64,000 nt of DNA from Strix aluco (Eukaryota; Chordata; Aves; Strigiformes; Strigidae), in NCBI RefSeq assembly GCF_031877795.1, contig NC_133946.1, positions 11,755,144-11,819,143 of the forward strand, in the 5' to 3' direction. Below the pieces are notes generated by a model. It searched no databases, was not told the DNA's origin, and saw only the letters and a program-made list of their open reading frames with translations. The translations under genes were made by a program, and so were the position numbers. This document shows positions 1 to 64,000 of the stretch, piece after piece. How positions within the stretch are numbered: the stretch's first letter is position 1; each line of letters starts with the position of its first letter.

Positions 1-41
1 AGCGGGTGCCGCTGCAGTCCAGTCATTCGCAACGCGCTTAC

Positions 42-191
42 CTTTTCCTTGTTGTCCATGGTGATGGCAATCTGCATCCTTCTCCCCCGGCGGAAAGCCA
101 CCAAGTGGTCTGTCTCTTCTTCGCTCAGGTCTGGCACTCTGCCTGGGCCAGGGAAGCACTCAGCGCGTTTCTCACTGACGATCCGCTTGCC
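42..191 (-). CDS. CCDC9B: CCDC9B exon, second copy of a duplicated exon
   Basis: A 150-base, 50-codon exon with acceptor TTTCCAG at 198-192 and donor GTAAGC at 41. It begins GKRIVSEK and ends FRRGRRMQIAITMDNKEK, with a short acidic stretch SEEETDH where the exon at 8631-8795 has its glutamate run. It is phase 0 at both ends and about 8.4 kb downstream of its likely sister exon. The gene continues beyond the left edge. Confidence 0.85.
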
Positions 192-3100
192 CTGGAAAGG
201 ACCGGATGAGTTAACAACACCCCTGTGAGCCCGGTGCAGTGCCCGTCCTCAGAGAGCAGCCATCCCCAATCTGCAAAGGGTTTTGGTCTGGCAGAACAGA
301 AACTTGAGCTGGATAGTCAGTCCTTGTGGTTTATAGAGCCACCACCCTACTTGAAGGGATATGGGATAGTACATAGGCATGTTTAACTGAGCACAACTTA
401 GGTAGGGTGTGATTTACCCTGTTCCGATGCTTTGCAGCATGAACACTGATTGACATTTTTATTTTAGACAGGCGAGCCATCTTGAATTTGTCTTTGAAAC
501 AAATGTGAAGTTGTCCTCTCGCCAAACAACATGTCCCAATAAAATGTGAGGCTACGCTGGAGCAGAAGCCTAGAGGGTGAAAGAGAAGGGGAACAGTGGT
601 GTTCTCTCCAACCTTGCCCACAAAGGAGTTACTACCCTGAAGTGTATTAACACCTGATAATTTATCATCTTCTTAGTCATTGTGCATTCATATTTCTGGA
701 ACGATTTATTCAGCAGTGGAATAGTTTAGAAAACTGATACATAAACTCCTTGAACAAGGGCAGTTTACCCCTTTCAGATATTATTTCCAGCTGTCTGTAT
801 CAGTTCATGACTTCATTGCATGGATTTACATCTGGTTCTTATTTTGTTAATTATCTTTGTTGCTGGCTGAGCTGTGCCAGTGCCCTTAGCCATCACTTCC
901 ACAAAATGAGCACATCTTTTGTGCAAAAATACATACTTTTTCTCATTTAAAAGTATCATCTTTCAGTTCCATCATGTGCCTTTTTATTTTTGCCTTACAA
1001 GGAAATGAGAGACTTAATAAGTCATCTCCATCTTTATCTCTGATCTTTTTCTTTTCATCTGTATGATTCCTCTGCTTGAATTTACCAGGGATGAACAAAC
1101 CTCAGAAGCTTCCCTCTCTAAAGGATGGTATGTTTTTCTCTGTTTTTCTCCTTGGACTTCCACGCATACTGGAGTCTTGATTTCAAAGGAGCTCAAAATC
1201 CCAAGTAAACTTCCGTGAAACTTGGGAACTCTTTGTTGCTACGAACTTGGTTTCAAAAACAAACAGCGCACACTGACCTCTGATTTGTACGGGAGTCTTG
1301 CAAGCATCAGTGGGTTTGCCATGACATATGACATCAAGATGTCCTGCATTAGCCTCATCTTCTCTTGGCTCTGCCAGAAGTGCAGATGTTAGCATGGGGG
1401 GAGCCTTGCTCTAGACAGCCTCCGTCAGCAAGACCTTTTTTATTGCTTGTCCAGTCATCGAGCTTCCTAACACATGATAAATGGTTTAGGAGGTCCTGGA
1501 GTATTTCCAGCATCAGACCTTCAGTCTCTTGTTTATTCTTCTTTCACATCTGTGTAATGTTGCTGTCTCAGCAGAGACAGTTCCTGGGTTAGGCCAATGC
1601 ATGCAAGAGGAGGAGTGGGTCCCTGCACTGCCGTTGGCTCTGTCTGCCAGAGCCGTGTGGACACGGTGGGAACCTTTTTATACATTCCCTTGAGTATGTA
1701 CAGCTCTGGGCTTAGGTTTCGGCTGTAGCTCCTAACAAGTTTTGCTGCCCTTAGTAGGACCTTTGCTATTTCTGCTTTTCTTGAAATAAATGAAGCCACA
1801 TGTTGCGTTCAAAGCAAGGATCTGCTGCCAATCTGCTCAGTGCCATTCCGTACTTTCCATGTTGTTCTCTATGTTTGTGTCAGGGCAGTCTCCTACTGTG
1901 GCTGCTGCTGAGGACCAACATCTGTGAGCCATCCCTAGAGATGCCAGGATGTTTTTCCAGAGAGAGTAAAATCTGACAGCCAAGAGAATAGGCAATCATT
2001 TAAATGTGGAGTACAACTGTCTTGGCATCTCCCATAGCCAGACATTTAGGTGTACTTTTACCTGCAGCCAGGATATATATACTGGAAAAGTCCCCCATAC
2101 CTATAAACCCTGTGAGCTGTTTTAAAGGTTTTAGTCTATGCATCGGTCTTGAGAATGATATGAGTTTATCAGAGACCAGGCAGAGCCAGAAAGTCCAAAC
2201 CAGAAGCTAAACTGCTCTAAATTCTAGCTTTACTCCCTCTCCATGAACAGGGCATACACATCCCGTTGCAGTCACAGCATTACAAGTGATTGCATTACTG
2301 CAGCTTAGTAAGTGACTGCCCGATTACTAAACTAAAGCCAGCACTGGTTGAAGGTGTGAAGGTCAAGGGCAGCTTTGGCAGCAGCAGCCAGAAGACAGCG
2401 GATTTTAGGAGCCGGAGAGCAGTAAGGCAAGCAGCACACCAGAGACCATGGGCTTCAGGAGAGCAGACGTGGAGCTGTTCAGGGACCTGGCAGGCAGGAC
2501 GCTGCAGGAAGCTGTCTGGAAGGGGAAGGGAGCCCGGGAGACCTGACTGATTTGTGTGGACACAGGAACATCAGTAAGGACTTCCTGTTGTACAAGGAAA
2601 TGAGCAGGTGTGAGATAACTTGGAAGAGAACTCTTTAGCAGGGGATCAGACTAAATGACCTCCAGAGGTCCCGTCCCACCTCAGCTACTCTGTGGTTCTA
2701 TTATCGTGTCCAAGCCTGTAGCCTGCTTCAACTGTGACGTAGAACGTACTCGGGTTTTACACCTGTATATGTGTGTACAGGCACACAGGCATGTGTGCAG
2801 GTGTATGCAAGTAATGAATTTAATACACAAGAATGAATTTAGTAATTTTGCCTGTTTTCTGCAGCTCTAGCTTTTCTACAACTAGAGCTAGGTAGTACAG
2901 ACCAGAATTCAGGATCGGGGAGCTATGAAGCTCACAAGCACTTAGGTCTTGGCTTTTAAGCGGAGCGGCACTTGCTTCTGAACGACTGAATCGCATCATG
3001 TCCAAAGGTAACGTATTTCCATTGCCAGAGCTATTAGTCAATACAAACACAGGATGTTTTAAAACTAAAACAATAATTCAAATCCTGTTTGTGTTCTATG

Positions 3101-6100
3101 ATTCATATATTTTATTCCTAAATTTCACTGAAACCGGAGACTGGAATTAGAATGGTCAACATAGGATTCCTGCTTGTAGTCAAAGAAACCAACGTGGTTT
3201 TTCTTTATGTCAGTGCAAATCAGTATTAATGAATATGGGTGGAAGAAAAATTAACCTTTTGAATAAACTGTCTGGGTCTTGCATTTCAGACCACAGAGCT
3301 GGGCTGGATAATTTGAAGCTGCAAATCTCTTCTGTCATCCCCTCTGGGTTTATGGGGCAATGTCTGTGGCCACAAGAGTATCCTCTGGTCTCACTCATGT
3401 TGGCAGTTACGCTGAGATGATGTAGGAGCTCAGAAATACAGTATTAACATGGTCATTTTAGGAAGCTACTGTGTATGAGCACTCATGGGCCATGCCAGTG
3501 CTCTTACCTTGTGACAAACACAGGAAAAGGCAGTTTTATTTAACTCTTCCATTAAAGACTATATAAATGGACACTTCTTACACAGTAGTTTGCAAAGTTA
3601 CGCTAACTGAATCATGTGTCTTCCAGATATATCAACAAACACTTCCCACTGCGATGGAAAGGCAGTGAAAACTGAAATCTTGTCATTCGCTCTGAAAACC
3701 TGAGCCTTCCTATTTAAACTTTCCCCCACAGCCAGCAAGGATGAAGTGATAAGAATCACTGCATGTGCTTCACAGCTCCCCTTTGTAAGGAAAACTAAAC
3801 TCTTTCTTATGTGTGGAAGACATGGAAGAAAAGTGCCTAGCAGTTTTTTGAGGCCCTCTACACATCATGGGTCTGTGACTTAACCCCAGAAATGTCAGTG
3901 GAGTCACAACGGGGACAAATACAGCCTCCCTGTTTTGGAGTTGGTGTATACAAGACTGCACCTCTCTTTTTTTCTCTCCCCACACCAGCCTCTCCTCTTC
4001 TAAAAACTCATTCCTCGCTCACATCTTCTGGGGAGGAGGGCTCAGTAGAGAAATCTGGACAATTGCCCAAAGCAATCTGTAAAGCAATTTTCAACGAAAA
4101 GAATCTCTTTCTTTTCCCCAGCATCTGCCTCGCTGGCAGCAACCCTCCAGCCAAGGAGGCTGCCTGCTGCCACCGAGGAACTCTGCTGCCCAAGCGAGGC
4201 GCTGCAGTTTCCTCAGTGTGCAAACAGTCCCCATGAGGACGGTGTCCTCCCACTGTAAGAGCAAAGCTCTTGGGGATCACGGGAGTGCCTCAAGTAGGAC
4301 CCTCCTGCACAGGGCCCAGTCCTGCACGACTGTAATACAGTTGGGGAAGAACTGAGATCTGCTGACATCCTCTGAAGGCAGCCGGGCACATTGTGCCATG
4401 CAGAACAGGCTCTTGGTTGCTTGCTGTCCCGTCTCCCTACAGAGGCTGATATACAGTGGCTTTGCTTTGGAACCCCCGAATCGCTCCAGCCTGGCAGGTA
4501 CTTCGGTGCTGAAGCTGTACATCGCTTTGTTCTTCAATGGTTATTATTCCCAGGAAATATCTTTGCTCCAGGCATAATCCAGAGTTTCCTGGGACATTCA
4601 GGGCAATACATCTTTCCTCCTTTAAGCCCTGAGCAGGCATGTACAGTAATCCTAGGCTGTACTGCTGAGGTTAGTTAATGAACTGGAGAGCTGGGCTTGC
4701 TCTGCCCTAGACAGAGCACTGATAGGAGGTGTTCAGCATTCTAGTTACTGATTTTTTTTATTAAGAAAATAAGCCCAGTGATGGCTCAGCAAGGTAACAG
4801 CAAGCTATTAGTCCGTAACTTGGACATCAAACATTAATTCTAGCTTAAGTCAACAGCTGTTCCCTAGAGCTCTTCAGTGTTTAGATGGTGACGGGCCATC
4901 CTTTAGACAAATAACATGGTCACAAATAACTCTTGCCTGGGAGGCCCAGCACTGGGCGGGTATTTTTGAAGATGGCTTCATCTGAGAAAGTCCTTCCTGG
5001 GGAGGGACATAGGCCCCGAGTGCAAGCGACAGCAAAGCCACTATCTGAAAACCTGCGAACCAATGCAGAGGACCTCGTACCCAGATAGAGGAGCCCAGAT
5101 ACAGGAGCAGGACAGGAGCCTCAAAGTACACTGCTGGGTTTACCGGGAGGCGGCCCCTTCCTCAGGCTGTTAGCTGCTAAAAGTCTCAGTGGGAAGGCTG
5201 GCGCGTTGGCAAAGCCATTAAACCCTGCAGCTTATTGAGCAGATGGCAAGGAAGACTCGGAGGCTGATACAGGAAATAGGTATTTAGCAGAGCTGTGATA
5301 GCCAGACACATACAGGCTGGGAGACCACTGGCTTTTCTAGGTAATACCTTCTCTCCCTCCCTCCCTCGCTCCCCATAGCGCTTCTGGCTACTATGCATTG
5401 CCTGAAGGCACATTCTGCTTAATGTGCCGTCATGTGTCTTCTTTCGCTTGTTTAATTATTTTAACAATATCAGTCATTTCCTAGATTGCTCGTCCCACAT
5501 TGGGAAATCCCGGTCCTCGGTGGGCTAGCTCCCAAGACGAGGGATGTCAGATGAGGAATGCGCCCGTGCAGAGCCAAGGGGAACAGAGGGCAGGGCCCGG
5601 GGAGCAGCAGTGCCTGGCAGAGCCACCCCTTCCCCTCCACAGGGCCTGTCCCGCCTCACTCACTGCCCGCAGGAGCTGTGGGACTCTGGCACTGGCTATT
5701 TAGCTGCAGTCAGACAGAACTGCACTGCTTCCCTTGTAGTACTTCACCAAGAAACTGTAAATAGAGAAGTGCCCATCTTATGTCTGAGGCATGTCCCAGA
5801 TTGCAAAGGTAGTGTTAAAAACACCCGCCTGAGGAGTGTCAGGGAAAAGAACGTGGGGAACAAAGCAAAACCCTGGACTTCCATCTAGTTTGTGCAATTT
5901 TCCAGCTGACTTTCCTCTGGGTCTTCTCGCTTTACAATGATTTGTGGTATTTAGGATTGGATGTCAATGGTTTTCTGCACAGCCCAGCTACTCCATCGCT
6001 GGAACCTTGCCATGGTCAGAGGAAGGATGGTGAGGCCCAGTTAGTCATCCCAGTATCACCAAGCAAGTCTCTCCAAGGACACCTGCTCACTGGGAAGCTG

Positions 6101-9100
6101 AAGCAAGTTATCTACCCTCTTTTAATCTTCAGCAGCCCAGAGGATGCTTAACAGGGCAGCAGCAACAAATAAGCTTGTACTTCACATGATATTTAATACA
6201 ATTTTGTCCAAATCCTAATAATTCTTCCCTCTCACCCATTACAGTCCTATGCTCGTCCTACTCATCCGTTTTGAGAACTATATTTAAAGTAACTAAAGGA
6301 AGGTTCTGGATTGATGCCACTGGAACATTCACCGATAAATCAGTTTTCCTCTGTCATCAAGTAAGGCTGCTGGGTTGTGCTTTACACCAACGCTCAGGAG
6401 ACCCTGTGAAAGGTGCTTAATGCAAGCAAATTCATAGACACCGTACAGCAGGGACCTTATGGGGAGTTTCCACCGAGGTCTGCATTTCCAGCTGAAAAAT
6501 CTCAGAGGTCTACTAATTGTCCATGCTGAAAAACACTGGCACGGAGTTTAAGGCAGCAATGTGATTTAGCTGCCAGTGCTTTGCGCTAATACAAATCCCC
6601 ATCTTGGGCTTGAATTCTGAGCTGTAGATGATGGAAACGGCTCCAGGGGACACAGTCTGTCTGCGAGAGCCGCTCACTCTGCAAATGTAATTGCTTCAAA
6701 TATAAGTCCCCCATGCAGAGCTACACGGCCATGAGAAACCTTGGAGGAAAGTCTCAAGTATTTCATTGGGAAAGTTCAGTCAGTAATGAGGAATGTCAGA
6801 TTTCTATGTACTCCCTCGTCTAAGAAAAAAGACAATTTTCCCCCTTACATCAGGAGGTGGTTTGGTGATGCTGGAATGAGATTTCATTTGAAGGGGATGT
6901 CCACGCTACCAGAAATCTATCTGGAACAAAGGAAATGAGAGGCCTCAGTCCCTTTCTCCTGAAAAATCACTCTGAAAGGTGCGTTATTTCCTAAATGATT
7001 CAATTCCTTCAAGGTAACATATAATGACTTTATAATGGCACAGTGATTGTGGCCTATTTCTCCATGGAAAGGAAGGGTAACTAGGTCACAGAGAAACAGA
7101 AATGAAAAGGCATTCAAGGCACAAAATCACAAAAATATTTCCAAGCTGCCTCAGCAGGAGAAATGGCTCTCTGCCTGTTGTTTACAGCCCAGGTTTTCAG
7201 CACTCCTACCCCAACGCACTGGGGTAGCAGGAAGGGTGGGGTTTCGCTTCATGACCCTGGGAATGCCTTTGGCTCAGACCTCAGTACAAAAAAGCCCACT
7301 CTCATTTTGCGGGCCAAGCACGTTGCTGTGCCTGAAAGGGGACCCATGGGAGCACCATTTTCTGCCACCGTTTCCTCTTCCCAGCACGGCTGTGACGGAG
7401 GCGGGAGCTGACCTCGGGCGCCCCACTGTCTCAGCAAGGCCGGCTGAGGCTTTGTGTCTCCTTCACACCAGCACGGTCAGCACAAAGGGGCTGTGCTCAC
7501 CTGCCTGCTGTGTCTTCCCTTGTCTCACTGCTGTCTTAGTCTTAATCAATAAATAGGTAAGATCACCTCTTGTATTCTTTCAGAACATATTCAACATCAA
7601 GGAATACCACCTGCAGCAATAATCTGCCTCCAGGGACTCACTAACTAGAGAGCTTCCTTGAGTGCCCACACAGGTGCATTTGTGCAGGCAGATACTACAT
7701 TTTCCCAGAGAAGGTGGCACTTCTGATCCTCATTCCTATTCATCTCAGGGGCCAAACTCACTAACTCCAGAGAGAACAAGACCAGTCCCCTGAGATATAC
7801 TCTAAGCAAAGAAAAAAAGAGCGTGAAGCTCATACAGGCACGTACTTCCTTGGCCGTGCTGCCAATACTAACTGCCAAAGTTCTATCAAACCCTTCCTGG
7901 CAATAAGTCCCGACGTGCTGAAGCTGCCACTGGGATCATTACATCAAGATGCACAGACTGCACGAGGGATGGGCTAGTGCCCAGGAGGGGATGCTTTGGG
8001 ATTTAAAAAATGAAGTAGCATTTTTAATTACTTTTGCCTTCTCGCACGATTTTTCATTAAGTCTGCAAATACTGGGTCACAGTTTCTGCCCATCACATTG
8101 GCAGTTGCAACAGATACTCTTGTCACTTTGTTTTTTCTTCTGCATTTAGGACTTTCTGGAATACAGTAACCGAGGGAAATGCTGCTGGTTTTACCACCAA
8201 ACGTCACTGCCTCTCTGGGAATAGCTGGGGAGTAATGCAGCTAAATCTGTCCGAGCTCCCACGTATTTCCACCCCCTTTCCAGGCACAGTGGCACAGTTT
8301 AACAAACCTGCTGGTGGCCCAGGAGGGCAATGAGGTGACTGATCTCTCAGAAAGGGAACTGGCTATGTGTGGCTGGATGGAGCTGCTGGGAGATTTAGCA
8401 AGGCCAGCAAGTCAGAAATGGGGAGGGAAGCGGGTGGCAGCTTGAGATGAAGACTGTGGCTGTGCTGAAGGATTGAGAAATGAGAGAAAAGGAGCGGGAA
8501 GGGAACTATTCCCTTGGGGGATGAGGCACCTGGGGACTTGCTGAGCAGAAAGCTCGAGTGAGAGTCAGAACAGAAGCCCCTTTGTAAGTCAAGAGGTTGC
8601 GGTGTAAGAGGAATCCTATTCTCTGCTCACCTTGGCTTTGTTGTCCATGGTAACGGCCAGCTGCATCCTCTTCCCCATCCTGAACGTGAACATATGATCT
8701 GCTTCCTCCTCCTCCTCCTCCTCCTCACTGCCAATGCCGAACCCAGGGCTTGTAGGACAGGGACTCCCCCATTTCTCACTCACCACCCTTTTGTCCTGGA
8801 AAGTGAATCACTTCTGTTAGCAAATCCAGGCCCCTCGGCTCACCAGTGGGATTCCCTTCCCCAAACACACCTGCACGCGCACAGGGAGGCCAGCTACCGA
8901 AAGGCAGGCCTTGCCCTGAGGACGCTCGCTGTGCCCGGCGCGGTGCCGTGACATTCCTAGGGAACAAGGGGCTCGTTGTCTGCTCAGCAGCGAAACCCAC
9001 AATTACAGCGGGTTTGGAAAATCCTTTGCACTTACAAATCTGACATTTCAGACTAAAATGTCAGAGTTATGGGAAACAAATGTCATCCTCCTCTCTTTCT

Positions 9101-12100
9101 GCAGCACTCTGAGTTAGATCGGGAAAGCCTAAGTCCTGATGGAGATGGCCTGGGAAGCCAAGTGGATGGCTCCTGAGGGTGGTGCTCACCATCGAGAGGG
9201 CTGGGCTATCTTGTCCATAGTGTTCAGTCTGGGTAATTGCATCTTTCAGGTCCTGTATGAGAGAAAAATGTGTGCAACAGCGCACCTGCGGAGCAAAGCG
9301 AGGGCCGGGGCGTGGCTAAGAAGCGAGCCGTGCGCTGGCCTGGATCTAACAGCCCAGGAGCACTGACTGCACGCAAGGAGGGTGGGCTGGCTCCGCGAGC
9401 TCCGCGCGAGCTCTGGCAGAGGACTTCGCCCAGGGGTTAAAGTGGGACTGGCCAGGTGGTTCACCAAGCCCCGCACTGCCGGGAGGGGTGGACAGAGCTT
9501 GTCAGACACAGATTTGGCCCAGTTAGGAAGGGAGCGTGGGACTTGCAGGCTTTGCGCCAGCTGTGGGAAGCCCCATAGCAACCAAGGGCTACTTGCTTTG
9601 ACCACAACTTTGCCCAGCCTACGGGCACTCTCAGAGGCACTCCGGATGCCCCCAGTGACACACATCCACCTGCCTATGTTTCTGCAGTGATGCTGACACC
9701 TGGGACCCGTCCAGAGCCAAATGTGCCTGTTCACACATTCATTCATTCGCCTATGAATTTGTAGTTCCGCGGGCCTGGGTACAGGTGCCTTGGGCATGGC
9801 TGGAAATTCATGTGCATCGACTAAAATCACACTGAGCACACACCTCTGCAGAATTTTCACATCTGTTTGCAAGGGCTTAGGAGCCCTATGCCTGGCCGAG
9901 CTTTGCTGTGGAGGCTACTGCTTTCAGAACTGTCACTTTGCTGAGGTAGGACTGGAGTGAGAGCTGGCCTGTGGTGAAGGAGAGGCAGCACTTACGTTGT
10001 GAGCTTTGGTGATGGTAATAGTGAGTCCATCCTGCTTGGGTCTCCGGGAGGTAACAGCCATTCCCTCCTGCTCAGCTCGCTTTTTGTCCTCTTCGATTTC
10101 CTGAAACATAAATACCCTTATCATCAGTATGTACCTGGATGCCTACAGATGTTGTCCATTTTCCTGTTTAGGATTTCTCCTAAATGGACCCACCTCCACC
10201 TCTAAGAGGGAGTGGACCAACTCATGTCCAACATGTGTGCCCTTGGGAGGGGTCACAGGCAGCTCTGACCTGCATTACCTGTCCCTGTGGCACAGGGTAA
10301 ATCTCGTATTGGCTCAGAGTGTCCCCCTGGTCTCAGCACACGTAGTGGGAAGCAAGCCCAGAGCATGGGGGGTGCTTCCTGACCGGCAGGGAGATGATGG
10401 GTTTGAGGTTCGGGAAGGATTGGGTGTAGGACCTGTGGAGAGGCTGGAAGACACACCGGGCCTGCAGAAAGGGAGGGCCGTGCTCAGGAGCTGTGGTCCC
10501 TATGCCACTCTGGGGCCAGGGCATCATCTGTGGCCAAGGGAAGGTGGCTGAGATCTGACTATCTACTAGGCAGCTTCTTCCAGAAGTCAGATGGTGGAGG
10601 CAGGTGGGCAGCATTTCATATGGGGTAAGAGTTCCTCTCCCCCAGCTGCCCATGGCTTTCAACCCTTCCCAGAGCTTTCCACTACGTACCACTTTTTGCT
10701 GCCACCAGAAAAGGTCCAAAATGGCTCCTGTGGTATCAAAGGAAATGTCTTCTGAGCAAGACCCAGCCCAGAGCACCACTCCGTCTCTCAGCTCTGGACC
10801 CAAGACACAAAGCCTGCTCTGGGTTTCCGGGTTTTCAGCACAGCTCTCTGCCAAACTCGAGACTGCCCACCCAGCCAGCAAATGTTAAAGAGCCCCTAAA
10901 GCCAAGTGGCCTCGGGCACAGGCAGGAGAAGGTCCCGGACAAGCCAAGGGGGACCCTTCTGCCAGGAGTACCCCCAGGCTGTCCTGCTCTGCACTGCCCT
11001 ACGCAGGCACCCACGGAGAAGGGTAAACAAATCCGCAGGGAGAGCTCTGGGTCACCACAGCATCCCCCAAACCAGCTCACACAAGCCAGGCTGGGTATCT
11101 CCTCCAGGCTGCTGGGTAGACTCTCTTGGCCAAGGCAGGACAAAAAAACAGCTGGAGGCCTTCCTCCTAATTCAGAGGGTAACCAGCAGGCTGCTAAAGC
11201 CTTGATTTGCCTTCATCTTCCTTTTTTTTCATGGCACCATTTTTGGAGATCTCTGTGCTCCACGGAAACACTGGGACCAGTGAGGATAGAGCTTCAACCC
11301 ATACCCCTGCCCTGGTAGGGAAGATAAACCTATCAAACATCTTGAGGATGCAACCTCCTGTGCATCCAAGAGGATAAGCATGAGGCACTGGGAAGGACAG
11401 ACGAGAAAAAAAGTCAGGGAAGTAGAAGGTGAAGGGGCAGGAAAGGTGTGATGCAGGTAGAGGAAGACGGTAGGGTGAGAAGAGATGCTGCAGCAGCAAG
11501 GCAAGCGCCAGCAAGCTGCTTTCCAGTGCAATTCAGGAGCTGGAGCTAAAGGCAGAGCTCTGCCCACCCACTCCGAATCCCTTCTGATGTAAAAACTGTA
11601 TTTGTATAACAAAGTCACTCCAACACTGTTGACCATTTTCATTACACTGGGAGCTGAGGACTCCAAAACAGAGCTGGCAAAGGTAAGAACCTGCAGACTT
11701 ACCTGGTATCGTCGTATGAGTGCTTCATTCTTTTTCCGCAAAGCCAGTATTTTCTTATCGAGTTCAACATCCTTCTGCTCTTTCTTCCTTAACACTGCAT
11801 CATCCACAGCAGCATCCTGAAAACAGGAGCAAAACAGTCATCACACCAACAGGACAAAACCCGCTCCTCCTGTTGAGATGGTGTGGGAAGTGGAAGAGTC
11901 CTTCCCCACCATTTCTCCCCTTGGTCCTCCATTAAAAAGAATACTGTATCTTGTAAACTGAGTTTTTCCTGACAGAACTGACCTTTTATTTTCCTACGAT
12001 TTTTTTTCAGCAATGAGGTAGTTAGAGGAAAAGCTGATGTCCCAGTTTGATGGCTGTCAGTAGGCTCCAGAGTTAACACACTGCTTAGCTGCATGCAGTA

Positions 12101-15100
12101 AATGACACCTCTCCCTGCTGTTGGTGCAGGTGTTCCCAAGCACATCAGTTCCCCTCCATTTACATTCAGAGAGCACCTTGGTTACCACCGGGGATAATGA
12201 ATTGGATTTTTTAAATTCTACTGACAGCAGTGTCTAGCAAAAATTAATGCTGATGAGCATCAACTCACTGCAGCAAGCTGATCCATATCGTCTAGACTCT
12301 GCCCGGTGTTTGCATGAAGAGCAAGGTGGCAAGGCTGAGATCTCCAAGGCACTACAGGTTTATTTTTAAACAGCGTTTTTGTGCTCTCCTTATCAGCATG
12401 GCATCTGCATGCTGCAGAGATCTCATATTCCCACTCCTTCATTCACACAGAGAGCTGGGTAAGACAAAGTGAGACTGAGGAGGGGAGGAAAGGAACCCCA
12501 AATCTCTGAGCAGCCATCGCACGTCTGGGTACCTCTTCTGCTGACATGGCAACTCTAAGCACCACCAGGCTACCCCCCAGCCCGCCTTTGCCGTTTGGCC
12601 CTGTGCAGTAAATCTGCTGCAGGGGCACTGCAGCAAATCCAGCTGCATCCAGCAAATCCATATTGCCCACAGCGCCAGGAAAGTTTGGAGGAATCGAGAA
12701 ACAAATGGAACAAAAACGTCGCCCATCTCGCTACAACCAGATGTTGCTCCTGCGGGCGATTCACAGGGTTGTGCCCCTCTGAAGCGGAAACAGCCAGCAT
12801 GTGGTGGAAAGGCACGGTGACGGTCCCCAGGGGCTGGAAAAGAGGTGCCAGCGTCCTCTGGGGCCAGGGTGGTGAAACAATCCTGGCCCCCTCCTCGCCC
12901 TAGACCTGTCGGGGTCTCTGGGGCTGGTATCAGACCCTGATCCAGGGCACCTCAGACCCCGGCTGTACCCCGGGGGCCGGGAGAGGGACCTGTCTGGGGC
13001 AAAGCTGCACCCCACCCTCAACCCCAGCCTCCCAAACCCTTCCAGCCTCAGCCCAGCGCTGACCTGATGGCTGCTGTAAGCCTGGTCCTAAAACCAGTTG
13101 CATGAGTATAGTGGGGATAACTGGTGAGGTTTCAGTAGCGGGGGATAGGCTGTGGGGTGACCTGTGAGGGGACTGAGGAGGCGGAGGAGGAGGAGGAGGA
13201 GGAGGAGGAGTAGGAGGAGGAGGAGGACAAGGAGGAGGAGGAGGGGGAGGAGTAGAGGCCCACCTGAGTGGGGACACCAGAGCAGCTGCTGCCGGTGGGG
13301 GAGCCTCCAGGCACAGACCCCATCACTGGAGCTGCCCTCGCCTTGACGAAGGGAGAGGATGCCCCGTGCTAAGTGGGGCAGAGAACAAAAACATGGGGGT
13401 GAGCGGTGCTGGGACGGAAGCAGGGGTGTTTTTCCTAAGGGGGTGTTTGGTTTTATTTTTCTTTAAAACCAGTATCAATTGTTAATAAATGGTTGATAGG
13501 CAAATAAAATTCCCTGAAACAATCAAGTGGTTTTGCTCACGATGCATGGGCAAGGCATGTTTTTTGCCCATCCCTGTTGGCTTCCTATCAAATTCCTCAT
13601 AAAAATACAAAGACCTTCAAGACAACTGTCCTTTTCCCCATTTTCACGGGAGTGAATCACCGCCACCTCCCTGCGAGTATTTCTGCTGCCCTCGCTTCTC
13701 CAGGGCCAACAGCTCCCGGCTGTGCCCATCCCAAGGGCAAAATCCCCAGAAGCATCCCCTGCTGCAGGCTCTGGAGCATTCAAGGCTGGGAAGAGCTTCT
13801 GCAGAGGCAGGAGGGGGTTTTCCTTCATTAATCATGACATAACAGGTGTGACCTCCTTCAGGGAAGGATCCGTCAGGGGCCAGCCACAGCAGCTGGGGAC
13901 ACGGGATCTGGGTCTGACACCCGCCATGCCCTGGGAGCCTTCATGCCGGAGGTGACTCAGGCAGCCAGGCTCCCCAGGGTCCAGCCTCCAGCGGTAGCCA
14001 ACGGGCTTGCAAAGCCCTTCTCCTGGGAAGGAAGGGTTTCTCTCACAGACCTCAGGTGCCTTTTGCCTGGTCCTAAGTAGGTCACCAGAGGAAAAACTGG
14101 AGCAGTGGAGGTCTGGTGGAGGGGATGGAGGGGTGCTGTCAAACACAGTCCTTCTTAAACTGAGCCAACACGCAGTGAAAGCCCAAGGCTTGACAGCAAA
14201 GAGTAAAACCACAGATGTGGTAGCCCAGGGGAGGGAAAGCCTTTGACTCTGCTCTGTGTTCCCAGTTTGTGAACTCTATCCAGTGATATACAGGGGCTCC
14301 TGCCTCCTGAAGATCTATGTGTTTATAGTGTGCCAGTGCATCAAACGAGGCACAATTAAGGTGCTGGGAACCTGAGCTTTGATTTTTGTGTGTCATGTAG
14401 CATTTTGTCAGGATGGGGATATCCTGCCCATTTGAAAGCACAAGATTTTAGCTGAGCTGCAGGAATTACTTCCTTAACACAAGAAGGTTTTCAGCTACCT
14501 GGGAGGTGGACACCGAGTAAGAATGTGGGCATGTTTGATCAGCTGGCCCTTCAGAAAATAATTCTAGGTAGTGCGTGGGAATACAGTCAGGGGTTAGCAC
14601 CACTGCTGTTCCAAAAGCATCACAGGCCTCCCGGGAACCAGGGCTGCAAATCATCCCGTGTGCCCAGCCAGAGCTCGCCTTCAAAGGAAGGGATCCAGCT
14701 GCTGAATCACCGCACATCCCTGCAATGCTCAGTCTTCCTTTCCAGGGCTTTACATGAAAAAAACCCCAAAGCTAATGACATCTCAGCTCCCGTCAGGCAA
14801 ATCTGTGCTTGATCTGCAAAGAACAGGGCCACGGATGGGGGGAGAAGTCTGCGTACGTAATGTTCTTTGGTGAAAAGGGACTAAAGGTTGAAAATGTGAT
14901 AGCATCACAGAGGAGGTGGGCTGGATGTCAGAAACCAGAGAGGGCAGAGGCAGGGGAACCAGTTTGCTAAAGCAGATCTCAGATCTGCCCAAGCGCATCT
15001 TCACTCACCTCCCCAGTGAGGGGTATTTTATTGGTGCTGATTTACCAGCCCTTGCCGAGGGCTGCTCTGCCAGGACACAGGCACGCATTTGTGTTCAGGT

Positions 15101-16960
15101 GGAACAACAGGGACATTTAAACCGCCTCCACACGCTCTCCTGCTGGACAATGGGATTTTGTCAAGGTCTGTGGGAGAACGAAACACGTTTTTCCATTGCC
15201 ATCAATCAACCGGCTACGCGACAGGTGAGTAGACTGTATATGTGGGTGGATACACTTTCATGGCCATTTTGCAAGGCTGATTAAAGCCGAATTCAGTGTT
15301 TACCTGAACAGAAGCTATTCTCTGAGCACTAAATTGGCAGGTTTGCTGTTTGCCAAGTGCTGGGGTGTTGGCTGCTTGAGGGTGGGATCAAAGTGGTGTA
15401 TGCCCTCAAACACACCCCTTTCATCTTCCAATTCCTTTGAAGGGGCATTGACAGAGCTGCCGGCTCAGGAAGAATTTAAAAATTCCTGCAGAGATTGTAT
15501 TTGTGCTCTTCTCTTTTCAAAGGCAAAAGATGGAAAGGACCTGTCAGGCCGTCCTCCCTCTCTGCGCAGGACTGCACATTTGTCAGCATTTTGTCTACGT
15601 TGCAACACAGCTTGTGCTGGGGGGAGGGGGGGTCTTTCCATTTCCAGCTGGAAACAAGTCACTGGGAGGAAAGTTTTGCTGGTATTCAGCACTTCTCCCC
15701 TTTATTAATGAACCCATTAAGGTATTTCTCTCTGCACAATCTGGGGAGCTGCACATGAGAGCGGTCCACTGCCCGCACACCCTGAGGCCACAGAGCAGCC
15801 TCACTGCATGCAGAAGCGCGGAGCAGCGTTTGGAGCCCACGCACCGGCTCGCAGGGGCTCACCCATTGTACGGTTCAGCCAAGTCAGCGTTTGCTCATCA
15901 GCCGCTGCTGCGAGCCAGCCACTAACAGGGGGACGTGCCCTCTCCTCCGCTTCTGGAACCAACCCGCCGCCCCAGCCCATGCTGAAGCTGATGCCCAGGA
16001 TGAAAAGTGGCTACACCGTGCCCTCCCCGGAGTAAAGCTCTTCCGGGGAGCCAAGGTGCCCGTATGTCACAGCGATGGGAGAATTATAAATGGCTTTGGC
16101 AGAACAAACGTGCGATGGCTTTGAATCAGAAAGCAGCCGAGCCCGATGCCTCCTAGATGGCAAGGCAGAGCGAGGAAGCTGCAGAACGAGAGGCCTCTTT
16201 CTCTCACAAATAAAACTGTCACAAAAGGAGAAATGGAGAGCTAGCGGCTTCGTGCTTCAATTAAATGACGACATCTCGTTCTGTCATACCCCCACTCCTA
16301 AGTGGCACACACACTTGCTACGCAGCTCATCGGGGGCTGGAGGGACGCCTCGCTCCAGACTGTCTCTGCGTGCAGTGTTTTCCCGCATACTTCTACGATC
16401 GCCTGCTTCTACAGTGAGAGACCTTGGAGGCAGCAGGGTTGGAAAAGCGAGAAAGACAGAAGGTGGGGGGGAGGGAAGAGGAGAGTGGAGCGGGGCCCTG
16501 AGCTAACACGCTTCTGCGTAAGCAAATGCATCCGCTCTTTTTAAGAAATATCCTCTGGCTTGACAGCTGCCGCTGAAACCCTTGCCGGGATAGGCACCAT
16601 CCAGCATTCTCTGGGTTTCTGTTTGCTGTCTGTCCCAGCCTCCCACCCTCCCGGGAGGCACATTGTCCTGAGCCAGCCACCGCAACCTGCCCCGGCGACG
16701 GACGTGCAAACCCCGGCACCCAAAACCCACACACACACCCCCAACACCCCCCCGCCGACACAGTACGGCTTGTTTGCTCCCTGTGCGTGCTGGCAGCCAG
16801 GCGAGGAAAAAAAACAACAAAGCGACAATCACCAAAAGGCCACCCTGAAGGAAGCGAGTGCGAGTCCTTCCATGGGCTTTTTGGGTGAGGGACCCCACCG
16901 CCCCGTGCCCCTCCCAGGCCCCACAAAGGCAGCACTCACAGCTCGGTGCATGTTGGACAT
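42..16960 (-). CDS. CCDC9B: CCDC9B (coiled-coil domain containing 9B), 5' part of gene, runs off left edge
   Basis: Gene-level entry. Coding exons in transcription order are 16960-16940, 11816-11703, 10100-9996, possibly 9252-9190, 8795-8631 and 191-42. Every junction is phase 0, so the exons join without frame loss. The start reads MSNMHRA, followed by a charged coiled-coil block containing VELDKKILALRKKNEALIRR and then EIEEDKKRAEQEG. This block is the N-terminal signature of the CCDC9 family, where human CCDC9 has a very similar KNEALIRRYQEIEED segment. The 9B paralogue is chosen because the neighbours to the right are PHGR1-like, DISP2, KNSTRN and IVD, the human CCDC9B neighbourhood, and the strand is opposite to DISP2 as in human. 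Later exons, including the remaining conserved CCDC9 region, must lie left of base 1. The molecular function is not established and I infer none. Two of the exons look like tandem copies of each other. Confidence 0.85.
192..8630 (-). other. CCDC9B: CCDC9B intron between the two similar exons
   Basis: An 8.4 kb intron with no convincing further exon on either strand. It holds the CR1 fragment at about 2449-2702. Otherwise I see only short low-complexity stretches and no third copy of the duplicated exon. Confidence 0.6.
2449..2702 (+). mobile_element. CR1 LINE fragment with internal deletion
   Basis: Bases 2449-2545 can be read as a peptide starting GFRRADVELFRDLAGR. This resembles the linker that, from memory, follows the endonuclease in avian CR1 ORF2 proteins. 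Shortly after, at about 2636-2702, comes the typical CR1 3' end: GACTAAATGACCTCCAGAGG followed by TCTGTGGTTCTATTA. The ORF2 reverse-transcriptase region that should lie between them is missing, so this is a dead, internally deleted copy in the plus orientation inside a CCDC9B intron. The 5' limit is uncertain. Confidence 0.7.
8631..8795 (-). CDS. CCDC9B: CCDC9B exon with E8 run, first copy of a duplicated exon
   Basis: A 165-base, 55-codon exon with acceptor TTTCCAG at 8802-8796 and donor GTGAGC at 8630. It begins DKRVVSEK, has a run of eight glutamates (seven GAG and one GAA codon) and ends FRMGKRMQLAVTMDNKAK. Both boundaries are phase 0. Its two ends closely resemble those of the exon at 42-191, so one probably arose from the other. 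The triplet run could vary in length between individuals. Confidence 0.85.
9190..9252 (-). CDS. CCDC9B: Possible extra CCDC9B exon (63 bases)
   Basis: A 21-codon open segment starting DLKDAITQTEHYGQDS. It is framed by a good acceptor (pyrimidine tract then CATACAG) and a strong donor (GTGAGC). Both ends are phase 0, so it could be included or skipped without changing frame. I do not recognise the sequence from the family, so it may be an alternative exon or a chance pairing of splice-like sites. Confidence 0.35.
9996..10100 (-). CDS. CCDC9B: CCDC9B exon 3, coiled-coil end and TITITKAHN segment
   Basis: A 105-base, 35-codon exon with acceptor TTTCAG at 10106-10101 and donor GTAAGT at 9995. 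It starts with EIEEDKKRAEQEGMAVTSRR, continuing the family coiled coil without a break from exon 2, and ends with DGLTITITKAHN. Both ends are phase 0. Confidence 0.92.
11703..11816 (-). CDS. CCDC9B: CCDC9B exon 2, N-terminal coiled coil
   Basis: A 114-base, 38-codon exon bounded by TTTTCAG at 11819-11817 and the donor GTAAGT at 11702. It encodes a lysine- and glutamate-rich helix with the segment KNEALIRRYQ at its end. This is the most recognisable part of the CCDC9 family and is nearly the same in human CCDC9. Confidence 0.92.
13174..13257. repeat. (GGA)n simple repeat
   Basis: About 84 bases of almost pure GGA triplets on the plus strand, interrupted by GTA, CAA and GGG. It lies in the first CCDC9B intron. 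The runs of arginine, glutamate or serine that can be read here are products of the repeat and not a protein. Confidence 0.95.
16940..16960 (-). CDS. CCDC9B: CCDC9B exon 1, coding part (start codon)
   Basis: On the minus strand ATG at 16960-16958 opens the frame MSNMHRA and is followed directly by a strong donor (GTGAGT) at 16939. The exon ends in phase 0, which matches exon 2. A second in-frame ATG lies three codons downstream. The 5' untranslated part would continue to the right, perhaps to about 17000-17250, but I cannot place the transcription start. The alternative start MSAEE at about 12548-12534 is possible but has the weaker donor GTACCC. Confidence 0.6.
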
Positions 16961-19900
16961 CGGCGGCGAAGCCCAGCGGATTCCAGAGCAGAGCTAAAAG
17001 AGGAGAGCCATCAGACGGCCTTTCTCAGCACTGGTTGCACAGCATACAAGATCATGTTTTGATTACAAAAGCCTTGTCTGGGCTCCCAGCCAAGAGCACT
17101 GGCTGCCTAATATACCAAGCACAGACAGGGTTTTGAGTGCCTGTGTCCTCCTCTCCAATCTCACTCTCTTTTTAAAAGAAACACTCCCCCTTTTCCCCCC
17201 TCCTGACTCCTTTTAACTTCCTGATGCCACAAGCCCTCGTTCAAAGTGGGAAAAGCCAGGCGAACAATGAAAAATGGATCAGGCAAACAGCTTGACTTCA
17301 CTTCGTGGCCATTCACGGGGTCGTGTTATTTGTTATGCATGGCTAGTTGCACGCCTGGCAGGGGATCGGGAAAGTATCTGGGGTCCTGAATGTCTTGTGA
17401 GTGCGCGTATGTGCATGAGCCTTCAGGGGAAAACAAGTGCCAGATTTGCCTTTTTCTGTTTAATTTCAGTATTCTCCAGGAATGATTTCCCTGCTTTTAA
17501 AACGTGCCTTTCTTTCAGGGTGGGAGCAGAGCGATGCTGTGGGGCGGGCATTACCAGCTGGCACCATGACCAGCAGAAAGCACACAGTCAAAGGAGAGGA
17601 CCCCCTGTAAGTCCCCATCCGAAAGCTGCCAAAATGACTCCCAGAAGAGTCACAAATAGCGGGGCTTTGGGAGAACGGGGGCAGCATTTAGCTGCTGCGT
17701 CATGGGTTGCCACACTCAGACCCTTATCGCGGCACCACGTCCTGGCTGTGTGCTATGTCCCCTAACCTCAGAGGGACCGCCTCGAGTGAGAGGCAAACAG
17801 CAGATGGGAGCACACGGGGGAATATTTCATTGCCCAAGGACCGATGCACACCCCAACCTTAATGAGGGCCCTGCTACATTCATGTGGTAAAATAAACAAG
17901 CAGGCCCACTGCCGGTACCTATCCACTCTAAGACTTTTGAGCAGCTCAACTGCTGACAAAATCCAAAAAGTTCAACCCAAAATCCAGCCTGGTTCCAGGG
18001 AAGCCTTCAAAAGACTTTGAAGAACTCTGAATCTGGCCCCTCCTCTGCACATAACTCCAGCTCTTGGAGATCAGGGCTAAGGCACTAAAGGAGCTGGAAG
18101 CATGGCTCAGTAAAAGCGCTTAGAGGGAAAGGCTGACCCATGTTAATAAGTAGCTACTCAAATGATGAAAGGAAGCTGAAACCATTTCCCAGGCAGTGCC
18201 TCTGGATTCAGACTCAACAAAGGAAATGAAGACTCTGCTGTGGATGGAAAACTGGGAAAAAGACACTTTGGTAGAGCCCAAGTGCTTGTCAAGAGGTTTG
18301 TGATGGAAAAGCCCATGCAGGAGGTGTGGAGCCACGCGGGCTTTTCCTTGCCCTGGGAACATGCTGCTGCCTTGGGTTTCCAGGCTAGCACAGTCCCTTG
18401 GCGGGGCAGAGGGGTGGCCTTGTTTTGGTGGTGTTGGTGGCCGCAGGGACAGGGTCAGCACTGGGAGATGCTGTGGGGCTGAGCCAGGGGGTCAGCATTC
18501 ATGGAAGCACTTTTTCCAGCGACGGAGCATTACCCCGTTTGCAGGGTGCCGTGTTCCCAGGCTCGAGGGGTCTGCACACGCTGCCAGCGCCTGGGTCCAG
18601 GTTAACACAGGACCCCCCCCCATTATCCCCAGTTCTTTGCACAGGGTGGGGTAAACGCCACATGCCGTAGCTCCATTGTGCTACCCAGGGATCGCAGCAA
18701 GGGGACCATGTCCTGCCCAAGTTGTCAAGGCTTAAGCTAAGTGCTTGCAAGGAGTTTCTACAGACCTCAGAGCCATGACATCCTAGGTCTCTGCTGTTAC
18801 CATGGGTGTGGCCAAGCTCTTCCAGCAACAAGCAGGGCCATGAGCAGGCATGAAGAGCCCTAAAATACCTTTGCCTTTGCTAATGTCTCTGGAGAGCTGC
18901 AGTTCCCTCCAGGGCAGTGTTGGCCACTCCACTGCCCAAAACACAAAGAACTGACATTTCTCAGCTGGCCTTTGCCATGTCTGAGTGACATAAATAACAA
19001 ACATCTACTTCTGCATTGTCATCTGATGCCAATGAATGCTCGGTTAACACTGCAGACACAGAAACCCAGGAGCAAAAGGACCCAGTCAAGCGAGCAGCAT
19101 CTACAGCTTCAGCAGTGGGGCAGAACAGGCTGGTTTGGGGACCTGTTTGTGCTCTTGGGACTCTCACAGGATGTAGAAAGCAGAACCTTATAAATATGCT
19201 GAGATTTGTGGGGTTATATGCATGCACATATATTTGCTTATTCCTGGTGTCATGGCCAGAAAGGGTTGAATAACACCGCGGCTGTCCTCAGATTGAGGGC
19301 TTGCTCTGAACTGCCAGGACCTCTGATGTGATTTAAGTGCAGTGTCAATCCCAGGATTAGCATGGCCTTCCCATGGGGTCTGTGCCTGCCTCGGGGTAAG
19401 GGCAATGCTCTGGGACCATCCTCCCAGCACCAGGGAGCACCAGCACCCAGAGGTCTGCCACTTGGGAAGGACAGGAGCCAGAGATGGTCTCCTGCTCCAG
19501 TGAGAAGGGCGTGCTGGATGCCTGGGAATCTGGGTGTCCTGCAGGACCTCGGGACACACTGAGTCCTGTCCACACGAGCACCCCCACCTTGGTAGCTGGA
19601 GCACATCTATGCCGCTCTCTCGGGCAGTTGGTGGCAGCTATTTCCCAGCATGCAGCAACTTGACAGAGTGCTTCAGCCAGTGAGTGTATATCACACCCAT
19701 GGCCAACAGGAAGGACGTTTGGAGAAACGAGCTTTGTTACTCACTCAGGAATTTGTCCACCACCCCTAGAGTTAATCCCTTTATTCTTCTAATATTGCCA
19801 GAAGACCTTTAAGAGGCAGTATGGCCTGATTCTGGGCTCTTTATTGGGCTCTGGCTGCTGTGGACTGGCTTGTGCCACCTCGGAAGCCTGCTCAGCACAG

Positions 19901-22900
19901 AAGCTGTGGGGTGTATCCAGTGTAGATAACCCAGGTTGGCTCTGCAGTTTCTATCTTATGGAAAGAGGATCTATGAGCACTTGCTGACTGTTGGCAGCCC
20001 CTGAAGGGGCAGTTCCTGGAGCAAACAGCAGCTTGACTTCAGGAAAGCCTGAAAGCTGGAGGAATTGAGGACATAAGGGGGTTTTTGCTGCGCCGCCCTG
20101 CTGGGGCTGTGCCACGCAGGGGCTCAGCTGATCTCCCTGAAGCACAGCCCCCAGCTGCCTGCTCGGAGCCCCTGCTCTCCACTCAGGGCAAAGTTTGCTG
20201 GAGATTTTTCTGGGGCAAAGGAAGGAAATCAGGGCAAGGACTTGTCCATTTTGTGCTAGTGATGGTGAAATAGTCCCTTTTTCTGGCTGCGCCCTGCAAA
20301 GCCTCTCCCTCTCAGTTTCAGCACAAAGAACCATCCCTGACAGGAGTTGTCCCCACAGCAGGACAGCATTCAGCAGCTGGCAGAAAGTATTGCCCCACAT
20401 TTTGACAGCAAGACTATTTGATTCTTCTCTGTCTCTGCCTTACACAAAGGCTGAAGGAAAGAATCTAATTCCTCAATAAACCCAAACCTGACTGCCCTGA
20501 GAAGCATTCCTGGCATCCCTTCATCAGCCCTTCCACCAGCAGGAACCGCCTTGGCTTGGAACCCTCCTTCCTTTTCCTTCTGCACTCTGTGAAACTCCTC
20601 CAAAGCCACTCAGTCCCATGCTGCCACTTTTCCCAAGTGCACTTCACCCATCTTCATCTTGGCGTGGCTCCATTTTTTGCACGACCGCTCTTTAGTCAAC
20701 AGATGGCACTCGGTAACTGCCGGGAGAAGCTGGGAGCCGGCTGTCCAGAGCCCACGGCAGCCGGAGCGCGCAGCCGGCTCTTTTTGGGGGCTGCTTTTAG
20801 ATGGTGTATCGGGGCTGCAGTAAGCGGCGTGGCCTAGTTTCAGCAGCGCTCCTGCACGCTGCCCTGAGCAGGTCACGCTGCCCGAGGCTCCGGAGCAGAA
20901 CCATCCCTCTCCAAGGCCTGTGGGATGGAGGGAGGGATGGGAACACGCAGGATATCAAAGAGGAGTTTTCCCAGCAGCCCGGAGGCATCTTTCATATCAA
21001 CCACCGAGCAGACTGCCCTGTGATACGCAAACTCCTCCGTTCCCTTCCTTGCTTGCCCCCGCGCTGGTCCTTCAGCCAGCTGCAACTGTGGGATGAAAAA
21101 GCGTTTGAGGCACTTCCTCCGGCCAGCCAGGAGGAAGGTCAGTGTATGCCCCAGCCTGGGAGAAGGGACCAGCCAGAAACCTTAAATGGGCTTTAGCTGC
21201 AGAGACTCCCAGGGATCAAAGGACTGCTGAGACATCCATTTTTAAATGTATCAATATACAATTCAAATGAAACCTGCCAAAGCTACTTAAAGGATATAAT
21301 AGCAGCGTGGTCCTGCTTAAAATCAGTGAGGATCACAGCTGCTTGTTGGTACTAGGGGCTGCCTTCCCACAGTGACACCAAGCACAGAAACCTCCGAGGA
21401 TGTGTGGAGCAGCCCCGTTCCCGCCGGAGGACGAGTTTGTCCCCTTTCCCCCCTCCCTGTGCACCATCCCAGCCTGCAGGTTCTTGCCCCACATCCTGTG
21501 GGTGAGATCTGTGCCTACCCCTGTTTAATGTCACCTTGAATAACTCAGCATCTCATCACCTCACCTGACATTTTCTGCTCCTGAAAAACTTGTCATTCTA
21601 GTGTAGGGCCTCTGAAGCTGAGCGAACAATAAGAGGGTCTGTCCTCTTAGTTCTGCCCACTTCCAGACACGCACAGCCGGGCCAAATGCAGGTTTGCTGA
21701 CCCCCTTTGCTACCCCAGCCTTCAGATGTAGGACACATGAGCCAGCCTTGGGAAGGGCGCCAGGCTGTGGAAAGTGGCCGGGACAGCCAGTCAGGCAGGT
21801 TCTTTTCATCTTTTATGGAAATGTAGTCCTTGGGGAAAGCACAGAGAGCTGCAGACAGCAACTGGTTCTCCCTGGGTGAAAGCTGTTGTCAGCAGGGGCC
21901 AAGGGAGGTTCCCCATTCCAGCCCATGGCTTCAGCCCAGGTCTAGGAGGACGTGGGCAGCCCAGTGGCCTGTAACTTGCAGTTCACAAGCTGCAAATGAT
22001 CATGCCAAGAGCCAGCAGGGCCTTGACATGGTCATTTGCCCCTTGTGAACTACAAAAAGTCAAAATTACTCAACACAGGGCTGTTATGGAGCTACACCAG
22101 TGGTGACATGACCCACTTTCAGTCTGATGCAGGAAGAAAGAAGTGGCAAACTCAGTGGCTGTTCTCCAGGCCCATGAGTGCCTCTCATCCCAGTTAACCT
22201 CAATTAAAACCTAACAAACCATTTCACTTCCCTTTGCCAGCAGAACTCAAAAGCAAACTCCAGAGACCAACCTTGGCTCCAGGGCCTAAACCGGACTGAA
22301 GACTCTTCGTGGACTCCAGCGGCGTCACATGGCGCTGATGCTGCATGGGTTCAGTCTGGGCTCAGTTGCAGGGAGACCGGCTTTTCTTGAGCAGAGGGTT
22401 AAGCTGCGGAGCTGAGCTGGAGAACAAGCCCCGGAAAGGTGCAAGGACCAGCCTGCAAGAGGCACAGAGATGCCCGAGAAGGGAGGAGATGAAAAGGGGA
22501 GTCAAGGTGGCAATTAAATATTAAAGGACCAGTTCAACATTAGTACTTGGGTGGAGAGAGTGGGTGGAGATGCCTGAAGCTCTTGCTGTGCTATGCCTTG
22601 CTGGCTAAGTACTTCACTCAAGTGGCAGAAAAGTCTTGAAATTGCAAATAATCCATGATCCAGCAGGATGGGAATCATGGTTCAAGAGGATGCATTAAAA
22701 CTCAGCTGGAGACACTGGTCCTTCTCCCAGCTGTGGTCAGAATTTGAAACCTTATTCAACCCTTACTTATTCAAACCCTCATTCAAACCTTATTTCAACC
22801 CTTACACAAGCTGAGGAGGCTCAGCTTGTGGTAAATTTATATCACATTTACCGAGGTCCAAGAGGAGACCACACAGTTACTCTGGGGAGGTTTCCTAACT

Positions 22901-25900
22901 GGCCACATCACATTGTACTCAGAAAATCCCCTGCAAAACACTTGGGGAGCCATCGTATGGGCTTGCCTGGCTCTTATTTTTCTCTGGGCATCCATTTCAG
23001 GTCTCTGTGTGAGCTCCTGAGCGAGGGGGCCCTTCACTGGGAACGTGGACGTTTTGTTGGTCCTTCTGACTTGGTCCCTGCAGCGTGGCCGAGCACGTTG
23101 CTCAGGGATGGGGGCACCATGCAGCCCAAACACATGGGATTAGACTGGGCTAAAATACAGGGTTTAGAAATGGGTCTGTAAAAAGGAAAAAATTCCATTT
23201 CCTTTCTCCCTGGAATACTGCGTTTCCTTCAGTACCTTCAGAAGGAATTGGTTAAATAACATCCCTCCTTTGACCTATTGTTATTTAAACCTTTTGTCAA
23301 AAAAGGTTTGGAACAAACATTTAAAGATGCCTTTTTCTGGAAGCATCAGCTGAAATATTTTGAGCATTTCTGAAGCTCAGTTTCTAACCAAAAAAAGCAG
23401 AAACATTTCAACAATTTGAGAGATGGAACCTTCCCCCTCCTCTCTCCTACTTGCTCTTGAGCCAAAACAACTGCTTTTCTTCCACCCATGGCTCTGATTC
23501 TCCTGAAATGGGCCATTTTTGCCCATTTCTTCTCCAAAATGTCAACCGGGTCATCCCTGAATGACACTGATTCACTGGCACTGCTGCCATTGGGTCAGAA
23601 AAGCTTGGTTTGTGCTGAATCCTGCAAGTCCTGTGGGGCTGAGACTGGCACAGCAGGGATCAGCAGTTTACAGCCAGCTCTGCTCGCTCAAGTTTTTCTC
23701 CCATTGCAGGGGACCGTACAGGAGCCAGACCAGCTGTAAACTTGTGGGATTCAGCTGTAAAGCTCCTATTTGTGGTATGCCATGAGTTAGGGTTGTTGTT
23801 ATGAAGTAAAAAGGGCAAATTCACAGCTGAATACAGGTTGGGGGATTGGTTTGTGGTTAATTCTCTGGTTGTGATGGCCCTGGGCACACAATGCGTTGGG
23901 TCTGGGCTGGTGTCGGCTGCTGCCCATGTTGCATTGACGAAAGCTCAGAGGGCTGAGGAATTGCTTGTGCCAGCAGCATGGAGTAGCTCGTGGGAGGAAG
24001 CTGAACAGTAGCTCAGCTCTGATCAGCAATTAAAACAACAATCAGGAATCAGCCCCGCAAGGATGGGATGTCGTGATCTTCTGTTGGGATCTGCCAGCCC
24101 TGCGCAGGCAGGAGTTTCTCCTGGCAGAAGAAAACCTTGTTAGTGCTGCGTTCAACAGCCAGGATTAGGGTTGTATTTCAGAGTGGTTCTTCTGTCCTTC
24201 ATTATACCTGTCCTACTCCCAAGGGCAGCTTTGATCATCACCTTCACCACAGTCCAGAAACCTGCCAGAGCCACCAAACTGATTTTAGGGAAACCACCCC
24301 TGCTAGCACTAGCTTTTCCCAACCAGCTTTTATGGTTGAAATTTAAACTCATCCTTGCCAAGACTGTAATATTTCTATTTTGAGGCAAAGCTTAGATAAA
24401 GAATGACACAATATGGTTGTAAAATAAATAGCTCTCCCCATGTTAAAACTTCCTAGCTGACACCACTGGTCACTCATCTGATTTTCTTTTCCTCGGCATG
24501 GACAGACTCATGCAGGCTGAGACTTTCTCTTGTCCTTAAATCTGTTAGCACTGCCTTAACACCCCTAAATGAGGAAGGGGAGAACAGGAACCCCTGAAAT
24601 AAGCCTTGCCACAACAGAAAGAGCAACACAATCCTCTCTTCACAGGGCTGGAGCAGGAGGGCAGACAGTTAAATACTCCCCGGAGCTCTCAGGCAAACTT
24701 CCCTACTGAAAAATTAGATTAGCAAGGCTGAGAGTCTCCTGGTAACTGCTACCTCGGCCGTGTTTGCCGAGTGGTGATAACACAGGTCATATCAGCCTGC
24801 AGAGCCACCAGACAAAGCCACGGGAGCTGGCAGCACCTGTAACCTCCCGCGAACAACGTCGCTAATGAAGCCAGTGAGCTCAGGGGAGGGGGGACCTCCG
24901 GGTCGGGAGGGACACGCCGGAGCTGTGCGCACCGGGGAGCAGCGCGCAGCTGCCTTTGGAGGAGGCTCTGCGGAAACATTTTGAATGCAAACACTTTTGT
25001 CTGCTGACACAGGAGGGCTGTATGCAAAGCCGGGGACTTAAGTCTCCAAGGGCATATCTACCTCCATCTAACAATACTTCAGGTAGTTGGAGGGGTTTTT
25101 ACAAGATTTTGTTTCCCATTGGGGAAATGTCAGTTCAGGAAAAGAGACTTTTTTTACATGAAAAGCCCTGTGCCAGCAAATCTCCTGTTTCAAAAACATT
25201 AGTATTCTGAAATCTCAGAGCTGTGGCCCTTTTTGTGTTTCCAAAACAAAGCGCCCAGACCCACAGCCAGCAGAAATGTACTTGTCTCACCTGTGTGCTC
25301 CTGAGCATCCATCAAAATCCCCCTTTTGTGCAAAGCTGCGCCACTGTACAGCTTAGAGGCCAAGGCACTGCCAGCACGTGGTGCCTCCCAGTGTACTCCT
25401 TGTCGTGTTTATTAACGACTCGTCCTTCTGGAGTGAAAACTTGATGCCTGAGACTCCCTGACCTGCAGTGCTCCCTTTTCAGCAACAATTTACCCACATC
25501 CAGCCAGGAGCAGATACAATCTGAGGAAAGCAGGGTGTGCAGGGATGCAATAGCTACAGCAGAACATTTGTGGTTTGCTCCCTTCTCTATCAGGATGGAT
25601 GGTGGCACGATGAGTCTCAGCCATGTCCCGCTTCCTCCCACATCTTCCTACCGGGAGGGTTGTGAACGTTTATTCATTTTGGGAGTTCAGGTCTCTTGGA
25701 TCTGCTGGGGTTTGCTTCAAACACTGTGTGGGCTCTTCATATTCTCCTTCACGGTCCCTGTAGAGGCTGTGTCTAGCTTGCTGCTCTTGCCTGGAGCGGA
25801 GAGAATGGAAGGCTGTGTTAGCAATCTGGGTCACACAGCACATGCAGCGTCCTCCCCACCTGCAGCAGACCTCGTGTGCTGCGAGTCAGGACTGACAGCA

Positions 25901-28900
25901 CACGGGAAGAACTCCCCTTTCTGGGATGGGCACAGGAGGGACAGAGCAGGACTAACACCACAGCAGGGCTTTCCCGAACACTCAACCCCTTCCAGATAAG
26001 TGGTCCCACACCTTTATTTAATCTTAGGGTTGAAAAAGAGGGTGTTAGCCCCATTCAGTGCATTGCCATGGCAAGATCTCCTTTCCTACACTCCCGAGAC
26101 ACGGTATTTCAATGCTAGGCTTTGGTGTGCTCTGAGACACTTGGGTATAGCGTAGTTTGCAGAACCGGGCCTGAAATGTGGGTTTCCTGTGAACTGCAGG
26201 AGCCTGGGAAAGGGGAGGGCTGGTTTTGCAGTGTTTGATCTCACACAAGGATTCGGCCAAGTCCTGGCAGAACCGCACTGTGCTGGCTGTTTGCAAGATC
26301 CTCAGTTCCACCAAAAGTCAGCTGTGATTTTCAATCCTCTCTGAAACTGAAGAAGGTATTGGAACAGACACTGTTAGTCAAGGTATGTTGATACATCCCA
26401 GTGTCTTCTCTGGCCTGCCCCAGGCTGAGAATTTATGTCCCAAATCCTCATAGGAAGACTATTTACGCACAAAGTATGAATTAGTCTGGGATATCTGAGG
26501 ATGCTCTGAGGGAACTGGCTCACTGTCAATCATGCTGGGAAATGGTGTGAACATATGGGCTGCTTCAGAGCAAATGTGGCTGTGCTCCCAGCGCAAGGCT
26601 CCGCAGAAAATGGTACAATATATCGACAGTGAGATTTTCCCTGCCAAGACAATGCTGAATTGGGTCTCCATGGGCCTCCTGCCCCTTCAAACATGCAGCA
26701 AACTCATCACATCTCTTATTTGCTTCAGTTTGCAATGTACTGGTGCCCAGAAACTTAATTGCCATATGCCTGGTACCTCCTCAGCCCATGGTATTGTGTC
26801 AACAGCCACTCAAAGCTTTTCAGCACTGTGGGAACCTTGCAGTCACTCTGAGAAGCAGGAAGGGCCCTGCCTGGATCTCTCCCTCCTGTGCTGCGTGTGG
26901 GTCGTGTTCCAGCACACACCCTGGGCATGTGTGATGGACAGAAATAATAACTGGCCATTAAAATTGCCCGTGAGCCTGATTCCCCAGTCCCTTTGAAATC
27001 TTGTGTCTTACACCGATGCATACGCTGTGGAGGATGCTTCCTACCGGCACAGACACCTCTGCGCAAATCTGGGAAGGTGACAGCCCTCCAAGCCCCTCCC
27101 AGGACAGTGGTCACAACCAGCTTTGAATAAATGGGCACTAAATCTTATTTTTTCAGTAGCTATATTTCTAAGGATTCACAGCATCAGTGCACCTACAAGC
27201 CAGAAAAGGGCAGTCATGGACCAGTTCATCTGACTCACGTAAATGGAGTTGCAAGAAGGGAAAAGATGGGCTCTGCTGATTGCAAATGGCCACAGAGGCA
27301 CGGCCTTCATGCACAAGCGTTGCTCGTGCCGTGCTGCCGGCGCAGCGGATCAGCACAAGTCAGGGTGGCTCTGTAAGGGAGGGCAAACACACATCGAGGC
27401 CTTTCTCTTTAGGCACCCCACACAGATGGTTTTGGCATAAGTGTCAGCCTAGATGTAAGTGGCTGCTCGGATAAACAGGCCTGACTCAGGTCTTGGCACT
27501 CAAACCCTGACTAAAGCACATTTCTATCTCTAAATTAAACCCTCCTGAAGTTGCAGAAGGTGGGTAGCTAAATTCACCTGTAAAATAAGCTCTGCACAGT
27601 GAAGGTGAGTGGGGCTCGATTTGCTAACGCAGCACCAGCCCCGCCAGGGACCTGGTCTCTGGCTCAGGAAGAAATTTCATGGGCTGAGACAACAGGAGGT
27701 TTATGAAGCAGAAGAAGCCAGGGCTGCTGCTGCTGAACCCATGGAAAGCTTCCAGCACGGGAGGTGTCTGGCACACTGTCGCTGGCTTGGAGGAGTAAAA
27801 ATACCCTTGCTATTTTATTGCTCCAGCGAGCAGTGACAGGCCAGGGTTCGAACATAGCTGGCTGCAGATCTGCGAGACATCGCACTTTGCTTGGAAACCG
27901 ACAGCCTGCCGCAAACCCAGTCAGCGCGGGTGGCCACGGAGCAGGGCTGAGCAGTGGCCGCCAGTCTTGCCTTGACCACCGTGACTCCAAGGGCTCAGCT
28001 GTCCATGAAACTCATAACATGAGTGATTTTGCACCGTCCAAAACCTGGCAGTGCTGCCACCATCGCAGGCAGGCAGCTCTGAGCGTGGTTTTCCTGAGAC
28101 CCAGCGTAGCATTGCCTGCAGCGAGCAGCAGGGATGCATCCCCCTCCAAAGAGATTGATCCAGACCGATCTGTCTCTGGCCTGCTGACTCACCCGTCATG
28201 CTTTGCCAGGCACTGTGGAAGAAAACATTCCTCTGGATGAAGGATGAAGCTTGAAGGAATTGTCTTGTGGGCATCATTTATGTCCCTAAAACAGTCTGGG
28301 AGCCCCATTGGCTCATACTTCCTATAAACTCTTGGATTTTTTCCATAAGGAGATGAAATCTTGGGGTTGGCACATACCTCCCCTAGAACGGCACTTGAGA
28401 TCTGCTCCACCAGGCTCAAACTGGCCAAGCACAGAGAGGCCACAGACTGGGAACATTGTGAATGGCAACAGGCACTGGGGATGGCACCAGGTTCTGGCTG
28501 GTGGTGTGTGCTGATGGGCACAGGCAGCTCCGCCACTGCAACACTGCAGGGGCAAGAGCCAAGTGGATTTGGAAGAAAGAGACTCCTGGCTTCCAGGGGG
28601 GTGCCCCCCCCCAGCCACTCCCTCCCAGCACTGACTGCAGGTGGGGGCAAGCCCAAGCAGCAGGGCCAGGCGGAGGTCTAGGAGGAGCTCCTGCTCCATG
28701 CCAGACTGTCCTTGGACATGGATGGCATGGCACGAACGCAGCCGTATTTGCAGCAGTCTGTTCGCATCCGTTGCCAGAAGGACGGCAGGACTTGCTGTTT
28801 CTGTCTCTGTGCTGGCGCTGGCTGCTCGCAAAGCCAGACACACACAGCAGCGCGGGGAAGCAGCAGAACGCGGGTGTCTGGCCAGAAAGGCAGGGGCTTG

Positions 28901-30656
28901 TTTTGGAGCATTACTGTGCAACATGGCTGCACCGGCTGGCGGAAATGCCTCAGCTGGGGGACACCCATGTGGTGTGTACACACTCGTGCTGCTTGTTGTG
29001 AATAAACCCAGAGGATTTGCCCTAACTGGAAGAAGCACCAGCATGCAGGTAATATTTCCATCTCATTTTCCTGCCCCAGGTGCTGGGGGCATCCACCAAA
29101 CCACCGAAATGGCTATTTTAAACCCCCAGGGCCCTAAGTGACTTGGGTGCCAGGAGAGCACCACTTGCTTTTGAGGATACCTTTCTCCTGCCTGCGGCTC
29201 ACACCACTGACGGGCGACGGGAGCTGCTCTGCTCGGAGCTGGACAGCACCCCTCTGCGTGTCTCCACGCAGCATCTCCCAGGTTTACCGACACAGCGACT
29301 GGTGGAAATGTGATGGTCTGTGTTGTAGAGGAGTGAGATGACCATCGCAGCTCTCTCTGCTCTAAAGCCCAGGCCTGTGTTTGTGCACAGCTCGGTGACG
29401 TTTTTGTGAACAGGAGCCTCTTTGCATACAGGGCCTGTGTCTGGCGTTAGCCACATGCACGCATGGGGGCTGAGGGCGAGGTGTCTTCAGCTGCAATAAA
29501 AGCAGCTTCATTTTTTATTCCCTGTGCCCTGCTCTTATTTTTCTTCACTTGTCACCTCCTCTACTGATCAACCCCCTATGGACTTGGGTAAGGGCTCCTT
29601 TGCCTGTTACCGAGATGCTCTCAGCTTTTGTCCAAGAACTGGCTTTCTTTCACAGGCTGCTGCTGACACTGTAATTTTCTTTCTGTCCTATTCTGAGGGA
29701 GCCAAATGTCACACAGGGACTCGGAATGACTGGCAGCCATGGGAAGAAAAGCACACGTTGCTCCAGGGGCAGGTATCTCTGCTCACTATGCCAGGGTGAT
29801 GCCAGCCAGGGCAGCCTCGTTACCAAGCAGTTATATAGTTTAGAACCACAAAATAGCCTGGCCTGCGCCTCCAAAGGAGCTGAACTCCAAAACACCTCCT
29901 GGGGCAGCAAGAGGGAGAAACAGGTGCCAAAACCAATGCCTAAGGCTCAACAACAGGTTGTAGGTCCACCTTGATAAAAGAAGTCAAGGCCTTATATTAA
30001 ATGACTATATTTGCAGTGTAGCAAGAAGGATTCTGGCAGCTCAGGGACCCACAGTCAGTCCGAGGATACAGATGTCTCAGAGGGCGACACTAGCACTGCA
30101 GAAGTAGCAAAAGTGGGCTACCAGGAGCTGTTGTCCCCTGATCCGCATGGACATGTCGCTGCCTGTTCCTGACGAGCCAAAGAGGAACAGGAGCAAAAGC
30201 AGAAAGGGCAGAGCACAGAGGGGACTGTCTTGTGACAGCGTCAGTGGAGATGAACCGCAGTGATCCGAGCCAAAATGACTGCTGGCAAATGTTAGCAATC
30301 AGCCAGGAGACTGCCCAACAGCGGGAGCCCGGGACTGCCACGCTCCAGCACCCTGCCCTGCGTGGGTGCTGCGTGGGCTTTGCCCAGCCAGCGGGCTGTG
30401 AAATGCTGAGCGCTGCTAACAGAAGTCAGGACATCGTGAACCCAGCTAAATTCTGCTTGGGGAAATGGTGATTTGTGCTGAAGGAAAAGGAATTGTGCTG
30501 AAAGTACCTGTGCTAAGATAGGGCCCCGGCAAATGAGCCACACTGAATGGTGACTGTAGCGCAAAGCAAAGCCATTGGGAAATGCTCTTGGTCACGTCTG
30601 CCAGCCCATCAAGTTAAAGCCTTATTCCGCCTCTTTAGAATGCTCTAAGGATATGC

Positions 30657-30710
30657 CTGGCTTGTACTCCTAAAGCTTGGCTTGTACTCCTAAAGCTTGG
30701 CTTGTACTCC
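30657..30710. repeat. 20-base tandem repeat, about 2.7 copies
   Basis: The unit TTGGCTTGTACTCCTAAAGC is repeated head to tail almost perfectly, with a final partial copy ending at CTTGTACTCC. It lies in intergenic DNA and has no apparent function. Confidence 0.9.
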
Positions 30711-32356
30711 TTTGCACACTACTTTGCACACACACAGAGCAAGTGAAATGTCGCATTCCCTTCTGACTCAGGCTTTAAGAGAGAGAGGAGAGCTGCAGAG
30801 ACAGTGTTGTGCTTTTTGTTTGTGAAAGAAATGCAAGTGGATGGTGAGCAGGAGGGCCAGGAGAAGCAATAAGCTGTACAAAACAAAGAAAAGAGATGCT
30901 TCAATTAAAAAATGTATCAAAGCTCAAATGCAAAGTTTTTTTCTCTTCTCTCTTTCACAGGTCAAGCAGGAGAGGTAAGAAATCTGTCTTCAACTGCCAC
31001 AAATACTGATTAGTGTCAAAAATACCCATGTCTCCTCCCAGGACTCTGTTACGCAATCCCTGGGCAGCCTTCCTACCTCACCCTGCCTCCTGTGGAGGCA
31101 ATGGGTATGAGGTGGAGAGATGTTTGCCCTGGCTCTCCCAGGAGCCGTGCTTTGTGCTTTCTGACCTTTTTCCATGTGTGAATACCTAAGCCTTTTCCTA
31201 GCAGAGGTTTCTAGCCCTGCTTGGGGAACTCAAGCCCTGAGCCAGCAGGCTTTCTGCTCTTGGATACTTCTCATGGAATGAGGAGTAGCTGATGGATCCC
31301 ACAAGTTTCTCTGGGTCAGCAGCAGAGAATTGCTGTCTCAGATGACAGAGGGGTTTTTGCAGCACAGCAGCTTCATAAACCTGCCTCACCCCTCAGCCAC
31401 CTCTCACATCGCCCCCAGTGCACCTTCGTCCCATTCACCTGTTCATATAGTATCCCTCTCCTTTCCCCCTCTCCTCTTTTCCCTGCTCACCAGCTTTTTT
31501 CTCTTTTCCACATGAATCCATTAAATCTGTTGGCTTTTTTAATATTCCTGACCCTGCACCTCCCCTTTTTGCTATTTTTCCCTTTGCTTCTACCTTTTTT
31601 TGGTTCTCTCTGTCCCTCTCGCTCACCCTCCTCCACCTTCCTTCATGTTGGAGGGACACCAGGGACCAGCTGGACCCGTCTGATGCTGGCAGGTCTCCGA
31701 TGTGGGTTGCCATGGCAAAGAGCCAGTTCCTGTGCTGATGAAGAGCAAAAAAAAGCCAACGTGACGTACCAACCAAGCGCTCCAGCCCCGGTCGTGTAGC
31801 AACAGCCCTGAGAGGGATGGGGCAGCCCCCCAACTGCCTCCCGCAGTGCTTCACAGACAGCTGGGAGCATGAGCCCTGCTGTGGCCCCTGGGTAAGGGCA
31901 ATTAAAAAATAAATCCATGTGTCAAATACCTTGCAGGCCACAGAAGAAACCTGGCAAGCTGTGGGAGTGAGGAGGTGTGATCACCCCCACTTCACAGACA
32001 AGGAGTTCACACATCAGGCTGAGCCAAACTAAAAGCTGCAAGATGCGGCTGTCTGTCAGAAGTGGTGGGATGTTTGCAGTTCAGCCTATTCCCACCACCC
32101 TTTCCGCTCCCATGGCTTTATTATTATCATTACTGTCACAAGTATTATTATTTAGCATTGGGAAGAAAGGAAAGGAAATAGCACCCATGTCCTTGTCATC
32201 ACATTAATGCCAGCCAATCTTTTCAGCAGATACCAGGTTTCAGTCTTTCCTGCTGGGCCACGTAATACAAGCTGCTCCATAGCTGCTCCTCACAGCGTGT
32301 CGGATCCTACCAGGCAAGCAATGTTTCTGTGGCTAAGGTTCAGAAAAGCAGGCTGG

Positions 32357-32472
32357 TCCCCTGGGTGCTGGCAGCACCCTGTGACCCAGTCGGGCAGGGA
32401 TTATCACGCTGGGATCCCCTGGGTGCAGGCAGCACCCCGTGACCCATCTGGGCAGGCATCATTGTGCTGCGA
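32357..32472. repeat. 58-base tandem duplication
   Basis: Two adjacent copies (32357-32414 and 32415-32472), both starting TCCCCTGGGTGC and both containing GGCAGCACCC then GTGACCCA. They differ at scattered positions, so the duplication is not very recent. It lies about 220 bases upstream of the PHGR1-like exon. Confidence 0.85.
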
Positions 32473-32691
32473 CACCGGCACTGCCTGCAGCCTGTCCTTG
32501 GAAACTCCCTCTTGATGGGTGGGGAGAGGCATCAGCCTATGGTCAGAGTCACCCACCCTGGCATTAGGAAAAGCTTTTTGTTCTTTAAACTGTCCTGGGC
32601 ATTAAGGCAGGAAGGGCTGCTTCTAAGCAGTTAGATGATTAGTGGGAGTTATAGGATACTCTCCAGTCTCATTCTCTCCCTTTTTCTTCAG

Positions 32692-32893
32692 CTTTATTGC
32701 AGCACATGAAGCAAAAGGATGCCAACCTCATAAGAAAGGTCACTGCCACAGTGAGGTCCACAGGCATGGCCACGAGAAAGGAGAAGGTCGTAGTCATCAC
32801 CATGGCCACACACAGGATGGTGAGCAGGGAGAAGGTCACTGCCACTCCCATGGCCACACAAACAGTCACATGAAAGGCCCAGGCCCTTCATAG
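32692..32893 (+). CDS. PHGR1: PHGR1-like His/Gly-rich protein, terminal exon
   Basis: The exon begins after a strong acceptor (CTCTCCCTTTTTCTTCAG at 32674-32691), or at 32703 if a second AG is used, and ends at TAG 32891-32893. The last 52 codons start with KGHCHSEVHRHGH and form three 16-residue repeats at 32738-32785, 32786-32833 and 32834-32881. Each carries several histidines in HGH or HCH form and a glycine near the end. Human PHGR1 is a small protein rich in proline, histidine and glycine with an early KGHCHC segment, and it lies between CCDC9B and DISP2 on the DISP2 strand. Position, strand, size and composition therefore agree, but this copy has few prolines. The exon with the start codon is not identified and no AATAAA was seen just downstream. 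The histidines suggest metal binding, which is inference only. A chance repeat remains possible. Confidence 0.5.
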
Positions 32894-33399
32894 CACAAGT
32901 AATGCCATGGTCATTGGCATGGGAGATGCTGTGGAAGTAGCAGCCACCCCGAGGATTCCACAGGCTCCGTGGGCAGCCCTCCCCACGGCACAAGGGGACG
33001 GCGGGTGGCTGCCACGCAGCCCAGCGCCATTTCATGGTATCAGCAGACGACGACAGCAGGATCCCAGGGAGGTGAACATGTCTGACCTCCTTGTGTTCTC
33101 TGTGCTTTCGACTCAGTTGTTTCCAAACTACCATCTATTTCATCAAATTGCTTATTTATTGCATGCTGCTGAAGTCCAGAGGGTGAACCCACACACTTCA
33201 GAGCACTGCCCTGCACCTGCCAGGCCGCCCAGGAGCACTTCTGGGAGCTTTCCCACCTTGGGCCAAAGCATGGGCATGACTCCGCAGGGCCGAGGGACCT
33301 GCCACCCAACGGGATCTGTGCGCCCTTTGAACCTGCAGCCCCCCTCGCTGTTCCCCCCGTCCCACCCCCGGCGTCAGGACCTGCGCGCTGCTCGGGGTG

Positions 33400-34060
33400 A
33401 GGCCGGGAAGGGGATTTTGGGGCCGGGCGAGGCGGTTTGGCCCATCTCGGCACAGCCCCTGCCCCCTTGCCCCGCCATGTGCCCGGCGGCTCCCGCAGCG
33501 CCGGGGGTGGGAGGGACGAGCGGGGCGGCCCGGAGTGGCCTCTCCCCGCAGCCCCCACCCCCGCACCCCCCTTCCGCGCTCCCGGGGCAGGCGGCAGCTC
33601 CTCCGCGCCCACCCCCGCGGCTATTGGCCCTCCGCGCCGGGCCCGCCTCCGCGGCCGCGCAAGCGCCGCGGCGCGCCGGGAGCGTTCAGCACCGCGGGTG
33701 CGGACAGCGCCCGCCGCCGGCCATGGAGGCGGCTCCGCGCCGGGAGCCGCCGCCCCCCGGGACGCGCCGCGGCCGCCGCCCCGCCTCGCCCGGGTAAGGA
33801 CCGCGGGGGACGGGGCTCCGGTGGCGGGGATGGGGCGAAGGGAGGTGGGGGGGGGAGCCCCTCAGCTGCCCCCCCCACCCCGCCCCGCCTCGGGTTTGGG
33901 GTCGGGAGGTCCGTGCGGCCGCCGCCCCTGGGAGGGTGGGGGATGCCCGGGCTGTGCCTCCCCGGTGGGTTCTGTCCTGCCCCGGGGCGAGCTCTCCGTT
34001 CCGCCGCAGCGGACGAGCTGCTGGTGGGGAAGGCCGGCGTGGCTCCGAGTGCTCGCTGCG
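33400..34060 (+). promoter_or_regulatory. DISP2: CpG island over DISP2 exon 1
   Basis: A strongly CG-rich and CpG-rich stretch surrounding the DISP2 start codon, with runs such as GCGGCCGCGC and several CCGCCC boxes. It stands out against the flanking DNA and probably holds the DISP2 promoter and 5' untranslated region. The long frames on both strands here come from the base composition. Confidence 0.75.
33723..33793 (+). CDS. DISP2: DISP2 exon 1 (start codon)
   Basis: ATG at 33723 in the context GCCATGG opens 23 codons (MEAAPRREPPPPGTRRGRRP onward) plus two bases before donor GTAAGG. The two leftover bases are completed by the first base of exon 2. The sequence is arginine- and proline-rich and not similar to the human N-terminus, which is also a low-complexity region. 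The start is chosen because it is the only in-frame ATG in the CpG island that joins exon 2 correctly. Confidence 0.8.
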
Positions 34061-37000
34061 CTAGGCTAGGGGCAAGCAGGCTTCCCACTTGAACGGGTTT
34101 TTTTCTGGAAAACCCCGCAGGCCTCCTCTTCCCCTCCCTGCACCATACGCTCCCTTACCTGGTGTCTTAAACCAGGCTGGCAGCCACGGTCATTGTCATT
34201 TTCTGGAAACACCAACAAGCCCATGGCCACGGGCAAGGAGCCATCCCCAAATTTGCAAGCACGCTGCCATTTGTTAGACAGGAGGCAACAGACCTGCCGA
34301 GCTCCTCAGATTCTTTCATCAGAGCACACCCTGAGGCCAACAGCACACAAACCCCTTCAGAAAGCCAAAGAGTTTCACTTCTGCCTGGTCCAGGATGGCG
34401 GTGCTGAGCCGTCCCCACCCACCCAGGCAACCAACGGGGCAGCCCCTTCTCTTTGGACAACGGGGAAGGTCTCAGCCAGAGGCTGGGGCGCTTCTGGGTC
34501 TCGGTGCTCGCGGGGTGACTGTCACAGAGCCCAGCGCTGGTTTAAGTCTTGGGCATTCTGTGGGGTCAGAGCTGTCACCGAAGCCCCATTAGCTCTGCAT
34601 GCCTGGGTAATCCTTGCTCGCTCAAACAGGTCTTTAGAAATGAACGCTGCAGCCTGTCAGAGTTTACCTACAGAGATAAGCCCTCTGAACCAGGTGTGTT
34701 TAGAATTTCACTCATGTTGCTCACTCAGGAACTAAAATTTGTGGCAATAAAGCACCAGAAGATAGCTCGCTCACTCCCGAGCATGCGTATACATAAAGGC
34801 TTCTTTATGCAAGGCTCTTAGAGCCGCGACAGGGCAAGCTCGGTACTCCCCGTGCTCTGCTCCTGGCCAGCACTCTTTACCAACAATGCTCAACTCAGCT
34901 TTGGAAAAATACAGACGTTTGAAAAAGCTGTCTTCCTTCTGGCTTCCTTCAGACTGGGAGAGCAAGGGGGTGTTTGCTTTTCCCTTCCTTTTCATTTTGT
35001 TTCTTTTTTCTTCAGAACAAGGCTTAGAAAACCTGATTTTACTGGCGCTTACAGTGCCAGCATAGATAGAGCAGACTGGGTCCGGAGCTATCCTGGTACT
35101 GAGGACTGTGTGGGGACCCAGAGCCCTTCGGCTGCTCGTATCCCACCCCACAGCACCAGAGCTGCCCGGGTGAAGGTACAGCTCTTCACACGAGTCAGTG
35201 GAAAGGATTATAAAACTAAACTTTTCTTGGCAGACTACGTGGGAAGCAGAGTTTTGCAGACTCATTAATTTTTCATGATGATTTAACATACTCAGGAGTC
35301 TCATTAACAAAAAGATTGTAGGTCTTCTCAAGGGTACGCACTATCCTGCTGCAAGACCGAAAAAGCAAAACAAATAGCAACTACACAGACATTTTTCAGT
35401 GCACGAGAACATGACCCAGCCTGAGGAGGCGATGAATCGCACAGGAGGTGCCCGTCTCTCCCTGCCAGCTAGACAGGGGAGCTAGGAAATGAGGTGAGAG
35501 GGAAACACAGTGAACTCTCCCCTACCCTCTGGAAAAGGGCACTCTTATCTCCTTAGAAAACATGAGCCAAGAAGCTCTTTTTTCTTGAGAGCTCCAGTGC
35601 TGTTTTGCTGGGGCTATGCTCAAAGAGAAAACCTCTATTTAAATCCCATTATAAAAACCTGTTCTTAAAAAGTCATTTACAGCTCTCAAAGAACAAGCCA
35701 TTAGTCTAGATGGAATTTGACCTGTAGCAAGCACGTGGTTTTAATTCAGAAAGAATTTATATTTTTTTTCCATTTGGGAAAGCTTGAACAGCTGATATGC
35801 AAGTAAAACCTTGCTAGAGGTAAGAAAAAAAAAGGGAAAGAAAACTAGCTTCTTTTTTTTATGAATGAAATTTTGCAGTGCTTAATGTCTAACTGAGCAA
35901 AGGTTCCAGGGAAAGGAACCTTTCCAGGGAAAGGAAATGGCTCTGGCTGTAGTCAAGACACTGACTCTTGCCCTTTCTCTCACTTGTTTTTATTCCCCCT
36001 TGAGATTCCTCTGTCAACAGGAGAAGTTGTAGTTTGACTCGGGCACCAGACAGCTCCATTCACTAGGTAGGTGTTTCCCACCTTTCATATGCAAAGTGCT
36101 GCTTTCCTGATCCTCTGCTTAGTATGCAAAGGGTGAGATAATCTATTAAATGAAAAAGAAGTGCTTGTAGAAACGGTCTTGGGGATGAGGGTGGAATTAG
36201 GAACACCAATAAAGAAGCCATTCCTTCAAAACGCTGAATATTTTTGGCCCTTTTCTGTCTCCGAGACACATGCGCTCTCCTGCTGCGGGGCTCACGGAGA
36301 AGCAGGAGCAGACATGCACCAAAAAAACGTGTGCTGTCATTTCCGTGCCCCGCAAAACCACCTCTGCCCGCGCTCAGCTCCCTGTGCTGGCAGAGCGAAG
36401 CCATCCCGAGGGGGAAGGGGCTGGGGGCAGGCGGCCAACACGGCATGTTTCCAGCATGGAAACTTTGTGGGGGCTTTGGTGCTCAGGCTGGGGGGTGGGG
36501 AGCTGAGGCCGTGTCCTGCTGACACCTCTGCGGGGCCCTGCCTGAGCTCCACAGCGGGAGGTTGGCCCCTGCCACAGCCTCTGCAGTGCCTACCGCTGCT
36601 CCGTGCCCCAGCAGAGGTGGAACAGCAGAAAGCTGTCTCCTTCAAAATCCTGACCTCATCTTGCCTGTTTTCTTGTGGGAAGAAGCTCCTGTCCTTTTGC
36701 TGGGTGCCCCCCAGGAGGTCGGCTGCCTATGCCCTGGTACTCCTCTCAGAAAGGCACTGCCGCACTCAGAGCGACTCGGGCCGTTTCATAAATTGGGTTG
36801 TTATACTGTCATTAGACATCTCAAGGGAAGAGATGGGGAAGCAAGAGTGTGAGAAATGCAGCTCATTGCTGTGGCTCACAGGAGCAGTTAACTCCCCTCT
36901 GTCCCTTGCCCTACACCTCCTCATCCTCTCTTTTCCCAGCATCTCTTTGGTTGACTCCAACTGAGCTTGGAGAAGGAAATGGAAGCTGCCACGCTGCCTT

Positions 37001-40000
37001 GATAGGCTTTCCTGTGGCTGAGAGACCATTTCTGCCCACTCAGTCCCAAAGATGTCAAATATCTGACACAGTCCAGACTGGGAATGAACATTAAAAAAAA
37101 AATGTTTCTCTTCCCCTGATGTTAGTCTTTGTCAGCGTCAGCGTGGCAGAGTCCAGTGCAGTGCTCTGCCCACCTCTTCTCCTGCCTGACAGTAAACAGA
37201 GAGCAGAAACTCCTCTACAACCATTTTTCTAGCATAGTTCAGGGTCCTGCGGGCCCAGAAGAGTAACAGCGACATGGCTGCAGGCAAAGAAGGACCAGCC
37301 TACATCTCTGGTGCAGACCTCAGCATATCAGACATTAAGCCCGCCAGCACTACGGCTAATTGGGAGTGCAGCGAGTGAAGACTCGAATTCTGCAGAACTG
37401 CCAGCAGTGATTATCCAACCCCATCAGTATTTGTGAGCTCCAGGTTTCCCTGGAGATTTTGGATAACGAAGGTCACATCGTCATGGAGCTGGAAAGAGAT
37501 GAGCATAAGGGAACTCATATCCCGAGGGTGACTGACAGAACTGTAATTGTTTAGTCTGAAAAGGAGATAATGAAGAAGAGTCACGAGTGAATGATTTGAA
37601 CTAGCCAAAGTTATTCTAAAATATGAAGTCACTGAGCAGGCAGGGGATTGAGTTAAGAGACAACATGCGGGGGAAGAACAGAACTTGACAGTGTTTCTCA
37701 GCAAAGATGGTAAACAAGGAGAATGGGCTTTCATGTGAAATATTAGAAGCAAATATATTAACGTATGTGCATGAAAACTGGAGGCAATCTGCAATATCCA
37801 AGAGTTTGGCATCTGCTTTCCTCACCAGGAGGTTTTGTAGCTGAGGGGTTTTTGGAGGAGGAATTTTTCATTTCACGTTTCCTGCATCTCCCTAACCATC
37901 TGCAAAGTGTTTTTTGTGAAAGCCTTTTTCTTCTGTCCAGTGTTACATATTCACCATCAGATGAGGCAGACGTGGCACTGCAGCCATCAGACTAGTTATG
38001 AAAAGCCTCTGGTCCCTGTCTCCTGTGCAGATCCAGCAATTTAAACAAAAAAGGACTTTTTTTTTTACTTTGAAAAAAAAAGAACACAAAAATTGTACAG
38101 GTGTGGGAATACTGAAAGCACAAATTGTCAGTGCAGCAGTGTCCCTGTGAATTATTATGCACATTTTTGGACATATGGAATAGAAAAGCATCTCCTATTT
38201 AAAGTGTACAAAAATTAGGAAAAACAACAGGGTCAAGGCAGAGGGAAAATAGTAACTTAAAAGCATCAAAAAGGGAGTGAGAAAAGAGAGTGAGAAAACC
38301 TTGCCAAAGCATAACACTTACCACAGTCCCAGCTCTCAAATGAAAATTCTCTGACCCAGGACTACTAGTACAAAACTACAAACCCCAAATAAGATGCACC
38401 TGCACTTGAGTCTCTGGACACCTGGGGAGAGTGAGATGAGTTACACTTTGGGCTGGAGAGAGGGGATCGAGGGACTCGCCAGGCCCCACTCTCTCAAACC
38501 AACTCTGCCCCCGCAGCTCGCCAGAGCTGTAGGGAATGTGGTGGTTAGCATCTCCCAGTCAGGTTGGTTCTACAATTAGTAGAGATGGGCAACGACTAAT
38601 TAAAGATGCCATTTTATCTGTTGACTACCACAGATGGTAACCTTTCCTTTGTCTGTCTGCAGTGCAGCTGCCCTGTGCTGCACCAGTACAGCTGAACCTG
38701 AACCCCTCCCAGTGCAGGGATGACTCTGATGAGGCTGTCACAGCTCCAGACAGGACCTTAGATTACATCTCCTGAACAGCTCTGCTGGTATTTGATTTAT
38801 AACCTCATGTATTGCGTTCATATACACCAGTGACAAATCTGTAGTCCTCTGTTGTAAAGTACCTTTATACAGAGCTATAACACAAATCATGCACTTGAAA
38901 CCCTGGGTAATCCTGCCACTAATCCACCTGTGACAGGACAGCAAGGACTTCACACAACGTGGCTGGTATTATTTCTTCTGACAAATTCTTGGGTGAATGG
39001 GATGTCATTGTCACAGTCTGCCCAGGAGCTCCTGCTTCTCCCTCTCGCTACCTTGAACTAGCTCGAGTCTTACCAGCACTCAGGGCTGTGGAGCAGAGAC
39101 AACCAAGCACTGGACCTGCTGGGGACAATCATTCTGGCTTATCTCAGTGAGGTGTGCATGCATCTGCCTGCTGCATTGCTGGCACCAGCTCCAGTGCAAA
39201 CTTTGACTTCTTTCAGTCACTTTGTGTATCTATTGTCACAGGAAACGTTAATGGCCTCACAGATTCTGTCTGACGTTGCTCTTTTTGGGTGTACGGCCTC
39301 TTCTAAGGCAGCTCACTTAACAGACACTGGTATTTGCCAACTATTTTAATATCATTTTGCCATTTCTTCTCTCCTTCCTCGGCCACTACCAAAAAACATT
39401 CAGCAAAGGAATTTGACAGCCCAAAGTAAAATCCCCCATGTAGTTCCCCCCTCCTGCCAGAGCTTCAGAAAATCTGCATTTGAACGTCGGTTATTGCTTG
39501 TAAAGTCAGTTTCATTGTAATGAGGGCCCACGAACACGCCATCCATGTCTGTAACTATGCTGCAGCTGTCTTCTGGCTTAAAAACTCAAATTAGCTCTGG
39601 GTGGTGTCTAATCAATTGAGACTTCGTTGTTACTAGTCCCTGGACTGGTACACTGTGCAAGTAAAGCTGAGCGAGATGTCTGTGCCATGAGTCTCCACAT
39701 CAGCACTGGTGTAACTGCTACCACAAACTACTACCTCTGTTGTAACAATTTTAATGAAATAAACCCATTTTGTACAATCATGAAATATAGTTTCTCAGTA
39801 TTGATAAACTCAATTGGTGTCGGAAAGTACATAGCACAAGCTACCAAGGCCAGTATGTCCCTTCCTTCTGGAAAAAATACCAATTTTCAAGCAATACTGA
39901 GCTAACAGTATTCTTCAAATCCCTTTTGGCATTGATATTATCATGCCATTGGGTGCAATTCCAGAGACTCGTAATTGATAAAATTCTGTCTTTTTCTGTG

Positions 40001-43000
40001 GTTGTCTGAAAAATAAATAAGAGGGACTCTGCCTTCATTTTTTCCCACATCACATCAGGTGCCTGAGGTTAAAGTTCATCTCACTCTAGTCTTGCTCCAG
40101 CACTCATAATTCTTTGATGACTTGAGACACTCTGTGATTCTCGCTGGCCCGATTCATTCGTCATCCCTAGTCCTCGATGCCAGACACTAGGGCAGGACAT
40201 ATAAGTCAGCTGTAGACACCATGGCACGTGCTCTGAACAAGGCCCGGACGCTACTGCTGTTTCCCTACTGCACTTTCTTTTTGAGCTCCAGGTTGCAGGG
40301 TGCTGCTGAACCTCCTGCACACCTTGGCCAGCTGCATCTCTTGAGACAGCAATTCCTGAGGCGTTTCTGGGGTCAGTGTGACCTCAGTCTATCGTATGTG
40401 AAGGGGTTTTTGGTGTCACACAGACTAAGCAGTCCCTCAATGTATTATACAGACTTTCTCTGAGCTAGCAAAATCTCTCAGGCTCCATCAATCAAGAACT
40501 GTAGGGATGAAATATTTTTTTAAATTCCTTGGAGAGAAGAAAGCACATCCTGCAGAGACCTCATTGCTTGGGAACTGAAGTCTGCAAATGTTTTGTCTGA
40601 GTAAATTGAGCAGTCAGAGGAAAGTCAAGCTTCAAAAGATCCTGAGAGATCCTAGTCCATCTCCTTCCTAATACCAAGACCGTTAATATCTGTTCCTGTC
40701 ATCCTTGGGAGGGGCGTGTCTAAGATGTTCCTGAAGAGCCCAGTGGAGAGTCTGCAGGACACGGAGCCATGAGGGCACGTGCCAGGCTGGAGGCTGAAGC
40801 CCCTTTCACACCGTCACGGCCATCAGGTTCACTGTTCAGGTTTTTTAGTGCCAGGGATGATTCACTCTCCCCCTCTCGCAACGTGGAGCAGTGCCAGTCC
40901 TTCTGCAGAGCAATCAAACAAATTCATCTTCCCAAGAAGAGCTGATGATTGAGTGTCTTCTTCAAATGCAGTCTCCTCTGGTTTCCGTTTCCCTGGATCT
41001 CTGTAGTCACTCTGTGGTCCTGCATTAGGACCCTGCCATTATCACCAGCCAGTGTGTTCTGCTCCCTCCACAGTGAAATATCTTGGAGAATTCTTTGAGG
41101 GGATGTTAACCCAATTTTTCAAAATTTTGGAGCAACACACACAAAATGTGATGGATTCTCCATCAGTTGGAATCCTTGAGTGAGTCACGGATATCTTTAT
41201 AAAAAGCATAATCCAGCTCAGCCTGGAGACTGGCTGTCAGTACAGCAAATAGCGGGTGAGGTTTTACATCTTGTGTTACGTGGGAGGCCTGTGAGAGTCT
41301 CCCGTTTGCAGGATGCGATTCCCCTGCGTAGCCTTTCTACCACCCTGCTGTTTTAACAGAGAAGGGTTTCACCATACCCTTCTTTTCTCTCACAGAGAAA
41401 AACAAAATGCAGGACCTTGCCAGACCTGTCTCGCCATGCCAGAGATCGGGAACACCGAGCCCAGCTACAGTGGCACTTCCTGGGAAAGAATCTGCCCGGT
41501 CCATCACTGCCCCATTCCTGCATCCCCCAGGCTGGGGGGAGACCGCCTGCCCTCCTCCAGCCACACGCTTGGGCCAGTCTCCACACAGTCCAACGGCCAG
41601 GTGCCATCGAGCTCCCAGGACTCACAGCAGCATCACCTCTACTACCCCTGCACCCAGCAGAAGCCCCGAGGCAGCTACGGCCTGCCTCCGCTTCCTGGGC
41701 ACGGCGAGAGGCCCATGTTGTGTTCCCACCTTTCCAGCGGGGATCCTGCACCAGCTTCCCACCACGAGGCCTCAGAAACCTCCTGGAAACAGTGGTCCCC
41801 CGGGCAGCGACGGCCGGTGCAGCATCACATAGTAACAGTCAGGTGAGAGGCACATGTGGAGCAGTTCAGGAGCTTCCAGAAAGCATCTCCTGAACGTTGT
41901 GGTGGGAAGCAGGAGGGATGGGAAGGGTCTGGGTGGGTATGCACGAAACCTGGGCTTGCTCTTCAGTTTGGGACAGCAGCTGCCCCAAAATGCACAGAGG
42001 GATCCAGTCCGCTCTCTCCATCTCTGTGGAGAGTGTATGGAGAGCTGCCGTTCCCTAGAGCTGCTGTTCCCGAGAGCTCCCGTTCCCAGAGAGCTGCTGT
42101 GCCTGAGAGCTGCCATTCCCGGAGAGCTGCCGTTCCTGAGAGCTGCCGTTCCCACACCAGGGAGAGGCAGGATTTGCTTCTCAATGTGACTCACTGGACA
42201 AAGCCAAGGTCACTCGGCTTGCTCCTAGATCGTGCAGCCCTGACCATGTCCATCTTTTGTGATATTTGTATTTTCTCCTTTTGTGCTGCAAGACATCCAG
42301 CTGGCTAATTCTTTTTCTTGGCAGAGTTTCTCAGTGATAAGAGCAGAGTTAATTTCTTTTTTTGCCCCCACCGCTGGAAGGAAGAGGCAGCAGATGGTAA
42401 GCACCTGCTACAGCTGAACAGTGAGAAGAATGAAAGTGGGGAAGATTATATGGTTCTCCAGGTTGGTCAGCCACAAGGGTGTAAATTCTGTCCATGGCAG
42501 AATCGGGCAAACTCCATTTGTGTGCAGAGCGCTGCGGAGACTTGCCTGGGCAATGGATGTTTCTCGGGCAGCGCTGTAAGGACACATACAGGTGGATGTC
42601 CCCAACAGCCAGAGCTCCAACCTCTGCTCCCTCCAGCCAGCATCATCCTTCCTCTCTGCCTGTGCCTTCTGGAGTCCACTTTTGGCGCTGAAGACCACGA
42701 TCGCTGTGCTACCAGAGCAGTGGCCACCAAAGTCTGAGAAAAGCTGGCACAGGATTCCTTCCTTGCCTTTGCGCAGCCGTGCAGGGTTAGGCACAAAAGC
42801 CCTTTATGGTCCCATTTTCTAGCCATCAACAGAGGATTTAATTTGCTTCTGTTTGCAGTGTAGAGCAATTGCAGTGAGAGGAGTGGAGCCTGGATCCTTT
42901 TTAGCTCGCACGCTATCAACAAAATTGTCAACGATGTTCTCTGTAACAGGTTATTTAAGTAGGAAACGCAGCTGGATTGCAAATCCCTGGCAGAATGTGC

Positions 43001-46000
43001 AGCACTAGCAGACAGAAAAGTGATAACATAATAATGCTAGAATGGGGGTTTTAATCCAAACAAATCTGCTTGAGAAGCTATTGTGAGAGAATTAGCACAG
43101 GATGGACAGTGTGCTGCCAGAAAAAGACCTCTCTAATAGTCTGGTGAGAATTTTTCTTTGCTCCTCTCTCTCCCAAATCTACCAAGCGTTAGTGTGATGA
43201 GGAAAACACAGTATGATTTATTACACGTGCCCCTGAGAGTGACTCTTCCACAGGGAACTCTCCTCCATTGCTTTTTCATTTCTTCCATTCATAACAACCT
43301 GCCATGAGGGATGAGCTGCCACATATTTCATCACATACTTCAAGGGGCCATTTCAGTGGAAGCAGAGAGCAGAATGAAAGGTCCCTCCGAACATGGTGAC
43401 CCACTGAGGTGCAGCTCTTCTTGCCCTGAGGGACTCAGTAACAAATGTAACCTTGAATTCCCTGGGGAAGGAAAAGCTCCTTTAATTCGCCCCTCAGAGA
43501 CCTACAAGTAGGACTGACAAACGCTCCTCTGGGAAGGAAACCCTGGCAAAATGTTTCAAGCAGCTCCACTGGCCTTCTGCTCCTCTAGACTGGACAAGCG
43601 CTGACTTTGGAAGGGCCCAGGAGACAAGTGAGACCTACCTCTTCGGAAAATCCTTCCTGAGATAAACAGGAAATAAAAACTATCTATAGGCATTGCTAGC
43701 CCAGCTCATGAAATTTAATACAGAGGTATGCTTTTGTCAAGAAACAATTTAAAAATTTAGTAGGAAAGCACTTCAGCAGCTAGATTTTCATGGATAAGAG
43801 TTCCAGTGTGATTTCTATGGGATTACAGTGCTAATGTCTGTTACTTTCTATGGGGTTTCCTTAGACGGGCAAAAATGAGGAGTGACTACGTCTTCCCATC
43901 CTGTTTGGTTCCAATGCAATGGGAGAGGAACAGGCTCTGTTAGTCATTAAACGAATGCATGCAGTGCCAGACTCTTGCAGCAGTGGCTCAGCCTGGTGCT
44001 CTCCAGCCCCTGGAAGGGTTACCTTGCTCATTAGCAGCCCCGCACTGTGCTTCCTAGGAAGATAATAAATGAACGCATCTTTTTTTTTTTTTTTCTCTGT
44101 CTGCAGACATGACAAAGCTTTCAGGATGCCAAAAAGGTATGTTTAATATCAAAAGCTTCCTGTCCTTCCACCCCATTATCATTGCTCTCCTACCCTGCTG
44201 TTAGGAAACGCAGAGTGCTACTGCTGGTGACACCCTGGCAGGCCCAGCTTCAGAGGCAAGGTCAGCGCCCACCGCTCAGGGCTTCCCATCCGCCTGGAAA
44301 AACCTCAATTTGCTTATGAGATCAATTTAACCTGCATTAATGAATAGCAGCACTGTCCTGATAGCTGTTCTTGGGGCAGGTGCCTGGCTGTAGTCCATAC
44401 AATAGCTTTTTATATATATAATAACCCTGTATGTATGTGTGTGTATGTATATGTGTGTATATGTCTGTGTATATATATATAAAAGATTAATCCAGCTTGG
44501 CCCACCAGGTGAGCAAGCAGGAGGATAGCTCATCCATGAAACAAGTTCACCTTTTCAAAAGACAGAGGATTTTTAACACGTTTCTCAAAACTAAAATAAT
44601 TTGATTGCTTTCAACTTCTGTTTAGAAGCTGATTTTTGTAAACTATTTTTTCTGGAGGTTTAGGTAAGTATCTTCCATCATCACATACTGCAGCTGATTC
44701 TTTTTTTTCCTTTTTTTTTTTTTTTCTTTCTGATAATTGGACATGGGATCACCCAAAACAGCCTCCATAAATTAGGTATGCTAATGCGTAAAGGGCAATT
44801 TTTGTTCATTTTCATAGCGAAGCCTTAATCTATGAAAACAAACTTGATAAGGCAGTCTTAAATTGAAAAAAATACCAGGCCTGACCAAAAGTCATGTGAA
44901 AAGCTGTTTGAAGGGCTTGGGAGCATTTCTAATTAGGAGAAATAGCTGCGTTATTTGACTCAGTGAAGTTGGAGGCAAGAGGAGCAAAAGAGCAGGCAAG
45001 CAGGCACATTACACCTCGGGGCTGATATGCACTGGCACAGCGGCTTTAAAGTTCATAAATATTTCACTTCCCCGTGAAGCTCAAATATTTGTCAACTCTT
45101 TTTGAACAAAGGATTTCTTAATACTTCAGAAACACATAAGAACACAGAAGAAATACCTAGAACCTGCCAAATCAGAGCAGGAAACCCATTTTGGTATCTT
45201 ATCTCTTAACAGATATTTTAGAGGAAGACACAAATCTTGAGGCAGTAAAACCTGCATTGGTAAAAATTGTGGGATAGTAACTTTGATAGATCATCCTATA
45301 GGAGACACAGATTGTCCCAGAAGAAAAATAGAGCTTGGATGGAAAATTTTAGACCAGCTTTTAAGAACAGGGCAAAAATACTTTTGGGCAGAGTAAGCTG
45401 CTTCTCTGAGAAGGGTTTTGTTTGTATAGAAATGGCATTAAAACCATGTGTGGCACTGTACCATGCTGATACGTATTCCAGGCACAGCACTGGCCCGTGG
45501 GCTTGCAGGAGTTCTCCAGACCCTGAAGGAGACATGCCCTGCTGCACTGCGAGGCTCTGCTCACAGGCTCAGCGTTTGGTTTTGAGGCTGGTGTCAGGGG
45601 GAGATTCACTCCTCCTGCGGATGCAGAAGCCACTCGTCCACTCCGGAATGCCGCTGGCAATCCTGGCATCGGTTACACAGCACCTCGGTGGTTTCCATCC
45701 CTTTCTTCTGCGCAGATGTCCGTACAGTTCCCAGCAGTAAGGCAGGCCCCTACACAGTGACTGAATTTAGACCAAGGACAACGGACTTGCTATAATTATC
45801 TTTAGGGGACCCTTCAGAATAGCCCAGAGACTTCCCAGGGTCTACAGGTTGAAAATCTCTAGGCCAGACTGTTAGGCAGCTACTAGCTTAGATGGCACAA
45901 CGGGGAAGAAAAAGAAAGAAGCTCTTTTTAAATGCAATCTTTTAAGTTAAATATTTAAAGCTTCATTTTGCCCTAGGATGCAGGAGTCTGGTTTTTATTA

Positions 46001-49000
46001 TTTCTGATTGAAAAAGCCGGAAAATATAAGGAGGCAAAATGTAATTACCCGAGTTAATTAGAATTGCCTGCAAACATCCAGTTGGAGGTATAATATGTTA
46101 ATAGCTGTACTAGAGCCTCTAAGCTCTTCAATAAATAATTGCTCAAACCAGAAAGCCTTAATTCTTTTACTTCCTTCTGCTAACACTGCATTGGTTCAAC
46201 AGCAGGTTTTGTGCTAATAGCAGAAGCGCCTTAACAGCTGCATTTTTTCTTCTGTTGATTCCAGTTACTCTCAAATGATCGCGGAGTGGCCCATAGCCGT
46301 CCTGGTGCTGTGCTCAGTGACGGCGGTGGTTTGCACTGTAGCTGGCCTGCTTGTTGGAAATTTGCCTGACTTCTCAGAACCCTTAATGGTAAGTCCCTAC
46401 AGACACTACGTCAATGTGAGCGTGAGGAAAATCCACGGGCCAACCAGTGATATATTCTTTCTGCCATATAAAATGAGCCTTTACTTCCTTCCTTCTCTGC
46501 AGGTAGAGGCAGGGAGGCAGGGCAGTAAATCAAGGAGGACATTAAAGCCACTAGAAAAAATGACCATGTTTATAAGAGATCTGCTGTCCTTAACCCACAC
46601 CCTGACAGCCACCAGCCCATCTCTCAGCAATGCTGGGAACTCGCCCCAGTGCCCTCATGGTGGTGTGGGGACACTGCCAGCACAAACCGGGGTTGTCCTT
46701 CTGTTGCCCTCCTGCTGCTGGAAGGCCGGGATTGCCCAGAAGGACTGGCTAGGCTGGCGGAGATTGGATAGAGGGCCTGGCTTTGGCTCCTACAGCCCGT
46801 GTGCGAGGCTCTTGAAAGGGAGAGGCTGCCCCGTTCAGAGCACTGCTCCACAGGGCCCTGTTTTCCATGCAGGATCCCATGTTTCCTAAAATCATCCCTG
46901 TCACTCGTTAATGGAAGAATCCTGAGAAAATAAGAATAGACTAGAGTTTGTCCAGGAAGAGGAGAATTACTCCCATTTCTGTAAGTGGCTAGTTTACTTG
47001 AAGAGGATGAGAAAAGTCTTATGAGATCAGGGAGAGAGAATTGTAGCTATCTTTGCCCAGAAAGGAAAGGAGAAATACTTTTTTCTGTCAGCTCTGGGAT
47101 GCAATATTTCCAGGCAAAATTCGATTTGTGATTCTCTCCAAGATGCAGTAATAATCTCATATAGTCTCTGTGCCTAGGAGGAGGATTAAGGAAAGCTAAG
47201 CTAAACTAAAATGCAAGCTGATGACAAAGCCTTTTTGCTTGGCTGCAGGGTTTCGAGCCACGAGATACTGACATTGGCAGAAAGCTCATTGTGTGGAGGA
47301 ATGTAGAGAGCCATACAGGCTACAAGAAGACCTTTTCCCTTTCTCCCTATGCCGAGAAGAAAAGGTATGTGAGTTTGGTTTGGGGGGTTTGGGGAAGATG
47401 TTGGCTGTCAAATTACAGATTCAATGTTCCAACATATCTATGTGAATTACAACATATAAGCTACGCTTAAGAGTGACCAAGGCACTGCAGAGTTTAAAGT
47501 CTGTTTGCCTGCAATGGACTTGGGGTCCCTATTCTGGAAACCAGCAACTAGGCTCTAAACTGTTCAAGCATTACTTCACCGTTTACCTTTAAGAGGCTGC
47601 AGAGGCGACTCAGCAAGTCTGCACAAGGGGATGCAGGTTCTCACTCAGTCTCACAAAGATCCCTATAAAGGGGGACAGTCAACCCGATATAGAAAAGCTC
47701 CCACCCAAGCAATGCTCTTTCAAGACTGTGACGACTCTTACTGCTGCAGCAGTGTTATGTGTGGCACCAGAGCCTTGTCAGGGAACAGAACTCAGAGGCA
47801 GGTGATCTCTAGTTCCAACACTAATCTGCTCTCTTGCTAGCTACGATGACATTGGCATTAGCAGAGGACAGAAGGCTGCTCAGGGAGAACAAGAAGCGAG
47901 GACGCGGAGAATGGTGGAACAGATCTACGGAGCGGATGGTTTCTTTTGTGGTCCCCCAGGTGAGTGAAATCTTGACAGGGTAGTAAGTATTACACACCCA
48001 GAACTCAAGAGCATACAGAACTGCCAGAGCAGTTTAGGAGACAGGGAAATGTTCCGCAAGTGCTCTGAGCAAGCAGTGTGTACACCACCCCATGACAGCT
48101 CAGCCACCTTTTGCATACGGACCTTCCAGCACTTCATAACCGGGCGGTTAGAAAAGGCTTGTTCTGAAATTCAGGAGAAGAGTTGTTTCTCCTTCTTAAC
48201 TTTTTGCCATACTTCTTTTTTCTCCCTTTAGAAATATACCTTAAAAGCACCAGTAAATTACTGTTTTCACTATTTACCCATATAAAAAGTGAATACTCTG
48301 AGAAAATGGTGTAAGCCACACTCCCTCTTTGCTCCCACTCCCTCTCTGTTCCTTTTCTTCTTGAAATTTGCAAATGGCATAAAAACTGGAAAGAAAAGCA
48401 GAAAACTCCAAGACACCCAAAATTTGTCCCCAAATGGGCACTAGGAAGTAGAAGAAAGAGGAACAGCATGCAGATACGTTTACTCTCTTCTCTGCCTCTA
48501 TTCCACCTCGGAAACCAGGCAAACACCAAACCCGCAGGTCCCTGGCAGCTCCTGGCTGAACTCGAGCTACTTGCTTGTGACGGGGGTGCAGACCCAGATG
48601 CCAGCAGTCGCTACATCCTGCTGACAGCATGGAGAGCGTGGTTTGGAAATGCCCCAGCGCTGCTCTCCTGCTGCTGACAGATGGGCGAGGAGCAGAGGGC
48701 AGCTCACACAAGGCAGATGCTACCACTCACTACAAGCCACTGCCTTTGTGACCTGCCTCCCTTTGGGGAGTCCTCTGTAGCAGTCATATAGACAGTGATA
48801 TATATATATATATTTTTTTTTTTTCTATGAACAGAGAGTCTACTCCAAACAGCTCGGCTGATTCACCTTCGTTACCTAATCCTTTAATATTCTTTTCTTC
48901 TTTATTTCAGAAAAGAGCTATTCCCAGCTGGTATTTATGTCCACAACTGCTGGGAGCTTATGGAACTTGCAAGCTATTCAGTCCATGTGTCAAATTGAAC

Positions 49001-52000
49001 AAGACAAGGTTAGTCATGTCAGGAAGAACATATATACACACTGTCTCTTTTCTGGCTGCCCTAATCTTTAATCTCTAGTTGAAAGGAAGCCAGACAAAAG
49101 TAACATAAGCTACAGAACAGGTTTCAGCCTAGAGGACTCCAAAGCATTTTACCTACTTAGCAATACGTGGATGATTCCACCTGTCGCTGAAGTCCAGCTG
49201 CACAGTAGCAGCTGCCATTAAACAAGAATAAACGGACACTGAGCAAGAGCTTGGTCCAGAAGCCAAAGGTGTCCATCAGAAGCTGCTGGGAATTTTGGGC
49301 AGCAGAACCTAATTACCGAAATGGAGCTGTCATCTTGGAGACTGTGACAGCAAGTTTTGCAAGTGGGAAGTTTAATTGGATTAGCTGTGTTTGCCATAGG
49401 ATCCAAGCTTTCAAATCAGAGGTTATAAATAATGGACAGGGTTTAATTTTTGCAAAAGGCTAGCACGTTTCCATAGCTTTAGCACTTGCAGTTTGTCATG
49501 GGGAGGATGGCAAGCCATGGCTGGTATACCTGGATGGGACTACTACTGCAGGGAGCAAGGAACACTATGGGGCTGTGAGAGGGTGTGACATGATGCTCCC
49601 TCGTGTTTTTCAGATACGCTCACATGTTCATTTTAGAGACCTCTGCCAACGTACTGAAGCCAACGAATGCTGCCCAAGCTGGTCTCTGGGGAACTACATT
49701 GCTGTGCTGTACAACAGGTCCTCGTGTCTGGAGATAACCCAAGGAGACATCTCCCACACCCTGGCTCTCCTTCGTGCCTGTGCTCCAGACTACCACAAAG
49801 GTACCCTCACTCCATCTTGCATAGGTCCTCAGACCGTGCGACAGAAACACTCTCAGTGCGCCCAAGTCCCAGAAAAATGTACCCGCTTCAATGCCATTTA
49901 CCAGCTTCTTCACTTCTTGGTTGACAGAGACTTTCTTAGTCCCCAGACGATGGAGTACCAGGTGCCATCTCTCAAATACAGCCTGCTCTTTTTGCCTACA
50001 AGGAAAGGTGCATCTATGATGGGGATCTACTTAGACAATCTTGAATCCTGGGATCTGTTTGATAACTATACATCTATCACTGGAATGGACCTGGGCCTTA
50101 AGCAGAAACTATTCCAGCACTACCTTTTACTGGATACTAAGTATCCAGTCCTGGCAATATTAGCTATTTTTCTAAGCATTTCTTTTTATTTACGCTCAGT
50201 CTTTATTACCTTGATGGTCCTGCTCGCTGTTGTCAGTTCTTTAATGATCTCCTACTTCTTGTACAAGGTGGCCTTCAGATTCACCTATTTCCCTTTTGTA
50301 AACCTGACAGCAGTCATTATTCTCAGCAGCCTCTGTGCCAACCACACCTTTGTCTTCTTCGACCTCTGGAACCTCAGCAAGAGCCAGAACCCTTCCGCTG
50401 GGCTTTCTCAGTGGGTGAGTCAAACCATGCACCATTTTGCGTATCTCATGCTGGCATCTTGCTTCACAACGGGTGCGGCCTTCTACGCCAGCTACATTAG
50501 CAATATAATAGCCATCCGCTGCTTCGCTGTTTACATGGGCACCTCTGTGCTGGTGAATCTGGTGTTCATGATGACTTGGCTTCCTTCTTCGGCTGTGCTG
50601 TATGAGCGCTACATAGCAACGACCTGCATTTACAAGCCAGAAGACTATTGGAACAACACTGGCCATAAGAGAGTCTCTCTCTCCCTCCACTACATTCTCA
50701 GGGGTCTCCAGAACACGCTGTCTGAAACCTCCAAGCTGCTATTTGAAAAGCTTCTGCCGTGTGGGGTCATCAAGTTTCGGTACATCTGGATCTGCTGGTT
50801 TGCTGCCTTAGCAATAGGAGGTGCCTACATTTCCTGTTCCAACCCCAAACTCAAACTCCCGACTCTCGAGACATCGTCTGTCCAGGTGTTTAGACTGAGC
50901 CACCCCTTTGAGAGGTACGATTCCGAGTACTGCCACCAGTTCATGTTTGAGAGGCTGGAGCACGGAGAAGGGCAGCGCATGCCTGTCACAATAGTCTGGG
51001 GCATTCTGCCTGTGGATAATGGGGACCATTTCAACCCAAAAAGCAACGGCACCCTAGTGACAGACGTCACCTTCACAATCCAAAACCCTGATGCCCAGAA
51101 GTGGCTCCTCGAATTCTGCCAAAAAGTGAAGAACAAAACTTTCTATTACCCTGACGCAGAGCAGAAATCTACCGTGTGCTTCATGGAGGAGTTCCTCAGG
51201 TGGATGGACAGTCGCCAGTGCTCCCAGCGAGACTACAGCTTCAACCTTTGCTGCAACCAGTTCTCTTTCCCTTACGGAAGCGAAGTCTTCCTACACTGCA
51301 TCAAAATGATGCTGCTGGAACAGGGCAGGGAAGGGGCAGAAACGTACGATCTGGGCCTCAGGTTTGATGGGGAGGGAAATCTCGCTGCCTTAGTGCTGCA
51401 GTTTCAGACTATTTATCACTATAGCTTCAACTACAGCAAAGCCAAACAATTCTATGAGGAAATCAACCTCTGGGTAACAGAGGAGATGAAAACTGCCCCC
51501 GTGGGGCTTCAGAATGGATGGTTTACCAGTAAACTAGAGCTATACAATCTCCAGCACAGTCTCAGCACAGAAACGATGGTGGTCATGGGGCTCTCCATAG
51601 CCGTTTCCTTCGTGGTGCTGCTGCTCACTACCTGGAATGTTCTCCTTAGCGTTTTCTCTGTTACTGCCATTGCGGGCACTGTCCTGGTAACCATTGGCCT
51701 TTTGGTCCTCTTGGAGTGGCAGCTCAATGCAGTGGAGTCTCTCTTCATTTCAGCTGCAGTAGGTCTCTCCGTTGACTTTACCGTCAACTACTGCATCTCC
51801 TATCATCTGTGCCCCCACTCTGACCGCCTGAGCCGAGTGGCCTTTTCCCTGAAGCAGATGAGCTGTGCCACGGCCATGGCAGCTTCTGCTCTCTTCTCTG
51901 CAGGGGTCATTATGTTGCCTGCGACGGTCCTGGCGTATAGGAAGTTGGGGATATTCATCATGATGATCAAGTGCATCAGCTGTGGGTTTGCCAGCTTCTT

Positions 52001-53033
52001 CTTCCAGTCGCTGTGCTGCTTCTTTGGCCCAGAGAAGAACTGTGGGCAGATCCTCTGGCCTTGTGCCCACACCATGAAAGACTACTATGATGACTCAGGG
52101 CTGAACGGAAGCTTTGCCTGTGGGGGGAGCGAGAAGCAAAACCGATTGCGGAAGGTCCAGGAGTCCAACACTGCAAATGAGCAATACGAGCTCCAGCCCC
52201 TGTCCAGAAAACTGAGCGACAGCTTTGACAACAGCACTTCCACGAGCAAGCTGTCCAACCGGCCGTCAGTGCTCTCTGAAGACACACAAGTGGAAGACAA
52301 CAGATGCCCCAGAATGGGAACGCACCCCTCCCTTGAAAGGGAGAGACAAAACCTGCAGGAGACCCTTGGAGACCAGCAGGTTGGCCTGTGCCAGTGTCCT
52401 GCCTTGCAAACTTCCTCTCCTTACAAGCACAGCAGCTCAGAAGCAGAAATTCACAGGGAGAGACTCTGCCGAGATTGTCGATGTCGAAAGTATGGTCTGA
52501 AAGCTTGGGATGGGTCTGGACTGGACCATATCCAGCCGGCTGGCATGAAAGAAGAAGGGCAGCTCAATAAATCACAGTGCTCTAGTGACACTGCCCAGCA
52601 GCAGTCGGATTATACCTCAGACAACAGCCATCTCCCTGCCGCTGACATCTACAAAATTCACAGATGCCTTTGTTCTCTTGGCAGCTCTTTTGACATGCTC
52701 AACATTTCCAGTGAGACGTCGATTAGTGATTTTGAGCAAGGCCTAAAGCTTGCTGAATCAGCCAGTTCTTGTCCTGATGTCTTAGAGCTGTCTGATTCGT
52801 ACAGTCAAACAGAGAGAGGTTACTTGAACGGGAAGAGAGATACCCTGCGGTTGGACCTGAGGGAGACTGTCTTTGATATCTCTCCAGCAGCATCGCAGCA
52901 GAACAGCTCTTCATGGAAAAATCGATTTGGATTAGGGAGCGAAGATCCAGTTGTGTTACCGAACAGCCAACCGGACATGCCTGATGTTTGGATCAAACGA
53001 TCTAGCGCACAAAGTTCTGCTTACAACAGCTGA
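33723..53033 (+). CDS. DISP2: DISP2 (dispatched RND transporter family member 2), complete
   Basis: Gene-level entry. Eight coding exons (33723-33793, 41396-41842, 44107-44136, 46265-46388, 47249-47364, 47841-47959, 48911-49008, 49614-53033) total 4425 bases and predict 1474 residues, against 1401 in human as I remember it. All phases join. The order of regions is a Pro/Ser-rich cytoplasmic N-terminus, membrane segment 1 at about residues 192-214, a Cys-rich first extracellular loop, a sterol-sensing-like bundle at about 510-665, a further membrane segment at about 724-745, a second loop, a C-terminal bundle at about 988-1140 and a long cytoplasmic tail. This is the Dispatched/RND layout. DISP1 exports lipid-modified Hedgehog, whereas the substrate of DISP2 is not settled. 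The N-terminal bundle has Asn578-His579 where DISP1 has an acidic pair, while the C-terminal GLSVDF motif keeps Asp1056. The tail matches human strongly at EQYELQPL and LPNSQPD. Confidence 0.96.
33794..41395 (+). other. DISP2: DISP2 intron 1
   Basis: A 7.6 kb intron. I see a short inverted and direct repeat at 35899-35936 and a degraded CR1-like stretch at about 40635-40920. The block at about 35340-36050 is AT-rich and could be regulatory, but this is only a guess from composition. No further exon is supported. Confidence 0.65.
40635..40920 (-). mobile_element. Degraded old CR1-like fragment
   Basis: The plus strand reads TAGTCCATCTCCTTCCTAAT, then TGTCATCCTTGGGAGGGGCG and TAAGATGTTCCTGAAGAGCC. 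This follows the reverse complement of older CR1 3' regions as I remember them, but with many differences. The 3' end of the element would be to the left. Limits are approximate, and only the first 110 bases or so are reasonably clear. Confidence 0.4.
41396..41842 (+). CDS. DISP2: DISP2 exon 2, cytoplasmic N-terminal region
   Basis: A 447-base exon after TTTCTCTCACAG, ending AG before GTGAGA. The reading frame is fixed by conserved pieces near its end: YGLPPLPGHGERPMLCSHLS and VQHHIVTVR, matching human SLPGLGD...LCSH and VQHHVVSVR. The rest is rich in Ser, Pro and Gln. Two other frames are also open across this exon but lack this similarity and do not splice. Confidence 0.92.
41843..44106 (+). 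other. DISP2: DISP2 intron 2 with minisatellite
   Basis: A 2.3 kb intron. It contains a degenerate tandem repeat at about 42039-42154. A 14- to 15-base T run at about 44080-44094 forms part of the pyrimidine tract before exon 3. No other exon or element is evident. Confidence 0.7.
42039..42154. repeat. Minisatellite of about 18-20 bases, 6-7 copies
   Basis: Imperfect head-to-tail copies of a unit close to AGAGCTGCCGTTCCCG. The unit varies by a few bases and by one or two gaps between copies. It lies in DISP2 intron 2, about 200 bases after exon 2. Confidence 0.85.
44107..44136 (+). CDS. DISP2: DISP2 exon 3 (30-base microexon)
   Basis: A 30-base exon between TTTTCTCTGTCTGCAG and GTATGT. With the flanking exons it reads RHDKAFRMPKS, against human RQERAFQMPKS. 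It preserves frame whether included or skipped, and leaving it out would remove ten residues just before the first membrane segment. Confidence 0.93.
44137..46264 (+). other. DISP2: DISP2 intron 3
   Basis: A 2.1 kb AT-rich intron. It holds TA/TG simple repeats at 44409-44483, a T-rich run at about 44700-44726 and a possible degraded interspersed repeat at about 45130-45240 (ACATAAGAACACAGAAGAAA and following). The 200 bases before exon 4 are very AT-rich. Confidence 0.6.
44409..44483. repeat. TA/TG simple repeat
   Basis: Alternating purine-pyrimidine tract of TA and TATG/TGTG steps on the plus strand, interrupted once by AATAACCC. Confidence 0.9.
46265..46388 (+). CDS. DISP2: DISP2 exon 4, first membrane segment
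   Basis: A 124-base exon after TGATTCCAG, ending at the phase-0 donor GTAAGT. It encodes SYSQMIAEWPIAVLVLCSVT and on to LPDFSEPLM. Human has SYSQLIAEWPVAVLMLC and LPDFSKPLL. This is membrane segment 1 and the start of the first extracellular loop. The frame stays open for 500 bases into the intron, but that part has no similarity. Confidence 0.95.
47249..47364 (+). CDS. DISP2: DISP2 exon 5, extracellular loop 1
   Basis: A 116-base exon after TTGGCTGCAG, ending AG before GTATGT. It starts GFEPRDTDIGRKLIVWRN, nearly the same as human GFEPRDTDIGSKLVVWR. This motif follows the first membrane segment in Dispatched proteins. Confidence 0.95.
47841..47959 (+). CDS. DISP2: DISP2 exon 6, extracellular loop 1
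   Basis: A 119-base exon after TCTCTTGCTAG, with donor GTGAGT. It encodes a divergent hydrophilic stretch ending FFCGPPE (the last codon shared with exon 7), as in human NFFCGPPEKSYAKL. Confidence 0.92.
48911..49008 (+). CDS. DISP2: DISP2 exon 7, extracellular loop 1
   Basis: A 98-base exon after TTTATTTCAG, donor GTTAGT, phase 0 at its end. It encodes KSYSQLVFMSTTAGSLWNLQ and on to CQIEQDK, closely matching human KLVFMSTSSGSLWNLHA. Confidence 0.95.
49614..53033 (+). CDS. DISP2: DISP2 exon 8, large terminal exon
   Basis: A single 3420-base exon after CTCGTGTTTTTCAG, encoding residues 336-1474 and the stop TGA. It covers the rest of loop 1, both membrane bundles, loop 2 and the cytoplasmic tail. 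The frame is open upstream to 49575, but the acceptor and the human match IRSH fix the exon start at 49614. The presence of nearly all of the transporter in one exon agrees with the human gene as I recall it. No frameshift or internal stop is present, so the copy appears functional. Confidence 0.97.
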   Translation: MRSHVHFRDLCQRTEANECCPSWSLGNYIAVLYNRSSCLEITQGDISHTLALLRACAPDYHKGTLTPSCIGPQTVRQKHSQCAQVPEKCTRFNAIYQLLHFLVDRDFLSPQTMEYQVPSLKYSLLFLPTRKGASMMGIYLDNLESWDLFDNYTSITGMDLGLKQKLFQHYLLLDTKYPVLAILAIFLSISFYLRSVFITLMVLLAVVSSLMISYFLYKVAFRFTYFPFVNLTAVIILSSLCANHTFVFFDLWNLSKSQNPSAGLSQWVSQTMHHFAYLMLASCFTTGAAFYASYISNIIAIRCFAVYMGTSVLVNLVFMMTWLPSSAVLYERYIATTCIYKPEDYWNNTGHKRVSLSLHYILRGLQNTLSETSKLLFEKLLPCGVIKFRYIWICWFAALAIGGAYISCSNPKLKLPTLETSSVQVFRLSHPFERYDSEYCHQFMFERLEHGEGQRMPVTIVWGILPVDNGDHFNPKSNGTLVTDVTFTIQNPDAQKWLLEFCQKVKNKTFYYPDAEQKSTVCFMEEFLRWMDSRQCSQRDYSFNLCCNQFSFPYGSEVFLHCIKMMLLEQGREGAETYDLGLRFDGEGNLAALVLQFQTIYHYSFNYSKAKQFYEEINLWVTEEMKTAPVGLQNGWFTSKLELYNLQHSLSTETMVVMGLSIAVSFVVLLLTTWNVLLSVFSVTAIAGTVLVTIGLLVLLEWQLNAVESLFISAAVGLSVDFTVNYCISYHLCPHSDRLSRVAFSLKQMSCATAMAASALFSAGVIMLPATVLAYRKLGIFIMMIKCISCGFASFFFQSLCCFFGPEKNCGQILWPCAHTMKDYYDDSGLNGSFACGGSEKQNRLRKVQESNTANEQYELQPLSRKLSDSFDNSTSTSKLSNRPSVLSEDTQVEDNRCPRMGTHPSLERERQNLQETLGDQQVGLCQCPALQTSSPYKHSSSEAEIHRERLCRDCRCRKYGLKAWDGSGLDHIQPAGMKEEGQLNKSQCSSDTAQQQSDYTSDNSHLPAADIYKIHRCLCSLGSSFDMLNISSETSISDFEQGLKLAESASSCPDVLELSDSYSQTERGYLNGKRDTLRLDLRETVFDISPAASQQNSSSWKNRFGLGSEDPVVLPNSQPDMPDVWIKRSSAQSSAYNS

Positions 53034-54015
53034 AACCTTGCAGAAAACAAAACTGTACTGCTAGCAAAAGGGGAAAGCAAAATCTCCTTGGAACTGTAAA
53101 TATCAGTTTTTTCCTCCCACCTCTCCTAGAGCTGAGACTATTTCTTAGTATTTCAGCTGTGCAAACACCTGTGTTTCCACAGAACCAGCAAATCTGATAC
53201 TAGTGAGAGGATGCAAGATCAATCTTGATGGCGTACAAGCCCTTTGACCTTCCAGTGTCTGGTGCCATATTCACAGCTGTACCACAAAACTTATCAAGGA
53301 AACCTGTTTTGTCATTTCCTACAAGGTGGTTAGATTTTGTTTTCTTGTCAAGGTCACATAGGAGAGAAATAACGACGTGAATCTGCACAGATATTTAACA
53401 ATGGAGAAAGAGAGCTCATTAAAAAAAAAAAAAAAAATTCCAAAACCTGAACCCGCAACTACTGAAAATCTAGATATCAAGTGAAGAGCGTATTGTTAAT
53501 AGAAAAAGAAAGTCTTTCATTTTCTACTGAATCAGAAATTGCTTTTATGTGAAGTCCAGGTTCACAGATCTCATCAAAATAGTTCAGATATTATAAAAAA
53601 ATCTTGTCGAGACTTCTGAGTTGATACAGTCTCTTACTGATCATGGAGGAAGGAGGCTGCAGAATCCAGCCCAAATCTGTTTTCAGTAACAATTTCCATT
53701 TGTTTTATCAGAAGAAATTCTAGTACTGCCAAAGATTTTCAGTGTGAGATTTCCCCTTTGAGAAAAGTGTCCTCATCCCCTCAGTGACTCGGGTGCTTTG
53801 TGTGTCAACTTCATAGCTGTTTCCACTCAAGGCATTCGCCATAAACATGTAACTTTTTAAAATTTGCATATCTGGTGAATCTTGAATTTTACATCTTTTT
53901 TCCTCTACCAGAAACAAACAGGAAAACAAACACTTCCTTGCCTTTGTCTGTTGAAAAAGAGAAAACATTCTCGATACAAGTTGACATAAAATAAATGCTT
54001 ATGACAAACTTTCCT
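53034..54015 (+). other. DISP2: DISP2 3' untranslated region
   Basis: AT-rich sequence after the stop codon with an A run at 53421-53437. A canonical poly(A) signal AATAAA lies at 53990-53995, so the transcript could end near 54010-54020. Other ends cannot be excluded. Confidence 0.5.
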
Positions 54016-54785
54016 AAATCTGAGTGGTTTCATTTTCACCGAGAACACTGTGGTTCATTTTCTTCATCTTTTAAATGCCTAATATATTTTCCAGTATAAT
54101 CAGCAAAAGGAAAGTATACATTTTAAAAAGATTTGCTCCTTCTGACACCCACAAATTGTTTTCCCTGTTCTGTGGGAGACAGGCCACAACTGCCCGATGT
54201 CAGTTAGCAATATGCTCTTTTAAAGCTGGTAACAACATTTTAAATATACAACATATTTCAGGTTTGTGTTTCCATAGTGCAGTTCTCGTACTGGGTGCTC
54301 AGGGGGGTGTTTTGGCAAGCAGAGCTGCCCTCGGGCTGTGAGCAACACTCACTGAAACCCTCTCCACACAGGAGCTGCTTCCATTACTATCTGGGGGCAC
54401 TTCTCACCCATTTTGAAAACTGTTTGAAAACACTGCAAAAACATCTAATTACACTGGGACACATTCTATACAGATGCCTCCTTTCCCCTTATCATGTGGG
54501 AGGGCAATTTTAACCAACCCAAATGCAAGCAGCAGCACCAACACCCTGATGGCACAGGAGGGAGAATTCCATGGCCGCCAAAGTCCCCCCCATGAAGGCC
54601 ATGAAGGCCTTAAAGGCTCTGGGCCTCAAGTGCCCAACCGAGGGGGTGATGCAGCAGGAGGCTGGGAAGGCCCTCACCGCCGGCAGCCGGCTCCCCTGAG
54701 GGCAGCTACGAGGGGAAGCAGTGTCCCACCCGCCTGGGGACCCCACCATACCCGCGGCGCCTTCCCTGAGGGAAAGAGCGAAAGA

Positions 54786-54914
54786 GCGGGAAAAGGCGCG
54801 CACGCGCACCCCCCCTCGCGGCACCCTCCCCGTGCGCACTGCGCCTGCGCCCGCTGCTCGCTGGTGCGCATGCGCGGGGCCGCGCGGCCGTTTGGGCGGC
54901 GGGTTCGATTCAAA
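54786..54914 (+). promoter_or_regulatory. KNSTRN: KNSTRN promoter with E2F-, NRF1- and CHR-like sites
   Basis: Just upstream of the KNSTRN start codon are GCGGGAAAA at 54786-54794 (E2F-like), TGCGCCTGCGCC at 54840-54851 and the perfect palindrome TGCGCATGCGC at 54865-54875 (both NRF1-like). TTCAAA at 54909-54914 is the reverse of the CHR element TTTGAA, 28 bases before the ATG. E2F and CHR elements are typical of genes expressed in late cell cycle, which suits a mitotic protein. All lie in a CpG island of about 54700-55140. Binding itself is inferred. Confidence 0.55.
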
Positions 54915-54941
54915 CGGCGGCTGAGGGGGAGCGTGGTCGCC

Positions 54942-55005
54942 ATGGAGGGGGAGGCTTCCCGCATTCCCGTCTACAGCGCGCTACACCGCGCCGGCCCGCC
55001 CGCAG
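54942..55005 (+). CDS. KNSTRN: KNSTRN exon 1 (start codon)
   Basis: ATG at 54942 in the good context GCCATGG opens MEGEASRIPVYSALHRAGPP, with donor GTGCGT. It lies in a CpG island. Upstream in-frame ATGs exist, but the sequence before 54942 looks like promoter DNA. Confidence 0.8.
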
Positions 55006-58000
55006 GTGCGTGCCCTCTCCGGGAGGAGGGGAAGGCGGGCTCTGCCCTGCCTTGCTCCGCCGTGGGGTGCCGAAGCCGCGGGGGCGAAGGGCCGGTGTCG
55101 GGGAGGGGAGTGCGCGCGCCTCTTGGGGAGCTCTGATACTGTTTTCGGCTGTGGTGGCCGTTGCAAAGTCTAATTTTAGGCTTTATTTAACTGCTTTGTT
55201 TCTAGTTAAGACTTCAGTTCACGGGTTTTTTGCTAGACGGACTCCAGTGCGTGTCCTGCTCGCTGAGGTTGTGGATCCTTTCCTTCAGGGGCTCTTACTT
55301 CGATAAGTCTTTTGATACTACTTATAGCATTTGAGAAATATGGGACACCTAGGCTTCACGTTAAAAACATGAGAACTAGTCCGTACCAGTGGAAACTCCC
55401 ATGTTACTCTACTATAAATGTGCTTTTGGGTGTCGTTTGAAAAATAATTACCTTGGGGAGGGAGGAGAGGGAAAAAAGCTTCCTAAACCCACTATGTGAA
55501 CAAAGCTTTATGTGCTCAAACATCTGTGGTTTAAAGCTAAATAAACTTTACATGAAAAGTTAGTTCTCTATAGTATTATTTTAGAAATTTATCTATTCCT
55601 AGTGAATTGAGACATGGTGCTCTCTTAACTGAGAGTTCCCTGTGGGCTGTGTTTTGTTTTGCTTCCAGTCCTGAACAGTTTTGCTTGGAACCCTGTGGCA
55701 TGCTGTCTGCTTCATGTTGAGACCTCATTTATTACCACACTTGCATTATCACTTTCAAACTTCCTGTCATTAGTGCTAGCCTGCTAACTATGTTTTAACA
55801 GTCTACCATCTGAGCTGTCAGTGGCTTGTTCCAGACCCTTAATCCTGGCTGAAGTTTGAAGACTGCCCTTAGTTGTCACTACCTTAAAGCCTCCATTCTA
55901 GCCAGATATAATTGTGATTTACCTCAAATTGAAGGCTTGAAATACGGTAGTTCTGTGTATTATGGAGATCTCTTTTAGACCGTAGTGTTTTCATTTTGTC
56001 TTTTTCTTGCAGAAATACAAATGGCTTTTCCTTCAAAGAAACAATGTGTCAGCAAAACAGCAGATCTAGAGTTCAACAAAGATCCTATTTCTAACTTTAG
56101 CTCAAACATTCCAGCAGACGGTGTCTTCAAAGCTACAAACCAAGGGTAAATGAAAGGAAAATATTGATGGGTTTATTACTTGGCAAATGTCCTAAAGATG
56201 GCTTAGCATTTTGCAGATTTTGTCAAACTAATTGACTTGGTAATCTGCGAGAATTCAGTGATCTTCTGCTAAATGTATTTTACCCGTCTTTTAAGGTTGC
56301 CTAAATCTGCCAAGAAAGCAGAACCCCTTTCAAAGAAGACAGCTACAAAAGGGTATGTTTCCTCAAATTTCTGTTAGTTGCCCTCATGCAGTAATGCTCC
56401 CTCTTGGAGGGTTATGATGAGCTCTCACCCCTGTACAACTTTCTTGCCAAGTTTGCTGATTAAAGCTCTTGTCAGAAACAAGAACAAATGCTTCAAAAAA
56501 GAGCATGTTTATGGAAGTAAAAGAGAAGGTGTGCAATACTGATATTTTTGCCCCTAAATCTTTGATGTTTGGCTCTGCAGACCTCTCAGCAGATACAGAC
56601 TAGAAGCAGAGCTGAAGACCAAGAACCAGCTGTTAGAAACAGCCAAACAACAGCTACACTCCAGACTAACAGGAGCACAGGTAAGGACTGGAGGAAAGAC
56701 TGAGAGAGCTGGGACTGTTCAGTGGATTCTGTTTCCAACAAATAGGACTTTCTTGAATCAAGTTTAGATTCAGAATTGCCACTTTGTTATTCACCACCTC
56801 TTACCCATCACTCTAGGACACGCTTAGCACAATTTCTGTCACGTGCCAGAGGCCCTACTAGCAACCTTCAGCTGTAAAACCTCATTTGATTTCCTAGTTC
56901 TCAACCAGTTACTAATCGGTGAGATGATCGTTCCTCTTGTCTCACAGCTCGATTTCTTTACGAGCCTTTAAGACCACCTATGAAATGTTCAAAAAGCTTC
57001 TGCCACCATCAGCTGGATCACCCTAATCCAGATGCTTATTGATTCTCTTGGAGAATGGCATTCAACTGGAGGTTGATCAGCTTATCCGATTGCCTGGCAA
57101 TATCTGAACTGTGTAGGGAATAATGCTGTGGCTTAAAGATTTGAAGATGCCCTTTTCTTCCCAATGTTTATACGCTCTTCAATGCATCAAACTCTTGAAT
57201 TATTTATATATATGAGAGGGAGCACAAGAAAAGATATGCTAGGGTTGCTTAAAAGGAATTTATCTCTAGGATCAAATTCTTCCAGTAGTTGCTATGACAT
57301 GTGAATGTGATAAATGTACTAATCCTGCCAAGAAGCAGGAGTATGGGTCTGCAACAGAGTAATTTCCAGCAGTGGTAGAGACAGAAGGGCAAGATCTGGT
57401 TCTTGGTGCTAGTGGAGCACTTGTTAAGCCATGAGCATCACACTCAGTATTGCTGACTAATGGAAACAAAATCTCCCTGGAAACTTGGTTCACGCTCAAC
57501 CTCTGTTAATGACAGGGCACTATAAAGGAGTTAAAGGAGGAGAATGAAGCCCTGGTACAAGAAATTGAGAAGCTCAAGAAATTTCAGGAGACTTGCATGG
57601 TGATTTTAGAAAGCAGAAACATTGATCCTGGTAAGGACTATGCACTTCAAATACCATTCTGGTACTTATTCTTCAGAAGTTTTTTTTTCTTCCTCCTGTT
57701 GTGACTGTTCATAAGACATTCAGACTCTGCTTCCTGGCTAAGGAAATATGGCTGTAACTCCTGGGGATTTTTTTTTTTCTAGTTTAAGAGAAAAAGCTAC
57801 TTCCTGTAGTAGGCCCTGTCCTGGATAAACTTTAAGAATAATGTAGTCTTTCTTGTTGTAGAAATTTACTTTGCAAAGCTGTTTGTTCTTACACACAAAT
57901 TTATCTGTATATTAGAGGTTCACTAATGCATCTCATAAATTAGTTACAGGTGGCAACATTTTGGAGGAGGAAGAAAAGACACAAGAATGCCAGAAGCAGA

Positions 58001-59249
58001 CAATGGTAAGAAAATTTTGAAATAGCAATAGGACTTACACGGGCTTTGAGAGGTTTGTGTGCTACTGCCCTTTTCTACCGATGTTGTGGAAACAGCTGCT
58101 GAGACTTACATTTATTGGCATTGTGTTAAACTCTTCCTTTTGGCTCCTCAGCTGTTAACTGAGAAGCTCATAGAAGAATTGAAGCAATTTAATCAAACAA
58201 CTGCAAAAGAAAAGGAGGTGCTTCAGGTAAGGCTGGGACTTTGTTTCAGACTCAGCCAGGTACTGAGTGAGATTCTGAAGGTTATTTTGCTTCTCCCAGG
58301 GCTGCTCAATTCTCCAAATGAACTAGAGGGTGAAAGCCTGCAGTATTACTCATCTTTTGTTTTATGTGCATTAAGAAAACAATGTGTTACTCCCCTTCTA
58401 TGTAGAGGGCTTAAAGCAAAGTTTATGGTGGGGCAATGTCAGTTCTCATCGCGGCCATTTCAAGTAGAGTTGCATACAGTTGAACTTGAAACAAGGCAGA
58501 AGGTGAAAGTGATAGAAATGACTGATTGCTTTCAAGTTGGGCTGAATCAGTTCCAAAGTACAGATGGGAACAGTGCTGGGAACATGCTCTGCTCAGAGCA
58601 GCTCCTCTTGGGAGAGCGTTTTCAAGCCTGTGTTGCGGGGGGTTGGAAGCACCACTGGCAGGACGCTAATCCACCAGTCTGGCTGTTATGCTGGAATTCA
58701 GATTTGGTCTAACTTGGAGGCTGTTGCAGGCCAGTGGCCTCAGGCAGACTCTGGGAACTCAGAAGTACGCACGCACAAGCAGCTTCAGTAATATTGTCGA
58801 TATACCAACCAAAACGGTCATTAAATTACACCTCTGCAGTTCTTGGTGAGAAGCTTCAGAGCTAATCAATGAAATCGCTATTATAGCAGACTTCCTAGAT
58901 TTCGGGAAATTATAATTAAATGGCAATTAAAAGATAAATTGCCATTTTCTGCAAGGAACTGTCAGAGACATCCCAGTCAGGCAAGGCTAATCTCAGTTCA
59001 GCAGGCAAGACCCTGCTGAAGAGTTCAGATGCTTTAGTCAGAGCTGCTTTAGAGCTTGGCTTTGCTTTTCGGTACTTTGTTAGTAAAACGCCGCATTGCC
59101 CTCACTTCTCTCCCCAGGCAGCGATGGCCAAGTGGCGATCGGCCGGAGAAGGGAGCCAGCAGTCCCTGGAGAAGCACGCCTCCTTCCAGGCAGAAATCGA
59201 GGAACGTTCTGCAGCGCTTGATGAGTTGGAGCTGCTTCTGGCTGTGTGA
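54942..59249 (+). CDS. KNSTRN: KNSTRN (kinastrin, SKAP), complete
   Basis: Gene-level entry. Eight coding exons (54942-55005, 56013-56145, 56296-56352, 56581-56680, 57516-57630, 57950-58005, 58152-58226, 59118-59249) total 732 bases and predict 243 residues. Human KNSTRN has 316 residues as I recall, so the bird N-terminal region is shorter. All phases join. Kinastrin binds astrin (SPAG5) at kinetochores and microtubule plus ends and helps stabilise bipolar attachment. The N-terminal third is basic and probably disordered. A helical, Glu/Lys/Leu-rich coiled coil runs from about residue 85 to the end. Exon 4 has ELKTKNQLLE against human ELKDKNQLLE. Residues 6-9 are SRIP, a classic SxIP motif for EB1-type plus-end proteins. 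The gene sits between DISP2 and IVD on the same strand, as in human. Confidence 0.92.
56013..56145 (+). CDS. KNSTRN: KNSTRN exon 2
   Basis: A 133-base exon after TTTTTCTTGCAG, donor GTAAAT. It encodes a basic, Ser/Thr-rich segment containing AFPSKKQCVSKTADLEFNKD. It has little direct similarity to human and is accepted for its splice sites and phase. Confidence 0.75.
56296..56352 (+). CDS. KNSTRN: KNSTRN exon 3
   Basis: A 57-base exon after CTTTTAAG, donor GTATGT. It encodes GLPKSAKKAEPLSKKTATKG, a lysine-rich linker. It is frame-neutral, so it could be skipped without harm to the frame. Confidence 0.75.
56581..56680 (+). CDS. KNSTRN: KNSTRN exon 4, start of coiled coil
   Basis: A 100-base exon after GGCTCTGCAG, donor GTAAGG. 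It encodes PLSRYRLEAELKTKNQLLET and on to GAQ, matching human PLSKQKSEEELKDKNQLLEA. This exon is the strongest evidence for the gene identity. Confidence 0.95.
57516..57630 (+). CDS. KNSTRN: KNSTRN exon 5, coiled coil
   Basis: A 115-base exon after TTAATGACAG, donor GTAAGG. It encodes a heptad-like helix, then KKFQETCMVILESRNIDP. Human has EKFRDNCLAILESKGLDP in the same place. Confidence 0.95.
57950..58005 (+). CDS. KNSTRN: KNSTRN exon 6
   Basis: A 56-base exon after TTAGTTACAG, donor GTAAGA. It encodes a short acidic stretch with GNILEEEEKTQECQKQTM. Confidence 0.8.
58152..58226 (+). CDS. KNSTRN: KNSTRN exon 7, coiled coil
   Basis: A 75-base exon after TTGGCTCCTCAG, donor GTAAGG. It encodes LLTEKLIEELKQFNQTTAKE, against human LLLETLQEELKLFNETAKK. 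The frame stays open for about 480 bases into the following intron, so intron retention would give a long unrelated tail. Confidence 0.93.
59118..59249 (+). CDS. KNSTRN: KNSTRN exon 8 (stop codon)
   Basis: A 132-base exon after CTTCTCTCCCCAG. It ends ALDELELLLAV then TGA, comparable with human ALKEMEQLLEM at the C-terminus. Confidence 0.9.
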   Translation, partial: AAMAKWRSAGEGSQQSLEKHASFQAEIEERSAALDELELLLAV

Positions 59250-59682
59250 GGCACGAGGACGGACTGTACTGTATTTTTTTTTTTTTAATTTTTTTGGATG
59301 TTTTACTCCTAACTCCGTGGTCTCTACTTCACAAACCTAGCTCTTAGGTTTGGCGGCCTAAACCTGGGCGCAGGCCGCTGGGTGGTGGCGGGGAGCTGCG
59401 GTGCCTGGCTACCCCTGGGACAAGACCAGTAGCCCTCGTTGCCCTTCCCGCGCCGGCAGGGCCCTGCCCGGACTCTCTTTTCCCTCTCGCCTCGCTGATG
59501 CAGCGCTCCTCCGCTTCGGTCCCTCAGCATATTGTACTGATTACTGTTTTTAACCCATTAAACGTACTGGAAGGATGTGGAGACGCCCTGTCCTGCTGTC
59601 CGCGCCGGGCCCCACCGGAGGGGCGGGGCGTTCCTCGGGGGGCGGGGCCGCGTCTGCGCACCAGGGCGGGCCCGGGGCAGCC
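59250..59682 (+). promoter_or_regulatory. IVD: KNSTRN 3' end and IVD promoter in 433 bases
   Basis: The only poly(A) signal I see after KNSTRN is ATTAAA at 59557-59562, about 120 bases before the IVD start codon. Two GC boxes, GGGGCGGGGC at 59620-59629 and GGGCGGGGCC at about 59640-59649, lie between that signal and the IVD ATG in CpG-rich DNA. The KNSTRN 3' untranslated region and the IVD promoter therefore probably touch or overlap. Confidence 0.6.
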
Positions 59683-59814
59683 ATGGCGGCGACGGTCAGC
59701 GCCGGGCTGCGCGGAGCTCGGCGGTGCCAAACGCTGGGGCGGTTGTTGCGGCGTGGCTGCGCGGGGCTGGCGGTGGACGATACCGTCAACGGGCTGAGCG
59801 AGGAGCAGCGGCAG
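59683..59814 (+). CDS. IVD: IVD exon 1, mitochondrial presequence
   Basis: ATG at 59683 in the context GCCATGG opens 44 codons ([14 protein letters not shown] onward) and ends SEEQRQ at donor GTACCG, phase 0. The first 30 residues are rich in Arg, Leu and Ala with no acidic residue, as expected for matrix import. Confidence 0.95.
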
Positions 59815-60074
59815 GTACCGGATCCGCCGGGCTCCCGCGGCCGGGGGCGGCCGCCGCGCTGAGGGGGGAGCGGGAGGACGCCGGGACTCCGGCGGCGCCC
59901 CGCCCCCCCGGGGGTGTGACGGGGATGACGGGCGGTGATTGGCCGCCACCGGGCGGAACCAGCCTATCCCCGGGCGTGCAGAGGGGGCGTGGTGCGGCCA
60001 CGTATCCGCCGGGCGTGGTGGGAACCTGCCCCGGAGGCGCCTCCGCCATGGGACAGCGCACGGGGAAGCACCGC

Positions 60075-60109
<35 letters not shown>

Positions 60110-62443
60110 GCTGCGTGCGCGTGGGGCCTGTTTGATCAGGTATAATGACCGAAATATGAGCATCAAAGAAGCAAATCGTAGAATCACAGACTGGTTTGGG
60201 TGGGAAGAGACCTTAAAGCCCATCCAGTCCCACCCCCCTGCCCCAGGCAGGGACACCTTCCACTAGCCCAGGTTGCCCAAAGCCCTGTCCAACCTGGCCT
60301 TGAACCCTTCCAGGGAGGGGCAGCCACAGCTTCTCTGGGCAACCTGTGCCAGGGCCTCACCACCCTCACAGGGAAGAATTTCTTCCTTAGATCTCATCTA
60401 AATCTCCCCTCTGGCAGTTTAAACCCGTTCCCCTTCGTCCTATCCCTACCCCCCTGATCAAGAGTCCCTCCCTCCTTTCCTGTAGCCCCTTTAAGTCCTG
60501 GGACGCCGCTCTAAGGTCTCCCCGGAGCCTTCTCTTCTCCAGCGAACCCCCCCAACTCTCTCAGCCTGTCCTCACAGGGGGGGTGCTCCAGCCCCCCCGA
60601 GCAATTTTGTGGCCTCCTCTGGCCCCGCTCGAGCAGGTCCATGTTGACTGGATCTTATCAAATCCTCTCAAAAGAAGTGTTGCCGTTCTCACAGCGTGTT
60701 CTCTTGCCCCATGGGGGACCTTAAAGTTTAGGATAATAGTTCTTAGCTTTACTGTTTCCCCCTGTGTTCTACAGCAGCCCAGTGCCAGCCATCACAGCGC
60801 TTACTCCCTGCTGCCCCAGGGTGTGGAGGGAAAGGTAGCAGCTTCAAAGGGTTGGTCCAGACAGGCTTCTGCTAATGTAACTCTCTTCCTTGGTGGTTCT
60901 CAGGTCTGGAGCTGTAGCCTTATTTTCTAGATAATTATGACAGTGCAAGTGTACAGATGTACAAAATAAACTTTCTCCTTTCATTCTCTTTTCTTACTGT
61001 AGAATTATTCTTTACCAGGTTTGTGTTCATGGTTTGTAGCCTTATGAGCTCGTATTAACTTGATGTTTCTTTGTGCTTCTACAATCAGCAGGTGTAAAAG
61101 GAAGAAAATATTATTGTAGTTCATATCTGTCTGGTGGAAAAGCTGAAAAAAAAATCAGAAATCAATCTTTAGTAATGCTAGTGAAGCTGTGAATTAACAG
61201 CACTAACTTATAAACTGGCTTAGAGTGTCAGGGATATCTGTCTGAGTCTATTCCTTAGTCTCTAATTGATTAAGATATTTCTTTTTATTGTGGTTTTAAG
61301 CGTTTTTTTTCTTTAAAGCTTTATGCTCAAGTTTTCTGCTGACAACTCTGTAACAATGGAAACATATCTAATGTTTAAAAACTTAAGAAAAAAAAATCAA
61401 CAGAGGGGAAACTTGTTTGGTGGTACTGGAACCCAAGGTCTGGATAGCCATGGAAACTAGCATATCTTTTTAATTAGAAAAAAGAGGCTGCTTTAGTTGT
61501 GAGGTTGAGAGAAGGGCAGAGGAGCCTGGGTATATTTTGGTTTGTTGCTTCTGCCCCTTCTGCAGGCTCTGGTTATAGGGTTTCAGTCTCTAAGACTATC
61601 CCTTCACCAGCATTAATTTGCAGGAATAAAGGACCAAAAGGAAAAATGGGATTATTAAGATCTATCGTAACATCTAGACAAAGTTCTTAAATCTCCAGAT
61701 TAAAAACATTTCAGATGTTGGCCATATTTTCTTAGTGTGTGTAAGACTTCTGCAGAATACATGTATGTAAGTACTCAGATTTTAAAATTTAGAAAAAGAT
61801 TTTGAGATTTTTAACACTTGGATCAATGAGCATACCTGACTTTATAAAACTTTCCCTCTGTAGAAAATAGTAAGATAGCTAATGTAGTTCCAGTTTGATA
61901 CACTAACACATTTTAATTAGTATGCATGCTTATTACAGGCATTTGCATATAATTAAATGAAACCACAAGCAGCTTCTGAATAGGGATAGTACATCATAAG
62001 TTCAGTTCATCAGCTTTCAAAGTTTCCTGACCAAAAACATCCCCTGAAGCCCTAGTGCAGGCAGCAGTTAGGGAGCATTCTGTCATGTTGGGGTAAGGTT
62101 AAATGCTGAGAGGAACTTAAGTACATCAGTATCTTGTCTTTGAAAGACTAAAAGGCTTTTCCAGGGGTCTTTTAGCCAGTAACATTGATTTCTTTATGTG
62201 AAACATTGAAACATTGATTTCTTTATGGTCTTGTGCTCCTGGGTTTGGGATCCTGAAGTCTCCTGGCAGGGAAATGTTGGCAGCATCCTGGGGAAGAAGA
62301 CAACAGTATATGGATGAGATGTAACGTATGTGTTTCTCCATCTCTCTTCCCAGCTTAGACAGACCATGACAAAGTTCTGTCAAGAGCATTTGGCTCCGAA
62401 GGCCCAACAGATTGACCAGGAAAATGAATTCAAAGACATGCGG
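59683..62443 (+). CDS. IVD: IVD (isovaleryl-CoA dehydrogenase), first two coding exons, runs off right edge
   Basis: Gene-level entry for exons 59683-59814 and 62354-62443. IVD is a mitochondrial matrix flavoprotein of the acyl-CoA dehydrogenase family. It oxidises isovaleryl-CoA to 3-methylcrotonyl-CoA in leucine breakdown and passes electrons to ETF. The 74 visible residues hold an Arg-rich, acid-poor mitochondrial presequence of about 30 residues, then [14 protein letters not shown] and [20 protein letters not shown]. These match human [14 protein letters not shown] and [20 protein letters not shown]. The FAD-binding domains and the catalytic glutamate are encoded beyond the window. Intron 2 seems to begin with GC instead of GT. 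Confidence 0.95.
60077..60105. repeat. A(29) mononucleotide run
   Basis: Twenty-nine consecutive A bases on the plus strand inside CpG-rich DNA. It shows no clear link to a retroposed copy. Confidence 0.97.
60173..60645 (-). mobile_element. CR1 LINE 3' fragment
   Basis: About 470 bases closely following the 3' end of avian CR1 in reverse. The plus strand starts TAGAATCACAGACTGGTTTG and goes on through CATCCAGTCCCACCCCCCTG, GGGCAACCTGTGCCAGGGCC and CCCCAACTCTCTCAGCCTGT to CAGGTCCATGT. It is 5'-truncated as most CR1 copies are and better preserved than the other copies here, so it is fairly young. It strongly supports a bird as the source. Confidence 0.93.
62354..62443 (+). CDS. IVD: IVD exon 2, bounded by GC donor
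   Basis: A 90-base, 30-codon exon after CTCTCTTCCCAG. It encodes [20 protein letters not shown] and on to NEFKDMR, aligned residue for residue with human ending NEFKNLR. After CGG the intron starts GCAAGT, the consensus of GC-AG introns. No GT within reach would keep the phase expected for the next human exon, which begins EFWKQ. Confidence 0.93.
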
Positions 62444-64000
62444 GCAAGTATTTCATGTGTGCATTTAAAATAGATGGTGGTGAAAGCCTGTCTGTACTTT
62501 GATCCTGTACATTAGTCCAGACAAAGAATCCCAGTCCATACCACAGGAACATATGCATTAACTTTTCAGACTTGAAAGCCATAGAGAAAACAATCTTTTG
62601 ATTTCCTGTTTAAGCTTTTGTTAACAACTTTCAGCAACCTGGGGAAGAATGCAGCCAGCATGCAATTAAAAAAATAATAAAAAAACCCCAGATTGAGAAT
62701 GGTCTTGTTTGGATTCTTATCGTTGTATTTCTGCTTGGCTCCTTCAGACTCCTCCTCTAATACGTGCTTTGTATTCTCCTGGCTAGGGCCCTTTCTTGGA
62801 CATCTGAGTTTCCTCAAATTTGTTGTGAAAATATTGTGTGCAAATGCTGAAATGCAGAGTTGTTTGACTGTCGAGCTGAAACTTGCCTTCCTAATAAAAA
62901 CAACAAATTCTGTGTAACGGGAGGGTTTGATTGATGAAAAGGAGAGATCTAACTATTGGTTTTCATAAGCTCCACAAGACTTAAAAAGCTCAGAACATCT
63001 GCTAGGATTTCCCAGAGCTCTGATGTTGACATTTTCAGGGATATACGCACAGCTTTGAAGTTAAGTATATAAATTTAGTCTGGCACACCAGATGTCATCC
63101 AGAGCTATTGAATAATACTTTTTGAAGTCTCTGGAGACTATTCACTGATAATTATCTTATCAGTGGACACTGAGGCCGTGTGACAAGCGTTCACCTGTGT
63201 GTCCATCGTGTAGTGGGGGAGAGGCTGCAGTCTCAAGCAGCAGTGATGAGGTGGCCTCTCCAGCATATGCGTGGTCCTCAGTGGTGACATCTTTTGCTGC
63301 TGCATTGTGTCATAGCTTCCCTCTTTCTCTGCAACACCGTGTGCCAGACGCAGCTGACGTGTTTGTCTCAAGTCAGGCAGCAGCTCTGTGCCTCGAATCG
63401 TCTGCCTGTCGCGTGAGTGCTGGTGTTGCCAGAATGATAAATCTGGGTAACGGGCAAGTGGAGGAGGCAGCAGTCAAAGAGGACAGCTTGTGCCCTGGCA
63501 GATGAACTTTGTAGCCTACGCGTGCAACTAAGCAAAACTCAGTATTGCTGTCCAGTCTCCGTGTGTGTCCTGGCAGGCTTGAAAACCTACGGGTTATGTA
63601 CTTGAGCAGCCCTTGTGGATTCAGCTCCTTTAGCTTTACAAGTCCAAAGTGTTCACAAATTCTCTGTCGTGGTCACCTTTTCTAACTCCTCTAGCACTGC
63701 CTGGGAGGTGGGCAGCACCTCTGACTGCCCATCTTAAACATTTCCTTTTTTTAATCTCTCCCTAGGAAGCCTCCTTGGCTTTAGTTACGAGTTCCTGTTT
63801 TACTGGAAGAGTTAAATTGCCAGCTAACAGCAGTTCTTCTAAGTATAGCCAGGGTTTCAGTCATGGATAACTTATGCTAACTACTATTTGTGGCAACCAC
63901 AGCCTGATAGGCCTACGCAGTGCTGCCAAAGCACAGTGACAAGGATCCATGAGGTAAAAGACAAGCATAAATTTGAGTCATAACATCCTAAATTATCTTT
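62444..64000 (+). other. IVD: IVD intron 2, to window edge
   Basis: The remaining 1.56 kb show no exon matching the next IVD segment (EFWKQLGNLG in human), so the window ends inside intron 2. I see no clear repeat or other gene. Confidence 0.75.

Follow-up and report, generated by a model that had tools for sequence, protein, structure and literature searches.

A short histidine- and glycine-rich open frame within the window (the 64,000-nt stretch of Strix aluco contig NC_133946.1 that was analysed) raises a key question: is it the last exon of a real protein-coding gene and, if so, is this gene the bird counterpart of mammalian PHGR1 or a histidine-rich gene of separate origin?

The repeat array and the candidate terminal exon

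The candidate terminal coding exon occupies positions 32692..32893 of the + strand and is read in the histidine-rich frame (hereafter, the His frame) up to a TAG stop codon at 32891-32893; the ORF containing this frame extends over 32639-32893. Within the exon, three consecutive 48-nt units on the + strand, unit 1 (32738..32785), unit 2 (32786..32833) and unit 3 (32834..32881), encode GHCHSEVHRHGHEKGE, GRSHHHGHTQDGEQGE and GHCHSHGHTNSHMKGP, respectively. The description given in the first-pass annotation, namely three 48-base repeats preceded by a strong acceptor and followed by a stop, was reproduced in coordinates, frame and sequence. The units share 27/48, 31/48 and 27/48 identical nucleotides in pairwise comparisons, versus 10-17/48 for pairs involving the flanking 48-mers. 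Their majority consensus encodes GHCHSHGHTHGHEKGE and displays a four-residue rhythm that is partly eroded in the single units, and the predicted tryptic peptide of the His-frame protein is SHHHGHTQDGEQGEGHCHSHGHTNSHMK. The 48-nt array was absent from the output of Tandem Repeats Finder (score 50), presumably because the units are too diverged. Splice sites were scored with a vertebrate weight matrix. The acceptor at 32692, described earlier as strong, indeed scores 12.7 and belongs to the top 0.22% of 4,968 AG sites when the window's + strand is scanned, while an alternative acceptor at 32703 is weaker (6.6, top 5.1% of the same sites).

Background comparison and copy number

Could such a repeat have arisen by chance? 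The background set joined the window with twenty 10-kb control segments of its own contig (264 kb in total, including 549 N); the mean GC content of these controls (40%) is below that of most of the window. With 15 His in 48 residues, the array ranks first in a six-frame set of 2,203 ORFs (minimum length 48 aa) from these 264 kb, and the next ORF contains nine. Three-unit tandem similarity of at least 0.604 at periods of 30-66 was detected in only four clusters: the His array, a GAG array near 13150, a minisatellite near 42032 and an N-letter artefact. Chance origin of the repeat is ruled out by this background.

The exon DNA has a single match across the 1.41-Gb genome, and a dispersed repeat or a gene family was rejected on this ground. 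A protein search of the genome with the exon returned the exon itself and two other matches with E values of 0.41 and 0.55. Comparison of the exon with Pfam and PDB gave no match, the Rfam search of 30000-34000 gave nothing at the gathering score, and the viral and prokaryote collections yielded 1 and 49 pattern matches, none of which was confirmed, as expected.

The coding frame of the array

Another important question is which frame of the array is translated. An open frame is weak evidence of coding here because four of the six frames run through all or nearly all the array without interruption. The pN/pS ratio between units is 0.48 in the His frame and 1.11 and 1.09 in the other two + strand frames, and the similarity of the units (BLOSUM62 sum) is 127 in the His frame versus 61 and 64. 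Tested against units that diverge neutrally from their consensus, the similarity in the His frame gives a P value of 0.034 and the absence of stops one of 0.43. The corresponding P values for the His-frame pN/pS ratio are 0.014, 0.053, 0.145 and 0.210 at kappa 1, 2, 4 and 6, and transitions account for 29 of the 59 differences between units, which is near kappa 2. Differences between units are distributed over codon positions 1, 2 and 3 as 19, 17 and 23, with no clear third-position excess. Thus, the synonymous excess for which the first-pass annotation proposed a test is visible in the low ratio but only suggestive, since P is about 0.05 near the observed transition rate and 0.145 at kappa 4. 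The comparison between units suggests, on the basis of sequence, that the His frame is the coding one. Pfam returned no match for either the His frame or the +1 frame, so this search does not separate them.

Upstream exons and the gene model

The upstream exon with the start codon, which the first-pass annotation left to be found, has a plausible candidate at 30772..30843 (+ strand), a first or internal exon with a putative 5' end that terminates in ...ATGCAAGTGGATG followed by gtgagc. The donor at 30843 scores 8.9 (top 0.93%), and an acceptor-like site at 30772 (8.5, top 2.25%) would permit an additional exon further upstream. Between this exon and the array lies a candidate 14-nt microexon, GTCAAGCAGGAGAG (30961..30974, + strand). 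Its acceptor at 30961 (14.9, top 0.02%) is the highest on the + strand of the window, and its donor at 30974 scores 10.0 (top 0.39%). The pair score of 24.9 ranks first among 13,914 short acceptor-donor pairs on both strands of the window and among 54,935 pairs in the 264 kb, in which 6 of 38,029 acceptors reach 14.9 or more; single strands of 40 simulated Markov-1 sequences, each 64 kb long, gave a maximum pair score of 23.0.

When 30843, 30961-30974 and 32692 are spliced together, the ATG at 30841-30843 opens into the His frame. The resulting model, MVKQESFIAAHEAKGCQPHKKGHCHSEVHRHGHEKGEGRSHHHGHTQDGEQGEGHCHSHGHTNSHMKGPGPS, has 72 aa (7.88 kDa), including 16 His, 12 Gly, 3 Pro and 3 Cys, and is composed of MVKQESFIAAHEAKGCQPHKK, then the three His/Gly units, which hold two of the Cys, and finally a GPS tail. 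The start codon at 30841 is weak, with T at -3. Another ATG at 30831, 10 nt upstream, has a purine at -3 and is off the His frame if the microexon is included; out of frame, it would yield the 14-residue MQVDGQAGELYCST.

The choice of first exon is unsettled, so the candidate exon and microexon supply a start codon at 30841 as one model among close competitors. Among three-exon models, an alternative start in an exon ending at 29048 is level with the 30841 start (32.54 vs 32.53), and a +1-frame model from 28462-28640 scores 32.49; among two-exon models, two +1-frame models (24.2 and 24.1) stand above the best His-frame model (23.7). Middle exons at 31937-31974 and 31857-31891, which would link MQVDGQAGE to the His frame, were rejected for their weaker splice sites. 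A direct path from ATG 29578 or 30831 to 32703 was also rejected: its phase fits the His frame, but it relies on the weaker acceptor and leaves the microexon out. Of the 12 poly(A) hexamers searched for, none is present between 32894 and 34638, an AATAAA first occurs at 34746, and donor-like sites occur within the array (32819, 8.9) and beyond it (33071 and 33396). Nevertheless, the extreme repeat and His content, together with four good splice sites that follow one another in order on one strand and keep the His frame open, make a gene probable at the level of sequence.

Several minor features were noted in the same region. The 14-base word GGATGGTGAGCAGG occurs at 30839-30852, around the donor of candidate exon 1, and again at 32815-32828 in unit 2; 0.3% of 1,922 random 129-nt segments of the window equal this sharing with the exon, and in the repeat frame the word reads DGEQ at both sites (translated by hand). 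At 31817-31891, an ATG-led open stretch, MGQPPNCLPQCFTDSWEHEPCCGPW, is followed by a donor of 7.8 (top 1.8%) and could be a Cys-rich first exon. Just 5' of candidate exon 1, a 20-base unit is present in 2.7 perfect copies (30658-30711).

Neighbouring genes and synteny

Downstream of the array, a large + strand open frame of the Dispatched family (49464..53030) matched Dispatched homolog 1 structures in phmmer with an E value of 8.3e-298. We take it to be DISP2 rather than DISP1, in view of the human protein and because IVD follows. Part of an exon of isovaleryl-CoA dehydrogenase (IVD) was recognised at 62348..62443 (+ strand; phmmer to 1ivh, E 2.5e-10), the match covering residues 11-42 of the ORF 62318-62470; against Acyl-CoA_dh_N, it gave an E value of 0.00016 and 22.5 bits, slightly below the Pfam cut-off of 22.9. 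Pfam searches of 10 and then 62 neighbouring ORFs found nothing, and one of 118 ORFs returned ten families, of which only Acyl-CoA_dh_N was judged credible.

Thus, on the downstream flank, the candidate exon lies 5' of the Dispatched gene and IVD, and all three are on the + strand. This agrees with the place claimed for it by the first-pass annotation, that of human PHGR1, as far as these two neighbours and their strand are concerned; at the human locus, CCDC9B lies upstream. A minus-strand coiled-coil ORF at 11232-11837 resembles CCDC9B, an assignment for which the Pfam test of this ORF gave no support. In PMC8850418, human PHGR1 appears in an alphabetical list with CCDC9B, DISP2, KNSTRN, IVD and others as genes of one locus; no search of the window pointed to KNSTRN.

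The presumed first exon of DISP2 was placed by eye near 33.7 kb, with a donor at 33793. Between the candidate exon and this presumed start, a minus-strand AATAAA (33155-33160) was seen by eye, which may mark the end of an antisense transcript. A minisatellite with units of 16, 33 and 49 bases is located at 42040-42154, 5' of the large Dispatched frame.

Comparison with human PHGR1

How far does the likeness to PHGR1 extend beyond position? The first-pass annotation ascribes to human PHGR1 a KGHCH start like that of the bird exon, a motif that arises in 0.18% of 50,000 shuffles. The human sequence used for comparison consisted of four stretches from published Northern probes (PMC5803922), one of which translates to the 13-residue peptide HCGGHGHPPGHCG. 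Its best BLOSUM62 match, HCHSHGHTNSHMK (32837-32875), lies in unit 3 and ranks first when the 274,740 stop-free 13-mers in all six frames of the 264 kb are compared, with a score of 39 versus 33 for the runners-up. This score was reached by 1.9% of composition shuffles of the bird-model residues and likewise by 1.9% of those of the human peptide, whereas the plain identity of 6/13 was equalled in 22% and 24% of shuffles. The bird unit consensus GHCHSHGHTHGHEKGE matches HCGGHGHPPGHCG at 7 of 13 residues without gaps; the earlier statement of an almost complete change in the repeat unit is therefore too strong. At the DNA level, none of the four human stretches, aligned with or without gaps, showed homology to the locus that stands out. 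Under two scorings, the best gapped segments in 29000-33700 take places 21 to 130 out of 5,280; one of them, a CCCTGCTCTTA match of the human 5' probe near 29530, is 44th.

Like mammalian PHGR1, the bird candidate lies 5' of the same downstream neighbours and on the same strand, and it would specify a tiny tandem-repeat His/Gly protein from small exons, with no signal peptide evident by eye; Lys-Gly before the first His cluster may be a further likeness. The bird model contains KKGHCH and exactly three Cys, residues that may correspond to conserved ones of mammalian PHGR1: Lys at residue 6 of the human protein is followed by Gly, and three Cys are present in all six mammals of the alignment in PMC5803922, which covers primates and rodents only. 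Human PHGR1 is described there as a protein of 82 aa and 7.7 kDa encoded by four exons and 434 nt, with five repeats of about 11 aa and a content of 29% Pro, 18% His and 31% Gly (PMC5803922). The bird model is similar in size (72 aa, 7.9 kDa) and rich in His, but it contains only 4% proline (3/72) and 17% glycine, and its repeats are three units of 16 aa. It has three exons, with a possible fourth upstream via 30772, and its DNA lacks similarity to the published human stretches. Histidine-rich glycoproteins are named among the look-alikes of PHGR1 (PMC5803922). The bird model resembles such histidine-rich, metal-binding low-complexity proteins in its tightly spaced HxH and HGH clusters; unlike histidine-rich glycoprotein, it has no evident signal peptide or folded domain, and the likeness lies in the spacing of His and Cys.

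A search of the PHGR1 literature naming chicken, avian, ortholog or DISP2 returned no title on a bird gene. On account of its position and peptide pattern, the locus is perhaps an orthologue of PHGR1. We use the term candidate rather than proven member because DNA homology is absent and because proline content and repeat length differ.

Alternative explanations

The evidence as a whole makes it fairly probable that the + strand carries a real, single-copy, small protein-coding gene, which would most likely be PHGR1 in its sauropsid (bird) form. A gene of this kind might instead have been born here independently, or be of unrecognisable descent, so that its likeness to PHGR1 would reflect convergence of low-complexity His/Gly repeats. 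Such an origin would account for the lack of DNA homology to the human fragments, for the low proline content and different repeat length, and for the ease with which composition alone reaches 6/13 identities (22% of shuffles). We consider it unlikely, given that the downstream neighbours are those of mammalian PHGR1 and that the BLOSUM-scored peptide match goes beyond composition (P 0.019). It is also rather improbable that the locus is non-coding, with the exons forming the 5' part of an alternative DISP2 transcript or a lncRNA whose last exon carries a decayed 48-bp minisatellite with an incidental frame. The extreme His content, the frame-specific pN/pS and the very good splice sites connecting an ATG to the His frame argue against this explanation; it agrees with the four open frames, the second minisatellite near 42040, the donor-like sites in and after the array, and the absence of all 12 poly(A) hexamers between the stop codon and 34638, beyond the presumed DISP2 first exon.

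Translation of the exon in the +1 frame (MQVDGQAGEHMKQKDANLIRKVTATV... or MQVDALLQHMKQKDANLIRKVTATV...), with the His frame silent, appears very improbable. It would employ the ATG in better context at 30831, joined to the acceptor at 32703 with the microexon included or to that at 32692 with the microexon skipped, and other +1-frame models are level in rank with those of the His frame. However, in this frame pN/pS is 1.11, the unit similarity is low (61 vs 127) and a stop codon falls inside the third unit.

Proposed mechanism and significance

If the gene is a bird PHGR1, its transcript would join the exon ending at 30843, the microexon 30961-30974 and the terminal exon from 32692 and encode the 72-residue protein. 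The product would be a small, soluble and probably unfolded protein of gut lining cells, with no signal peptide evident by eye. Its closely spaced HCH and HGH groups would carry metal ions or protons, and the protein could serve the cell, also near acidic vesicles, as a buffer or adaptor that responds to metal or pH. The repeats would supply many weak, equivalent sites, so that the number and composition of units could drift while function is maintained. Spaced His together with Gly and a few Cys are common to the human form and the bird model, and the simplest function for both may be that an unfolded chain binds metal ions or protons weakly and at many sites. The cellular role in this scheme is borrowed from human PHGR1, which is found in mature gut epithelium, in the cytoplasm and nucleus and in vesicle-like speckles (PMC5803922). 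Its knock-down altered transport genes, with V-ATPase-related genes over-represented among those that were raised (PMC5803922).

In our judgement, the chances are about even that PHGR1 is an old amniote gut gene whose repeats have been rebuilt almost freely in each lineage around a kept HC..HGH..GH skeleton, with a His/Gly/Cys form in birds and proline added in mammals; rebuilding of the repeat region would explain why homology searches miss it. Human PHGR1 is reported to be specific to gut epithelium and has been proposed as a colorectal-cancer marker (PMC5803922), and it has been named a candidate for diverticulosis (PMC12111319). Its function is unproven, and a true bird form would show what is kept (the spacing of His, Gly and Cys) and what is not (proline), which would point at metal or proton handling. 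Such a gene would also exemplify small genes likely to be missed by homology-based annotation.

Regulatory-like words upstream of the candidate gene

Words resembling CDX2 and HNF4A sites were located in the window on both strands. The CDX2-like GCAATAAAA at 29493 is one of three such words, and the HNF4A-like word at 29579 (at most one mismatch) is one of 21. A donor at 29587 follows ATGGACTTGG just 3' of the HNF4A-like word, and the segment 29493-29587 could possibly be a gut promoter plus first exon.
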